From Blastomyces gilchristii SLH14081 (lineage: Eukaryota; Ascomycota; Eurotiomycetes; Onygenales; Ajellomycetaceae): DNA of 64,000 nucleotides. The translations under genes and the position numbers were made by a program. The DNA lies in the NCBI RefSeq assembly GCF_000003855.2, contig NW_003101661.1, positions 397,020-461,019 on the forward strand. Direction: 5' to 3'. Of the stretch, positions 1-64,000 are shown in pieces; position 1 is the first letter of the stretch, and each line of letters starts with the position of its first letter. The notes beneath the pieces are model-generated. The model searched no databases and was not told the DNA's origin. It was given only the letters and a program-made list of their open reading frames with translations.

Positions 1-125
1 TAATTCTGTGAGAAGTCAGAGTTTTGATAAGAGAATACACTGAAGGTTATGATATCTTATAACTGAAGATTTAATCATTGCATAATAACATAGACTACTG
101 TCTATTATGGCTTTCATATTTGTAG
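1..125 (-). pseudogene. gypsy-1 protease fragment
   Basis: This scrap matches, on the minus strand, the protease region of the gypsy-1 elements further along (for example 16,790-16,915 and 20,690-20,815). The shared part covers the segment just after the retropepsin active site and ends at the conserved stretch before it, near 120. Nothing else of the element remains, because the sequence after about 125 no longer matches. It is a truncated end of an older insertion or the window edge of a larger one. Confidence 0.7.
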
Positions 126-682
126 AAATAAGTGCTCGCAGGCGATTATTCGGGTGTTTGCAGCTTGAAGTGATATGTACTGTTAACTACTAGAAGTATT
201 CCTGATAGAAAGATAAAATATAGAGATTAAATATATAATAGTATTCAAGCTGAGTTGTGAATAGTATTCATGAACTCCAGTCTATATAGTTATATGTAGT
301 CAAGGGCTCCTAACTCTATTAATTATGTGAGAGATAGAAATAGAGATAAAGAATCTGTAAGAAGTGAGATTTCTTACATACTTCTCTCTCTCTAAGACTT
401 TGTTCATGAAGACTTTCACTGAGTGATTTCATAGAATCAGACTCAGCACTATAGTGATACTTGCTAAAAACTCTTTATATCTATAAAAAAAACCTCAGTA
501 AGAAAAAATTCCTTATCACTATAAAGAGAAAAGAGTCTGTCACTTAGTTTCTTATTCTGTGAGATTCTTTGTAATCTGCAGATCTTTCTCTAACTACTAT
601 ACAGATTTATCTTATATCTTTTATACAGAAGAGTTCTGATTAACTCTCAATTATTTCTGTGAGAATCTTATGTAATTATTAC
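126..682. other. Unassigned AT-rich stretch
   Basis: No coding frame, LTR or RNA gene could be recognised here. The sequence is AT-rich and poor in CG, CC and GG like the surrounding repeats. Its first part (about 126-170) has a few CG pairs. It may be decayed repeat or ancient flanking DNA. Confidence 0.4.
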
Positions 683-1362
683 ACAAATTCTTGAAAAAGC
701 AGCAAAGGAAATCTTTGTAAGAGCAGATATCAATCAAATCAATTTGATATGAATAAAACTGAGTTAATTCATTTCTTTCCTAGATTCAATGAGAAAGAAC
801 TATGCCTAACTCTTTTAAATAGAGAGATTAAACCCAGTTTAAATGTCAAATGATTAGGAGTATGATTAAACTCCAAGTTGAATTTTAAATATCATATTCA
901 ACAAAGAACTATCAAGACAGAAAGACTATTGAATAACATAATCAGACTATCAAATACAGAGAGAGGTCTATTCTTTCAGGCTATGAGACAGTTATATATA
1001 GCCTGTATTACCTCAGTAGCTGATTATGAAGTTCAAGTTTGATGAAATAATCAAGGAAATTTCACTGAACTCTTTCAAAGTCTGTAAAACAGAGCTTTGA
1101 GAAGAATTCTGAAAGCATTCAAATCATCTTCTATTAAAGCTATGAAAATTGAAGCTTCAATTCCCTCTTCTGCTATTAGATTTGAAAAGACCTGTATGAA
1201 CTATGCTCTGAGAGTTATAAAGATGAGCTTAAATCATATAATCAGAGAAAGAGTCTCTTCTTCATTTTCATTAATTAACTCTGAAAATGAACTAGATTGC
1301 AATAGATTTCTTGATTGAAATGAAAATAATTCTTCAAAGAAAATGCCTTCTTAACTATACAT
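683..1362 (+). pseudogene. LINE ORF2 fragment (reverse transcriptase thumb region)
   Basis: This piece matches 41,880-42,545 (L3) and 61,590-62,235 (L4) nearly base for base, so it is the part of the Tad1-type LINE ORF2 that follows the reverse-transcriptase palm. One frame stays open for 73 codons (1,097-1,318). Compared with L3 and L4 this copy keeps a few more G and C bases. It has no 3' end and no RNase H part, so it is an internal fragment. The match ends near 1,362. Confidence 0.8.
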
Positions 1363-1754
1363 AGACTGGCCGCTGAAATCATGAATTTCATATTTGGTCT
1401 CATTTGATCTGATCTCATACATTTCTTGGCATGAGTCTCACCAGAACCAAGCCTCAAAAGAATCTGAAAATGAACTATTTCTGAGAGAAATGATGTGAAA
1501 AATGACCAGATTTAATTCAAGAACAGTGAAATGAAAGTAATTTCTCAGAATAAACTGTGAAAGATAATCATTCCTTCAAAATCAGCATGAGACTGAGACT
1601 GAAGATTAAATTCAGTCTTATTCAGTTCATTCAGTGATTACTTATATAATCAGAATTTGATAATAATTATTGATAACACTCATGAAACAACTAAATACAT
1701 TCTTGTGCAAGTTTATTCTTCACTTTCTCATGAAAACTACACTTCTCTGATATA
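1363..1754. other. Unassigned stretch between LINE fragment and hAT relic
   Basis: No family could be assigned. Part of it may be the 3' untranslated end of the hAT element whose transposase relic begins at 1,755 on the minus strand. I could not find a convincing terminal inverted repeat. Confidence 0.3.
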
Positions 1755-3850
1755 CTGTGATCAGAGGTATTAAACTGTCTGATAATTCTATGTTTTATAA
1801 TCATGAGTTTCTTGATTATTTCTTCTTATAATTGTTCTCAGTGATAGTGATAAATATCTTAGCTTGAGTTGAACTTTCACTTCATTCTTATCTCTGTTAA
1901 TGAAATTGTCAGAATATTCTATATCATCAGTATAACAGTTAAATATGTACTCTCAACAATTTTTTATAACTCTAGAATTGATTTGATATGTAAATTTATT
2001 GAATTATCTTGAAGATAGCAGTTAAATTCAGTTTTATAAGTATATAGTTTTATCTGATTTTTAGTTGTAATCAATGTATGTAAGTTCTGTTTCAAAGTTA
2101 GTATTATAGTTTTATGTGATATAAAGTGTTATCAAAGATTGTTACTTATTAGACAATTGTATTTCACTGTCTTTATATCTCTAACATCTGCTTATTCAAA
2201 TCTCTGATAGTTGACATTGTAGTAGTCTCAGACTAATTTAATATATAAGTCTTATTTCTTCTCTGTTCAATCTTGAGAAGTGTAGATATTAACTTAATAG
2301 AAGAGATCTAGTAGAGCTGCTATAGCATAGTACTCTGTAAAAGATTGTTCAGTTTTGCTGTAATAATATATCAGTTTATTTCTTACAGTAATAATAGTCT
2401 GTGCTATAGCATTATCTTAGACTAAATTTCTTTTTAAGTGATTTAACTACTTCTTAAAATGAGTCAATAAACTGTTATACACTTATCAGACTGACTGCAG
2501 TATTGATATATAAGTGATTAAAACTGTCTTCATTGTCTTATAAAACTGAAACAGTAAATTAATCATATATTTCAACTGAATTCACTTCATATCAGAAAGT
2601 TTCAATATCTGAATCTTTTTCTAATCAGAGTGTTGCACTCAATAATCAATCATCTGATATAATTAAAGAGTTTAAATAGTTATCTTATATATTAAACTTC
2701 ACTATGTTCTAACATTCTGTATCATATTCAGTGATATGACTGATTTATTTATTTATTGAATATCATGAAATCATTGTTATTGTTTAGAAGAGATATAAAT
2801 CATATTAGTAATATTTCAAATCTGTGATATTTAAATTATTAGTCAATCTATTTAAAATTAACAGTGATGTTATCAAAAAGTGTTATTAAAAAACATTATC
2901 TTTTGTAAAGTGAATATAAAAGTTACTTGAGTAATCACTTTCATCTCATTCTTATTCTAAGAATCAGTCATCTTATTATTCTTCATCTCAATGTTAAGAT
3001 TCTTTATCAGTGTTTGTATCACAAGTTGAATCATATAAGTAATACAGAGAATATGACCTTATTTATTATTTCAGAAATGCAAAGTCAATTTTTACTTCAA
3101 GCTCTTCATCATAGTGTAGTTATTCACAGTATTATCAGTTGTAATTATAAGAAGACTGAGACTAATATCTCAATAGTTATTTTTAATCACAGTTATTAAT
3201 ATCTCTATCATATAATTCTCAGTATGACTACTGATCAATGATTCAAATTCAATTAATATCTCTTAATAAGTTCAGTTCTCATCAATGTAATAACATGTAA
3301 CTCTTATAAATGTAAGATTGTTTATACTTATTCATACATTCACTATGAGAGATACTCTTCAATGATTCTTCAACTCTGATTCTAGATATTGTATATTAAC
3401 TTTGTAATATATCTCAAGATTGAACTGAAGACAGAATCAATATGAAATATAAAGATTTGAATTAAGCATTTGAAGAAGTGTTCAGAATTCAGAGTTTTCA
3501 ATTGATCAAAGAGAAAGATTCAGAGATATACACATATAAAGTAATTATTTACAGAAGTTATCGAATAAGAGTTATGAAATCAGAGTACTGATATATAATC
3601 ATTTTCACATGATTTTCTTCAAATTAGAAAAGATAGTATTATTAAAAATTGTTATCTGATAGAGTAACTTATCAGCTCAGTAGTAATTTTCTAATTATTT
3701 TTCTTTTATTATCTGCATTCTAATGACTTCAGATATCAGAAAATTTCTTCAGAGTTATAATCAGTTTATAATGAATATTTCTGAATAAAGTTACAGTGAT
3801 TGTAGTAGAGAGATAACTCTTCAGTAATCTATAATACAATTTATTAATAA
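1755..3850 (-). pseudogene. hAT-family transposase relic
   Basis: A degraded hAT (Ac/Tam3-like) transposase read on the minus strand. In order from the N-terminal side: a segment near 3,330-3,180 containing IDEN and EILIEFESL; then DNTVNNYTMMKSL (about 3,125-3,085) and HILCITYMIQLVIQ (about 3,060-3,015), which match the 'DNA.NN' and 'H.RC.AH..NL.V' blocks of the family; then YYSKTE and YAIAALLD (about 2,370-2,300), the block before the hAT core end. Last comes the C-terminal dimerisation domain at 2,035-1,770, with YLQDN, the region of the WW-containing motif, an 'ILTIS' block and the FSS..DIYHYR-type ending. Stops are mainly TGA and TAA in place of Trp, Arg and Gln codons. The N-terminal BED finger should lie near 3,850-3,550 but is not legible, so that end is a guess. 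It is non-functional. Confidence 0.85.
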
Positions 3851-3857
3851 TTATTTC

Positions 3858-4146
3858 ATAGTTCATCTACTGAATATTGAGATATTAAAACTAGATTTAA
3901 TATATCTCACTGTACAGGGATCAAAGGCTCAGTCAGACCTTGAAGTATACCGAATTTATAGTTGTTGATGTGCTGTTGACTTGTTCTATTGACTTGTTGT
4001 CTGCTGGTTATGTATTGAATACTGTTGCTGAGGTATTCTTTTGTATTCTTCTGCCGGGGATGGGCCAGATTGAGAGGGGTGGTACGAGAGTGAGACTTGG
4101 TGTTGATGTCTAGATACACTGAAGACAGACCGCAGATGTTGCACTT
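3858..4146 (-). repeat. Dispersed repeat matching the LINE 5' leader
   Basis: On the minus strand this matches about 36,535-36,803, inside the proposed 5' leader of LINE L3. The match diverges just beyond each end. This copy is the less mutated of the two and keeps several CG, CC and GG pairs. A 70-codon open frame crosses it (4,119-3,907, minus), but the other copy does not support it as coding. It is probably a stray fragment of a LINE 5' untranslated region. Confidence 0.65.
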
Positions 4147-4719
4147 CGATTGATATTCTTTATATGCAGTTATTATATAATCTATATTAGAAATACATGC
4201 AGAAAACAGATCTTTATTACTAGAGAGAATGATTACAGTGATTCTCTGTTTTCATATTATAAAGATAAGTTATTCTTATTTCTTTCTTCTCTCTTTTCTC
4301 TTCTTCTTCAATCTATCACTAAGTTCAAGCTGGTATGAAAACTATTAAAACACTCTTAGAAACTCTTAAATTAAAGAGTATAGACTAATCAAATTTTAAA
4401 TACAGATGAATTAAATTATATTTAATAATACTAATTATTTATTTCTCTCTTAATAAAATAACAGTCATGTCTTTTCTCTCTCTCTCTCAAACAAAACATG
4501 GCCTGTGAAAAGTGAGTATTATATCAGATTATAATAATCAATACAGTCTCAGCATGCAGAGCTGTATATATACAGCACATGCTGAACTGAGAGACTGTGT
4601 GAGTTGCAAACTGACAGCAGTATCTTAAGAAGAGCTATGCAGTGTGAAAAAGCTGCAACTCTTGATTACATATACAGAGAGTAAATCACTGCAGTAAGTG
4701 TATATGCATTGTATAGAAG
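4147..4719. other. Unassigned flank of the nested cluster, with hairpins
   Basis: No gene was recognised. This is the left flank of the oldest insertion of the nest (4,735). A long imperfect palindrome lies at 4,543-4,598, and an 8-bp inverted pair at 4,601-4,608 and 4,654-4,661 follows it at once. A CT-rich run lies near 4,475-4,490. Confidence 0.4.
4543..4598. repeat. Imperfect palindrome, about 56 bp
   Basis: The two arms begin and end with ACAGTCTC and GAGACTGT and share a GCATG-containing middle. The centre is the perfect palindrome CTGTATATATACAG. It could form a cruciform or hairpin, or be a small decayed inverted-repeat element. No function is implied by the sequence. Confidence 0.6.
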
Positions 4720-4734
4720 TAACACTTTTTGATA
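4720..4734. repeat. Left target-site duplication of the tRNA-headed element
   Basis: The 15-mer TAACACTTTTTGATA occurs here and again at 21,899-21,913, directly after an (AAT)n tail. A 15-bp repeat of this kind is typical of LINE-mediated retroposition. It shows that everything between 4,735 and 21,898 is one original insertion plus later insertions into it. Confidence 0.8.
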
Positions 4735-4816
4735 CCAGCGTGACTCAGTTGATAGAACTGGTAATCAAGGTCACACACATTAGAGGTGCGTGAGTTCGAA
4801 TCTCACTGCTGACATC
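4735..4816 (+). promoter_or_regulatory. tRNA-like head with A and B boxes
   Basis: A box-like TGACTCAGTTGAT lies at 4,741-4,753 and B box-like GAGTTCGAATC at 4,792-4,802. The T-arm GTGAG-TTCGAAT-CTCAC pairs perfectly. The acceptor ends (CCAGCG near 4,735; TGCTGAC near 4,807) pair only in part, so this is not an intact tRNA gene. The parent tRNA could not be named. Confidence 0.6.
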
Positions 4817-5863
4817 TGTCACTTCTTACTCATGAAAGCCCTCATGTAATAGAGGCTGAGTCTAATTAGTAAGACTTGATGTGAGATAGAACTCTCTACT
4901 GTAAGTCAAGTCACTAGTTAAGTAAGATTCTGTGAACACTTATCAGAGCTGATATGAGATATTAATATCTTACTATTCTACTATACACCTGTCAAGGTTC
5001 TAATGATATAGAGTCAAGTCTAATATAGTAGTTATACACTACTTAAGTAAGTCTCTAACTAGGGCTGTCATCAGAGTCTAGATCTCTCTTAAATACAGAG
5101 AATGATTTTGAAAATTATCTGACTAGCAGATCTAGACATATATTTAAGCTCTAGACAGAGCACTCTGATAGGCTAGAGTCTGCAAGCTTACTGTCAAGCT
5201 CTAATACTAATAGAGAGAACTGCAGTCATCAAGTCTATGATTAGTCTTTAACACAGAGTGAGATTATGATGACTGATTAATAGATCTATGAGTATTTAAT
5301 AAGACTGAGATCAGTAATCAGAAGCTTGATGTGTACATTATCAAGTGAGTGATAATAGTCACTAACTAATATCTCTGAAAATTAGTGACTGGTCTGAGAG
5401 AATGAATGCAGTGATTGATTAATTATAGAGAGTTAAATGTAATTAGCTTAAGATGCATTCTGCAGGTGACTAGCGCCTGTAGTCTTGTTTAGACAAGTGA
5501 AATGAAAGCTGGCAGAAACAAAAGAAGAGTATACATTATTCAAGATTTGAAACAAAACTCAAGTGAAAATCTTGTTTAATTAAATGTAAAAAGAAAATAT
5601 TCTCATCTATAATACAGCTGAAACTAGGACATAACTATTTCAAATCTTATATACAAAGATTTGATGATACATTTGATTCAATAGAATGCTCATTCTGCAA
5701 TGCAAATGAGAATTCTGAGTATATTGTAATACACTGTATATTATATAATAGTCTCAGAGTCAGATTGAAAGAGAAGTATAATTTAAATTAATTAAATATA
5801 AGATTCTTATTCTCAACTGAGACAGGAATTAAATACTTAATAGACTTTCTATCAGAAACTTAA
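4735..5863 (+). mobile_element. tRNA-headed retroposon with LINE-derived tail (left part)
   Basis: This is the left part of a non-autonomous retroposon. From 4,735 it has a tRNA-like head, then about 670 bp of unrecognised body (4,817-5,483). From about 5,484 it carries the C-terminal end of the LINE ORF2, matching 43,215-43,600 in L3, including the CxxC...H...C-type cysteine cluster. At 5,863 it is interrupted by gypsy-1 element C, and it resumes at 21,459. Without the nested elements it is about 1.57 kb, with an (AAT)n 3' end and a 15-bp target duplication. The tRNA head suggests RNA polymerase III transcription. The LINE tail suggests it was copied by the LINE machinery. It may have formed by template switching. 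Confidence 0.65.
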
Positions 5864-6172
5864 TATAAGAGGTCTATGCTGAATAGATTGATATAATATT
5901 AATAGGTCTTATATAACAAAGAGAAAAACATTAAAGAAGGAAAAGAAAGAGAAAGTGTAGAAATCAGTGATTGAAGTGAATATTTATACATGTATGTGAT
6001 GATGTATACAGTGGAGCTTCGGGGTGGAAGAATCTATATGTGTTCATAGCGGCCAAGGATCAGCAATTGAGAATGGCTGAGAATCGGAGTGTACATGTTC
6101 AATAGTGAAATAGAAGAATCTATAAAGTGTAACAGAATAGTCTATATAATTGATCAGGTGCAGCCCGCTATA
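5864..6172 (-). repeat. gypsy-1 element C, 3' LTR
   Basis: A 309-bp LTR. On the plus strand it starts TATAAGAGG (TGTAAGAGG in good copies) and ends CCGCTATA (CCGCCACA). Its direction follows the minus-strand coding of the internal part. The flanking CTTAA at 5,859-5,863 is repeated at 21,454-21,458, after the partner LTR. It is more mutated than the partner. Confidence 0.85.
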
Positions 6173-8551
6173 TTAGCCTCTTTCTTTCAGAAGCAGTTCT
6201 CATCAGTCAAGAATCACTATTTCAGATAATGCAGAACTCAGAGTTCAGGTCAGTTAATTGTAGCTGACTCATTTCACAAAATATTATCAGCTGCAGCTGT
6301 GAGATCCCTTATCAAGAATATTCTCAATCTCTCATTTAAGCTCATTATCTTCTTCTATAATATCTGATGACTATCAGTCAGAAGTTAGTTGAGAAGGGAA
6401 CAGATCAGTGACAGTGTGACAAAGCAAGCTTGTGTGAAATATATCATGAATCTCTGATAGTGTGTCAAGATAGTAGTTATAACTATCTAGAACTTCTATC
6501 ACTTTATACTTGACATGGCAGTAATCTAGTATATGAGATGAACATGTGATTCATATATTCTTAAGATTCAATCATATCAGATCTTCTATCTTATATTATT
6601 CAGTGATATCTCAGTGAATATTAGTTTAATTCTCTTGATCTTGTTTCACAGTTATTATGAAGACCTCTGCTTAATCATGAGTATCTCAGAGCTTCATTAC
6701 TATATTATCAGTGATCTGAATCAGACTGTGAGAGTTCAGTGTGAACTGTGTAGTCTTTAAAAGATTCAACACTTTCATGTGATAACTGTGTGTAAGAAAG
6801 AATGAGCTTATATCTGTTGAAACAGCATCTTATTTATTAATAGCAATCTCTATGTGTAGAAGCAGATCATATCAATTATCTTATAAATAATTGCAGAACT
6901 TGTAGAGATAATTCTTTACAGTCTGAATTATTCATTCTGATATATCATCAGTCTCAGAGTGATAGACAGTTGATAGACAGTGTATAATCTTGAGAACTTA
7001 ACAGATTCTTGTTCAGAGAGTGCTTATGAATTGACAGTCTCAATTCAATACTATAGATCTCAGTAATTCATACATTCAATAGAACAGACTCTGTAGAAAA
7101 ATCTTCAGTGACTTGTTCAGTGTTCATCTTATTACAAGATTTCAATATTATATCTTTGCTTAATTAATTCATAATAATCAGAATGTTTCTACAACTCTTA
7201 CTCTCAGATAGATTGATAGTGAAGTTAATTACTATATCTTATCAGATTCTATTAGAGATATTAAGTGATTTTAATAGATCTTTTCTACAGTTCTTTCATG
7301 AGATAATAGAAGAATAGTAATTACAGTTTCAGATAAAGTATCTAATACTGTTTAATATCTCAGATCAGTAGAACTCTCAGAAGATTATTTTATACAGCTA
7401 TTCACAGCCTGAATAATCAGTTATATATGAATTATACATCTCTTGTATTATCTGAGTGTGTAAGAGTTCAGAGTGAGAGACTCAGTGTTATTCACAGAAT
7501 TGTAGAGTGTTATTATCATTGATTGAACATTCTGAGATATCAGTTCTTATACATAGTTCTGAGAGAAATCAGAGTGCTTCTTGATATACTGCTTCAGCAA
7601 GAGTCTGAAGAAGTTCATCTGTCTGAGCTGCTGTATATCACAGTTCATTCAGTGTAGAGAAAGTGAAGATATCAATGACAGTTCTAACTAAAGAAGCATG
7701 TATAGTTCTAATCAGAGAAGTATGTATAGTGCTATGAACTGTTTCATCTTGATTAACTAGTATCTTCAGGTTTAAGAGCTGATACTCTCAGTTCATTCAG
7801 TGAGTATCTGTTACATTAAATAACATATCTTACTCTCATTGTGAGAGAGCATCTGTCATTGAGTTCTGACTGCCAGAATGATAGTGTATTGTAAAATGAA
7901 AGTAGCTTAAGAACTCAGATCATCATATCTGTTGTTCAGTGAGTTTATAGATAGTTATAAAGTATTTGAGATTCTTATAATCTGTGATTATCTTAAATTC
8001 AGAGATACTTTGAAGTTCAGAGTTTCATTCTTCTAAACAGTGTATGATTATGAGAAGTTTCTTATTATAGATCTCATAATTGTATTCAGCAGAACTCAGT
8101 TTCTTAGACATGAAGATATATAATTATAGAACATCTTTATCATTATATTACAATATCACTTCTTCTATTACATAGTCAGAGAAATCAGTCTTAATAACTA
8201 TCTTATGATCAGAATTGAATATTATTAGTAGAGAAGTATTAATGAATATCTTCTTCATCTATGTAAATACAGTTTCAGTGTTCACTGATTATTGAAATAC
8301 TGAGTCTTTCTTAGTGAGATCTGTAAGTGATCTCATAATATCTGAGAAGTTTTGTATAAATCACTGATAGAAGTTAGTAAATTCAATGAAGCTTCATACA
8401 TCTTTCACAGTATATGAAGCTTCTCATTCAAGAATAGCAGAAACCTTCTCAGAATTCATTTGAATCTTCTTGCCAGCTTCTATGATGAAATCTTAGTATT
8501 TAGTACTCTTAACTTTGAAGTCACACTTGTCAATATCAATTGATAGTTCTG
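6173..8551 (-). pseudogene. gypsy-1 element C, pol C-terminal part (RT end, RNase H, integrase, chromodomain)
   Basis: This is the downstream half of pol of a Ty3/gypsy chromovirus, read on the minus strand. It runs from the end of reverse transcriptase next to 8,551, through RNase H (about 8,280-7,800) and the integrase core (about 7,330-7,000), to the chromodomain next to the 3' LTR (about 6,400-6,190). The assignments come from alignment with element D, where the motifs are easiest to read. This half is heavily mutated, with many stops. It is broken at 8,551 by element A and continues at 19,617. The repeated TTCTG (8,547-8,551 and 19,617-19,621) is the target duplication of A. Confidence 0.8.
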
Positions 8552-8860
8552 TGTGACGGGCTGCGCCCGATCAATCATATAGACTATTCCGTTACACTTC
8601 ACAGATTTCAACCACTTCATTCATGAACGCGTACGCTCCGATTCTCAGCCATTCTCAATCACCGATCCTCGGCTGCTATGAACGCGCGTATATTCTTCCG
8701 CCCCGAAGCTCCACCGCGTACACCACCACATACATGTATAAATATCCACCTTGATCACTGATTCTCACACTTTCTCTTTCTTTCCTTCTCTAATGTTTTT
8801 ATCTTTGTTAAATAAGACCTATCAATATAATACTGATCTATTCAGTGTAGATCTCTTATA
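8552..8860 (+). repeat. gypsy-1 element A, 5' LTR
   Basis: A 309-bp LTR from TGTGACGGGC to CTCTTATA (TGTGGCGGGC...CTCTTACA in the consensus). It keeps many CG pairs, unlike the internal region that follows. TTCTG precedes it and is repeated after the 3' LTR at 19,617. A TATAAATA box-like motif lies near 8,737, as in other copies, and may be the promoter. Confidence 0.9.
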
Positions 8861-9189
8861 CTATAAAAACATTCATTATCTTCTTATTAGAAATGATTAT
8901 TCATACATTATCTTCTTATTAGAAATGATTATTCATTGAGAGATATCTGAACATATAATAATACATAAGAAATAGAGAAACAGTCAAACAGTTAAATAGA
9001 CACTGAGTTCTCAGATAGAAGCTTGCTCATCAGTCACTCTGACTCTATAACAAGATCTTATGAAGAGAATAAGATCTTATAAGAGAATATCAGTGAAAGA
9101 TCTGAGAGTTCTGACACTTAGATATATGAGAATACAATTACACTTCTTCAGATTTCACAGATATCACACATTTAATAATTGATATAATC
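8861..9189 (+). other. gypsy-1 element A leader
   Basis: Untranslated leader between the 5' LTR and the first gag codon. It is conserved in D (45,185-45,454) and, reversed, in B, C and F. No TGG-starting primer binding site is visible directly after the LTR, so the priming tRNA or mechanism could not be inferred. An open frame of 62 codons here (8,751-8,939) overlaps the LTR and is not a gene. Confidence 0.6.
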
Positions 9190-10360
9190 ATGTCTAACAA
9201 TAATATGAAACCCTTAAATGTAAGTATAGACATGATATCACAGTGACTTTAAGTAATATTGAAATTATAATAACAATAAATAGCTGATATACATGCAACT
9301 CAACAACTTCAATATGAAGAGATTCAATGATTAATTCATGTGATTTCAACATCTACAGAATTAAATACAAAAGTGCTGAAAGAATACTTAAATACTCTTA
9401 TATATTTCAATGCTTCTGATCTCACTCTCTACTCATCATAAAGAATGAAAATGCTTATGAAACTGAGTGTAGATGAAGATTTCATCAGTTCATTAATCAA
9501 TCAAGATTGATATATCAATGAATAATTGAAAGATCATATAAAACAGAAGTTTTAATCATGAATGAAAGCATGTGAATCAGTGTTGCAAACATCTGACAAT
9601 ATTATGAAACATCTTGATATTCTGTTCTGAGATACTGCCATGTAATAGAAAGTATTAGATTGATTATAGAGTACTTGACAGAGAAACACTTCTCTTACAA
9701 CATTCATTTCTGACTTCAACATCAAGATTCTAGAAGCAGATGATTAATCTTGAGAGAATTGAATGAAGATTAGCATGCTTAAGAAGACATTGATCTTCAA
9801 ACTCTTACAGACTCTTGTAAGCATAGATAAAGATCAGACTTATGAAGATTTCTACACACAGCTTCAGATATTGAATGATCATCTTACTAAGCTCAAGAGT
9901 ATACAGAACAGTGATAGAAGATATTACATCTCAGTTACTTATACATCTGTACTGAAGAGGAGTAACAGCAATGATGCAGATGTCATGAACTGAATAGATT
10001 CAAATGTCTATGCATAAGCAAGAGTTTCTGCCATTTAAACAGGCTTCTGAGTTTCTAAGATCACTCTCAAAGAAGTCACTGATTGATATCAATATGAAGT
10101 GTGCATTAACTGTAACTGATCAGAACACATTGCTTTCAACTACTGATCAATCTATGTGTCTTCACACTTGAGAGAAAGATCAGTGCCTGTCTGCATTAAT
10201 CACATTGCAGTGAAGAAAGATTCAGAAGATAACTACAAGAATATCTTAATGAAACAGAGAAAAGATTAACTTCTGTTCAAATTTGTAAACAGAAGCTTGA
10301 AGAGGTCAGACAACAACAATTTAAAGAGAAGATGACAATGAATACAATTCTTGTATCTAC
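9190..10360 (+). pseudogene. gypsy-1 element A gag relic
   Basis: The probable start ATG at 9,190 is conserved in D (45,455), B (18,122, minus) and F (33,612, minus). A 76-codon piece stays open (9,763-9,993). Near the end, 10,102-10,143 encodes C-I-N-C-N-x-S-E-H-I-A-F-N-Y. This is a CX2CX4HX4C zinc knuckle whose last Cys has become Tyr (TGC to TAC). The relic would have encoded the capsid and nucleocapsid protein that packages element RNA. Stops are mainly TGA and TAA. Confidence 0.75.
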
Positions 10361-13300
10361 TGTGATTGATAACATGTATAATATGAAAGCCATGATAGAC
10401 AGCAGTCTATGTCACTATGCAATGATAAAATCTTGAGTCATAAGATATTATAATCTTCAGTGTATCTCTCTATCAAAATCCTGACTTCTTGCAGGATTTG
10501 ATGATTTAAATGACATTTATACCTGTTACATAATGAAGCTGATCATAGATATGAGAGAACATCAATATGAAGATGTCTATGCATATGAAGTTGATAATCT
10601 TGATTATAATCTTATATTAGAACTTGTCTGACTATCTGAATAAGGCATCTTATTGAATACTTAAAACAGAAGCTTGATATTCTCTAATAATAATAGAGTT
10701 TATAAAGATGATATTTATAAGATCATAAACCTGACACAGATCTCTGTTAATATGTACAAAATACTCTGAAAAAGAAGTCATTACTAAAATCACTGACAGA
10801 GTCACTGACAAGTTCACTGATAGCAGAATTATATATCAATCTATTCTGTCAGTCTGACTGATATTAAAAAGACTCTAGAAAAGTTATTCTATATTATAAT
10901 AACAGATTCTTGTACAAAACTTTCTCAATAATATCATGAATATCTAGATATCTTTCAATAAGATAATATTATAAACATATCTCTCTTATAAGGTTCTGAA
11001 AGTGAATCATAGTATTAAGTTAGAGAAAAAGAATGATAAGAACTCTGAACTGTTATAAGGCTCTCTTTATAACATATCTCAAGATGAACTTCTTCTTCTT
11101 TGAAAGACACTCAATGATCTGTTGAATAAAGAATTTATACATATTAGCAACTCTTTCACTACAGTCTCTATTCTCTTTGCAAAGAAATCAGATGAAGGAC
11201 TTTAATTCTGTGTGAACTACTGAGATCTGAATAGATTGATAAAGAAAGATTGATATTTCTTATCTCTTATCAATAAAATTCTAGCATGAATCAGATGAGC
11301 TTAATAATTTATAAAACTAGATATCATCACTGTATTTTATAAGATTCATATTACTGAAGAAGATGAATGACTTACAGCATTTTAAATATGTTATAATCTC
11401 TTTGAATGAATAGTCACATTCTTTGAACTGACTAACACTCTCAGTACATTTCAGAAGTATATCAACTGAACACTTCAAGATTTCCTTGATAAGTTTGTAT
11501 CTACTTATTTAGATAACATTCTCATCTTCATCAATGAATTCAGAAAAGAATATTAAGAACATGTGTAAAAAATATTACAATGACTACAAGAAGCAGAACT
11601 ACTAATAGATATTAATAAGTATGATTTTAAAGTCAAGAGTATCAAGTATCTGAGTTTTATTATAGAAGCTGGCAAGAGAATTCATATGAATTCTGAGAAA
11701 GTCTCTATCATTCTTGAATAAGAAGCTTTACATACTGTGAAAGATATACAAAACTTCATCAGATTTGCTAACTTCTATTAATAATTTATACAAAACTTCT
11801 CAGATATTGTGAGACCACTTACAGATCTTACTAAGAAAGACTCAGTATTTCAATAATCAGTGAACACTGAAGCTGTATTTATATAGATGAAGAAGATATT
11901 TATTAATACTTCTCTACTGATAATATTTAATTCTGATTATAAGACAGTTATTGAAGCTGATTTCTCTGACTATATAATAGAAGAAGTTATTATTATTATT
12001 ATTATTATTCTTCCATTATACTCATATGCAAGCGGAGCTTATGATGAGTCCTTGCGTGATGTTAAATACAGGTCAGGTGTTGATTATACAGGAGGAAATA
12101 CAGGTATTGAGACCACGCCAAGATAACAAGAACATAGAAAAATACAAAGAAGTGACAATTAGATACATGCGATAATAACTTCCCAGCCCAGGAACATAGA
12201 GCGATTCATTGAAGCGATTTGTACACCTCTGTATTTATTAGAAACCTCAGGTGCTTGAGTTCCGGATTTAATGTATCCCCTGCGGGTTTCGAACCCACGC
12301 GCCTTGGTTTCCCACGCCAAGGCGCTACCGGGTGGCCGCATTAACCATTCGGCCACCGGGGCATATATAATAGAAGAAGTGATATTGTAATATAATAATG
12401 AAGATATTCTATAATTATATATCTTTATATCTAAGAAACTGAGTCTTACTGAATGCAATTATGAGATCTATGATAAGAAACTTCTTACAATTATACACTG
12501 TTTAGAAGAATAAGACTCTGAACTCTGAAGTATCTCTGAATTTGAGATAGTTATAGATTATAAGAATCTTAAATACTTTATAACTATCTGTAAACTTACT
12601 GAATAACAGATATAATAATCTGAGTTCTTAAGTCACTTTCATTTTATAATACACTACTGTTCTGACAGTCAGAACTTGATGACAGATGCTCTCTTACAAT
12701 GAGAGCAGAATATATCATCTGATATAACAGATACTCACTGAATGAATTAAGAGCATCAGCTCTTAAATCTGAAGATACTAGTTAATCAAGATGAAACAGC
12801 TTATGATACTATACATACTTCTTCAATTAGAACTGTTACTAATATCTCAACTTCTTCTGAACCTATATTAGATGAGCTATAATATACAGCAGCTTAAATC
12901 AATGAACTTCTTCAAGCACTCACTGAAGCAGTATAATAAGAAGTATTCTGATTTTCTCCAGAATTATATGTAAGAACTAATATCTCAGAATGTTCAATTG
13001 ATGATAATAACACTTTATAATTTTATAAATGATGCTGAGTCTCTCACTCTGAATTCTTACACACTCAGATAATGTAAGAGATATATAATTCATATATAAC
13101 TGATTATTCAGACTGTGAATAACTGTATAGAATGATCTCTTAAGAGTTCTATTAATCTAAGATATTAAACAGTATCAGATACTTTATCTGAAACTACAAC
13201 TACTGTTCTTTCATTATCTTATAAAAGAACTGTAGAAAAGATCTACTGAAATCACTTAATATTTCTGATAGAATCTAGTGAGATGTAGTAATTGACTTTA

Positions 13301-13853
13301 CTATTAATCTATCTAAGAGTAAGAGTTATAGAAATATTCTGATCATTATGAATTAATTAAATAAAGATATAATATTGAAATCTTGTAATAAGATGAATAC
13401 TGAATAAGTTACTGAAGCTTTTCTACAGAGCTTATTCTATCAGATGCATGAATTACTGAGATTCATAGTATTGAATTAGAATTATTAATTTATAAGCACT
13501 CTCTGAACTAGAATCTGTTAAGTTCTCAAGATTATATACTGTCTGTCAACTATCTATCACTCTGAGACTGATAATATATTAGAACAGATAATTCAGACTG
13601 TAAAGAATTATTTTTATAAGTTCTGTAATCACTTATAAGATGATTGATATGATCTTCTTCTATATACAGAGGTCACTATTAACAGTCAAGATACTGTTTT
13701 AACAGATATAAGTCTGTTCTTTCTTACACACAGATATCATATGAAAGTATTAAATCTTTTAAAGATTACACAGTTCACACTGAATCTCTGTAGTCTGATA
13801 CAGATCACTGATAATATAGTAATAAAGCTTTAAAATATCTATGATTGAGTAGA
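10361..13853 (+). pseudogene. gypsy-1 element A pol relic (protease, RT, RNase H, integrase)
   Basis: This is the degraded polyprotein of a Ty3/gypsy element. The protease lies around 10,380-10,650, with MIDSSLC where element C has MVDSGLC. Reverse transcriptase covers about 11,090-11,700, with VSILFAKKSDEGL and the catalytic box YLDNI at 11,506-11,520. RNase H follows to about 12,700; a SINE sits in it at 11,988-12,363. The integrase core lies at about 13,260-13,640. Its end is split off by element B at 13,853 and resumes at 18,813. Trp and Gln codons have often become stops. It is non-functional. Confidence 0.85.
11988..12363 (-). mobile_element. tRNA-derived SINE copy 1
   Basis: A 376-bp SINE on the minus strand inside the RNase H region of element A. 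TATATAATAGAAGAAGT flanks it on both sides (11,971-11,987 and 12,364-12,380). The empty site is visible in element D near 48,272. The head, at the high-coordinate end, resembles a class II tRNA, probably serine type. The A box lies at 12,345-12,355 (TGGCCGAATGG on the minus strand) and the B box at 12,285-12,295. The 3' end is (AAT)n. The element is rich in CG and CC, and a 99-codon open frame crosses it. Against copy 2 (39,230-39,600) it differs at only a few positions. It is not an ordinary tRNA gene. Confidence 0.92.
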
Positions 13854-14235
13854 TGTAAGAGGCCTACGCCGAATAGATCGGTATAATATTGATAGGTCTT
13901 ATATAACAAAGATAAAAACATTAGAGAAGGAAAGAAAGAGAAAGTGCGAGAATCAGCAATTGAGGTGAATATTTATACGCGTATGTGGTGGTGTACACAG
14001 TGAAGCTTCGGGGTGGAAGAATATACGCGCGTTCATAGCGGCTGAGGATCAGTGATTGAGAATGGTCAAGAATCGAAGTGTACACATTCAAGAATGAAGT
14101 GATTGAAATCTGTGAAGTGTATCAGTAATTGAGAATGACTGAGAATCAGAGTGTACATGTTCAAGAATGAAGTGGTTGAAATCTGTGAAGTGTAACAGAA
14201 TAGTCTATATGATTGATGAGGCACAGCCCGCCACA
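13854..14235 (-). repeat. gypsy-1 element B, 3' LTR (long variant)
   Basis: A 382-bp LTR from TGTAAGAGG to CCGCCACA on the plus strand. It is about 75 bp longer than the LTRs of A, C and E because a unit containing GAGAATG...GAAGTGTA is present twice (about 14,050-14,200). The partner LTR at 18,431 carries the same duplication. GTAGA flanks it at 13,849-13,853 and recurs at 18,813-18,817. Confidence 0.9.
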
Positions 14236-16940
14236 TTAGCTTCCTCTTTCAGAAGCAGTTCTCATCAGTCAAGAACTACTGTTTCAGATAACACAGAACT
14301 CAGAGTTCAGATCAGTTGATTATAGCTGACTCATTTCATAAGATATTATCAGTCACAGTCATGAGATCTCTTATCAAGAATATTCTCAATCTCTCACTCA
14401 AGCTCATTATCTTCTTCTATGATGCCTGGTAACTGTCAGTCAGAAGTCAGTTGAGAAGAGAACAGATCAGTGATAGTGCAGCAGAGCAAGCTTGTGTGAA
14501 ATACATTATGAATTTCTGATAATGTGTTAAGATGATAGTTATGACTATTTAGAACTTCTATCACTTTATACTTGATATGACAGTAATCTAGCATACAAGA
14601 TGAATGTGTGATTTATATGTTCTTAAGATTCAATCATATCAGATCTTCTATCTTATATTATTCAGTGAAGTCTCAGTGAATATTGATTTGATTCTCTTGA
14701 TCTTGTTTCACAGTTGTCATAAAGGCCTCTGCTCAATCACAGATATCTCAGAGTGTTATTACTATATTATCAGTGATCTGAATCAGACTGCAGAAGTTCA
14801 GTGTGAACTGTGTAATCTTTAGAAGATTCAACACTTTCATGTGATATCTGTGTGTAAGAAAGAACAGACTTATATCTGTTGAAACAGTATCTTAACTGTT
14901 GATAGCAATCTCTGCATGTAAAAGAAGATCATATCAATTATCTTATAAGTAATTACAGAACTTACAGAGATAATTCTTCACAGTCTGAATTATTCATTCT
15001 GACACATCATCAGTCTCAGAGTGATAGACAGTTAATAGACAGCATGTAATCTTGAGAACTTGACAGATTCTTATTCAGAGAGTGCTCATGAATTAATAGT
15101 CTTAATCTGATACTATAGATCTCAGCAATTCATACATTCAATAGAATGAGCTCTGTAGAAAAGCTTCAGTAACTTGTTCAGTATTTATCTTATTACAAGA
15201 TTTTAATATTATATCTTTGCTCAGTCAATTCACAATGATCAGAATGTTTCTACAATTCTTACTCTCAGATAGATTAATAGCAAAGTCAATTGCTACATCT
15301 TATCAGATTCTATCAGAGATATTGAGTGATTTCAATAGATCTTTTCTACAGTTCTTTTATAAGATAATAGAAGAATAGTGATTACAGTTTCAGACAAAGT
15401 GTCTGATACTGTTTAATATCTCAGATCAGTAGAACTCTCAGAAGATTATTTTATACAGTTATTCACAGCCTGAATAACTGATTATATATGAATCATGCAT
15501 CTCTTATATTATCTGAGTGTGTAAGAGTTCAGAGTGAGAGACTCAGCATTGTTCATAGAATTGTAGAGTGTTATTATCATTGATTGAATATTCTGAGATA
15601 TCAGTTCTTATACATAGTTCTTAGAAAAATCAGAGTACTTCTTGATATACTACTTCAGTGAGAATTTAAAGAAGTTCATCTGTCTGAGCTGCTGTATGTC
15701 ACAGTTCATTCAGTGTAGAAGAAGTGAAGATATCAATGACAGTTCTAACTGAAGAAGTATATATAGTGTCATGAACTGTTTTATCTTGATTAACTAGTAT
15801 CTTCAAGTTCAAGAGCTGATGCTCTCAGTTCATTCAGTGAGTATCTGTTATATCAGATGATATATCTTACTCTTATTATAAGAGAGCATCTGTCATCAAG
15901 TTCTGGCTATCAGAACAGTAGTATATTGTAAAATAAAAGCAGCTTAAGAACTCAGATTATTATATCTGTTATTCAGTGAGTTTATAGATAGTTGTGAAGT
16001 ATTTGAGATTCTTATAATCTGTGACTATCTCAAATTCAGAGACACTTCAGAGTTCAGAGTTTCATTCTTTTAAACAGTGTATGATTGTAAGGAGTTTCTT
16101 ATCATAGATCTTATAATTGCATTCAGTGAGACTCAGTTTCTTAGATATAAAGACACATGATTATAGAATATCTTCATTATTATATTACAATATTACTTCT
16201 TCTATTATATAGTCAGAGAAATCAGCTTCAATAACTATCTTATAATCAGAATTAAATATTATTAGTAGAGAAGTATTAATGAATATCTTCTTTATCTGTA
16301 TAAATGCAGCTTCAGTATTCACTGAAGAGAAGTATCTTCATAATATTATCTTATCAGAAGACATCTAGATATTCATAATATTATTGAGAGAGTTTTATAC
16401 AAGAATCTGTTATTGTAATACAGAATAATTTTTCTAGAATCTTTTTAATATCAGTCAGACTGATGGAATAGATTGATATATGATTCTACTGTCAGTAATT
16501 CTTTCAGTGACTTCTTTTTCTGAGTATTTCATAGATATTGACAGAGATCTGTGTCAGATCAATAGTTTTGTAAATATCATCTTTGTGAATTCTATCATTG
16601 TTAGAGAATATCAAGCTTCTGTTTCAAGTGTTCAATAAGATACCTTGTTCAGATAGTCAGATAAGTTCTAACATAAGATTGTAATCAAGATTATCAATTT
16701 CATATATATAGACATCTTTATATTGATGTTCTCTCACATCTATGATCAGCTTCATCATGTAACAGATACAAATGTCTTTTAAATCATTAAATTCTGTAAG
16801 AAGTTAAGGTTTTGATAAAGAGATATGCTGAAGATTATGATGTCTTACAACTGAAGATTTTATCATTACATAGTAACATAGATCACTGTCTATCATGACT
16901 TTCATATTATACATGTTATCAATCACAGTAGATACAAGAA
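14236..16940 (-). pseudogene. gypsy-1 element B pol relic with reverse-transcriptase deletion
   Basis: Read on the minus strand from 16,940 down: protease (about 16,920-16,640), a short remnant before RT, then RNase H, integrase (about 15,360-14,950) and the chromodomain near the 3' LTR (about 14,430-14,270). Compared with D, about 890 bp are missing at 16,327, where TTCACTGA joins AGAGAAGTAT. The loss (equivalent to D 47,278-48,168) removes the RT palm with its YLDD box. It is therefore an internally deleted copy, not only a mutated one. A 72-codon frame on the opposite strand (14,604-14,822) is a shadow. Confidence 0.85.
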
Positions 16941-18122
16941 TCATATTCATTGTTATCTTCTCTTTAAATTATTATCATCTGATCTCTTCAAGCTTCTGTT
17001 TATAAATTTGAACAGAAGCTAATCTTTTCTCTGTTTCACTGAGACATTCTTATAGTTATCTTCTGAATCTTTCTCTAATGTAATGTGATTGACACAGACA
17101 GACACTGATTCATTCTTCAAATAAGAAGATGCTGATCTTTCTCTCAAGTATGAAGACACATAGATTGATCAGCAGTTGAAAGTAATGTGTTCTGATCAGT
17201 TATAGTTGATGCACACTTCACATTGATATCAATCAGTGACTTCTTCAGAAGTGATCTCAGAGACTCAGAAGTCTGTTCAGACAGTGAAGACTCTTGCTTA
17301 TACATAGATATTCAAGTCTATTCAATTCATGATATCTGCATCATTGTTATTCCTCAGTATGAGTGTATGAGTCACTGAGGTGTAACATCTTCTATCACTG
17401 TTCTGTATATTCTTAAGCTTGATAAGACAGTCATTCATTGTCTGAAGCTGTATGTAGAAGTCTTTATAAGTCTGGTCTTCATCTGCACTTACAAGAACTT
17501 ATAAGAGTTCAAAAGTTAATGTCTTCTTGAGCATGCTAATCTTTATTCAATTCTCTCAAGATTAATCATCTACTTCTAGAATCTTAATGTTGAAGTCAGA
17601 GATAAATGTTGTAAGAGAAATATTTCTCTGTCAGATACTCTGTAGTCAATCTAATGCTTTCTATTGCATGGCAGTGTCTCAGAACAGAATATCAAGATAT
17701 TTTATAATGTTATCAGATGTTTACAATACTGATTCATATGCTTTCATTCATGAATGAAACTTCTGTTTCATGTAATCTTTCAATCATTCATTGATATATC
17801 AATCTTGATTGATTAATAAATTGATGACATCTCTATCTACACTCAGTTTTGTGAGCATTTCCATTCTTCATGATGAGTAGAGAGTGAGATCAGAAGTATT
17901 AAAATATGTGAGAGTATCTAAGCATTCTTTCAGTGCTTTTGTATTCAATTCTGTAGATATTGAAATCACATAAGTTAGTCATTGAATCTCTTTGTATTGA
18001 TGTTATTGAGTTGCATGCATATCAGCTATTTATTGTTGTTATAGTTTCAACATTGCTCAGAGTCACTGTAGCACTGCATCTATGCTCATATTTGAGAGTT
18101 CTCTCATATTATTATTAGACAT
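16941..18122 (-). pseudogene. gypsy-1 element B gag relic
   Basis: The minus-strand gag has its conserved start ATG at 18,122, and its body matches A (9,190-10,360) and D (45,455-46,640). The region homologous to the gag piece that stays open in A lies near 17,545-17,315. It is degraded by the same C-to-T and G-to-A changes as its neighbours. From 18,123 to the LTR at 18,431 lies the untranslated leader. Confidence 0.75.
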
Positions 18123-18430
18123 GATTATATCATTTATCAGATGTGTAATATCTGTGAAATTTGAAGAAGTGTAATTGTATGAATATCTCATACATCTGAG
18201 TGTCAGAACTCTCAGGTCTTTCACTAACATTCTCTTTGTAGAATCTTATTACAGAGTCAGAGTGACTGATAAGCAGCTTCTATCTGAGAACTCAGTGTCT
18301 GCTTAACTGTTTCTCTATTTCTTATGTATCATTATATGTTTGAATATCTCTTGATGAATAATTGTTCCTGATGAGAAGACAATGTGTGAATAATTATTTC
18401 CTAATGAGAAGATGATGAATGTTTTTATAG

Positions 18431-18812
18431 TGTAAGAGGCCTACACTGAATAGATCAGTATAATATTGATAGGTCTTATATAATAAAGATAAAAATGTTA
18501 GAGAAGGAAAGAAAGAGAAAGTGCAAGAATCAGTGATCAAGGTGGATATTTATACACATATATGGTGGTGTACGCGGTGGAGCTTCAGGGCGGAAGAATA
18601 TACACGCGTTCATAGCAGCTGAGGATTGGTGATTGAGAATGGCTGAGAATCGGAGCATATGTGTTCAAGAATGAAGTGATTGGAATCTGTGAAGTGTATC
18701 AGTGATCGAGAATGGCTGAGAATCAGAGCATATACATTTGAGAATGAAGTGGTTGGAATCTGTGAAGTGTAACGGAATAGTCTATATGATTGATCGGGCG
18801 CAGCCCACCACA
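18431..18812 (-). repeat. gypsy-1 element B, 5' LTR (long variant)
   Basis: A 382-bp LTR with the same internal duplication as its partner at 13,854. It ends CCCACCACA, followed by the target duplication GTAGA. It keeps more CG and GG pairs than the internal region. Because the duplication is in both LTRs, it predates this insertion. Confidence 0.9.
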
Positions 18813-19310
18813 GTAGAGGTCTTTATAATAACTGTGAAACAAGATTAAGAGAACTGAATCAATATTCACTGAGATTTCACAGAATAATATAAGATAGAAG
18901 ATCTGATATAATTGAATCTTAAGAATATATAAACTACATGTTTATCTTGTACACTAGATTACTGTTATATCAGATATAAAGTGATAGAAGTTTTAGATAG
19001 TTATAACTATTATCTTGACATATCATCAGAAATTTATAATATATTTTATACAAGCTTGTTTCACTGTACTATTACTGATCTGTTCTCTTCTTAACTGATT
19101 TCTGACTGACAGTTATCAGATATCATAGAAGAAGATAATGAGCTTGAGTGAGAGATTGAGAATATTTTCAATGAGAGATCTCATGACTGCAGCTGATAAT
19201 ATCTTATGAAATGAGTTCACTATAATTAACTAACCTGAACTCTGAGTTCTGTATTATCTGAAACAGCAGCTCTTGACTGATGAGAACTGCTTCTGAAAAG
19301 AAGAGACTAA
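18813..19310 (+). pseudogene. gypsy-1 element A pol C-terminal end with chromodomain
   Basis: This continues the integrase of element A after the nested element B. The sequence joins smoothly, as comparison with the uninterrupted D (49,785-50,276) shows. It holds the integrase C-terminal region and then a chromodomain at about 19,130-19,300. The clearest reading of that domain is in D: E-x-E-I-E-D-I-L-N-K-R, then YLVK. Chromodomains in this position direct integration to heterochromatin in known chromoviruses. A purine-rich tract just before 19,311 is the likely plus-strand primer. Confidence 0.8.
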
Positions 19311-19616
19311 TGTGATGAGCTGCACCTGATCAATTATATAGACTATTCTGTTACACTTCACAGATTTCAATCACTTCATTCATGAACATGTACACTCTGA
19401 TTCTCAGCCATTCTCAATCACTGATCCTCAGCTGCTATGAACACGCATATATTCTTCCACCCCGAAGCACCACCATGTATGCCATAACATACACATATAA
19501 AGATTCATCTTGATCACTGATTCTCACACTTTCTCTTTCTTTCCTTCTCTAATGTTTTTATCTTTGTTAAATAAGACCTATCAATATAATACTCTATTCA
19601 GCGTAGGCCTCTTACA
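19311..19616 (+). repeat. gypsy-1 element A, 3' LTR
   Basis: A 306-bp LTR from TGTGATGAGC to CTCTTACA, followed by the target duplication TTCTG (19,617-19,621). Against the clean solo LTR E it shows many CG-to-TG/CA and CC-to-TC changes. It is more mutated than the 5' LTR of the same element. Confidence 0.9.
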
Positions 19617-20528
19617 TTCTGCTTCTCATAGTCATTGTAATACTCTTCACACATGCTCTTGATGTTCTTTTCTGAATCTATCAGTGAAGATGAGAATGTC
19701 ATCTAGATAAGCAGATACAAACTCATCAAGAAAATCTCAGAGTGCTCAGTTAATATACTTCTGAAATGTACTGAAGACATTAGTCAGTTCAAAGAGTGTG
19801 ACTATTCATTCAAAGAGGTCATAATATGTTCAGAATGCTGTAAGCCATTCATCTTCTTCAGTAATACAAATCTTATAAAACACAGTGATGATATCTAGCT
19901 TTGTAAATCATTGAGCTTGTCTGATCTGTGCTAGGATTTCATTGATGAGAGATAAGAGATATCAATCTTTCTTTGTCAATCTGTTCAGGTCTCAGTAGTT
20001 TACACAGAATCAGAGTTCTTCATCTGGCTTCTTTGCAAAGAGAATAGAAGCTGCAGTGAAAGAGTTACTAATATATATAAATCTCTTATCTAACAGATCA
20101 TTAAGTGTCTTCCAGAGAAGAAGGAGTTCATCTCAAGACATATTATAAAGAGAGCCTCATGATGGTTCAGAGTTCTTGTCATTCTTCTTTTTCAACTTGA
20201 TACTGTGGTCCACTTCTGGACCTTGTAAGAGAGGTAGATTTGTAGCATTATTGTCTTGTCAGAAGACATCTAGATATTCATGATATTGTTGAGAGAGTTT
20301 CTTATGAGAATCTGTTGTTATAATGCAGGATAACTTTTCTAGGGTCTTTTTGATATCAGCCAGACTGATGGAATAGATTGACACATGATTCTGCTGTCAG
20401 CAATTCTTTCAGTGACTTCTTTTTCTGAGCATTTCATAGGTGTTGACAGAGACCTGTGTCAGGTCCATAGTCTTGTGAATGTTATCCTCATGAACTCTAT
20501 CATTGTTAGGGAATATCAAGCTTCTATT
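19617..20528 (-). pseudogene. gypsy-1 element C, reverse transcriptase part
   Basis: The minus-strand RT of element C, resuming after nested element A. The catalytic box reads YLDDI at about 19,712-19,698, so both aspartates survive here, while A, D and F have YLDN. Mutation load falls towards 20,500: GG, CC and CG become common from about 20,150. The other half of the same element (6,173-8,551) is much more degraded. Confidence 0.8.
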
Positions 20529-20825
20529 TCAAGCTTTCAACAAGATGCCTTGTTCAGATAGCCAGGCAAGTTCTAACATAAGATTGTAATCAAGATTATC
20601 AACTTCATATGTGTAGGCATCTTCATGTTGATGTTCTCTCACATCTATGGTCAGCTTCACCATGTAACGGGTACAAATGTCTTTTGAACCATCAAATCCT
20701 GCGAGGAGTTGGGGTCTTGATAAGGGGATACACTGGAGGTTATGATGTCTTACGACTGAAGATTTTATCATTGCATAGTGGCATAGACCGCTGTCTACCA
20801 TGGCTTTCATATTATACTTAGACAT
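20529..20825 (-). CDS. gypsy-1 element C protease reading frame, fused to the gag start
   Basis: A 98-codon open frame on the minus strand. It begins at the ATG that in other copies starts gag, but runs directly into the protease: after MSKYNMKA comes MVDSGLC, the retropepsin D-S-G active site, then a conserved IKSSVVRHHN segment. Nearly all of gag, about 1.2 kb, is missing against D (45,463-46,670 is the equivalent). The break lies between two similar ATGT-TAATAT sequences, so deletion by short homology is likely. This is the best-preserved retrotransposon coding piece in the window. Without gag and with a broken RT it cannot make an autonomous element. Whether it is expressed is unknown. 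Confidence 0.7.
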   Translation of the reverse strand: MSKYNMKAMVDSGLCHYAMIKSSVVRHHNLQCIPLSRPQLLAGFDGSKDICTRYMVKLTIDVREHQHEDAYTYEVDNLDYNLMLELAWLSEQGILLKA

Positions 20826-21144
20826 GGTTATATCGATCGTCGGATGTATGATATCTGTGGAATCTGAAGAAGTGTAATTGTATTCTCATACGTCTGGGTG
20901 TCAGGACTCTCGGGTCTTTCACTGACATTCTCTTGTAAAATCTTACTCTCTTCGTAAGATCTCATTGCAGGGCCAGGGTGACTGGCGAGCAAGCTTCTAT
21001 CTGGGAACTCAGTGTCTGCTTCACTGTTTGACTGTTTCTCTATTTCTTACACATTCAGATATCTCTCAATGAATAATTGTTTCTAATGAGGAGACAATGT
21101 GTGGATAATTGTTCCTAATAAAAAGATGATGAATGTTTTTCTAA
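20826..21144 (-). other. gypsy-1 element C leader
   Basis: Untranslated leader between the gag/protease start and the 5' LTR of element C, matching the leaders of A, B, D and F. It is relatively rich in CG and GG and thus close to the unmutated family sequence. Confidence 0.65.
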
Positions 21145-21453
21145 TATAAGAGGCCTACACTGAATAGATCAGTATAATATTGATAGATCTTATATAACAA
21201 AGAGAAAAACATTAAAGAAGAAAAAGAAAGAGAAAGTGTAAGAATCAGTGATCAGAGTGGATATTTATACACATATGTGGTGGTGTACACAGTGGAGCTT
21301 CGAGGCGGAAGAATCTATACGTGTTCGTGGCAGCCGAGGATCGGCGATTGAGAATGGCTGAGAATCGGGGTGTACATGTTCGATAGTGGAATGAAAGAAT
21401 CTATGAAGTGTAACAGAATAGTCTATATGATTGATCGGGCGCAGCCCGCCACA
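21145..21453 (-). repeat. gypsy-1 element C, 5' LTR
   Basis: A 309-bp LTR from TATAAGAGG to CCGCCACA. It keeps most CG pairs, including the GGGCGCAGCCC palindrome next to the end. It is followed by the target duplication CTTAA (21,454-21,458). Confidence 0.9.
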
Positions 21454-21458
21454 CTTAA

Positions 21459-21898
21459 GCAGCTATAAGAAAATAGCTAAATTCAGAAATATCTGAATAT
21501 GAAGAGAAGAAAATCAATCAGATATAGTCTGTTAAAACAGCTATATACTATCTTTTAATAATTTGTTTTATTACAGTCTCTCTCTACTTTATCTTTTTCT
21601 TTCAATTCTTTTCTATCTATCTATTTAATGTGTCTATCTTTAAGACTGTGTTCTCTTTTCTTTTGTCATGATATTGTCAAATGATTTCAAAGTATCAGAA
21701 GATGTTAAAATACTGTAATTTATAAACAGTTTTTATATTCTGAGCTGGAATTTTCTGATTTTATATATCTGAAATTGATGAATGTATAATAGTTCACTTT
21801 ACAGATATAGGAAAAACTCTGATAACTAAAAGTTCTCAGGTAGATATTATAGTCTCTAACTGTATACATCTATAATTGAAGAATAATAATAATAATAA
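21459..21898 (+). mobile_element. tRNA-headed retroposon, right part with LINE 3' end
   Basis: This continues the element interrupted at 5,863: AGAAACTTAA joins GCAGCTATAAG exactly as in intact LINE L3 (43,600-43,612). It carries the end of ORF2 and the LINE 3' untranslated region, ending in GAAGAAT(AAT)n. The second copy of the 15-bp target duplication follows at 21,899-21,913. Confidence 0.8.
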
Positions 21899-21913
21899 TA
21901 ACACTTTTTGATA
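21899..21913. repeat. Right target-site duplication of the tRNA-headed element
   Basis: TAACACTTTTTGATA, identical to 4,720-4,734. It overlaps the last bases of the AAT tail, so the exact edge is uncertain by a base or two. Confidence 0.8.
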
Positions 21914-22311
21914 ACACTTAGTCTTTAATATTATGAAAATAGAGTCTCTCTGTAAGATTCATTTTTATCAGAAGTCAGAGAATCTTATATTTCTTAAGAT
22001 TATCTTCACACATCTTGTCTGTGAAATTGATGAGAAGAATCATTGATTTCAGTGTTCTACTCTTGATGTCATTTAAGTGACAGCAGAGTTCATTCTTATC
22101 ACACTTTTTAAGTGTATATTTTCTAATTATTCATATTTATACAGATATATACTGATTATTTACTAGATGATGTTAAGATAATAACTCATTGCAGCTGTGT
22201 TACTCTCACTGTGAGAGATACACAGTTGATAATTAATATTGCAAAGACTCTGAGAAGTAAGTATTTTAAAAATACTGCAGCTCTGCAATCTTGATTTTTT
22301 TTTTTTTTTTT
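21914..22311. other. Unassigned flank of the nested cluster
   Basis: This is the right flank of the oldest insertion, continuous with 4,147-4,719 before that insertion. No gene was recognised. It ends in a run of 16 or more T just before LINE copy L2. Confidence 0.4.
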
Positions 22312-23795
22312 AAATCTGCTGTCTCAAAACCTGCTCAAAATTCTGAGAAAACTGAGAAGAATACTGGTCATACTTCTATTTATAGAAAAGTGAAGAAAAA
22401 AATGAAAAAAGAGAAAAACTTTCAAATCTTCAGAAATAGAAGACTTATTCTCAAAATCTTAAATCAGGACATCATACAGAGAAACAAGCTAAACTTAAAT
22501 CTTATTTTTAGAATTAGAAATGAAATTAATCAGCAGTTCTTTTCTCAGTTAATAACTGATATTGAAGTTTAAAAACTAGTTATAGCTTCAATTGAGTCAT
22601 TCTTCTTTGAAAACTTCATCATTCTGACTACAATGTCTGAATTCAGTATGGAATTCCTTATTCAGAATGAGAATCTCTGAAAATCAGCAGTAGAATCTTT
22701 GTTAAACACAACAATTCTATCTGAGAGAGATGAAAAGTGAGATAAATTCATTCTTTATAATATTTCAGTTGAAATTTTTGACTGTGAAGAAGGAATAATA
22801 CTTCTCAAAAATCAATTAGAAGAATATGACTCTATTCAACTGAGAAAAGAGTCTGTATAACTAAATTCAATTGAGTTCAGACAAAGTAGAAGAAATGCCT
22901 CTGTTCTAGTATATATAAAGACACTTGAACAGTCAAAGATCTCTGAAGTGTGATTCAGAAGAATGTATGACTGTTGAATAATAACGCAGCTGCTTCTGAA
23001 CTTGCTTATAAATGTAAAGAGGTCATAAGAGAATTTCTACAATTAATATAAAAGACTCTATTCTGATTTATTCAGATGGCTCAAAAAACGAGAATTTGAA
23101 TAGATTAGGCGCAGGCATTGCTTATACTGAAGATAATATTAACTTTATCTCAGATTTCTGAAATCTAGGCTGTGAAAGTGAAGTCTTTGATGCTGAACTA
23201 TTTATAATAGTAAAAGCTTTCAAACTTATTGAAATAAAATCTCATAAAAGAGAAAATAGTTTGAAAGAGATATGAATATTCTCTGATAGTCAAGCTGCTT
23301 TAAAAAGACTTAGAAATAGTCAGATTCATAATGATCAAATGAATCTTGAACTGATCTTAAACTCTGTTTTAAAAATTCAAAAGAGAAGAATATCAAAGCT
23401 GATAATTTATCTGCACTGAGTTCCTGCTCATATGAATATTTATGATAATAAATTGGCTGATTCAGCTGTAAAAAAAGGTTCAGAACTAAGCAGATCTATT
23501 CAAAAAATTGTGTCCTAATCTTTTATAAGGAGAAAAATAAAAGAATCTTGTTTAGACAAGTGAAATGAAAGCTGGCAGAAACAAAAGAAGAGTATACATT
23601 ATTCAAGATTTGAAACAAAATTCAAGTGAAAATCTTGTTCAATTAAATGTAAAAAGAAAATATTCTCATCTATAATACAGCTAAAACTAGGACATGGCTA
23701 TTTCAAATCTTATATACAAAGATTTGATGATAGATTTGATTCAATAGAATGCTCATTCTGCAATGCAAATGAGAATCCTGAGTATATTGTAATTG
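22312..23795 (+). pseudogene. LINE copy L2, rearranged (ORF1 part joined to RNase H part)
   Basis: The left part (22,312-22,944) matches the middle of LINE ORF1 (38,088-38,722 in L3), including a basic segment with YRKVKKKMKKEK. After an 80-bp segment absent from L3 (22,945-23,025), the sequence jumps to ORF2 RNase H, equivalent to L3 42,700. There the catalytic blocks are well kept: YSDGSKNE (about 23,077), AELF, FSDSQAAL and the final ADSA. The middle of the LINE, with endonuclease and reverse transcriptase, is absent. The C-terminal cysteine region follows up to 23,795, where the gypsy-2 LTR cuts in. The LINE sequence that should resume after that element was not found. This copy is less mutated than L3 and L4. 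Confidence 0.75.
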
Positions 23796-24087
23796 TCACG
23801 CCCCTGGCCGCGCCAAGGCCCCGCTGCGGTTCCACACGGCCCATCGCTTTCATATGAATGATTCCATCCATCCCGCAGGCCGTTCGAACCGGTTTCCAAC
23901 CACTCTATGACATCATTTGAATATATCATAGAAAGATTCAATTGATGAATATGAGAACTCTGCTTCTATACAAGGTCAGCAGATTACTCTTTCTTGATAG
24001 TGAGATACTGCTGAGGTATCACTTCAGCTATTCTTACTTGTGAAATGAGAGAAGAGTATTCACTCATTGTCTATATAGAATAGCTAG
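23796..24087 (+). repeat. gypsy-2 5' LTR
   Basis: Starts TGTCACGCCCC directly after LINE sequence. The first 110 bp are strikingly GC-rich and look unmutated, while the rest is AT-rich. The same sequence in mutated form starts at 44,725, and its last part (ending near TAGAATAGCTA) recurs at 50,655-50,740. From these shared limits I place the end near 24,087. The LTR boundary is not proven by a complete second copy. Confidence 0.65.
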
Positions 24088-25440
24088 ATGCTGGCTTCTT
24101 ATCAAAGAAGTCAGTGATTTGTTTTTTCTTCTACTGAAATATATATAAGAGTTACTGTGTGTCTCATACAATCTTCTTAGTATATAAGTATCATATCTGT
24201 GATATTCTCATAATAACTCTGTAGCCTACAAGCTTGCTATTCAAGCAAGATAGTCAAGCTCACTTATACAGCTTCTTAAATAACTACTTCTATATAACAC
24301 TGCTGACTAGTCATCACTTCAGTTCTATTATATTACAATTCAAATTGCTCAATCTGATTATCAGTTTGAATTAGTTAAGCTTTAATAGACTGATATGATC
24401 TCATGCATCTGTACTGAGACTGATCTGACCTCACTCTCTGAGAAAAACACTATATCATTCTCTAGAGTGTGTACATCTCTACTCTGACAGAAATCTGAGA
24501 TTTCTGAACTCACTGCACATTTTAACATGAGCTCTTCAATCATTCTATCACTGTTACAGTCTCTACACATCTACATCTATTATAGAGATAGAGAGATTAA
24601 GATCAGAGATTCTCTGAGATATAAGAGAAATATCTTGTCTGAATTTCACAGCTTTATCTGTATTCTTGAACAGAAATTCTGCCTTAATCTGAGTTAGTAT
24701 AATACTCATAAGTTACAAGTAATATACACTGTCAACCTCCTTGAAGACATCTCTGTGACTACTTGAATCATCAAGAAGAGAGAGCTTGAGTATATCAATA
24801 CTATTATAACTTAGAAAGAATTCAAGGACTTTCTACTGAATTAAATTGAAGATCACTGTAATCATAGCTTCACAGTGACACAGTGATTCAACTCATTATA
24901 TTAATAAGATAATGAGAATTCTTTCAATTTCAATGTAAGATTTGAAGAATATTAAGAGAAATTAATTGATGATTTGAATCAATTAAAGATACAGCTTTAA
25001 CTTATGAAGCTGACTCATAAGATGCAGATAATAATATCACAGTATCAGAGTTTATCAATTAATTACACTGAGCTTATCAATCTGACTTTTCAGATCTATT
25101 TGAATAATTAATTCTCTGAGAAAAACATTAATAAGATTCTTTCTAAGTAATTAATAATAAGATCTAAATGATATCATGACAGCTTCAGTGTAGAGAAAGT
25201 AAAGAAGAATTTTAAGTATTCTGATTCTTCACTCACTGTGAAGAAATATTAAAAAAGATTTAATAAAGATCTCTGTTTCAACTGCAGAGCTGATGATCAC
25301 TATATCAGTGATTATAAGAAGCTGAAGAAGAGAAGAAACTGAGAAGATATCTTCTCAAAGTTAACTTCTCTTCTGATAAATGTATCTGTGAAAGATAAAG
25401 AAGAGAAAGAAATGAAGAATTAATAATTCTCATATCTCTG
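24088..25440 (+). pseudogene. gypsy-2 leader and gag relic
   Basis: A decayed gag follows the LTR. The capsid-like part near 24,920-25,130 includes FNVRFEEY. A zinc knuckle at about 25,277-25,318 reads C-F-N-C-R-A-D-D-H-Y-I-S-D-Y, a CX2CX4HX4C box with the last Cys changed to Tyr. Start and frame at the N-terminal side could not be fixed. A minus-strand open frame at 24,382-24,570 is a shadow. Confidence 0.65.
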
Positions 25441-28400
25441 AGTTTATATTACAATCACAATGTATACTCTGAATGAGAAGATACTAGTGAGATGTCTACT
25501 CAACTTCAGAGTGAATATTAACTTCATATTCTATTTCTTTTCTTTGATGAAGAGTTGAAAGAAGATAGATCTGTCAGATTATATGAAATTTACTGATGAA
25601 ATGAAATATCACTGTTTTAACATAATTTAAGTGAAGTGTATAATCACAGACTCAGAAGAAATCTTTAAGAAGAGCAGTCTGTTTCTTCATACAGTCAATA
25701 TCATAGATAAGAATGTCATTCTAGATCTCTTATAATTGAGAGAAAACAATTCTCTCATTGACTGAGTCACTCAGACATGACAGTATCATCTCACTAATGA
25801 AGAGACAGTGATAGAGAAATCTGAAGAGTTTCATCAGAAGAATCTTGAGAAAAAGATAGAGTTAATATACTGTATAGTAGATGACTGAGACTTGAGAATA
25901 GATGAAAAAGTCATCACTCTCACTGTAAGATTGATAGCAGTATTCATTATTAAAGATGAATATACACAATATCTCTTTATAGATTATAAGAATATCTTTT
26001 CAGAAAGAGAAGCAGTGAAGTTTTCTAATATCAAGATATGATATAAGATTCATCTTGAATACAGTGTAACAGTGTTATACAGGCCTCTTTATAACTTATC
26101 TGTAAAGGAATTGAATGTTCTGTATAAATATCTTGAAGAAGTGCAATCAAAGAACTGAATATACTTATTAAAAAGTTCAGCAGAAGCATCTATACTCTTT
26201 ATATCTAAGAAGAATAGTAGGCTATGTCTATACATAGACTACAGAGGTCTTAATAAGATGACAGTTAAGAATCACTATTTATTATCATTAATTAATGAGA
26301 TGATCAATTGATTATCTGAAGTAAAGATGTTCTTAAAGATTAATATATAGAATATCTATTATAGAATCAGAGTTAATGAAGATAATATTTAAAAAACAGC
26401 TTTTTATACTAAGTACAGTAATTTTGAATATCTTGTTTTATCTTTTAATCTTTATAATACTTCAGTTATCTTTCAGATCTATATAAATGAGATACTGTGA
26501 GGCCTTGTTGACATCTTCTGTATAGTATATCTGAATGACATTCTAATCTTCTTGAAATCAGAGAAAGAATATGATACTCATGTTTAAGAAGTGTTGAGTT
26601 GCTTAAGATAGTATTAACTCTATATAAACACTGAAAAATGCTCATTCTACATGCAGAAGATTGATTTCTTAGATTATATTATTGAGATGAACAGTATTTC
26701 AATGAACAGAAGTTAGATCTCTGTTATTGAGAACTGACTGATACTGCAGATGTACTGTGAGATGTAGATATTTCTAGAATTTATGAATTTCTACAGATAA
26801 TTCATCTATATATATTCACAGATTACTGTTCTTCTTACAGATCTGTTAAAGAGAAGTGTGAAAGACAGAAAAACAGAACTGTTTATTCTCACTCAAGACA
26901 TTACATAGATATTTATAGAATTGAAACAAGCTTTTACAGATATCACAATACTGAATTACTTTAATCCTGACTTACTCAGTCAGTGTAAGACTAATACATC
27001 TGAGAATGAGATCTGTGAAATATTTTCACAGTTAATATCAGAGATCTTTCAATATTGAAAGAATCAGAGAATAATCACTTCTGAGAATACAGATAATGAA
27101 TTATCTGTGAGAGAAGACTTTTTCACAGAGTCTATAAGACACTGTAAATAAATATCAGTGATCTTCTTCTTCAAGAAGTTATTACTTATGCAGAGAAGAT
27201 ATGATACTCATGATCAGAAGATGTTAGTAATTATCAAATTCTTTAAGATCTGATAATATTATCTTCAGAATAGTAAGTACTCAGTGTAAGTTCTCACTGA
27301 TTATATAAATCTGCATTACTTCTTGACAACAAAGAGCTTGACAGAATATCAAGCCAGGTGAGTGAAGCTGCTTTCAAAGTATGATTTCTATATCTGATAC
27401 TGTTCAGGTCAGCTTAATCTCACTAATACACTGTTTAGACAGTCTGATTATAATATTATTAATATGAAGAAGAATTCTATAAAAGAATCTCTGTCATCAC
27501 TGCAGAAGAAGCTGACTGTAGAGAATTAAAGTTCTCTGAAGCTCAGAAATGACACTGATAAGACAGCTGTATAACTCAGTATAGAAGATGAAAGAAAACT
27601 CAGATCTCTGTAGAGAACTGATACTGAAGATCATAAGCTTCTTATATTATATCTTACAATCATTGAATTGATAAAGAATGAAACAGTCTACAATCTTTCA
27701 ACTCAACTACTTTTGAAATTCATTGATAAATTATAGAAGAAGAATGTCTCTACTACAGCTTGAATTCAGAAGTTGAAGAAGAAAGAATTCAGTTTAAACT
27801 TGAAAGAGACAGACTCTGAGTAGAGTAATATCACTAAGAAACTAAGTCACTGATAACTAGAAGAAGATGAACTTCTACTACTGAATAATTCAGTCTTTAT
27901 CTCTCATAGTAGAGTGATGTGTCAGAAGTTATTAAGAATTCATTATAATAATTTCCATGTAGAACACTTTAGATTAGAGAAGACTGAGAAGCTTTTAAAA
28001 TATAAATATATTTAAGACAAGCTTCAGACAGATATCAAAGAGTATATTAAGACTTACAATATCTATTAAAGAATAAAGATCTTATAATATAAGTAATACA
28101 GTGAGTTAGTATCACTGTCTGTTTCAAAGAACTTATAATAGAATCTATTAATGAATTTTATAGTTGATCTGCTGAAGTCAATAAGAGTTAAAGAATATGA
28201 CTCAATTTTGATTATTATTAATCACTTCACAAAGATAGTCAGATATATTTCTACTTATAAAAAGATTAAAGTCTCTGAATTAACTGACCTGTTTTTAGAT
28301 ATTATTATTCATGATCACAGTACTCTGAAATCATTGATAACAGATTAAGAATTTCTCTTTATCAGTAAATACTAATTGACTTTTTACTATTATCTTATAA

Positions 28401-28597
28401 TAAGATGTCTTCTCAGTACTGTATTTCATCTGCAGACAGATGATCAGACTGAATATCAGAATCAGACACTAGAACAGTATCTTTAAGCATTCTATTTATA
28501 TTATCAGAATGATTGATCTAAACATCTTCTAACTGCTGAATTCATATATAATAATGCAAAGAATGCAATCTTAAAGATATCTTCTTTCTATACTTAT
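25441..28597 (+). pseudogene. gypsy-2 pol relic (protease to integrase core)
   Basis: The conserved segment after the protease reads VILDLL...ENNSLID (about 25,715-25,760). Reverse transcriptase covers about 26,080-26,720, with LYRPLYNLS, LCLYIDYRGLNKMTVKN and the catalytic box YLNDI near 26,528. RNase H follows. The integrase zinc region (H...H from about 27,940, both Cys mutated) is followed by the core, where 65 codons stay open (28,151-28,348, starting MNFIVDLLKS). Element F interrupts it at 28,597, and it resumes at 34,215. The family differs clearly from gypsy-1 in sequence. Confidence 0.85.
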
Positions 28598-28867
28598 TAT
28601 AAGGGGTCTACGCCGAATAGATTGATATAATATTATAGGTCTTATGTAACAAAGATAAAAACATTAAAGAAGGAAAGAAAGAGAAAGTGCAAGAATCAGT
28701 GATCAAGGTGGATATTTATATGTGTATGTGGTGGCGTACGCGGTGAAGCTTCAGAGTGGAAGAATATGCGCGTGTTCATAGCGGCCGCGGATCGGTGATC
28801 GGGAATGGAAGAATCTATGAAGTGTAATGAAATAGTCTATATGATTGATCAGGTGCAGCCTATCACA
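28598..28867 (-). repeat. gypsy-1 element F, 3' LTR (short variant)
   Basis: A 270-bp LTR from TATAAGGGG to TATCACA. It lacks about 38 bp present in the A, C and E LTRs, in the region between GATCGG and GAATCTATGAAG. The partner at 33,943 has the same gap. CTTAT flanks it (28,593-28,597 and 34,215-34,219). Confidence 0.88.
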
Positions 28868-31800
28868 TTAGCCCCCTCTTTTCAGAAGCAGTTCTCATCA
28901 GTCAAGAGTCACTGTTTCAGATAATACAGAACTCAGAGTCCAGGTCAGTTGATTGTAACTGACTCATTTCACAAGATATTGTCAGCTGCAGCCGCGGGAT
29001 CTCTCATTGAGAATATCTTCAATCTCTCACTCAAGCTCATTATCTTCTTCTATGATGTCTGGCAGTTGTCAGTCAGAAGTCAGCTGAGAAGGAAATGAAT
29101 CAGTGATAGTGCAGCAGAGCAAGCTTGTATGAAATACATTATGAATTTCTGATGATGTGTCAAGATAATAGTTGTGACTATCTAGAACTTCTATCACTTT
29201 ATACCTGATGTAGCAGTAGTCTAGTGTACAAGATGAATGTATGATTCATATATTCTTGAGATTCAATTATACAAGATCTTCTATCTTATACTGCTCTGTG
29301 AAATCTTGTCAGATATTAATTTGATCTTCTTGATCATGTTTCACAGTTGTCATGAAGACTTCTGCTCAGTCACAGATATCTCAGAGCTTTATTACTATAT
29401 TATCAGTGATCTGAATCAGACTGCAGAGGTTCAGTATGAACTGTGAAATCTCTAGAAGATTCAACACTTTCATGTAATATCTGTATGTAAGAAAGAATGA
29501 GCTTATATCTATTAAAATAGTATCTTGACTGTTAATAGTGATCTCTGTGTGTAGAAGAAGATCATGTCAATCATCTTATAAGTAGTTACAGAACTTATAA
29601 AGATAATTCTTTACAGTCTGAATTATCTGTTCTGATGCATCATTGATCTTGAGATGATAGACAGTTGACAGACAGTGTGTAATCTTGAGAATTTAACAGA
29701 TTCTTGTTCAGAGAGTACTCACAAATTGACAGCTCTGATTCAATACTATTAATCTCAGCAACTCATACATTCAATAGAATGAACTCTGTAAGAAGACTTC
29801 AGTGACTTGTTCAGTGTTCATCTTATTACAAGATTTCAATATTATATTCTTACTTAGTCAGTCAATGATGATCAGAATGTTTCTATAACTCTTACTCTTA
29901 GATAGATTAATAGTGAAGTTAATTACTACATCTTATCAGATTCTATCAGAGATATTAAGTGATTTCAGTAGATCTTTTCTACAGTTCTTTTATAAGATAA
30001 TAGAAGAACAGTAATTACAGTTTGAGATAAAGTATCTGATACTGTTTAATATCTCAGATCAGTAGAATTCTCAGAAGATCATTCTATACAGTTATTCATA
30101 GCCTGAATAATCAGTTATATATAAATCATGCATCTCTTGCATTATCTGAGTGTGTAAGAGTTTTCAGTGAGAGATTCAGTGTTATTTACAGAATTGTAGA
30201 GTGTTATTATTATTGATTAAGCATTCTGAGATATCAGTTCTTATATATAGTTTTAGAGAGAATCAGAGTGCTTTTTAATATACTGCTTCAGTGAGAATCT
30301 GAAGAAGTTCATCAGTTTGAGCTACTGTATATCACAGTTCATTCAGTGTAGAGAAAGTGAAGATATCAATGTCAGTTCTAATCAGAGAAGCATGTATGAT
30401 GCTGTAAGCTGTTTCATCTTGATCAACTAATATCTTTGAATTCAAGAGTCAGTGATCTCAGTTTATTCAGTGAGTATCTATTACATCAGATGATATATCT
30501 TACTCTCATTGTGAGAGAACATCTATTATCAAGTTCTGACTGTCAGAGTGATAGTGTATTGTAAAATGAAAGCAGCTTAGAAACTCAGATCATTGCATCT
30601 GTCATTCAGTAAGTTTATAAGTAGTTATGAAGTATTTGAGATTCTTATAATCTGTGACTATCTCAAATTCAGAGACACTTCAGAGTTCAGAGTCTCATTC
30701 TTCTAAACAGTGTATAATTATAAGAAGTTTCTTATTATAGATCTTATAATTGCATTCAATGAGACTCAGTTTCTTAGACATGAAGACATATAATTGTAGA
30801 ATATCTTTATCATCATATTAGAATATCCCTTCTTCTAAAATATAATCAGCTTCAATAACTGTCTTAACACAATTCAGATAGAATATTATTAGAGAAGTAT
30901 TAATAAACATCTTCTTTATCTGTGTAAATACAGCTTCAGTATTCACTGATTATTAAAATACTGAGTCTTTCTTAGTAAGATCTGTAAGTGATCTTATGAT
31001 ATCTGAGAAGTTTTATATAAATCACTGATAGAAGTTAGCAAATCTGATGAAGCTTTATACATCTTTCATAGTATACAGAGCTTCTCATTCAAGAATGATA
31101 AAGACTTTCTCAGAATTTATTTAAATCTTCTTACTAGCTTCTATAATAGAACTCAGATACTTGATACTCTTGACTTTAAAATTATACTTATCAATATCTA
31201 TCAGTAGTTCTGTTTCTCATAGCTGTTATAATATCTTTCACACATACTCTTAATATTCTTTTCTGAATTCATTGATAAAGATGAGAATGTTATCTAGATA
31301 AGTAGATACAAACTTATTAAGAAAATCTCAGAGTGTTCAGTTGATGTACTTCTGAAATATACTGAAGACATTAGTCAGTTCAAAGAGTGTGACTATTCAT
31401 TCAAAGAGATTATAATATGTTTAGAATACTGTAAGTCATTCATCTTCTTTGATGATATGAATCTTATGAAATGCAGTGATAATATCTAGTTTTATAAATT
31501 ATTGAGCTTATCTGATTCATGCTAGAGTTTCATTGATAAGAGATAAGAAATATTAATCTTTCTTTATCAATCTATTCAGATCTCAGTAGTTCACACAGAA
31601 TCAGAGTTCTTCATCTGGTTTCTTTACAAAGAGAATAGAGACTGCAGTGAAAGAGTTACTAATACATATGAATTCTTTATTCAACAGATTATTAAGTGTC
31701 TTTTAAAGAAGAAGAAGTTCATATCAGAATATGTTATAAAGAGAGTCTTATAATAATTTGAGATTCTTATCATTCTTTTTCTCTAACTTGATACTGTGAT

Positions 31801-32410
31801 TCACTTCAGAATCTTGTAAGAGAGATATATTTATAATATTATCTTATCAGAAGATATCTAGATATTCATGATATTATTAAGAGAGTTTTGTATAAGAATC
31901 TGTTATTATAATATAGAATAACTTTTCTAGAGTCTTTTTAATATCAGTCAGACTGATAAAATAGATTGATATATAGTTCTACTGTCAGTGATTCTTTCAG
32001 TGACTTCTTTTTCTAAGTATTTTATAGACATTGACAGAGATCTGTATCAGATCAATAGTCTTGTGAATATCATCTTTATGAATTCTATTGTTATTAGAAA
32101 ATATCAAGCTTCTGTTTTAAGCATTCAATAAGATGTCTTATTCAGATAGTCAGATAAGTTCTAATATAAGATTATAATCAAGATTATCAACTTTATATAT
32201 ATAGATATCTTCATATTAATGTTCTTTCACATCTATGATCAGCTTCATCATGTAACAGATACAAATGTCTTTTAAATCATCAAATTCTGCAAGAAGTCAA
32301 GGTTTTGATAAAGAAATACACTGAAGATTATAATGTCTTATAACTGAAGATTTTATCATTATATAGTAATATAGACTGCTGTCTATCATGGCTTTCATAT
32401 TATATATATT
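28868..32410 (-). pseudogene. gypsy-1 element F pol relic
   Basis: A full-length pol on the minus strand, heavily mutated. Protease lies at about 32,400-32,120. RT follows, with YLDNI at about 31,305-31,290. RNase H is at about 30,900-30,450 and the integrase core at about 29,950-29,650. The chromodomain is near 29,070-28,880. All parts align with D without large gaps. A 69-codon plus-strand frame (29,237-29,446) is a shadow. Confidence 0.83.
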
Positions 32411-33612
32411 ATCAATCACAGTAGATATAAGAATCACATTCATTATTATCTTCTCTTTAAATTATTATCATCTGATCTCTTCAAGCTTCTGTTTACAAAT
32501 TTGAATAGAAGCTAATCTTTTTTCTGTTTCATCAGAGTATTTTTATAGTTATCTTCTGAATCTTCCTCTAATGTAATGTGATTAGCACAGACAGGCACTG
32601 ATTCATTCTTTAAATGAGAAGACACTGATCTTTCTCTCAAGTATGAAGACATATAGATTGATCAGCAGTTGAAAGCAATATGTTCTGATTGATTACAGTT
32701 GATACACACTTCATGTTAATATTAATTGATGACTTCTTTGAGAGTGATCTCAGAGACTCAGAAGTCTGTCCAGACAGTGAAGACTCTTGCTTATGTATAG
32801 ACATTCAAGTCTACTCAATTCATGACATCTGCATCATTATTATTCCTCAGCACAGATGTATGAGTCACTGAAATGTAATATCTTCTACCACTGTTCTGTA
32901 TATTCTTGAGCTTGATAAGATAATCATTCATTGTCTGAAGCTGTGTATAGAAGTCTTCATAAGTCTGGTCTTTGTCTGCACTTATAAGAGTCTGTAAGAG
33001 TTTGAAAGTTAATGTCTTCTTGAGCATGCTAATCTTCATTCAATTCTCTCAAGATTGATCACCTGCTTCTAGAATCTTGGTGTTGAAGTCAGGAATAAAT
33101 ATTGTAAGAGAAGTGTTTCTCTGTCAGACACTCTGTAATCAATTTAATACTTTCTGTTATATAGCAGTGTCTCAGAACAGAATATCAAGATGTTTGATAA
33201 TATTATCAGATATTCACAATGCTGATTTATATGCTTTTATTCATGAATAAAACTTCTATTTCATGTGATTCTTTAATCATTCATTGATATATCAATCTTA
33301 ATTGATTAATAAACTGATGAAATCTTCATCTATACTCAGTTTCATGAGCATTTTCATTCTTCATAATAAGTAGAGAGTGAGATCAGAAGTATTGAAATAT
33401 ATGAAAGTATTTAAGCATTCTTTCAGTGCTTTTATATTTGATTCTGTAGATGTTGAAATTGCATGAGTTAATTATTGAATCTCTTTGTATTAAAGTTATT
33501 GAGTTGCATGTATATCAGCTATTTATTATTATTTTAATTTTAACATTACTTAAAGCTACTGTGATATCATATCTATGCTTGTGTTCAAGAGTTTCATATT
33601 ATTATTAGACAT
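32411..33612 (-). pseudogene. gypsy-1 element F gag relic
   Basis: The minus-strand gag has its conserved start ATG at 33,612. A 74-codon piece stays open (33,039-32,815) and matches the open gag pieces of A and D (DQTYEDFYTQLQ). The leader runs from 33,613 to the LTR at 33,943. Confidence 0.78.
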
Positions 33613-33942
33613 GATTATATCAATCATTAAATGTATAATATCTGTGAAATCTGAAGAAGTGTAATTATATTCTTATATATCTAAGTATCAGAACTCTCAG
33701 ATCTTTTGCTGATATTCTCTTATAAGATTGTATTCTCTTTATAAGATCTTGTTGCAGAGTCAGAGTGACTGATGAGTAAGCTTCTATCTGAGAACTCAGT
33801 GTCTGCTTAACTGTTTAACTGTTTCTCTATGTCTTATATATTGTTACATATTCAGATATCTCTTGATAAATAATTGTTTCTGATGAGAAAATAATGTGTG
33901 AATAATCATTTTCTAATAAGAAGATGATGAATGTTTTTATAG

Positions 33943-34214
33943 TGTAAGAGATCTACACTGAATAGATCAGTATAATATTATAGATCTTATGTAACAAAGA
34001 TAAAAACATTAAAGAAGGAAAGAAAGAGAAAGTGCAAGAATCAGTGATTGAGGTGAATATTTATACATGTATGTGGTGGTGTACGCGGTGGAGCTTCGGG
34101 GCGGAAGAATATGCGCGCGTTTCGTAGCGGCCGCGGATCGGCGATCGGGAATGAAAGAATCTATGAAGTGTAATGAAATAGTCTATATGATTTGATCGGG
34201 CGCAGCCCGCCACA
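33943..34214 (-). repeat. gypsy-1 element F, 5' LTR (short variant)
   Basis: A 272-bp LTR ending GCCCGCCACA, followed by the target duplication CTTAT. It is richer in CG than the internal region. Confidence 0.88.
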
Positions 34215-34920
34215 CTTATTATGAATATAATTCTTCATTACTCAGTGATATTGTGAATAACATTTCAAAGAGAGAAATAGACAGTCAGAATATTAAATAG
34301 ATACAGAGAACAGAGTATCTCTCAGTATCAGAAGTAAAAGTAAGATTGAAACTTTTGAATAAAATTTATAAGAAGACAGTGAAAAGTATTCACTGTGTTC
34401 AGAAGTAACAGATAAAATACTATAATTGAAAACATCTTTTAATAAAGTTCTTGATAGAGGATTAAGTACTACTTTCAGCAAAGAATATCAAGATAATAAG
34501 ACTGTGTAAGAAGCTCTGTAAGTAGTGACTAAAATCTTTCTCAGTAATAAGAGTAATAAGTAAGCAGATATATGAGTTGAAATTACTCACAGAATTGAAA
34601 TTAATTCATTCTATTTTTCACATTTTCTATTTAAAGCTCTATAAGTAACACTCTGAGACAGAGCTGTCTCAGTCAGATAATATTGAGATTGAGAGTGATA
34701 TTAAATATCTTATAAAGAAAATATTGAATAAGTAAATATATTACAGTAAGCTTCAATATCTTATAAAATAAGAAGATTATTTATTATCAGAGAATTTATA
34801 AGAATCACTTAAGTATTTGAAAAATGCTGAGAAAGAGATTATAAGCTATGAGACAGCTAGTAGAGACTGCTCTATTATATATCAGAGACATTGAATAAGA
34901 AATACTACTTAAGACTTCTC
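34215..34920 (+). pseudogene. gypsy-2 pol end: integrase C-terminus and chromodomain
   Basis: This resumes the gypsy-2 integrase after element F. It opens with YEYNSSLLSD, then LLSAKNIK (about 34,470), the 'W/L-S-x-N-I' block that follows the integrase core, and HLK-type spacing leading to LKLIHSIFHIFYLKLYK (about 34,590-34,640). A chromodomain follows at about 34,700-34,870, with IKKILNK, KLQYLIK and EDYL, then the 'WEP..LKNA' block read as ESLKYLKNAEKEI. This makes gypsy-2 a chromovirus too. Confidence 0.85.
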
Positions 34921-34968
34921 ATTTTTCTTAAAAAGTTTTTTTAGAGATAATCTTACAGTGATAAGCTA

Positions 34969-35259
34969 ATGTCTTATGAGCTCTGTAACACTCTTCTTCT
35001 ATTTTCTCTTAAAGAGTATTTTAGAAGTTTAATAAGACTATATAAGTGTAAAATTTCTGAAGTAATTAGAGAAAAGAAATATTTGAAATTAATAAAAAAG
35101 ATTAATATTATTAATCTACAGACTGCTGCTATTCTAATGAGGCTGCAGCTCACTGAAAAAGTAAAAAGAAGAATCAGAGTCTACTCATTAATAATTATAC
35201 TCTCATTAAACTCATTCTTCACTGTTAAAGTCTTCAGTATTAGTATTTTTATCTGCTGA
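34969..35259 (+). pseudogene. Open segment after the gypsy-2 chromodomain
   Basis: A 96-codon open frame beginning MSYELCNTLLL, rich in Lys, Ile and Leu. No family was recognised. It lies just downstream of pol and just upstream of the longer degraded frame that starts near 35,222 in another frame, so it could be the N-terminal part of that product after a frameshift, or chance. Being open at this length in such AT-rich DNA is mild support only. Confidence 0.35.
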
Positions 35260-36019
35260 GAAGTTAGCACTGCAGCACTGCAGAAGAGTATGAGAAATAT
35301 ATAAAATATTAACTTATTAACTTATAAAGTATCTCAGTTATCTACTTCAATTGAAGTGAGATTCTCTTCAATTAGTGATTGATCTCTACAGTACTTTCAA
35401 TAACAGTGTTAGCTGATCTCTTCTTAAGATCAGTTATTCTGAGATGTTTTTTCATCTTGAAGATTCATATCTTTGTCTTCTTTTACAGATAAGTAAGAAG
35501 AATCTCTTCAGTCTTGACAGAATTTATTAACACTTGAAGCTCTGAGACTCTCACTCTATACTGCTTAAGCATCTGAGCTTCTTATCAGAGCTGATATGAT
35601 GTCTTTCTGTGAGATAATACTTACAGAAAGACAGAAGTCCTTGTTGCAGATACAACAGAAATAATAAGAGTGAAAGAAGAGATAAGTGTATAAAATTCTT
35701 CTCTTCTTCAGCTGCTTAGTGCAGTACAGATAAGTAATGATATCAGTCAGAGACTGCATCAGAGCCTTCTCACAGAGAGAAGATAAAGAAACTGTGAGAC
35801 TCTGCAGACTCAACTCAGCAGTATTCTGAGCAGGGCTCAGCCATGTCACAGGAGAAGATCTACAGATTGAGCTTCTCAGAGCTGCTGTCTCTGAAACCAA
35901 GCTCTCTCTGAGGTTCTCTTCAAATGATCACACAGGGTCATACACCACTGTGTTGATTGAGAGGGGGGGGCGGCGTCGCAACAGCAGTGAGAGGGGCAGA
36001 GAATGAATCAGATACAGAT
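35222..36019 (+). pseudogene. Accessory ORF downstream of gypsy-2 pol, part 1
   Basis: A single frame (codons starting at 35,222) can be read for about 266 codons with 14 in-frame stops, nearly all TGA or TAA, as expected from decayed Trp, Arg and Gln codons. It contains blocks such as DSYLCLLLQISKKNLFSLDR and LLKHLSFLSEL, a Cys-rich basic block near 35,642-35,690, and MSQEKIYRLSFSELLSLK after an ATG at 35,843. The end is Gly- and acid-rich. It is cut at 36,019 by the LINE and continues in the same frame at 44,059. A 111-codon minus-strand frame (35,900-35,565) overlaps it and is probably its shadow. No homologous family was recognised. Confidence 0.5.
36008..36019. repeat. Left target-site duplication of LINE L3
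   Basis: TCAGATACAGAT occurs here and at 44,047-44,058, directly after the LINE (AAT)n tail. Removing the LINE and one copy restores one reading frame across the site. Confidence 0.6.
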
Positions 36020-36414
36020 CATGTTCTGATCACTGATTCTTGACTGCTATATCAACTGCTCCACCACGAACTCACTCGATTTTTTGAATAAGAACCCGCC
36101 GATAGATTCATCAAAAAGCCCTTGATCATACAAGCATGTGGACCCCATCGCCGACCACATACCCCGTGTGGTGGTGGAGATATCCAGCCAAATGTGAACT
36201 AGACGTTGTTCAAAACTCCCGTGTGGGATTATCCCCCATTCACCCCTATCACACCACAACCCCGGACCAAAGTGCCATACAAAATGTAAGATGAAGAGAC
36301 ATAGTCATATGCACCAATCTTCTTGATTTTGAAAGATTCTCAATCTGTAATTGTGAAGATATCTGAGAAGTAATCTCTGTGAAAACCCTGTCCATCTTTG
36401 ATGTTTCAAAACAT

Positions 36415-36720
36415 CAACATCAAGTCTCACTCTCATATCATCCTTCTCAATCTGGCCCATTCTCAGCAGAAAAATACAAAAAGATATCTCAGTGATAATA
36501 TCAAGTATATAATCAATAAACACTTCTGAAGTGCAATCTTTACAGTCTGTTGTCAGTGTATCTAGACTTCAACATCAAGTCTCATTCTTGTACTATTTCT
36601 CTCAATCTGGCTCATCTCTGACAGAATAATACAAAAAGATACCTTGACAACAGCATTCAATACATAATCAGCAGATAACAAGTCAACAGCACATCAACAA
36701 CTATAAAATCAGTATATCTC
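36415..36720 (+). repeat. Two tandem units of about 155 bp
   Basis: Units begin at 36,415 and 36,570 with CAACATCAAGTCTCA and share an AATCTGGC(C/T)CAT block and an AATACAAAAAGATA block at the same spacing. A third, less mutated version lies reversed at 3,858-4,146. Confidence 0.7.
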
Positions 36721-37596
36721 AAGATCTGACTGAACCTTTGATCCCTGCACAGTGAGATATATTAAATCTAGTTTTAATATCTCAATATTCAATAGATTCT
36801 GCAAGAGATTGAGAACAGTAATACTAGATTTCTATTGAATTTAAGAATTAACTCTATATTGATATAATCATTGACAAAGTCTTCTATTTTAAGATATAAA
36901 TAATCAGTTCCTCTACATCTCACTAATAATATTTATATTATCATATAGAAACAGACTTATATTCTCTATAATATTAAGACTCTGAAGAGAGAAAGTCTTG
37001 ATAGAGAGTATATAGTAGTATATATCTTAGTAGTTTCTATCTCATTCTTCTGCAGCAGTTAATGTAAAAAAAAAAAAAAAGATCTTAGAAATAGTTTTTT
37101 ACTTCTCTTGAAAAAGTAAGATGTTTTTCTCTGAATTTTATACAATATTCTTACAAAGAATAAAAAACAGAGCTGTTTTCTGTCATAATTTTATATTCTT
37201 TTAAGTAAGAATTACTTTTTCAGTGACTGAAGAGCTTTTATTAATACTTAATTCTTTTTTATACTCTTTATTAACTGATTTGAGTTGTACACTTGTTGTG
37301 TAAGAAGAATTGAATGATTTAGAATAAAATTGAATAGTTTTAATCAATTTCTCTGTAAAAAATTGATTTATTTTTTATCAGTTTTTCTCTTAAAAACTGT
37401 TATATCATCTGATTCATTATCAATTGATATTATACTCTTTCTCACTGTATCTCAAGAAAGAGATTGTAAAGATTTTATTGATTTATCTCAAAAATCAATT
37501 TTAGTTTATTAGATTCTCTTTAAAAATCTAATCTAGTTACTGAACTAGTGTGAAAAAAATCAGGTGTTTTATATACAAAAGTCTTTTATTCTTCTT

Positions 37597-37674
37597 TTGA
37601 AACAGTCTGATCAACTTTTCAATTGAAAACAGACTTAGAAATATCTCAATTGAAACAGTCTGATCAACTTTTCA
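37597..37674 (+). repeat. 53-bp tandem repeat before LINE ORF1
   Basis: TTGAAACAGTCTGATCAAC and the bases after it occur at 37,597 and again at 37,650. It lies just upstream of the ORF1 start. Confidence 0.8.
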
Positions 37675-37687
37675 TTGAGTGAGAATA

Positions 37688-39690
37688 ATGAGTTTAAAAA
37701 TACACTTAGTTGATGTGAAAAAAGATGCTTTCTCAAATACTATTTCTAAGATTGAAATTCTGAAGAGAAGAAAGAAAGAAGAAATAGAGAAATAACAAGT
37801 TCTTGAAATACAGAAACTTGAAAAAGTAAGCAAGAGTCTTGAAAAGTAGTGTCTAAGTGAGATGAATGAAGAAGTTCTGTTAATTTTTCATACTCAGGCT
37901 AGACAACTACAGAAGATGATCAAGTTCAAACTTGGAATCTCAAACACAGTTTAAAAAACATTGAAAATTTCTAGTATAATCACTGACTCTTCATCTTACT
38001 CTTCTTCTTTCTTTTTTTCTACTTCTTCTTCTTCTTTGAATCAGAAGAAAATATATACTCAAGCAGCTGAATCTACTGTCTCTAAACCTGCTATCTCAAA
38101 ATCTGCTTAAAATCCTGAGAAAACTGAGAAGAATACTGCTCATATCTCTATTCATAGAAAAGTAAAAAAGAAAATGTAAAAAGAGAAAAACTTTCAAATC
38201 TTCAGAAATAGAAGACTTATTCTCAAAGTCTTAAATCAGAATATTCTGCAAAGAAACAAGCTAAACTTAAATCTCATTTTCAGAATCAGAAATGAAATTA
38301 ATCAGCAGTTCTTTTCTCAGTTAATGACTGATATTAAAGTTCAAAAATCAGTTATAGCTTTAATTGAGTTATTATTCTTTAAAAACTTCATCATTCTGAC
38401 TACAATGTCTGAATTCAGTACTGAATTTCTTATTCAGAATGAGAATCTCTGAAAGTCAGCAGTAGAATCTTTACTAAATATAATAATTCTATCTGAAAGA
38501 GATGAAAAGTGAGATAAATTCATTCTTTATAATATTTCAGTTGAAATTTTTGACTGTGAAGAAGAAATGCTACTTCTCAAAAATGAATTGAAAGAATATA
38601 ACTCTATTCAACTGAGAAAGAAGCCTGTATAACTAAATTCAATTGAGTTCAGACAAAGCAGGAGAAATGTCTCTATTCTAGTATATATAAAAACACTTAA
38701 ACAGTCAAAGATCTCTGAAGTAAGAGTAGTAGATTTAAAAATGAGAGTTCATGAATACAAAGACTCAAGAATGAATCTCAAAGCTCAAACATAGTGTTCA
38801 AACTATCAAAGATATAAATACTTTACAATCTCATATTTTAGAGACTCAAAATGTGTATTCTGTATCAGAGATCACAAAACTAGTGAGTATAAATGTGAAA
38901 TATGCTTAAAAAGAGATGAAATATGTTAATATACTCTGCTTAAGTGCTCTAATTGTAAAGAAAAACATGCATCTAGCTCAAAAGAATGTATATTTGCTTC
39001 TAGAACTTAAAAGAACTGAAGAAAAGATAAAGCTCAAAGTTAATTTAGAACTGAAGAGAAGAGTCAAGTCAGTAGACTTATAACTACAAGCTTAAAAAGA
39101 AGAAACTCTCAACTATTTAAATCTTTAAACTTCAATTCTTCAGCTGAATGTAAATAGAATTTGAATTCTTAAACTTCTGTTAAGATTAGAGAATTGAGAA
39201 ATAACTCTGATAATAAACTAGATATAATAGCCCCGGTGGCTGAATGGTTAATGCGGCCACCCGGTAGCACCTTGGCGTGGGAAACCAAGGCGCGTGGGTT
39301 CGAAACCCGCAGGGGATACATTAAATCTGGAACTCAAGCACCTCAGGTTTCTAATAAATACAGAGGTGTACAAATCGCTCCAATGAATTGCTCTATGTTC
39401 CTGGGCTGGGAAGTTATTATCGCATGTATCTAATTGTCACTCCTTTGTATTTTCCTATGTTCTTGTTATCTTGGCGTGGTCTCAACACCTGTATTTCCTC
39501 CTGTATAACCAACACTTGACCTGTATTTAACATCATGCAAGGACTCATCATAAGCTCCGCTTGCATATGAGTATAATGGAAGAATAATAATAATAATAAT
39601 AACTAGATATAATATAAGCAGTTGAGATTTCTTCTTTTCAAAATAGTTATAATCTACTATCTGATGATAGTGACTAGATTCTACTCTATC
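37688..39690 (+). pseudogene. LINE L3 ORF1 (nucleic-acid-binding protein) relic, split by a SINE
   Basis: It probably starts at ATG 37,688 (MSLKIHLVDVKKDAF). In order there is a charged, probably coiled-coil region, a Ser-rich stretch (about 37,980-38,035), a basic segment (YRKVKKKM-like, 38,150-38,190) and a central domain. Near 38,870-38,985 lie two Cys/His boxes, ending KCSNCKEKHASSSKEC, that resemble the zinc knuckles of Tad1-type ORF1 proteins. Frame is interrupted by TAA and TGA codons and by SINE copy 2 at 39,230-39,600. In known LINEs this protein binds the element RNA. Confidence 0.75.
39230..39600 (+). mobile_element. tRNA-derived SINE copy 2
   Basis: A 371-bp SINE in ORF1 of L3. 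The 14-mer AACTAGATATAATA flanks it (39,216-39,229 and 39,601-39,614), and the empty site is seen in L4 near 59,300. The head GCCCCGGTGGCTGAATGG resembles a serine-type tRNA. The A box is at 39,237-39,247 and the B box at 39,297-39,307 (GGTTCGAAACC). The body is about 200 bp and the 3' end is GAAGAAT(AAT)n. It is almost identical to copy 1 and shows little of the mutation pattern of its host element, so it is young or too short to be mutated. Confidence 0.92.
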
Positions 39691-39699
39691 TCTACTCTC

Positions 39700-42600
39700 T
39701 TTTAGTATGAATATATAATAAAAACAATAAAAAAAGTTTAAAAACTCTTTAAAAATCATATTTATTCAAAATAATGTGAATAGAAACTTAAATTGTATTT
39801 ATTCTTATCTTCAAATTATATTTGAATAAAAAGTTGATTTTATACTACTTCAGAAACTGAATTTTGATGCTGAGTAAAATTACATCATTTCTTATTCAAG
39901 CTACTACTGCTTTCTATCTTAAAAGTCTGAGATAAAGTCAAGAGTAGTGATCTATGAAAGAAAGAGATCAAGATATTAATTTAATCTAAGATTTAATATC
40001 ATGTCTGACTCTGATATTCTGATGAGTGATATTATAGATAAAGAAAATGAGTTTAATACTATACAGCTTATAAATATCTATAATAAGAAGTTATTGAAGA
40101 AAAATAACAATATCTGAACAATTGATAGAGAATTTCTGAACATAACTTTATCAAGAAACTCTATAATTGCAGGAGATTTCAATGCATATTATCTCTGATG
40201 AAATTCAGAATATAAGAGAGTAGTGAGAGCTGATAATCTAATTGAATGAATCTTTAAGTATTTAATAGATTTGATTAATAAGTCTGATCAATAAACATTC
40301 TTTAGAAAAGATATGAAACAGAAATCTATTATAGATCTAATCTTCATATCATAAAATCTAATGAAAAGAAGACTTGTAAACTAATTTATTAATTCAAATA
40401 ACACATCAGAATCAGATCATGAGATTATTCAATTTAATATTGAACTGAGTGAAAAATAAATAAGTGAAAATTCTCTTCTCTCTAATCAGTTTAACTTTGA
40501 AAAAGCTGATTGAAAAGCAGTTAAAGAAAGTATAAAACTGTTAAAATCTAAAAGATAGAATGAGCTATATTGAAATTCTGATCAAGATATCTCAAATGAA
40601 ATGCTTAAGAATAGAGTGAAGCTTATTACATCTATTATTCTAATAAGTGTTAGAGATAATATTTCAAAGAGAAAATCTTCTGAGTATTCAAAATCTTGAT
40701 GAAATGAGAATATCTCATCTAAAAGAAAAGAATTAGCTACTGTTAGAAGAGATTGAAAGAATGATATAATATCTGATAAAGAGTTCAAAGCTGTCAGAAA
40801 TGAATATTTTTCAGATATTAAAAGAGCTAAAACAGACTGCTGAAATAATTTTCTTGAAGAAGTATAAGAAAAGAAAGTTTTTAAAGCTTTTAACTATACT
40901 AAAACAAGAAATGTAGCAAAACTTTCAGTCTTAGAATATGAGTTTCAGAATGAATCATATATAGCAAACTCTTTTGAGAAAAAATGTTAAACTTTTATAA
41001 GAATTCTCTTTCAGAACTCATCAGATTCAGATTCAGATTCAGAGAAAGAGAATATATCACTTCTCAACTACATTAATGAAAATGACTGGAAATGGCCTGA
41101 TCTTACATAAGATGAATTAGAGTCAGCTATCTTCTCAAGTTCTATTAAAACTGCTGCAGAGCCTGATTCAATTAATCACTTAATTATTTAAAATATATAT
41201 TCCTACTTAAAGAATGAATATTTTGAGCTCTTTTTCAATCTCTTGAAAAATGAATATTATTCTGAATGCTGGAGAGAAGTCACTGAAGTAATTCTTATAA
41301 AATCTAATAGAAACACTTCAATTTCTAAGTCATATAGAGTAATATCTCTATTAAACTGTCTAGAAAAGATTTTAAAAAAGATAATAGTTACTCAACTATC
41401 TTTTATAAGCTCTATTAATAACTCTCTTTTATTCAGTGAATAAATGAGAGATAGAAAATAATATTCTATAATTAATACTGTTCTCTCAGTTATTCATAAT
41501 ATTTAAATAATAAAGTATGAAGATCTGATCTCAACTGCAGTTTTTATTGATATAAAAGAAGTATTTAATCATATTTCAAAGTCAAAGTTAATTCAGACTT
41601 TAAAGATATTAAAACTATTACTTTCTCTAATAAAATGAGTTAACTATTTTATATTTAAAAGAATTATACAACTTTTCTTTGATGAAATGAAATAAGACAA
41701 GACTGAGATAAAAATAGAAGTATTATAAGAATTTTCAATCTCATCTATTTTATTTACAATATACACTGTATATCTATTTAAAAATAGAAATATAAGAATA
41801 GTGTGATCTCTGAGTTATATAAATGATATTAATCTAGTCTACAGCTTAAAAACTATTAAAGAGAATTTAAAAGTGATTGAAGAAGCTGTAAAGAAAATCT
41901 TTATTAGAGTAGATATCAATTAAATTCAATTTAATATAAATAAAACTGAGTTAATTCATTTCTTTTCTAAATTCAATGAGAAAGAACTATCTCTAACTCT
42001 TTTAAATAGAGAGATTAAACTCAGTGTAAATATTAAATGATTAGAAGTATGATTAAACTTCAAGTTAAATTTTAAATATTATATTCAACAAAGAACTGTC
42101 AAGACAGAAAGACTATTGAATAACATAATCAGACTATCAAATACAGAGAGAGATCTATTCTTTCAGACTATGAGATAGTTATATATAGTCTGTATTACAT
42201 CAGTAGCTGATTATGAAGCTCAAGTTTAATGAAATAATCAAGAGAATTTCACTGAACTCTTTCAAAGTCTGTAAAACAGAGTCTTGAGAAGAATTCTAGA
42301 AGCATTCAAATTATCTTCTATTAAAGCAATGAAAATTGAAGTTTCAATTTCTTCTTCTATTATTAGATTTGAAAAGACCTGTATGAACTATACACTGAGA
42401 GTTATAAAGATAAGCTTAAATTATATAATCAGAGAAAGAGTCTCTTCTTCATTTTTATTAATTAACTCTGAAAATAAACTGGATTAGAATAGATTTCTTG
42501 ATTGAAATGAAAATAATTCTTTAAAGAAAATGTCTTCTTAACTTTACAGACTATACTCTCTGATTAAAAATCAATTTTTTTCTTTAAATGTTGAAAAAGT

Positions 42601-43660
42601 GAATCATGAGAAGTTATCTCTCTGAAGAGAAAAGCTTGAATCTCTTATAAACTTATAAATAAGTGAACTATCAAAAGAGAAAGAATATGAACAGTATTTG
42701 AAGAGAATTTCTACAATTAATATAAAAGACTCTATTCTGATTTATTCAGATGACTTAAAAAATGAGAATCTGAATAGATTAGACACAGACATTGCTTATA
42801 CTGAAGATAATATCAATTTTATCTCAGATTTCTGAAATCTAGACTGTGAATCTGAAGTCTTTGATACTGAACTATTCATAATAGTGAAAGCTTTCAAACT
42901 CATAGAAATAAAATCTTATAAAAGAGGAAATAGTTTGAAAGAGATATAAATATTCTCTGATAGTCAAGCTACTTTAAAAAGACTTAGAAATAGTCAGATT
43001 CATAATGATCAAATAAATCTTGAACTGATCTTAAACTCTGTTTTGAAAATTCAAAAGAGAAGAATATCAAAGCTGATAATTCATCTACACTGAGTTTCTG
43101 CTTATATGAATATTCATTATAATGAATTAGCTGATTCAGCTGTAAAAAAGAGTGCAGAATTAAACAGATCTATTCAAAAAATTATATTCTAATCTTTTAT
43201 AAAGAGAAAAATAAAAGAATCTTGTTTAGACAAGTAAAATGAAAGCTGACAGAAATAAAAGAAGAGTATACATTATTCAAGATTTCAAACAAAACTCAAG
43301 TGAAAATCTTGTTTAATTAAATATAAAAAGAAAATATTCTTATCTATAATACAGCTGAAACTAGAACATGGCTATTTTAAATCTTATATACAAAGATTTG
43401 ATGATAGATTTGACTCAATAGAATGCTCATTCTGCAATGTAAATGAGAATTCTGAGTATATTATAATACACTGTGCATTATACAATAGTCTCAGAGCCAG
43501 ATTGAAAGAGAAGTATGATCTAAATTAATTAAATATGAGATTCTTATTCTCAACTGAGACAGGAATTAAATACTTAATAGACTTTCTATCAGAAACTCAA
43601 GCAGCTATAAGAAAATGACTAAATTCAGAATTATCTGAATATGAAGAGGAGAAAATTAAT
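39700..43660 (+). pseudogene. LINE L3 ORF2 relic (endonuclease, reverse transcriptase, RNase H)
   Basis: A Tad1-type ORF2. The apurinic-type endonuclease (about 39,765-40,400) includes IIAGDFNAY (about 40,162) and a DLIFIS end. Reverse transcriptase covers about 41,060-42,530: a 66-codon piece stays open (41,243-41,443, with YRVISLLNCLEKIL), and the catalytic box is YINDI at about 41,816-41,830. RNase H (about 42,700-43,180) has YSDD in place of the YSDG of L2, then FSDSQAT and ELADSA. The end has a CSFC...H..C cysteine box (about 43,428). It would nick the target and copy element RNA there. Many stops make it inactive. Confidence 0.88.
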
Positions 43661-44046
43661 CAGATATAGTCTGTTAAAACAGTTATACACTATCTTTTAA
43701 TAATTTGTTTTGTTACAGTCTCTCTTTACTTTATCTTTTTCTTTCAATTTCTTTCTATCTATCTATTTAATGTGTCTATCTTTAAGACTGTGTTCTTTTT
43801 CTCTTTTCCTTTGTCATGATATTGTCAAATGATTTCAAAGTATCAGGAGATGTTAAAACACTGCATTTTGTAAACAGTTTTTATATTCTGGGCTGGAATT
43901 TTCTGATTTTGCATATCTGAAATTGATGAATGTATAATAGTTAACTTTACAGATATAGGAAAAACCCTGAGAACTAAAAGTTCTCAGGTAGATGTCATAG
44001 TCTCTGACTGCATACATCTATAATTAAAGAATAATAATAATAATAA
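43661..44046 (+). other. LINE L3 3' untranslated region and (AAT)n tail
   Basis: Conserved in the tRNA-headed element (21,480-21,898) and in L4 (63,360-63,736). It ends TGCATACATCTATAATTAAAGAATAAT with further AAT repeats. The SINEs end TGCATATGAGTATAATGGAAGAATAAT in the same way. Confidence 0.8.
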
Positions 44047-44058
44047 TCAGATACAGAT

Positions 44059-44841
44059 GAATCAGCCAGCAGAAGAAATGACATTCCACTGCAAGGTGCA
44101 GCTACTATCACCACGGCTGCAAGAGATGCAGGAGAAGGAGAAGATATGGTAATGAGAGTGATGCTTCTGCAGCTTATTAACACTGCTGTCTCTGCCTTCA
44201 CTCTGACTTTCTTAATGATTATGGAGGCTGCAGCCACATCACAAAGACATTTGTTACTCACTAGAAAACATCAAAATAAGTCTCTTATTATCTCTCAAGA
44301 ATGATACTCTCATACACTCACTATTACAGATGAGAAAGAGAGAGAGAAAAATGTTTCACAGAGAGAGAAGATCTTTTTGAAAAATTCTGTCACTACTGTT
44401 AACTTTGTCTCTAAAAAATACATCACTTTTGCAGAGAATTTCATATATAGAATGAAATATGATGCGAGATCTGTAAGTCACTGTTAACTATGTTTTTCAC
44501 ATTTCAAATCAAGATATAAGAAATCCACTTATCACACATTTGATTTGAATGAAGATGAGAAAAGAAAGATCTATACAGTCAGCAGAAAAACTCATCTATT
44601 TCTTTATATCATGTGCAGCACATGTGCTGTTAAATTAATTGATAATTATTACTATATAATAAAGATAATTTCTAATCTGATAATCTTGAGAGTATTGAGA
44701 CTATGCTCTTAAAGAGAAGAGCATTGTCATATCTCTGACTATATCAAGATCTCACTGCAGTTTCATACAGCTCATTGCTTTTATACAGATGATTTCATTC
44801 ATCTCACAGACTATTTGAATCACTTTTCAACCACTCTATGA
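44059..44841 (+). pseudogene. Accessory ORF downstream of gypsy-2 pol, part 2
   Basis: This continues part 1 (35,222-36,019) in the same frame after removal of LINE L3. From 44,047 to 44,724 there are only three in-frame stops (44,302, 44,485, 44,710) in 226 codons. The frame then runs 38 more codons into the presumed 3' LTR to TGA at 44,839, and the unmutated 5' LTR is also open in this frame up to the same TGA. Visible features are a hydrophobic stretch (LLQLINTAVSAFTLTFLMI, about 44,167-44,223), a charged stretch, a Cys pair HC-x-LC (about 44,479) and CSTC (44,614-44,625). No family was recognised. It may be an extra retrotransposon protein or a captured gene. Confidence 0.5.
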
Positions 44842-44870
44842 TAGCATTCAGATATATCATAGAAAGATCT
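44725..44870 (+). repeat. gypsy-2 3' LTR, first part
   Basis: TGTCATATCTCTGAC and the 145 bases that begin with it align with the GC-rich 5' LTR start at 23,796 almost gap-free. The differences are mostly C-to-T and G-to-A, the clearest mutated-versus-unmutated pair in the window. Element D begins at 44,871. The rest of the LTR is probably at about 50,655-50,745, but 50,591-50,654 does not align well. Confidence 0.7.
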
Positions 44871-45184
44871 TGTGGCGGGCTGCGCCCGATCAATCATATA
44901 GACTATTCCGTACACTTCATAGATTCCTACCGCCCCATTCCCGATCGCCGATCCTCGGCCGCCACGAATGTGTATGTTCTGATCACTGATCCTCGGCCGC
45001 TATGAACGCGTGTATATTTTTCTGCCCTGAAGCATCACCGCGTACATCATCACATACATGTATAAATATTCACTTCAATTGCTGATTCTCACACTTTCTC
45101 TTTCTTTCCTTCTCTAATGTTTTTCTCTTTGTTATATAAGACCTATCAATATAATATCAATCTATTCAGTGTAGGTCTCTTACA
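44871..45184 (+). repeat. gypsy-1 element D, 5' LTR
   Basis: A 314-bp LTR from TGTGGCGGGC to CTCTTACA, with many CG pairs kept. The preceding five bases (GATCT) do not match the five after the 3' LTR (ATAAT), so no target duplication is visible. Confidence 0.9.
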
Positions 45185-45454
45185 CTAGAAAAACATTCAT
45201 TATCTTCTTATTAGAAACAATTATTCATCAAGAGATATCTGAACACATAAGAATATGTAAGAAAAGAGAAACAATCAGTTAAAGCAGACACTGAGTTTCT
45301 AGATAGAAGCTTGCTTATCAGTCACTCTGGCCCTGTAACAAGATCTTATGAAGAGAGTAAGACCTTATAAGAGAATGTCAGTGAAAGACCTGAGAGTTCT
45401 GACACTCAGATATATGAGATATTCATATGATTACATATCTGACAATCAATAACC

Positions 45455-46640
45455 ATGTCTAATAATAATATGAGAGAACTCTTGAATATGAGTATAGAAG
45501 TAATATCACAGTGACTCTGAGTAATATTGAAATTACAACAGTAATAAATAGCTGATATGCATGTAACTCAATAATATCAATATAAAGAGATTCAACAATT
45601 ATCATAACAAAGAACTCAGACAATTTCAATATCTACAGAATCAAATACAAAAGTACTGAAAGAATGCTTAGATACTCTTATATATTTTAATACTTCTGAT
45701 CTCACTCTCTACTCATCATAAAGAATGAAAATGCTTGCAAAACTGAGTATAGATAAAGATGTCATCAGTTCACTAATTAATCAAGATTAATATATTAATG
45801 AACAATTGAAGAATTGTATGAAATAGAAGTTTTATGAATAAAAGCATGTAAATCAGTGTTACAAATGCCTGATAATATCATCAAATATCTTGATATTCTG
45901 TTGTAAGACACTATTATATAACAGAAAGTATTAGATTAATTACAGAGTATCTGATAGAGAAATACTTCTCTTACAACATTCATCTCTGACTTCAACACTA
46001 AAATTCTAGAAGTAGAAGATCAATCTTGAAAGAATTGAATAAAGATTAGTATGCTTAAGAAGATATTAACTTTCACACTCTTACAGACTTCTATAAGCAT
46101 AGATAAAGATCAGACTTATGAAGACTTCTGCACACAGCTTCAGATATTGAATAACTGTCTTATCAAGCTCAAGAGTATACAGAACAGTGATAGAAGACAT
46201 TACATCTCAGTGACTCATACACTCATACTGAAGAATAACAATAATACAGATGTTATGAATTGAGTAGACTTAAATATCTACATATAAGCAAGAGTCTTCA
46301 CTGTCTGAATAGACTTTTAAGTTCCTGATATCACTTCTGAAGAAGTTGCTGATCAATATTAACAAGAAGTATATATTAACTGTAACTAATCAGAGTACAG
46401 TGCTTTCAACTGTTAATCAATCTATATATCTCCTCAATTGAGAGAAAGATCAGTGTCTTCTCATTTAAAAGATGAATCAGTGTCTGTCTGTGTCAATCAC
46501 ATTGCAGTGAAGAAAGATTCAGAAGATAACTATAAGAATACTCTGATGAAATAGAGAAAAGATTAGCTTCTGTTCAAATTTGTAAACAGAAGCTTGAAGA
46601 GATTAGATAATAATAATTTAAAGAGAAAATGACAATGAAT
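45455..46640 (+). pseudogene. gypsy-1 element D gag relic
   Basis: Start ATG at 45,455 (ATGTCTAATAATAATATG), shared with A, B and F. A 70-codon piece is open (46,051-46,263). The zinc knuckle region near 46,365-46,410 reads Y-I-N-C-N-x-S-E-Y, with the first Cys and the His lost and the last Cys kept. Leader sequence lies between 45,185 and 45,454. Confidence 0.78.
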
Positions 46641-49600
46641 ATGATTCTTGTATCTACTGTGATTGATAGTATGTATAATATGAAAGCTATGATAGACAGC
46701 AGTCTATATCACTATACAATGATAAAATCTTCAGTTGTAAGACATCATAACCTTCAGTGTATCTTTTTATCAAAATCCTGACTTCTCACAGAATTTGATG
46801 ATCTGAAGAATGTTTGTATCTATTACATGATAAAACTAAATATAGATGTGAGAGAACATCAATATGAAGATATCTATATATATAAAGTTAATAATCTCAA
46901 TTATAATCTTATATTAGAACTTATCTGACTATCTGAATAAGATATCTTACTAAATACTTAAAACAGAAGCTTGATATTCTCTAATAATAATAGAATTCAT
47001 GAAGATGATATTCACAAGACTATAAATCTTACACAGATCTCTGTCAATGCTTATAAAATACTTTAAAAAAGAAGTCATCATTAAAATCACTGACAGAGTC
47101 ACTGACAAGTTCACTGATAGCAGAATTATATATTAATCTATTCTATCAGTCTGATCAATATTAAAAAGACTCTAGAAAAGTTATTCTATATTATAATAAC
47201 AGATTCTTGTACAAAACTCTCTTAATAATATCATGAATATCTAGATATCTTCTGATAAGATAATATTATAAATATACTTCTCTTATAAGATTCTGAAGTG
47301 AATCACAGTATTAAGTTAGAGAAAAAGAATGATAAGAACTCTGAATCATCATGAGACTCTCTTTATAATATATCTCAAGATAAACTTCTTCTTCTTTAAA
47401 AGACACTTAATAATCTGTTGAATAAAGAATTCATATACATTAGTAACTCTTTCACTGTAATCTCTATTCTCTTTGTAAAGAAATCAGATGAAGAACTTCA
47501 GTTCTGTGTGAATTATTAAGAATTGAACAGATTAATAAAGAAAGACTGTTATTCTTTATCTCTTATCAATAAAACTCTAGCTTATATTGAATAAGCTTAA
47601 TAATTTATAAAGTTAGATATCATCACTGTGTTTTATAAGATCTGTATCACTGAAGAAGATGAGTGACTTATAGCATTCTGAACATAATATGATCTCTTTG
47701 AATAAGTAGTCACACTCTTTGAACTGATCAATGTTCTCAGTATATTTCAGAAGTATATCAACTGAACACTTCAAGACTTTCTTAATGAATTTATATCTGC
47801 TTATTTAGATAATATTCTCATCTTCACTGATGAATTCAGAAAGAAATATCAAGAGTATGTATAAAGAGTATTATAATAACTACAAGAAACAGAACTATTA
47901 ATTGATATTGATAAGTGTGATTTTAAAGTCAAGAGTACTAAATACTTAGATTTTATTATAGAAGCTGACAAGAGAATCTGAATGAATTCTGAGAAGATCT
48001 CTGCTATTCTTGAATGAGAGGTTTCATACACTGTGAAAGATGTATAAAGTTTCATCAGATTTACTAACTTCTATCAGTGATTTATATGAAACTTCTCAGA
48101 TATTATAAGATTACTTACAGAACTCACTAAGAAAGATACAGTATTTCAATGATTAACAGACACTGAAGCTGCATTTATACAGATAAAGAAGATATTTATT
48201 AATATCTCTCTGCTGATAATATTCAATTCTGATTGTAAGATAGTTATTGAAGCTGATTTCTCTGACTATGTAATAGAAGAAGTGATATTATAATATAATA
48301 ATAAAGATATTCTATGATTATATGTCTTCATATCTAAGAAACTGAGTTCTACTAAATGCAATTATGAGATCTATAATAAGAAACTTCTCATAATTATATA
48401 CTGTTTAGAAGAATGAGACTCTGAACTCTGAAGTATCTCTGAATTTGAGATAGTCATAGATTATAAGAATCTTAAATACTTCATAACTATCTGTAAACTC
48501 ACTGAATGATAGATATAATAATCTGAGTTTTTAAGCTGCTTTCATTTTATAATACACTATTATTCTGACAGTCAGAACTCAATGACAGATGCTCTCTTAT
48601 AATGTGAGTAAGATATGCTATCTAATGTAACAGATACTTACTGAATGAACTGAGAGTACTAACTCTTGAATCTGAAGATACTAGTTAATCAAGATGAAAC
48701 AACTTATAACACTATATATACTTCTCTGATTAGAATACTTTCTCTCTGAACTGACACTGATATCAATACTGATATCTCAACTTCTCTCAAATCTACACTG
48801 AATAAATTATGATATGTAACAGCTTAAACTGATGAACTTCTTCAAGTGCTTATTAAAGCAGTATATTAAGAAGTATTCTAATTTCTCTCAGAACTACATA
48901 TAAGAATTAACATCTCAGAATACTTAATCAATAATAATAACACTTTACAGTTCTGTGAGTAATATTGAGTTCTCTACTTCAAACTCTTACACACTTGAAT
49001 AATGCAAGTGATGCATGATTTGTGTATAACTGATTATTCAGATTGTAAATAACTGTATTAAATAATCTTTCAGAAGTTCTACTGACCTGAGATATTAAAC
49101 AGTATCAGATATTTTATCTGAAACTGTAATCATTGTTTCTTCATCATCTTATGAAAGAACTGTAGAAAAGGCCTGCTGAAATCACTTGATATCTCTGATA
49201 GAATCTGATGAGATATGATTATTAACTTCACTATTAATCTCTCTGAGAGTAAGAGCTGTAGAAATATTCTGATCATTGTGAACTGATTAAGTAAGAGTAT
49301 TATATTAAAACTCTGTGATAAGATAAATACTGAACAAGTCACTGAAGCTTTTCTAAGAAGTCTGTTCTATTGAATGCATGAATTACTGAGATCTATAGTA
49401 TCAGATCAAGATTATCAATTTATAAGCACTCTCTGAATAAGAATCTGTCAAGTTCTCAAGATTATACACTGTCTATTAACTGTCTATCACTCTGAGACTG
49501 ATGATATATCAGAACAGATAATTCAGACTGTAAAGAACTATCTTTATAAGTTCTACAATTACTTATAAGATGATTGATATGATCTGCTTCTACATGCAGA

Positions 49601-50276
49601 GGTCACTATCAATGAATAAGATGTTATTTCAATAGATATAAGCCTGTTCTTTCTTACACACAGTTATCACATGAAGATGTTGAATCTTCTAGAGATTACA
49701 CAGTTCACACTAAACTCTCACAGTCTGATTCAGATCACTGATAATATAGTAATAAAACTCTGAGATGCTCATGATTGAGCAGAGATCTTCATGATAACTG
49801 TAAAACAAGATTAAGAGAATTAAATTAATATTCACTGAGACTCTGCTGAACAATATAAGATAGAAGATCTAGTATGATTAAATCTTAAGAATATATAAAT
49901 CATATATTCATCTCATACACTAGATTACTGCCATGTCAAGTATAAAGTGATAGAAGTTCTAGATAGTCATAACTATTATCTTGACATATTATCAGAGATT
50001 CATGATATCTTTCATACAAGCTTGCTTCACTGCACTATCATCAATTCATTCTCTTCTTAACTAACTTCTGACTGACAACTGTCAGAGATCATAGAAGAAG
50101 ATAATAAGCTTGAGTGAGAGATTGAAGATATTCTTAATAAGAGATTATACAGCTGTCATTAATAATATCTTGTGAAATAAGTTAACTATGATCAACTGAC
50201 CTGAACTCTGAGTTCTGTGTTATCTGAAACAGCAGTCCTTGACTGATGAAAACTGCTTCTGAAAAGAGAGGGCTAA
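46641..50276 (+). pseudogene. gypsy-1 element D pol relic, full length
   Basis: The most complete pol of the family. The protease has MIDSSLYHY near 46,690. RT (about 47,380-48,050) has YLDNI at 47,802-47,816. RNase H spans about 48,180-48,620. The integrase core (about 49,190-49,620) reads FTINLSESKS, then IVSDQDYQFIS and HSETDD, i.e. the D, D and E region, with the Glu not clearly kept. The C-terminal region YKVIEVLDSHNY precedes a chromodomain (about 50,090-50,250: IEDILNKR, YLVK). A purine tract lies at about 50,262-50,272. Stops throughout make it inactive, but every domain is in order without large deletions. Confidence 0.88.
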
Positions 50277-50590
50277 TGTGGCGGGCTGTGTCTGATCAAT
50301 CATATAGACTATTCTATACACTTCATAGATTTCTACTGTCTCATTTTCAATTGCTGATTCTCAGCTGCCATGAACATGTATGTTCTGATCACTGATTCTC
50401 GGCCGCTACAAACGCGTGTATATTCTTCCACTTCAAAGCACCACTGTGTACACCATCACATACACATATAAATATCCACTTTGATTGCTGATTCTCGCAC
50501 TTTCTCTTTCTTTCCTTCTCTAATGTTTTTCTCTTTGTTATATAAGACCTATCAATATAATACCAATCTATTCGGCGTAGGCCTCTTACA
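50277..50590 (+). repeat. gypsy-1 element D, 3' LTR
   Basis: A 314-bp LTR from TGTGGCGGGC to CTCTTACA. It is more mutated than the 5' LTR in the middle part. Confidence 0.9.
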
Positions 50591-50944
50591 ATAATTCTAT
50601 CTACAAAGTGATTTGTAGTTATCATGCCAGTGTGGTTCTAAAAATGTCTCAAAAGATAGTGTATGAAGAGGTATCACTTCAGCTATTCTTACTCATGAAA
50701 TGAGAGAAGAGTATTCACTCATTATCTATATAGAATAGCTAGATATGTGAACAGATGAGGTGTGAGAAAGAGAATGAGAGCAGTGAATCAGATTCAAAGA
50801 AGTTCACTCTCTACTCAAAAGAAGAATAAAAAGAGAGAGTGATCACCACCAGAGTTGTACAATAATAACAGAAATTATATAATGATATAGTGATATAACA
50901 ATAGACATCATACAATCAATGAGAAATCACTGAAATAAATACCT
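50591..50944. repeat. Partial gypsy-2 LTR end and unassigned sequence
   Basis: About 50,655-50,745 matches the end of the gypsy-2 5' LTR (24,000-24,085: GAGGTATCACTTCAGCTATT to TAGCTAGAT). The first 64 bases do not match well, and after 50,745 the sequence is unassigned. The LINE L2 sequence expected on this side of gypsy-2 is absent. Confidence 0.5.
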
Positions 50945-52370
50945 TCTCTAGCTAATATAAACACCCTTCTCTGCTATCTGAATCAGAAGATATGCAGAAT
51001 CTTTCAGAGAGTTTACTTGAAGCAGTAAGAAAAGCAGCTGAGATCACTAAACTAGAATTGAAGCTCTGTATATATATAAGAATTCTAAACAAAATCAAGG
51101 CCTTGTGTACACAGTGACAGGCTGAGACAGAAGTCAAATAACAATTGACATATACTGCAGATCAAGCAGTCATGATGAAGAGCTTCACTGATGCAATTGT
51201 TATCATTAATAAGAATAGAGAAAACCAGGTCTTAGACCTGCAGCAGAAGATTGAATGTTTACACAGACAGATGACTATGCTGAATCTAAAGATCTTATCA
51301 TGATTGTTCACAATCTCTTCAGAAGTATACACATCATCTGAGACTGCTGCACAGGATGAGAATCCGAGCATGAGATATATCAAGCTGAGAGATCTGTCAG
51401 AGTCATTAAGCTTCAATAATGACTGAAAAAATAATGCTGCAATCAGCTGACTAAGTTAGATATGATTATATTATTGAATTGAATGTGAACTTACTGACAG
51501 ATAGTTAATGAAATTTCAACAAGTCTTAAAATCTGCTGTATTTCTATGTGAAAAAGTGAAATCATTATAAATAACTGATGAAAAGATGAATCTTACAGAC
51601 TCAGAATAATATTCATTCTTATGAATATAAAATAAGTTTTTCAAATAAATCTTACACAACTTTGAGAAAGTAAATATATGAGATAAGTATTATGAACACT
51701 TCACTGAGTGTAGATAAGTAAGTAATCTTATATTATACTTCACACACTTCAGCTTATACTATCTCACATTGAATGAAGAGCTTTCAACATCTTTCTATTT
51801 ACAGATCTTCATTCATAGTCTTACACCTGAGTTGAGAGTGAAATGAAAATACTTAATCTTACAATCAAGTATAGTGAAAGAAGCATATAATATTCTCATT
51901 ATATAAGAACAAGTGAGTCAATTGTAATAGAAAATACTGCAATCAAGTATGTCTCAGTGAAGAATGAGTAATCAGACTTCTATAACACAAGTCACACATC
52001 TGAATACAATGAATCTAGATTTAAATGTCATTGCTAAAGCACTGAATCCTCTGAAAAAGAGATTTTCTAAGTGAAAATCTTGATATTGCAAGCATTGAGC
52101 TTGCTTCAACTGTGAATGTCAGAATTATGATGTAAAGAATTACACACAGCATGCACAGTCAAGAGAAGCAAGAGAGTCAAAAAACTAGCAGAATCAGTGA
52201 GCTCAGAGACACTTACTAATATTCTATGAAAAGTCTTCAAAGTGAAAGAGATGTCTGTGTTAGATGATTCTCTGAATTCTGTGAATGTCAAGAGAAAGCA
52301 GGCTTCTGACTGAGATACAGATGAGAATGAAGCAAACACTCATCTCAATATCTTAAGACCTGAAATATTA
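50945..52370 (+). pseudogene. gypsy-3 gag relic
   Basis: A third gypsy family. A long, mainly charged region is followed by a zinc knuckle at about 52,105-52,145 read as ACFNCECQNYDVKNY, i.e. CX2CX4HX4C with His and the last Cys changed to Tyr. The N-terminal start is not clear and no 5' LTR was identified. Minus-strand open frames at 51,137-50,952, 51,416-51,162 and 52,339-52,106 are shadows. Confidence 0.65.
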
Positions 52371-54270
52371 ATGTATAAAGAGCACTTGAATAAGAATTGA
52401 GAGATAGCTGTAAAAGTGTTAGTGAACACAGAAGCTTCTACATAATATATTAATAATTATATAATCTGAAGACTGAAAGAGATCTTGCTGAGTAAAGAAT
52501 TCTCAATATATAAGATTATCTGATAACTGATATTTGATATTATCTGTAAGAGTAAGAGTTCCCTTGCACTTCAGAGAATGATCTTACTATATTTGAGTAT
52601 AAGAGCTGCAGAACATGAAATATGATCTTATTCTCAGACTTAATTGATTTCAAAGGTTCAATCTGCAGATTCAATGATGTACATGTCATATGCAGTTGAT
52701 TAATAAGAAGAAAATGGTTTATACAATTCTATCAACTGATATGAGAAGAACATTTCACATCTCTGATATAGAAGAGTTAAATCTGCTTATACATTAATAA
52801 GTAAAGAGAATGATATATAAGATCTCATCTGAAAGCATTCTGTATGTCATATGAGATCTGAAAGTGAAGAAAACCAAGATAAAGAATATATGAGAGAATA
52901 AGTGTATGAAGAAGCTTCTGAAGAAGTATAAGAAGATCTTCTGAACAGATCTTTCACTGAAATTGTCACTGAAAGAAGGATACATATATGAGATTGACAC
53001 AGAGAACATGAAACCAGTCAATCAGAATGTGTATCCTCTGTTACAAACACACCTTAAAGAACAGAAGTGTCAGATCACAGATCTTCTAGAACATAATCTT
53101 ATATAATTCTTATCAAGCATGTGAGACTTCTCAGTTCTATTTATAAAAAAGACAGATAATGAGTGATGAATATGTATCAATTATTAAGCACTTAACAAGC
53201 TTATGATCAAGAATGAATATTCACTGTCATAGATTCAATAACAGTTGAATACAGTTGAAAATGCCTGATATCTATCAAAGATCAATCTTCTCTCAGAATA
53301 CTGATAGATCTGTGTAGATAAACTGTCAGTTCTGTGAACCACATTTAATATGTAATAAGAGAAGTTCAAATTCCTGATAATGTTATTCAGTCTGATGAAT
53401 GTGTCTGTCATCTTTCAAATAATGATGAATATGATTCTTCATAAATAGAATAAAACCTCATATCTTGTATACCTGAATAACATTCTAGTCTTCTTAAACT
53501 TATATAATGAATATCTGAAGTATCTTGATAAAGTGCTTATAACTCTGACAGAGCATAAGCTCTACATCAAATCAACAAAGTATGTATTTAAAATGAAAGA
53601 GTTGAAGTTTATAGAATATGTAGTAAGTGATAACTGTATATATCTCATCTCAGAGAAATTGAATATCATAGTGAATTAGTCACAGCTGAGAAATATACAT
53701 TATGTACAACAGTTTCTTGAGTTGATCTCATATTATCACAGATTTATCAAGAATTTCACATGAATAGCTGCATTACTCTCAGATCTCTTAAGAGAAATGA
53801 ATACTAATCTGCAGAAGAAGAAGTTTCAGTCAATTATCTAAAATACTGCATGTAAAGAGGCTTTTCTCACACTGAGAGAATGTATAATAATATTCTCAGT
53901 ACTTATTCAATCAGATCATGATAAATCTTTCTACATTGAAACAGACACATCTGAATGAGCTATCAGAGACACTCTTCTACAGATGAGTAAGAACAGTAAG
54001 CTGCATCTGATAATGTATGATAATAGAAAACTATCAGGTGTTAAGCTCAATTACTCAGTGTATGAAAAGGAATTGCTAGTGATCAAGCACACACTGACAT
54101 TGTAAGATAGATATATTGATAACAGATATATAACAATGATGATTATAGATTATGAAAGCCTTGTCTATCTATAATTAATAATAAAACCTTTCAAATGCTT
54201 AGCATGTTGAATCTCAGAGTTTTAAGTGTATAATCTTAATATCAAATACTGAAAGAGGTCAGATGCTGTG
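52371..54270 (+). pseudogene. gypsy-3 pol relic (protease, RT, RNase H)
   Basis: The protease site reads LVNTEAST (about 52,418-52,441) in place of the usual D-T-G-A. RT covers about 53,130-53,600, with SVLFIKKTDNE and the catalytic box YLNNILVF near 53,467-53,490. RNase H (about 53,930-54,180) begins IETDTSE and includes SVYEKELLVIKH. The solo LTR E is inserted at 54,271. The sequence is distinct from gypsy-1 and gypsy-2. Confidence 0.83.
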
Positions 54271-54577
54271 TGTGGCGGGCTGCGCCCGATCAATCATATA
54301 GACTATTCCGCTCCACTCCATAGATTCTTCCGCTTCACTCTCGAACACGTACGCTCCGATTCTCGGCCATTCTCGATCACCGATCCTCGGCCGCCACGAA
54401 TGCGTATAGATTCTTCCGCCCCGAAGCTCCACCGCGTACGCCACCATATACGTGTATAAATATCCACCCCGATCGCCGATTTCTACACTTGCTCTTTCTT
54501 TCCTTCTCTAACGTTTTTCTCTTTGTTATATAAGACCTATAATATTATACCGATCTATTCGGCGTAGGCCTCTTACA
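54271..54577 (+). repeat. gypsy-1 solo LTR E
   Basis: A 307-bp LTR from TGTGGCGGGC to CTCTTACA, flanked by CTGTG (54,266-54,270 and 54,578-54,582). No internal region is attached, so it is a solo LTR left by LTR-LTR recombination. It is the least mutated gypsy-1 LTR, full of CG and CC. It serves as the reference for the family. Overlapping open frames of 62 and 63 codons on the two strands are noise. Confidence 0.93.
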
Positions 54578-56460
54578 CTGTGATATCTGATGCAATTAGT
54601 TACAGACCTGATTTCATGAGTGAGAGTTCTGTGAACTAGATACAAGAGAAGTTTATATTAAACACACTGAGAGAATACAAGAAATCAGAATGAGTGAACA
54701 CAATGATCTCTCACTTGAAGAATTACAAAGTGTCAGATAATAAGCATTTTATAAAAGTAGTAGAAGAGATGCTTCTGAACTTCAAGCTGAGGAAATTGAA
54801 AAACAATGTTATGCTTTATCATGATCTAGAATATGTGAAAGCTCTCTATCTAGAACATTCATTTAGACACAACTTGATAACTTACATGTATAAGAAATTC
54901 AGTCACTTAGAAAGTTCTGAACTTATAAGTATACTTGAATTAAGAGTGTACTGATCAAGCATGACTGAGAACATTCAGATATATACTTACAAGTGTCTGA
55001 ATTATCAGGTTGTGAAAGAATCTAAGAAAGGATTAGAATACAAGAAAGTGCAACATCAGATAAAGTATATAATACAACTGTTTAAATAATGAAAGATGAA
55101 TCTCATAGACATGTTACTGTGAATATCAAATGAAAATTGTTGAATAATCACTACTATTGACTATACTACTGACTGATCAGTTATGAAAGCAGTTTCAGAG
55201 ACAACAGAGAAAATAGTAATAAAGTTTCTACATAATGAGATCTATATCAACTATGAAATGCTGTATGCTAATAAAATATCTAGTGAACAAGCTGATATGA
55301 TTATGAGATGAATATCTCAGTCAGATACTATTGATCACACAAATTCAGCAGTATGCAGTCTTCAAGTGTTCATCATTCTATCTGTTGTATGAATTGCATC
55401 CGCGCATCCCAGAGAATGCTTTGAAAAAGATGAAAGAGAGAACAGCAGTTGCAGATGTAACAGTCACAGATGCAGCAGAAACAGCAGTTATGAATGCAGT
55501 AGTAGCAGTTGCAGACACAGCAGTTGTGAACACAGAATCAAGATTGAAAGAGATCAGTCATGTATGTGCAAAAGCTAATGAGTTACTTCTGAACTGAGCA
55601 ATTCAATCAGAAAGAATACAAGACTCACTAGTTAAGAAATCAAGTCTCAAGATAAGAATGTGAGTTCTTGTACAAAATAAGAGTTCTGAGAAGTTTCAAT
55701 CTAGATGATTTGAGCTCTATAAAATACTTAAATCATATTCTCTAGAAATATACACATTGAAAGAATCAGAGAGATAAATCTTACACAACTTAATAAATGA
55801 TTCATATCTTATAAAGATAAAGATATAAGATCTGAGTGAATTATAATTATTTATAGCACTATTATCAGTGTTGAAAAAGAAGAAGCTTATAATTGAAATG
55901 TCTCATGAAGTAAGAGAAATCATAGACACTTATGAATCAGATGATCTCACTTATTTCAATCTTTTTATAATTATAAGAAAAGAATGAGAAGTAATGAAGA
56001 AATCAGATGAATATCACACTTCAATAAATAATAAGACTGTAGCTAATTATATAATAACATGCTGCAGATAGCAGATGCAATGTGATAAAGAGTGATCTCA
56101 AAGCAGCAGACTTGTATATGAGTCAGATTACAGAAGAAAAAGAAATTCAGAGTTGAATTCAACTGTTTATATCAGTTTAATCACAGAGATAACAGAGGAT
56201 GAATTATCTGAAATATTCATAAATGTGTGAGATCAAGTCATCTCAATCTCTGAAGATGCTCAGAAGTCAGATAAGATTAGTTTTAATAAGCTATTCACTG
56301 TAGTGATCTGAGTGAGTGAAGAGAGACAGTATAATACACAAGACAGAATCATAAAAGATAAAAGCTGCTGAACCTAGTCACTGAATACTGTATTATATAG
56401 AGATTGTGTAAGAGTAGTGACTAGCAGACAAAGAAAAGTGTAAGAAAAGAGAAGAGATAA
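54578..56460 (+). pseudogene. gypsy-3 pol relic, integrase part and C-terminal extension
   Basis: This resumes after LTR E. An 86-codon open piece (54,694-54,954) and the sequence after it hold the integrase zinc region (H...H...C..C-like, ending KCLNYQ, with one Cys changed to Tyr). At 55,331-55,597 an 88-codon piece starts with YLLYELHPRIP, the block that follows the integrase core. It then contains an Ala/Val/Thr-rich low-complexity insert (VADVTVTDAAETAV). After it come VLVQNKSSEKFQS and LHNLINDSYLIK (to about 55,820), the usual integrase end. An unrecognised frame continues to about 56,460. No chromodomain was seen. Confidence 0.75.
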
Positions 56461-58624
56461 TGAATTAATCATCAATTATAAGAGTCAGCTGTAAAAGATA
56501 AATATTATCATATATACTTCATTCATTTTTATATATTACATATTTAATCTATTTTCAATGTCATGTCATCTGAAAAATGTCAAAAATAAAGAAAATCTCA
56601 AAACTCAAGATCTGTAAGAGATTCAGAAGCTGTAAGCTACTCTTATAACAATACTGTATATGGCTTCAATTTCTCTATCGCTCTGTGTATAACATTAATG
56701 TTATTTATAGCAAGATTGGCTGGAATGTCAATATAGAAATGCATATGTGTATACATAGAAAAATTGAAGAAGAGCGCGGGACTTGCAGAATCAGAAGCCA
56801 GAATAGAGAGAATAAAGATGAAAGAAATGAAAGAAGAAGAAGGCACAGAATCAGATAAATAATGATAGAAGTTACTCAGAGCTGAATGCTTATGATCTGA
56901 TATGCACACAACCTTCTCTGCAGAGAAGAGAGAGAAAGTGATGAGAGAAGCTTGAGAGTAGAAGAGAATAGTCTCAGTGACATAGTCATCTTCAATTAGA
57001 ATGATCTCTGATGTCAGAGTAACTAAGAATTATTGTTAGTGTATAAAAACTGTAAAATCAGAGATGAAAATAGTTACTGAATAAACACTCACTGATCTTA
57101 GAGTTGTACATATAATTACAACACACACAAGGCTTCTCAGAAAGACAGAGAAGAATACAGAGAAATGCAGGAAGCAGAATACAGTATACAAACAGCTCAT
57201 TCTCATGATAACATTTCAGACAGAGTGTATGAGCCTTATATCTGTAAGTGTAAAAGAGTACAATATCTGTGTTCTCATTTCTGAAAATATGAATATTCTT
57301 TATCTATATCACAAAGTCAGACAATAAATATCAGAGAATAGACTAATATGAGTTAATCATTTCAAAGATATTGATCAGAGTAGATATACTCACAATATTG
57401 AATTTAACAGTTATAAAAAGTTTCTTGATATCTGTGAATATCATGACTTCATATATAATAAAACTCATAACAATTTTCTCTAAGAACAGAAAAATCAGTG
57501 TCAGAAGAAAAAAATAAAAAAGAAAAAGACTTACAATCTTAACACTGTTGAAGAGAGAAGTGATTCTCTGATATAAATAAATAATTGTCTTATTATAAAT
57601 ATTTAAAATAAATATAATAATCAGTGTTCATAACTGAGCTTCAGATAATCATGTTATATACAGTCTTCATATAATAAATTATTTTAGAAGTTGATAAGAA
57701 GAGTGAGAGTGTATATACTGAGAAATATGATTCATTAAGTCTACACAATATCTTCTTGAAATGAGAAGAGCTGATAATGAAAGCAGAGATGACAGAATCA
57801 GAGAGAGCAGAAGTAGTGAGAGTGAGAATCACAGGAACAGAAGTAGCAGAAGTGAGAGAATCAGACACAGAGACAGGTGTAGAAGATTGAGAGAGAGTGA
57901 CAGAGAAAGAAATAGAGAAGACAGAGAAGAATATAGAAGACTTAGTTATATATAACATAGATAATTTCTTCATTATCACATTCTTGAAGTTCTTAATCAA
58001 CAATTCAACATTGAGATGTTCACTATTATTGATGAATGTGAATCTGTCAATATGTGAAGGTTCTATGCAAATAAAAACAAACATCAGCATCTGTATTTGT
58101 ATAAAATTATGCTAGAAAACATGATCAGAAGCCTGCTGAGAAGAAAAACAGTTGAGAATATATAAGAAGATGAAGAAGATGTGTCATTCATAATAATACA
58201 TTCTGATGATTGTTAGAAGAAAACAAGTCCTGATCACATTTCACAATGTGTTACACTTACTGCTAATGAACTGTCTGATATAAGTACTACAATAACACTT
58301 GTTGTGAGAATGAGAGGTCATCATCAGAAACATGTATAATGTGATAGATAAACAGATAGAAGATGTTAGACAGAAGAAGAGACAGAAATCTTGAAAAAGA
58401 TGATGATGTTTAATAATGATAATGATGAAGAAGATGATTGAAGAATGAGAAAAGTTAGTGAATGAGAGATATAATATAGTGAAAGTTTCTTTGTAAGAGC
58501 ATACACAGAATGCTAGCTGAATCAGAGATAGGTCACACAATTGTGAACACTAGTGACACACTAATCCGCATGAAGCTAGGGTGAACATCATGATCATGTA
58601 GATGTGACTGAATCTGATGAGAAA
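56461..58624. other. Unassigned region with partial open frames
   Basis: No family was recognised. It may hold the gypsy-3 3' LTR and other repeats. Around 57,110-57,330 two plus-strand frames are both fairly open. One contains ICKCKRVQYLCSHF, a Cys/His-rich block. Around 57,761-57,955 a plus-strand frame is full of Arg, Glu and Ser (MRRADNESRDDRIRESRSS), while a 149-codon frame on the minus strand (58,090-57,641) overlaps it. Neither can be chosen from sequence alone. A weak CG-containing patch lies at about 56,660-56,790. Confidence 0.4.
57641..58090 (-). CDS. Longest open frame in the window, doubtful
   Basis: 149 codons without a stop, starting MLMFVFICIEPSHIDRF. It is rich in Ser, Val, Thr and Leu, partly because it is the complement of a GAGAGA-rich purine tract. 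No domain was recognised and there is no sign of a eukaryotic gene structure. A protein from this frame is unlikely, but length alone makes it worth listing. Confidence 0.15.
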   Translation of the reverse strand: MLMFVFICIEPSHIDRFTFINNSEHLNVELLIKNFKNVIMKKLSMLYITKSSIFFSVFSISFSVTLSQSSTPVSVSDSLTSATSVPVILTLTTSALSDSVISAFIISSSHFKKILCRLNESYFSVYTLSLFLSTSKIIYYMKTVYNMII

Positions 58625-58796
58625 GAATGTAATTCAGAAGAATGTATGACTGTTGAATAATAATACAGCTGCTTCTGAACTTGCTTATGAATGTAAAGAG
58701 GTCATAGCAGCCATCAATTAATTTAGTGTACAGTATATAAGAAGTCAGTGTACATCTGTAATCATACACTGACTCAAGCAACCTTTGAATCACAGA
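58625..58796 (+). repeat. Segment shared with LINE copy L2 at the ORF1 junction
   Basis: 58,625-58,707 matches 22,945-23,025 closely (GATTCAGAAGAATGTATGAC onwards). In L2 it follows the ORF1 block CTCTGAAGT, and here it leads after about 90 bp into the next ORF1 block AAGAGTAGTAG. L3 joins those two blocks directly. So it is either an insertion in a LINE subfamily or sequence lost from L3. Confidence 0.6.
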
Positions 58797-61700
58797 AGTA
58801 AGAGTAGTAGATTTGAAAATGAGAGTTCATGAATACAAAGACTCAAGAATGAATCTCAAAGCTTAAACACAGTGTTCAAACTATCAAAGATATGAACACT
58901 TTATAATCTCTTATTTTAGAGACTTAAAATATGCATTCTATGCTAGAGATTGCAAAACTAGTGAGCATAAATATGAAACATGCTTAAAAAGAGATGAAAT
59001 ATATCAATATACTCTGCTTAAATGCTCTAATTGCAAAGAAAAACATACATCTAGCTCAAAAGAATGTATATTTGCTTCAAGAACTCAAAAGAACTGGAGA
59101 AAAGATGAAGCTTAAAGTAAATCTAGAACTGAAGAGAATAGTCAAGTCAGTAAATCTATAACTGTAAGCTTAAAAAGAAGAAACTCTTAACTATCTAATT
59201 AGATCTTCAAACTTCAATTCTTTAGCTAAATATAAACAGAATTTGAATTCTCAAACTTCTGTTAAGATTAGAGAATTGAGAAATAACTCTGATAATAAAC
59301 TAGATATAATACAAGCAGTTGAGATTCCTACTTTTCAAAATAGATATAATCTACTATCTGATGATAGTAATTAGATTCTACTCTATCTCTACTCTCTTTT
59401 AGTATGAATATATAACAAAAACAATAAAAAAAGTTTAAAAACTCTTCAAAAATCACATTTATTCAAAATAATGTGAATAGAAACTTAAATTATATTTATT
59501 CTTATCTTCACATTATATTTGAATAAAAAGTTGATTTTATACTACTTCAGGAACTGAATTTTAATACTGAGTAAAAATATATTATTTCTTATTCAAGCTA
59601 CTACTACTTTCTATCTCAAAAGTCTGAGATAAAGTCAAGAGTAGTGATCTATGAAAGAAAGAGATTAAGATATTAATTTAATCTAAGATTTGATATTATA
59701 TCTGACTCTGATATTCTGATGAGTAATATTATAGATAAAGAAAATGAGTTTAATACTATACAGCTTATAAATATCTATAATGAGAAGTTATTGAAGAAAA
59801 ATAACAATATCTAAATAATTAATAGAGAATTTCTGAACATAACTCTATTAAGAAACTCTATAATTATAGAAGATTTTAATACACATCATCTCTAATGAAA
59901 TTCAGAATGTAAAAAAGCAGTAAGAGCAGATAATCTGATTAAATAAATCTTTGAGTATTTAATAGAATTTAGTTAATCAGTCAGATCAATAAACATTCTT
60001 TAGAAAAGATATGAAACAGAAATCTATTATAGATCTAATCTTTATATTATAAAATTTAATAAAAAAAGAAGTTGTAAACTGATTTATTAATTCAAATAAG
60101 ACATCAGAATCAGATTATGAGATTATTCAATTTGATAATAAACTGAGTGAAAAATAAATGAGTGAAAACTCTCTTCTCTCTAATCAGTTTAACTTTGAAA
60201 AAGCTGATTGAAAAGCAGTTGAAGAAAGTATATAACTGTTAAAATCTGAAAGATAGAATGAGCTATATTGAAATTCTGATCAAGATATCTCAAATAAAAT
60301 ACTTAAGAATAGAGTGAAGCTCATTACATCTATTATTCTAATAAGTATTAGAGATAATATTTCAAAGAGAAAATCTTCTGAGTATTTAAAATCTTGATAA
60401 AATAAAAATATCTCATCTAAAAGAAAAGAATTAGCTACTGCTAGAAGGGATTAAAAGAATAATATAATATATAATAAAGAGTTCAAAACTGTCAGAAATG
60501 AATATTTTTCAGATATTAAAAGAGCTAAAATAGACTGCTGAAATAAATTTCTTAAAGAAGTATAAGAAAAGAAAGTTTTTAAAGCTTTTAACTATACTAA
60601 AATAAGAAGTGTAGAAAAACTTCCAGTCTTAGAATATGAGTTTCAGAATGAATCATATACAGTAAACTCTTTTAAGAAAAAATGTTAAGCTTTTATAAGA
60701 ATTCTCTTTCAAAAATCATCAGATTTAGATTCAGAGAAAGAGAATATATTACTTCTTAACTATATTAATGAAAATAACTGAGAATGATCTGATCTTATAT
60801 AAGATGAATTAGAGTCAGCTATCTTCTCAAGTTCAGTTAAAACTGCTGCAGAGCCTGATTCAATTAATCACTTGATTATTTAAAATATATACTTCTATTT
60901 AAAGAATGAATATTTTGAGCTCTTTTTCAATCTCTTGAAAAATGAATATTATTCTGAATACTGAAGAGAAGTCACTGCAGTGATTCTTATAAAATTTAAT
61001 AGTAAAACTTCAATTTCTAAGTTATATAGAGTAATATCTCTATTGAACTATTTAGAAAAGATTTTAGAAAAGATAATAGTTACTTAACTATCTTTTATAA
61101 GCTCTATTAGTAATTCTCTTTTATTTAGTGAATAAATGAGAGATAGAAAATAATATTCTATAATTAACACTGTTCTCTCAGTTATTTATAATATTTAAAT
61201 AACAAAGTATAAAGATCTGATCTCAACTGTAGTTTTTATTGATATAAAAGAAGTATTTAATCATATTTTAAAGTCAAAGTTAATTCAGTTTTTAAAGATA
61301 TTAAAACTGTCACTTTCTTTAATAAAATGAGTTAACTATTCTATATATAAAAGAATTATATAACTTTTCTTTGATGAAATGAAATAAGATAAGACTGAGA
61401 TAAAAATAGAAGTACTGTAAGAATCTTCAATGTTACTCATTTTATTTATAATATACACTGTATATCTATTTAAAAATAGAAATATAAGAATAGTGTGATC
61501 TCTGAGTTATATGAATGATATTAATCTAGTCTACAGCTTAAAAACTATCAAAGAGAATTTAAAAATAATTGAAAAATCTGTAAAGAAAATCTTTATTAAA
61601 GTAGATATTAATTAAATTCAATTTAATATAAATAAAACTGAGTTAATTCATTTCTTTTCTAGATTTAATAAGAAAGAACTATCTCTAACTCTTTTAAACA

Positions 61701-63310
61701 GAGAGATTAAACTCAGTTTAAATATTAAATAATTAGAAGTATGATTAAACTCTAAGTTAAATTTTAAATATCATATTTAATAAAGAACTGTCAAGATAGA
61801 AAGACTGTTAAATAATATAATCAGACTATTAAATACAGAGAGAGATCTATTCTTTCAGACTATGAAATAGTTATATATAACCTGTATTATCTCAGTAGCT
61901 GATTATGAAGTTTAAGTTTAATAAAATAATCAAGAAAATTTCACTGAACTCTTTTAAAGTCTGTAAAATAGAGTTTTAAGAAGAATTCTGAGAATATTTA
62001 AATTATCTTTTATTAAAGTAATGAAAATTGAAGCTTCAATTCTTTCTTCTATTATTAGATTTGAAAAGATCTGTATAAACTATACTCTAAGAGTTATAAA
62101 GATAAGCTTAAATTATATAATCAGAGAAAGAGTCTCTTCTTCATTTTTATCAATTAACTCTGAAAATGAACTGGATTGAAATAGATTTCTTAATTAAAAT
62201 GAAAATAATTCTTTAAAGAAAATATCTTCTTAACTGTATAGACTATACTCACTGATTAAAAATCAATTTTCTTCTTTAAATATTGAAAAAGTTGATCATA
62301 AGAAGATATCTCTCTGAAGAGAAAAGCTTGAATCTCTTATAGACTTGTAAATAAGTGAACTATCTAAGAAGAAAGAATATAAACAGTATTTGAAGAGAAT
62401 TTCTACAACTAATATAGAAGACTCTATTCTGATTTATTCAGATAACTTTAAAAATGAGAATTTGAATAGATTAGATGCAGACATTGCTTATACTGAAGAT
62501 AATATCAATTTTATCTTATATTTCTGAAATTTAGACTGTGAATCTGAAGTCTTTGATACTGAACTATTTATAATAGTGAAAGCTTTCAAACTCATTGAAA
62601 TAAAATCTTATAAAAAAGAAAATAGTTTAAAAGAGATATAAATATTCTCTAATAATTAAGCTACTTTAAAAAGACTTAGAAATAGTTAGATTTATAGTGA
62701 TTAAATGAATTTTAAACTGATCTTAAACTCTGTTTTAAAAATTTAAAAGAGAAGAATATCAAAACTGATAATTTATCTATACTTAGTTTCTGCTTATATA
62801 AATATTTCTGATAATAAATTGACTGATTCAGCTGTAAAAAAGAGTTCAGAATTAAGCAGATCTATTCAAAAAATTATATTCTGATCTTTTATAAAGAGAA
62901 AAATAAAAGAATCTTATTTAAATAGTGGATATGAAAGCTGATTAGAAATAAAAGAAAGAGTATACATTACTCCAAGTTTGAAATAAAACTTAAGTGAAAA
63001 TCTTGTTAATTAAATATAAAAAGAAAATATTCTCAACTATAATACAGCTGAAACTAGAATATAACTATTTCAAATCTTATATATAAAGATTTAATAATAG
63101 ATTTAATTCAATAGAATACTCATTCTGTAATATAAATAAGAATTCTGAGTATATTATAATACACTATATATTATATAATAGTCTCAGAGTCAGATTGAAA
63201 AAGAAGTATAATCTAAATTAATTAAATATAAGATTCTTATTCTCAACTGAAATAGAAATTAAATACTTAATAGACTTTCTATCAGAAACTTAAGCAGCTA
63301 TAAGAAAATG
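58797..63310 (+). pseudogene. LINE copy L4 (ORF1 end and ORF2) relic
   Basis: Collinear with L3 from the ORF1 zinc-knuckle part to the end of ORF2. ORF1 end: about 58,797-59,395, with KCSNCKEKHTSSSKEC near 59,025. ORF2 endonuclease: about 59,470-60,100. RT: about 60,800-62,230, with YMNDI near 61,507. RNase H: about 62,400-62,860, with YSDN in place of YSDG and a second altered motif. It carries no SINE, so it shows the empty site. It is the most mutated LINE copy, with TGG-to-TGA and CAA-to-TAA changes everywhere. Confidence 0.85.
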
Positions 63311-63736
63311 ACTATATTCAGAAATATCTGAATATGAAGAGAAGACAATTGATCTGATATAGTCTGTTAAAACAGCTATATACTATCTTTTAATAATTTG
63401 TTTTATTACAGTCTCTCTTTACTTTACTTTTTCTTTCTATTCTTTTCTATCTATCTATTTAATATATCTATCTTTAAGACTGTGTTCTCTTTTCTTTTAT
63501 CATGATATTATCAAATGATTTCAAAGTATCAGAAGATATTAAAATACTGTAATTTATAAACAGTTTTATTATTCTGAGCTAGAATTTTCTGATTTTGTAT
63601 ATCTGAAATTGATGAATGTATAATAGTTAACTTTATAGATATAGGAAAAACTCTGAGAACTAAAAGTTCTCAGGTAGATGTCATAGTCTCTGACTGCATT
63701 CATCTATAATTGAAGAATAATAATAATAATAATAAT
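63311..63736 (+). other. LINE L4 3' untranslated region and (AAT)n tail
   Basis: Matches the 3' end of L3 and of the tRNA-headed element, ending GAAGAAT(AAT)n. The 5' start of this insertion could not be fixed, so no target duplication could be paired. Confidence 0.8.
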
Positions 63737-64000
63737 TACACAGATTCATTCTGCAGATAAATCACTTTCTGTGAGATTATTCTTATTAAAGAGAAGTATT
63801 TATAAGTTAGTCTTTTACTTATTCTTATAAATCATTATTCTTTGACACTGTAAAGTTGTAAGAAATTTTTCATTCTTTTATTAACTCTGTAGAATTGTAG
63901 AATCAAGATGTCTGTGATCTGCAATCACTCTTTATAGTTATATAGAAAGATTCAGATCTGTGATCTGTAATCACTCTTTATTTACTAGAGTGATCTGACT
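63737..64000. other. Unassigned end of window with a short tandem repeat
   Basis: No gene was recognised. TCTGTGATCTG(C/T)AATCACTC with the bases after it occurs at 63,911 and 63,957, a 46-bp tandem duplication. Confidence 0.4.

Follow-up and report, generated by a model that had tools for sequence, protein, structure and literature searches.

We propose, at a probability of about 0.58, that the gypsy-2 retrotransposon of Blastomyces once carried a short third ORF, now in ruins, on the sense strand after pol and before the 3' LTR; the family would have possessed this ORF before genome-defence-like mutation destroyed its copies. Gypsy-2 is a Ty3/gypsy chromovirus with many heavily mutated copies (roughly 7.5-7.8 kb, 544-bp LTR). 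The copy described here lies in the window, a stretch of 64,000 nt from Blastomyces gilchristii SLH14081 (contig NW_003101661.1, 397,020-461,019 of the forward strand), and its layout is given in Table 1. The family shows a C-terminal chromodomain, a Tf2-1-type SH3 domain, and LTRs that start with TG and end with CA. The SH3 part of the integrase was recognized in the window copy (PF24626 SH3_Tf2-1, 39.6 bits, cut-off 30, Pfam E=5.6e-10). The chromodomain of this copy (34,709-34,852) is weak and below cut-off (12.4 bits, E=0.15), and copy L036 carries a Chromo match at the integrase C-terminus (PF00385, 29.1 bits, cut-off 25.1). For the putative RT-RNaseH part ahead of the integrase, the stop columns give a single open-frame signal across 1,254 codons. 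At the insertion point of the first nested gypsy copy, 18 of 20 other copies are uninterrupted, and the other two (L014 and L026) have no match left of it.

Table 1. Layout of the gypsy-2 copy and its insertions (window positions)
Feature	Positions	Strand	Remarks
gypsy-2 5' LTR	23794..24337	+	TG...TTACA; first ~40 bp still GC-rich
gypsy-2 internal region, gag-pol up to integrase core	24338..28602	+	domains named by eye from translation
nested gypsy copy, separate from gypsy-2	28603..34213		18 of 20 other gypsy-2 copies continuous there
gypsy-2 integrase C-terminus, Tf2-1-like SH3 and chromodomain	34214..34895	+	pol ends about here
3' spacer	34896..35673	+	no distinguishably open frame; many shared indels not multiples of 3
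possible N-terminal part of accessory ORF	35674..35829	+	frame of 35,686; no conserved ATG
putative accessory ORF core, left piece	35830..36019	+	stop-free; frame of 35,686 to ~35,970, then first-pass frame
LINE with (AAT)n tail, nested repeats within	36020..44046	+	inserted inside putative accessory ORF
putative accessory ORF core, right piece	44059..44304	+	81 codons; stop TGA 44,302-44,304
non-coding 3' end of gypsy-2 internal region	44305..44724	+	TAA at 44,485 and 44,710; purine-rich tract directly upstream of 3' LTR
gypsy-2 3' LTR, start only	44725..44870	+	TG at 44,725; cut by another nested gypsy copy
second nested gypsy copy, interrupting 3' LTR	44,871-50,593		

In the DNA searches for gypsy-2, scoring covered the best 40 of 530-634 candidates. 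The matrix tests used 30 copies (L009-L028 and L037-L046), in which blast pieces were placed against one copy and pieces that lay far from the diagonal or contributed <50 positions were dropped. The first 20 copies were picked by similarity to the left piece of the region; the 10 later ones were the next best by pol, and only these are unbiased for the question of presence. For the 3' indel tests 24 copies were used, with L013, L014, L026, L039, L041, and L043 left out (duplications, inserts, or missing parts); indel counts below copy position ~1,300 are unreliable, as some copies differ there, and were not used. Stop counts on kept alignment columns and a first split into hard and soft stops were replaced by a typed-stop test. 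This test was calibrated on pol: the copy comparison of the gag-pol stretch found 1 fixed TAA/TAG column per 1,254 codons in the true frame and 20-34 in the other five.

The first-pass annotation had reported extra DNA between the chromodomain and the 3' LTR, and this stretch is real: the distance from the chromodomain match to the LTR is 1,833 nt when the LINE and one copy of its duplication are excluded, and the boundary it placed at 44,724 is exact. None of the 10 copies chosen by pol alone runs directly from the chromodomain into the LTR. Eight carry the ~1.8 kb region, seven of them without interruption and L043 around an insert, and two are unreadable that far (in L041 the first part of the region is present and then the fetched DNA ends; L039 is unreadable beyond pol). 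The ~1.8 kb 3' region is thus a standing part of the gypsy-2 family, for which reason the suggestion of an unrelated older element finds no support.

The long reading frame drawn through this region by the first-pass annotation is, as a whole, not a gene. Its codon arithmetic across the LINE and the 12-bp duplication is correct, and its right part of 226 codons does have 3 stops, where each of the other two plus frames has 18. The left part (35,222-36,019), described as open, has 14 stops over its 266 codons, against 20 and 18 in the remaining plus frames and 21, 18, and 10 in the minus frames. The right-part stops had been attributed to decayed Trp, Arg, or Gln codons; those at 44,485 and 44,710 are TAA in 28/28 copies, and the third, at 44,302, ends a shorter open frame (TGA in 21 copies, TAA in 6, CAA in 1). 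Of 20 other copies, 19 have the left and right frames out of phase, 18 of them with an identical one-step offset; by eye, the frames agree in the window because its G-run near 35,960-35,970 has one base more than that of most copies. The hydrophobic stretch and Cys pairs assigned to the product lie, also by eye, past the terminator at 44,302, and a Pfam search of the two pieces gave nothing above cut-off. What survives of the proposed extra ORF is a core of 143 codons in the sense frame, split by the LINE; likewise, most of the region lacks a codon pattern and the central 429 nt have a codon-like one.

Judged from comparison of the copies, this core looks coding on the sense strand. It occupies the same position in 28 of the 30 fetched copies, namely those with letters there (L039 and L041 have none). 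In 142 codons the core frame has no fixed TAA/TAG column and no TGA-type column (2+2 and 0+3 in the other plus frames), its further stop columns being four Gln/Arg/Trp mixtures and one other. A copy has on average 1.92 stops in this phase and 11.0 and 9.4 in the two others, and G and purines have their maximum at codon position 1. The same periodicity test gives p=0.26-0.82 in the flanks and LTR. The G maximum falls in the same phase in 4/4 sub-blocks (copy positions 5,985-6,535), with p<0.05 in three of them (two for purine), and on the purine measure the core ranks above each of the 163 other equally long windows from copy position 1,300 to 7,480. Shared indels are multiples of three in 6/7 cases within the core and 6/24 outside (Fisher p=0.007), events that are not independent because several of those outside are alleles of one site. 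The length of the core is phase-preserving in 22/24 copies, 7 of these with unchanged length, while off-phase lengths occur in 12/24 copies in block 5,106-6,106 and 13/24 in block 6,535-6,975. Stop types, periodicity, and indels give no coding-like pattern in the stretches past the core's stops.

The core is also more variable than pol: shared transversion columns number 4.5 per 100 nt in the core and 0.9 in pol. The phase of these transversions in the core (13:7:7, p=0.26) is suggestive only and the test is equally blank in pol; testing transversions for codon phase along the whole element was dropped, as it has no power here and even pol shows no phase. One core indel site is an AAG/GAG tract, which is prone to slip by three regardless.

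The 156 nt before the core are unchanged in length in 24/24 copies, and therefore phase-keeping alone does not mark its left edge. The column directly before the core is TGA in 25/28 copies, which counts against an upstream extension; the window copy has stops in this segment at 35,683, 35,731, and 35,827, the last being that TGA column. Still, the start might lie up to ~50 codons further upstream. Since no ATG is conserved across copies, translation of the ORF may have started internally or on a spliced subgenomic RNA. In 25/28 copies a pyrimidine tract with CAG stands just upstream of the ORF, a share that in a donor/acceptor motif scan falls under the 90% threshold set for it, so that splicing is a guess. 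In the window copy the core is broken twice, by the one-base G-run shift and by the LINE, which is bordered by the 12-bp target duplication TCAGATACAGAT (36,008-36,019 and 44,047-44,058).

The sense query matched 90 proteins and the antisense query 20, and all 110 are Blastomyces gene models; such models are no proof of coding because automatic models also lie on the antisense frame. No match outside Blastomyces was found in three length-limited searches, neither among proteins of 66-210 aa nor at E<=1 among 6,602 candidates of ~253-805 aa; longer or very divergent donors would escape them. The predicted product is Gly/Ala/Thr-rich with no known domain, and no Pfam or PDB match was found for it. 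AlphaFold2 gave a mean pLDDT of 56 and pTM of 0.31, with low confidence except for a helix at residues 129-179. The best 19-residue hydropathy has a median of 1.58 and is at least 1.6 in 43/90 proteins, reflecting a C-terminal hydrophobic helix. An env gene would encode a signal peptide, a glycoprotein ectodomain, and a transmembrane anchor downstream of pol; the product here is short, and the feature seen in it is the hydrophobic helix. It may be a small accessory protein that evolves fast, perhaps membrane- or RNA-associated, in which a Gly/Ala/Thr-rich, low-confidence part is followed by the hydrophobic helix at the C-terminus.

A possible but rather unlikely alternative regards the 1.8 kb as long non-coding 3' sequence, in which a GC-richer, purine-biased patch is open by composition and repeats and was never translated. 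The patch has a GC content of 0.42-0.45 vs 0.21-0.34 around it, and the high variability of the core, its AAG tract, the composition of the product, and the missing third-position signal (in the transversion test, powerless even in pol) would all fit. However, column shuffles that keep composition never match the low stop number (0/400) or the periodicity (0/5,000), the phase is the same in separate sub-blocks that exclude the G-run and the AAG tract, and the periodicity ends at the terminator.

An antisense gene is highly improbable, even though up to 239 codons stay open from copy position 6503 to 5787 between TGA columns (27/28 copies), with one TGA-type column inside (TGG in one copy), seven Gln/Arg/Trp mixtures, two others, 219 unbroken codons in one copy, and the 20 matching gene models. 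This openness can follow from the sense pattern, in which purines at codon position 1 lie opposite the second base of the antisense codons and so keep antisense stops few. The sense composition (G1 0.35, G2 0.15) is of the type usual for coding sequence, and periodicity is not significant in the part that the antisense frame alone reads (p=0.14 and 0.09). A host exon captured by gypsy-2 and carried passively would account for the lack of a conserved start codon and the sharp end of the coding-like pattern, but it is very unlikely; the captured gene that the first-pass annotation had considered is unsupported because the three length-limited searches matched no protein outside Blastomyces. Within the length limits given above, the homologues are only Blastomyces hypothetical proteins, with none in a non-mobile host gene.

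Plant Athila/Tat elements, which are not known to have a chromodomain, carry env-like or antisense ORFs downstream of pol and ahead of the 3' LTR. Gypsy-2 resembles them in having a putative extra ORF besides gag and pol, a likeness by description, and differs in that its ORF is short. An Athila env-like ORF is mentioned in PMC2864245. LTR-Gypsy-RtPc1 of Paracoccidioides, a fungal chromovirus, is a 5,740 bp element with two ORFs and 246-bp LTRs (PMC4427930), which shares with gypsy-2 a pol with integrase and C-terminal chromodomain and LTRs with TG and CA ends; gypsy-2 is longer, with a larger LTR and 1.8 kb after the chromodomain containing the putative extra ORF. An element of this kind with an extra ORF of unknown function is also mentioned in the literature. 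In the open-licence literature covered, including PMC11540331, PMC4595289, PMC2864245, PMC3248453, PMC4427930, and PMC10799480, no description of the gypsy-2 ORF was found, and a search of that literature for six of its gene-model identifiers found no mention.

Comparison of stop types, phase, and periodicity can reveal a lost ORF even among copies saturated with mutations, with no rebuilding of the sequence. Where automatic annotation places gene models on both strands of such a patch, these may be element remnants and not host genes. The share of gypsy elements in Blastomyces genomes is 47.5-52.1% (PMC11540331). It is a tentative and fairly doubtful extension that the third gene was lineage-specific, was expressed through RNA that was spliced or started internally, and encoded a small membrane- or RNA-associated protein that aided the exceptional amplification of the family in Blastomyces. 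An accessory gene, if gypsy-2 had one, would offer a candidate explanation, open to testing, for the expansion of such elements in Blastomyces.

The 1.8-kb region at the 3' end of the element is part of gypsy-2, a high-copy, mutated Ty3/gypsy chromovirus family. Among ten gypsy-2 copies selected by pol alone, seven are uninterrupted through to the LTR, L043 holds the 3' region with an insert, the fetched sequence of L041 runs out after the first part of that region, and in L039 the match is confined to pol. A copy without the region, running straight from the chromodomain to the 3' LTR, which the first-pass annotation had named as evidence against an additional frame, was found in none of the ten. 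In nearly all copies the pol frame soon stops after the chromodomain (position 5165, TGA in 23 and TAA in 6; 5183, TAA in 28 and TGA in 1; 5216, TAG in 25 and TAA in 2; copy positions refer to one gypsy-2 copy to which the others were aligned). Given these stops and the location of the chromodomain match, the 1.8 kb therefore lies 3' of the chromodomain. The SLH14081 genome is 74.8 Mb, and gypsy-filled, GC-poor tracts have been published for the genus Blastomyces (PMC4595289, PMC11540331). The gypsy elements nested at window 28,603-34,213 and 44,871-50,593 both belong to one other family and face opposite ways; several gypsy-2 copies adjoin that family at differing points, as if inserted into it.

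Features of the gypsy-2 copy in the window and of its 3' region
Feature	Position	Remarks
Gypsy-2 LTR starts	window 23,794 and 44,725	
Gypsy-2 segments	window 24,338-28,602; 34,214-36,019; 44,047-44,724	window aligned by blast to 20 copies
Second gypsy	window 28,603-34,213	inside gypsy-2 integrase
Further gypsy	window 44,871-50,593	inside 3' LTR
LINE		inside 3' region
Chromodomain match	window 34,709-34,852	weak in window copy; above cut-off in copy L036
Candidate splice acceptor	window about 35,697-35,711	pyrimidine tract then CAG
Core, window copy	window 35,830-36,019 and 44,059-44,304	
Core, aligned copies	copy positions 6,106-6,534	sense; 142-143 codons; stop pattern resembles pol
SINE-like insert	window 39,230-39,600	371 bp; tRNA-like head, (AAT)n tail

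Gypsy-2 copies diverge almost wholly by transitions (about 0.12 per site between pairs, vs 0.003-0.012 transversions in pol), and CpG is nearly gone from copy position 4,200 onward (0.00-0.08 per 100 nt) except in mid-core, which keeps 0.4-0.9 per 100 nt. Among the copies, former CpG sites alternate between TG and CA, and Gln codons have changed to stops. The decay is RIP-like, and stop columns can therefore be sorted into Gln/Arg/Trp mixtures, a TGA-type class that goes back to either Trp or an original TGA, and fixed columns, where TAA/TAG stands in every copy or almost every one. Calibration on pol gives, over 1,254 codons, a single fixed TAA/TAG column in the true frame and 20-34 in the remaining five. 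In 30 copies (L009-L028, L037-L046), TG and CA are both common and CG near-absent at 170 of 5,624 dinucleotide positions (1,300-6,975); CpA changes accompany these positions, giving a mixed CpG/CpA RIP-like signature. The opening tens of bases are still GC-/CpG-rich in two LTRs (window 23,794-23,830; reverse-complemented L020, about 8,045-8,100), unlike the corresponding 3' LTR starts of the window copy and L020, which are decayed.

Sorted in this way, the stop columns of the core, the candidate third ORF between pol and the 3' LTR, comprise four Gln/Arg/Trp mixtures and one other, with none fixed and none TGA-type; its edges are mostly-TGA columns (6,103 in 25/28 copies and 6,535 in 21/28). 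Mean stops per copy are 1.92 in the core frame vs 11.0 and 9.4 in the other phases, a count as low as the core's being reached in 0 of 400 column shuffles. G frequency is 0.34 at codon position 1 and 0.14 and 0.18 at positions 2 and 3, and the three-base periodicity was matched in 0 of 5,000 shuffles; core-sized pol windows give p=0.0008-0.05 for G, and no periodicity was detected in the flanks and LTR (p=0.26-0.82). The 121 nt immediately upstream of the core are weakly periodic for G in the same phase (p=0.045; purine p=0.80). Core length stays in phase in 22 of 24 copies, seven of them unchanged, vs off-phase lengths in 12/24 copies for the block before it and 13/24 for the block after; the stretch of 156 nt adjoining the core upstream shows no length variation, and one core indel site is a trinucleotide tract that carries little weight.

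The first-pass annotation had drawn a different and longer frame, from 35,222 to 36,019 and, across the LINE, on into the 3' LTR. Its left piece holds 14 stops in 266 codons. The count of three stops in 226 codons on the right was correct; their proposed origin from decayed codons was not confirmed, two of the three columns being TAA in 28/28 copies. Nor are the pieces continuous: left and right phase differ in 19 of 20 copies, with an identical step in 18. Left-piece stops, TAA columns and phase mismatch thus rule out this frame as a gene. Between copy positions 5,209 and 6,975 there are 31 shared indels, 19 of them of a length not divisible by 3; pol shows two over 4,100-5,130, one of which lies at the edge of the alignment, and none over 1,300-4,480. 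In the window the true frame differs from the earlier one before a G-run and coincides with it after. Since the LINE insertion point falls within codons of the ORF, the first-pass description of a frame split by the LINE and restored in frame holds for the last ~16 codons before the LINE and 81 after it.

The window core is stop-free up to its terminator, and tblastn places one database model at 35,686-35,970 and 44,047-44,298, another ending at 44,301. Upstream, the frame runs for ~50 more codons without fixed TAA/TAG, and B. dermatitidis database gene models extend through this stretch. TGA column 6,103 interrupts it in most copies here, three stops (35,683, 35,731 and 35,827) lie in the possible N-terminal part of the window copy, and a conserved ATG upstream of the core was not found among the copies compared. 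A pyrimidine tract and CAG, with TTCAGCT kept in 25/28 copies, may mark a splice acceptor.

Each of the 90 proteins matched by the sense query (E<=1) comes from Blastomyces and is annotated as hypothetical or uncharacterized, and the same holds for all 20 matched by the antisense query. One B. gilchristii SLH14081 database protein agrees along its entire length, without a difference, with the translated sequence of one copy. No match was obtained when the search was extended to longer proteins (about 253-805 aa) or in PDB, and Pfam gave nothing beyond weak chance-level matches. Structure prediction suggests a single confident helix at residues 129-179, the fold being otherwise unreliable; the hydrophobic stretch inside it, reaching 1.6 over 19 residues in 43 of the 90 proteins, is weak evidence because RIP-type changes tend to raise hydropathy.

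The SINE-like insert retains CpG, and the best 40 of 1,152 candidates (window copy included) are at 98-100% identity. Its head carries what we take, by eye, to be A-box/B-box-like motifs; ARAGORN found no tRNA in it and Rfam gave no tRNA match. The insert seems to be recent and to have escaped the mutation that destroyed longer elements, as would fit if RIP requires repeats of greater length.

The best reading is that gypsy-2 carried a third ORF in the sense orientation, whose translation, start and function we infer. Unexplained extra ORFs are already known from related elements (PMC2864245), and the gypsy-2 third ORF would therefore be a variant, not without parallel.
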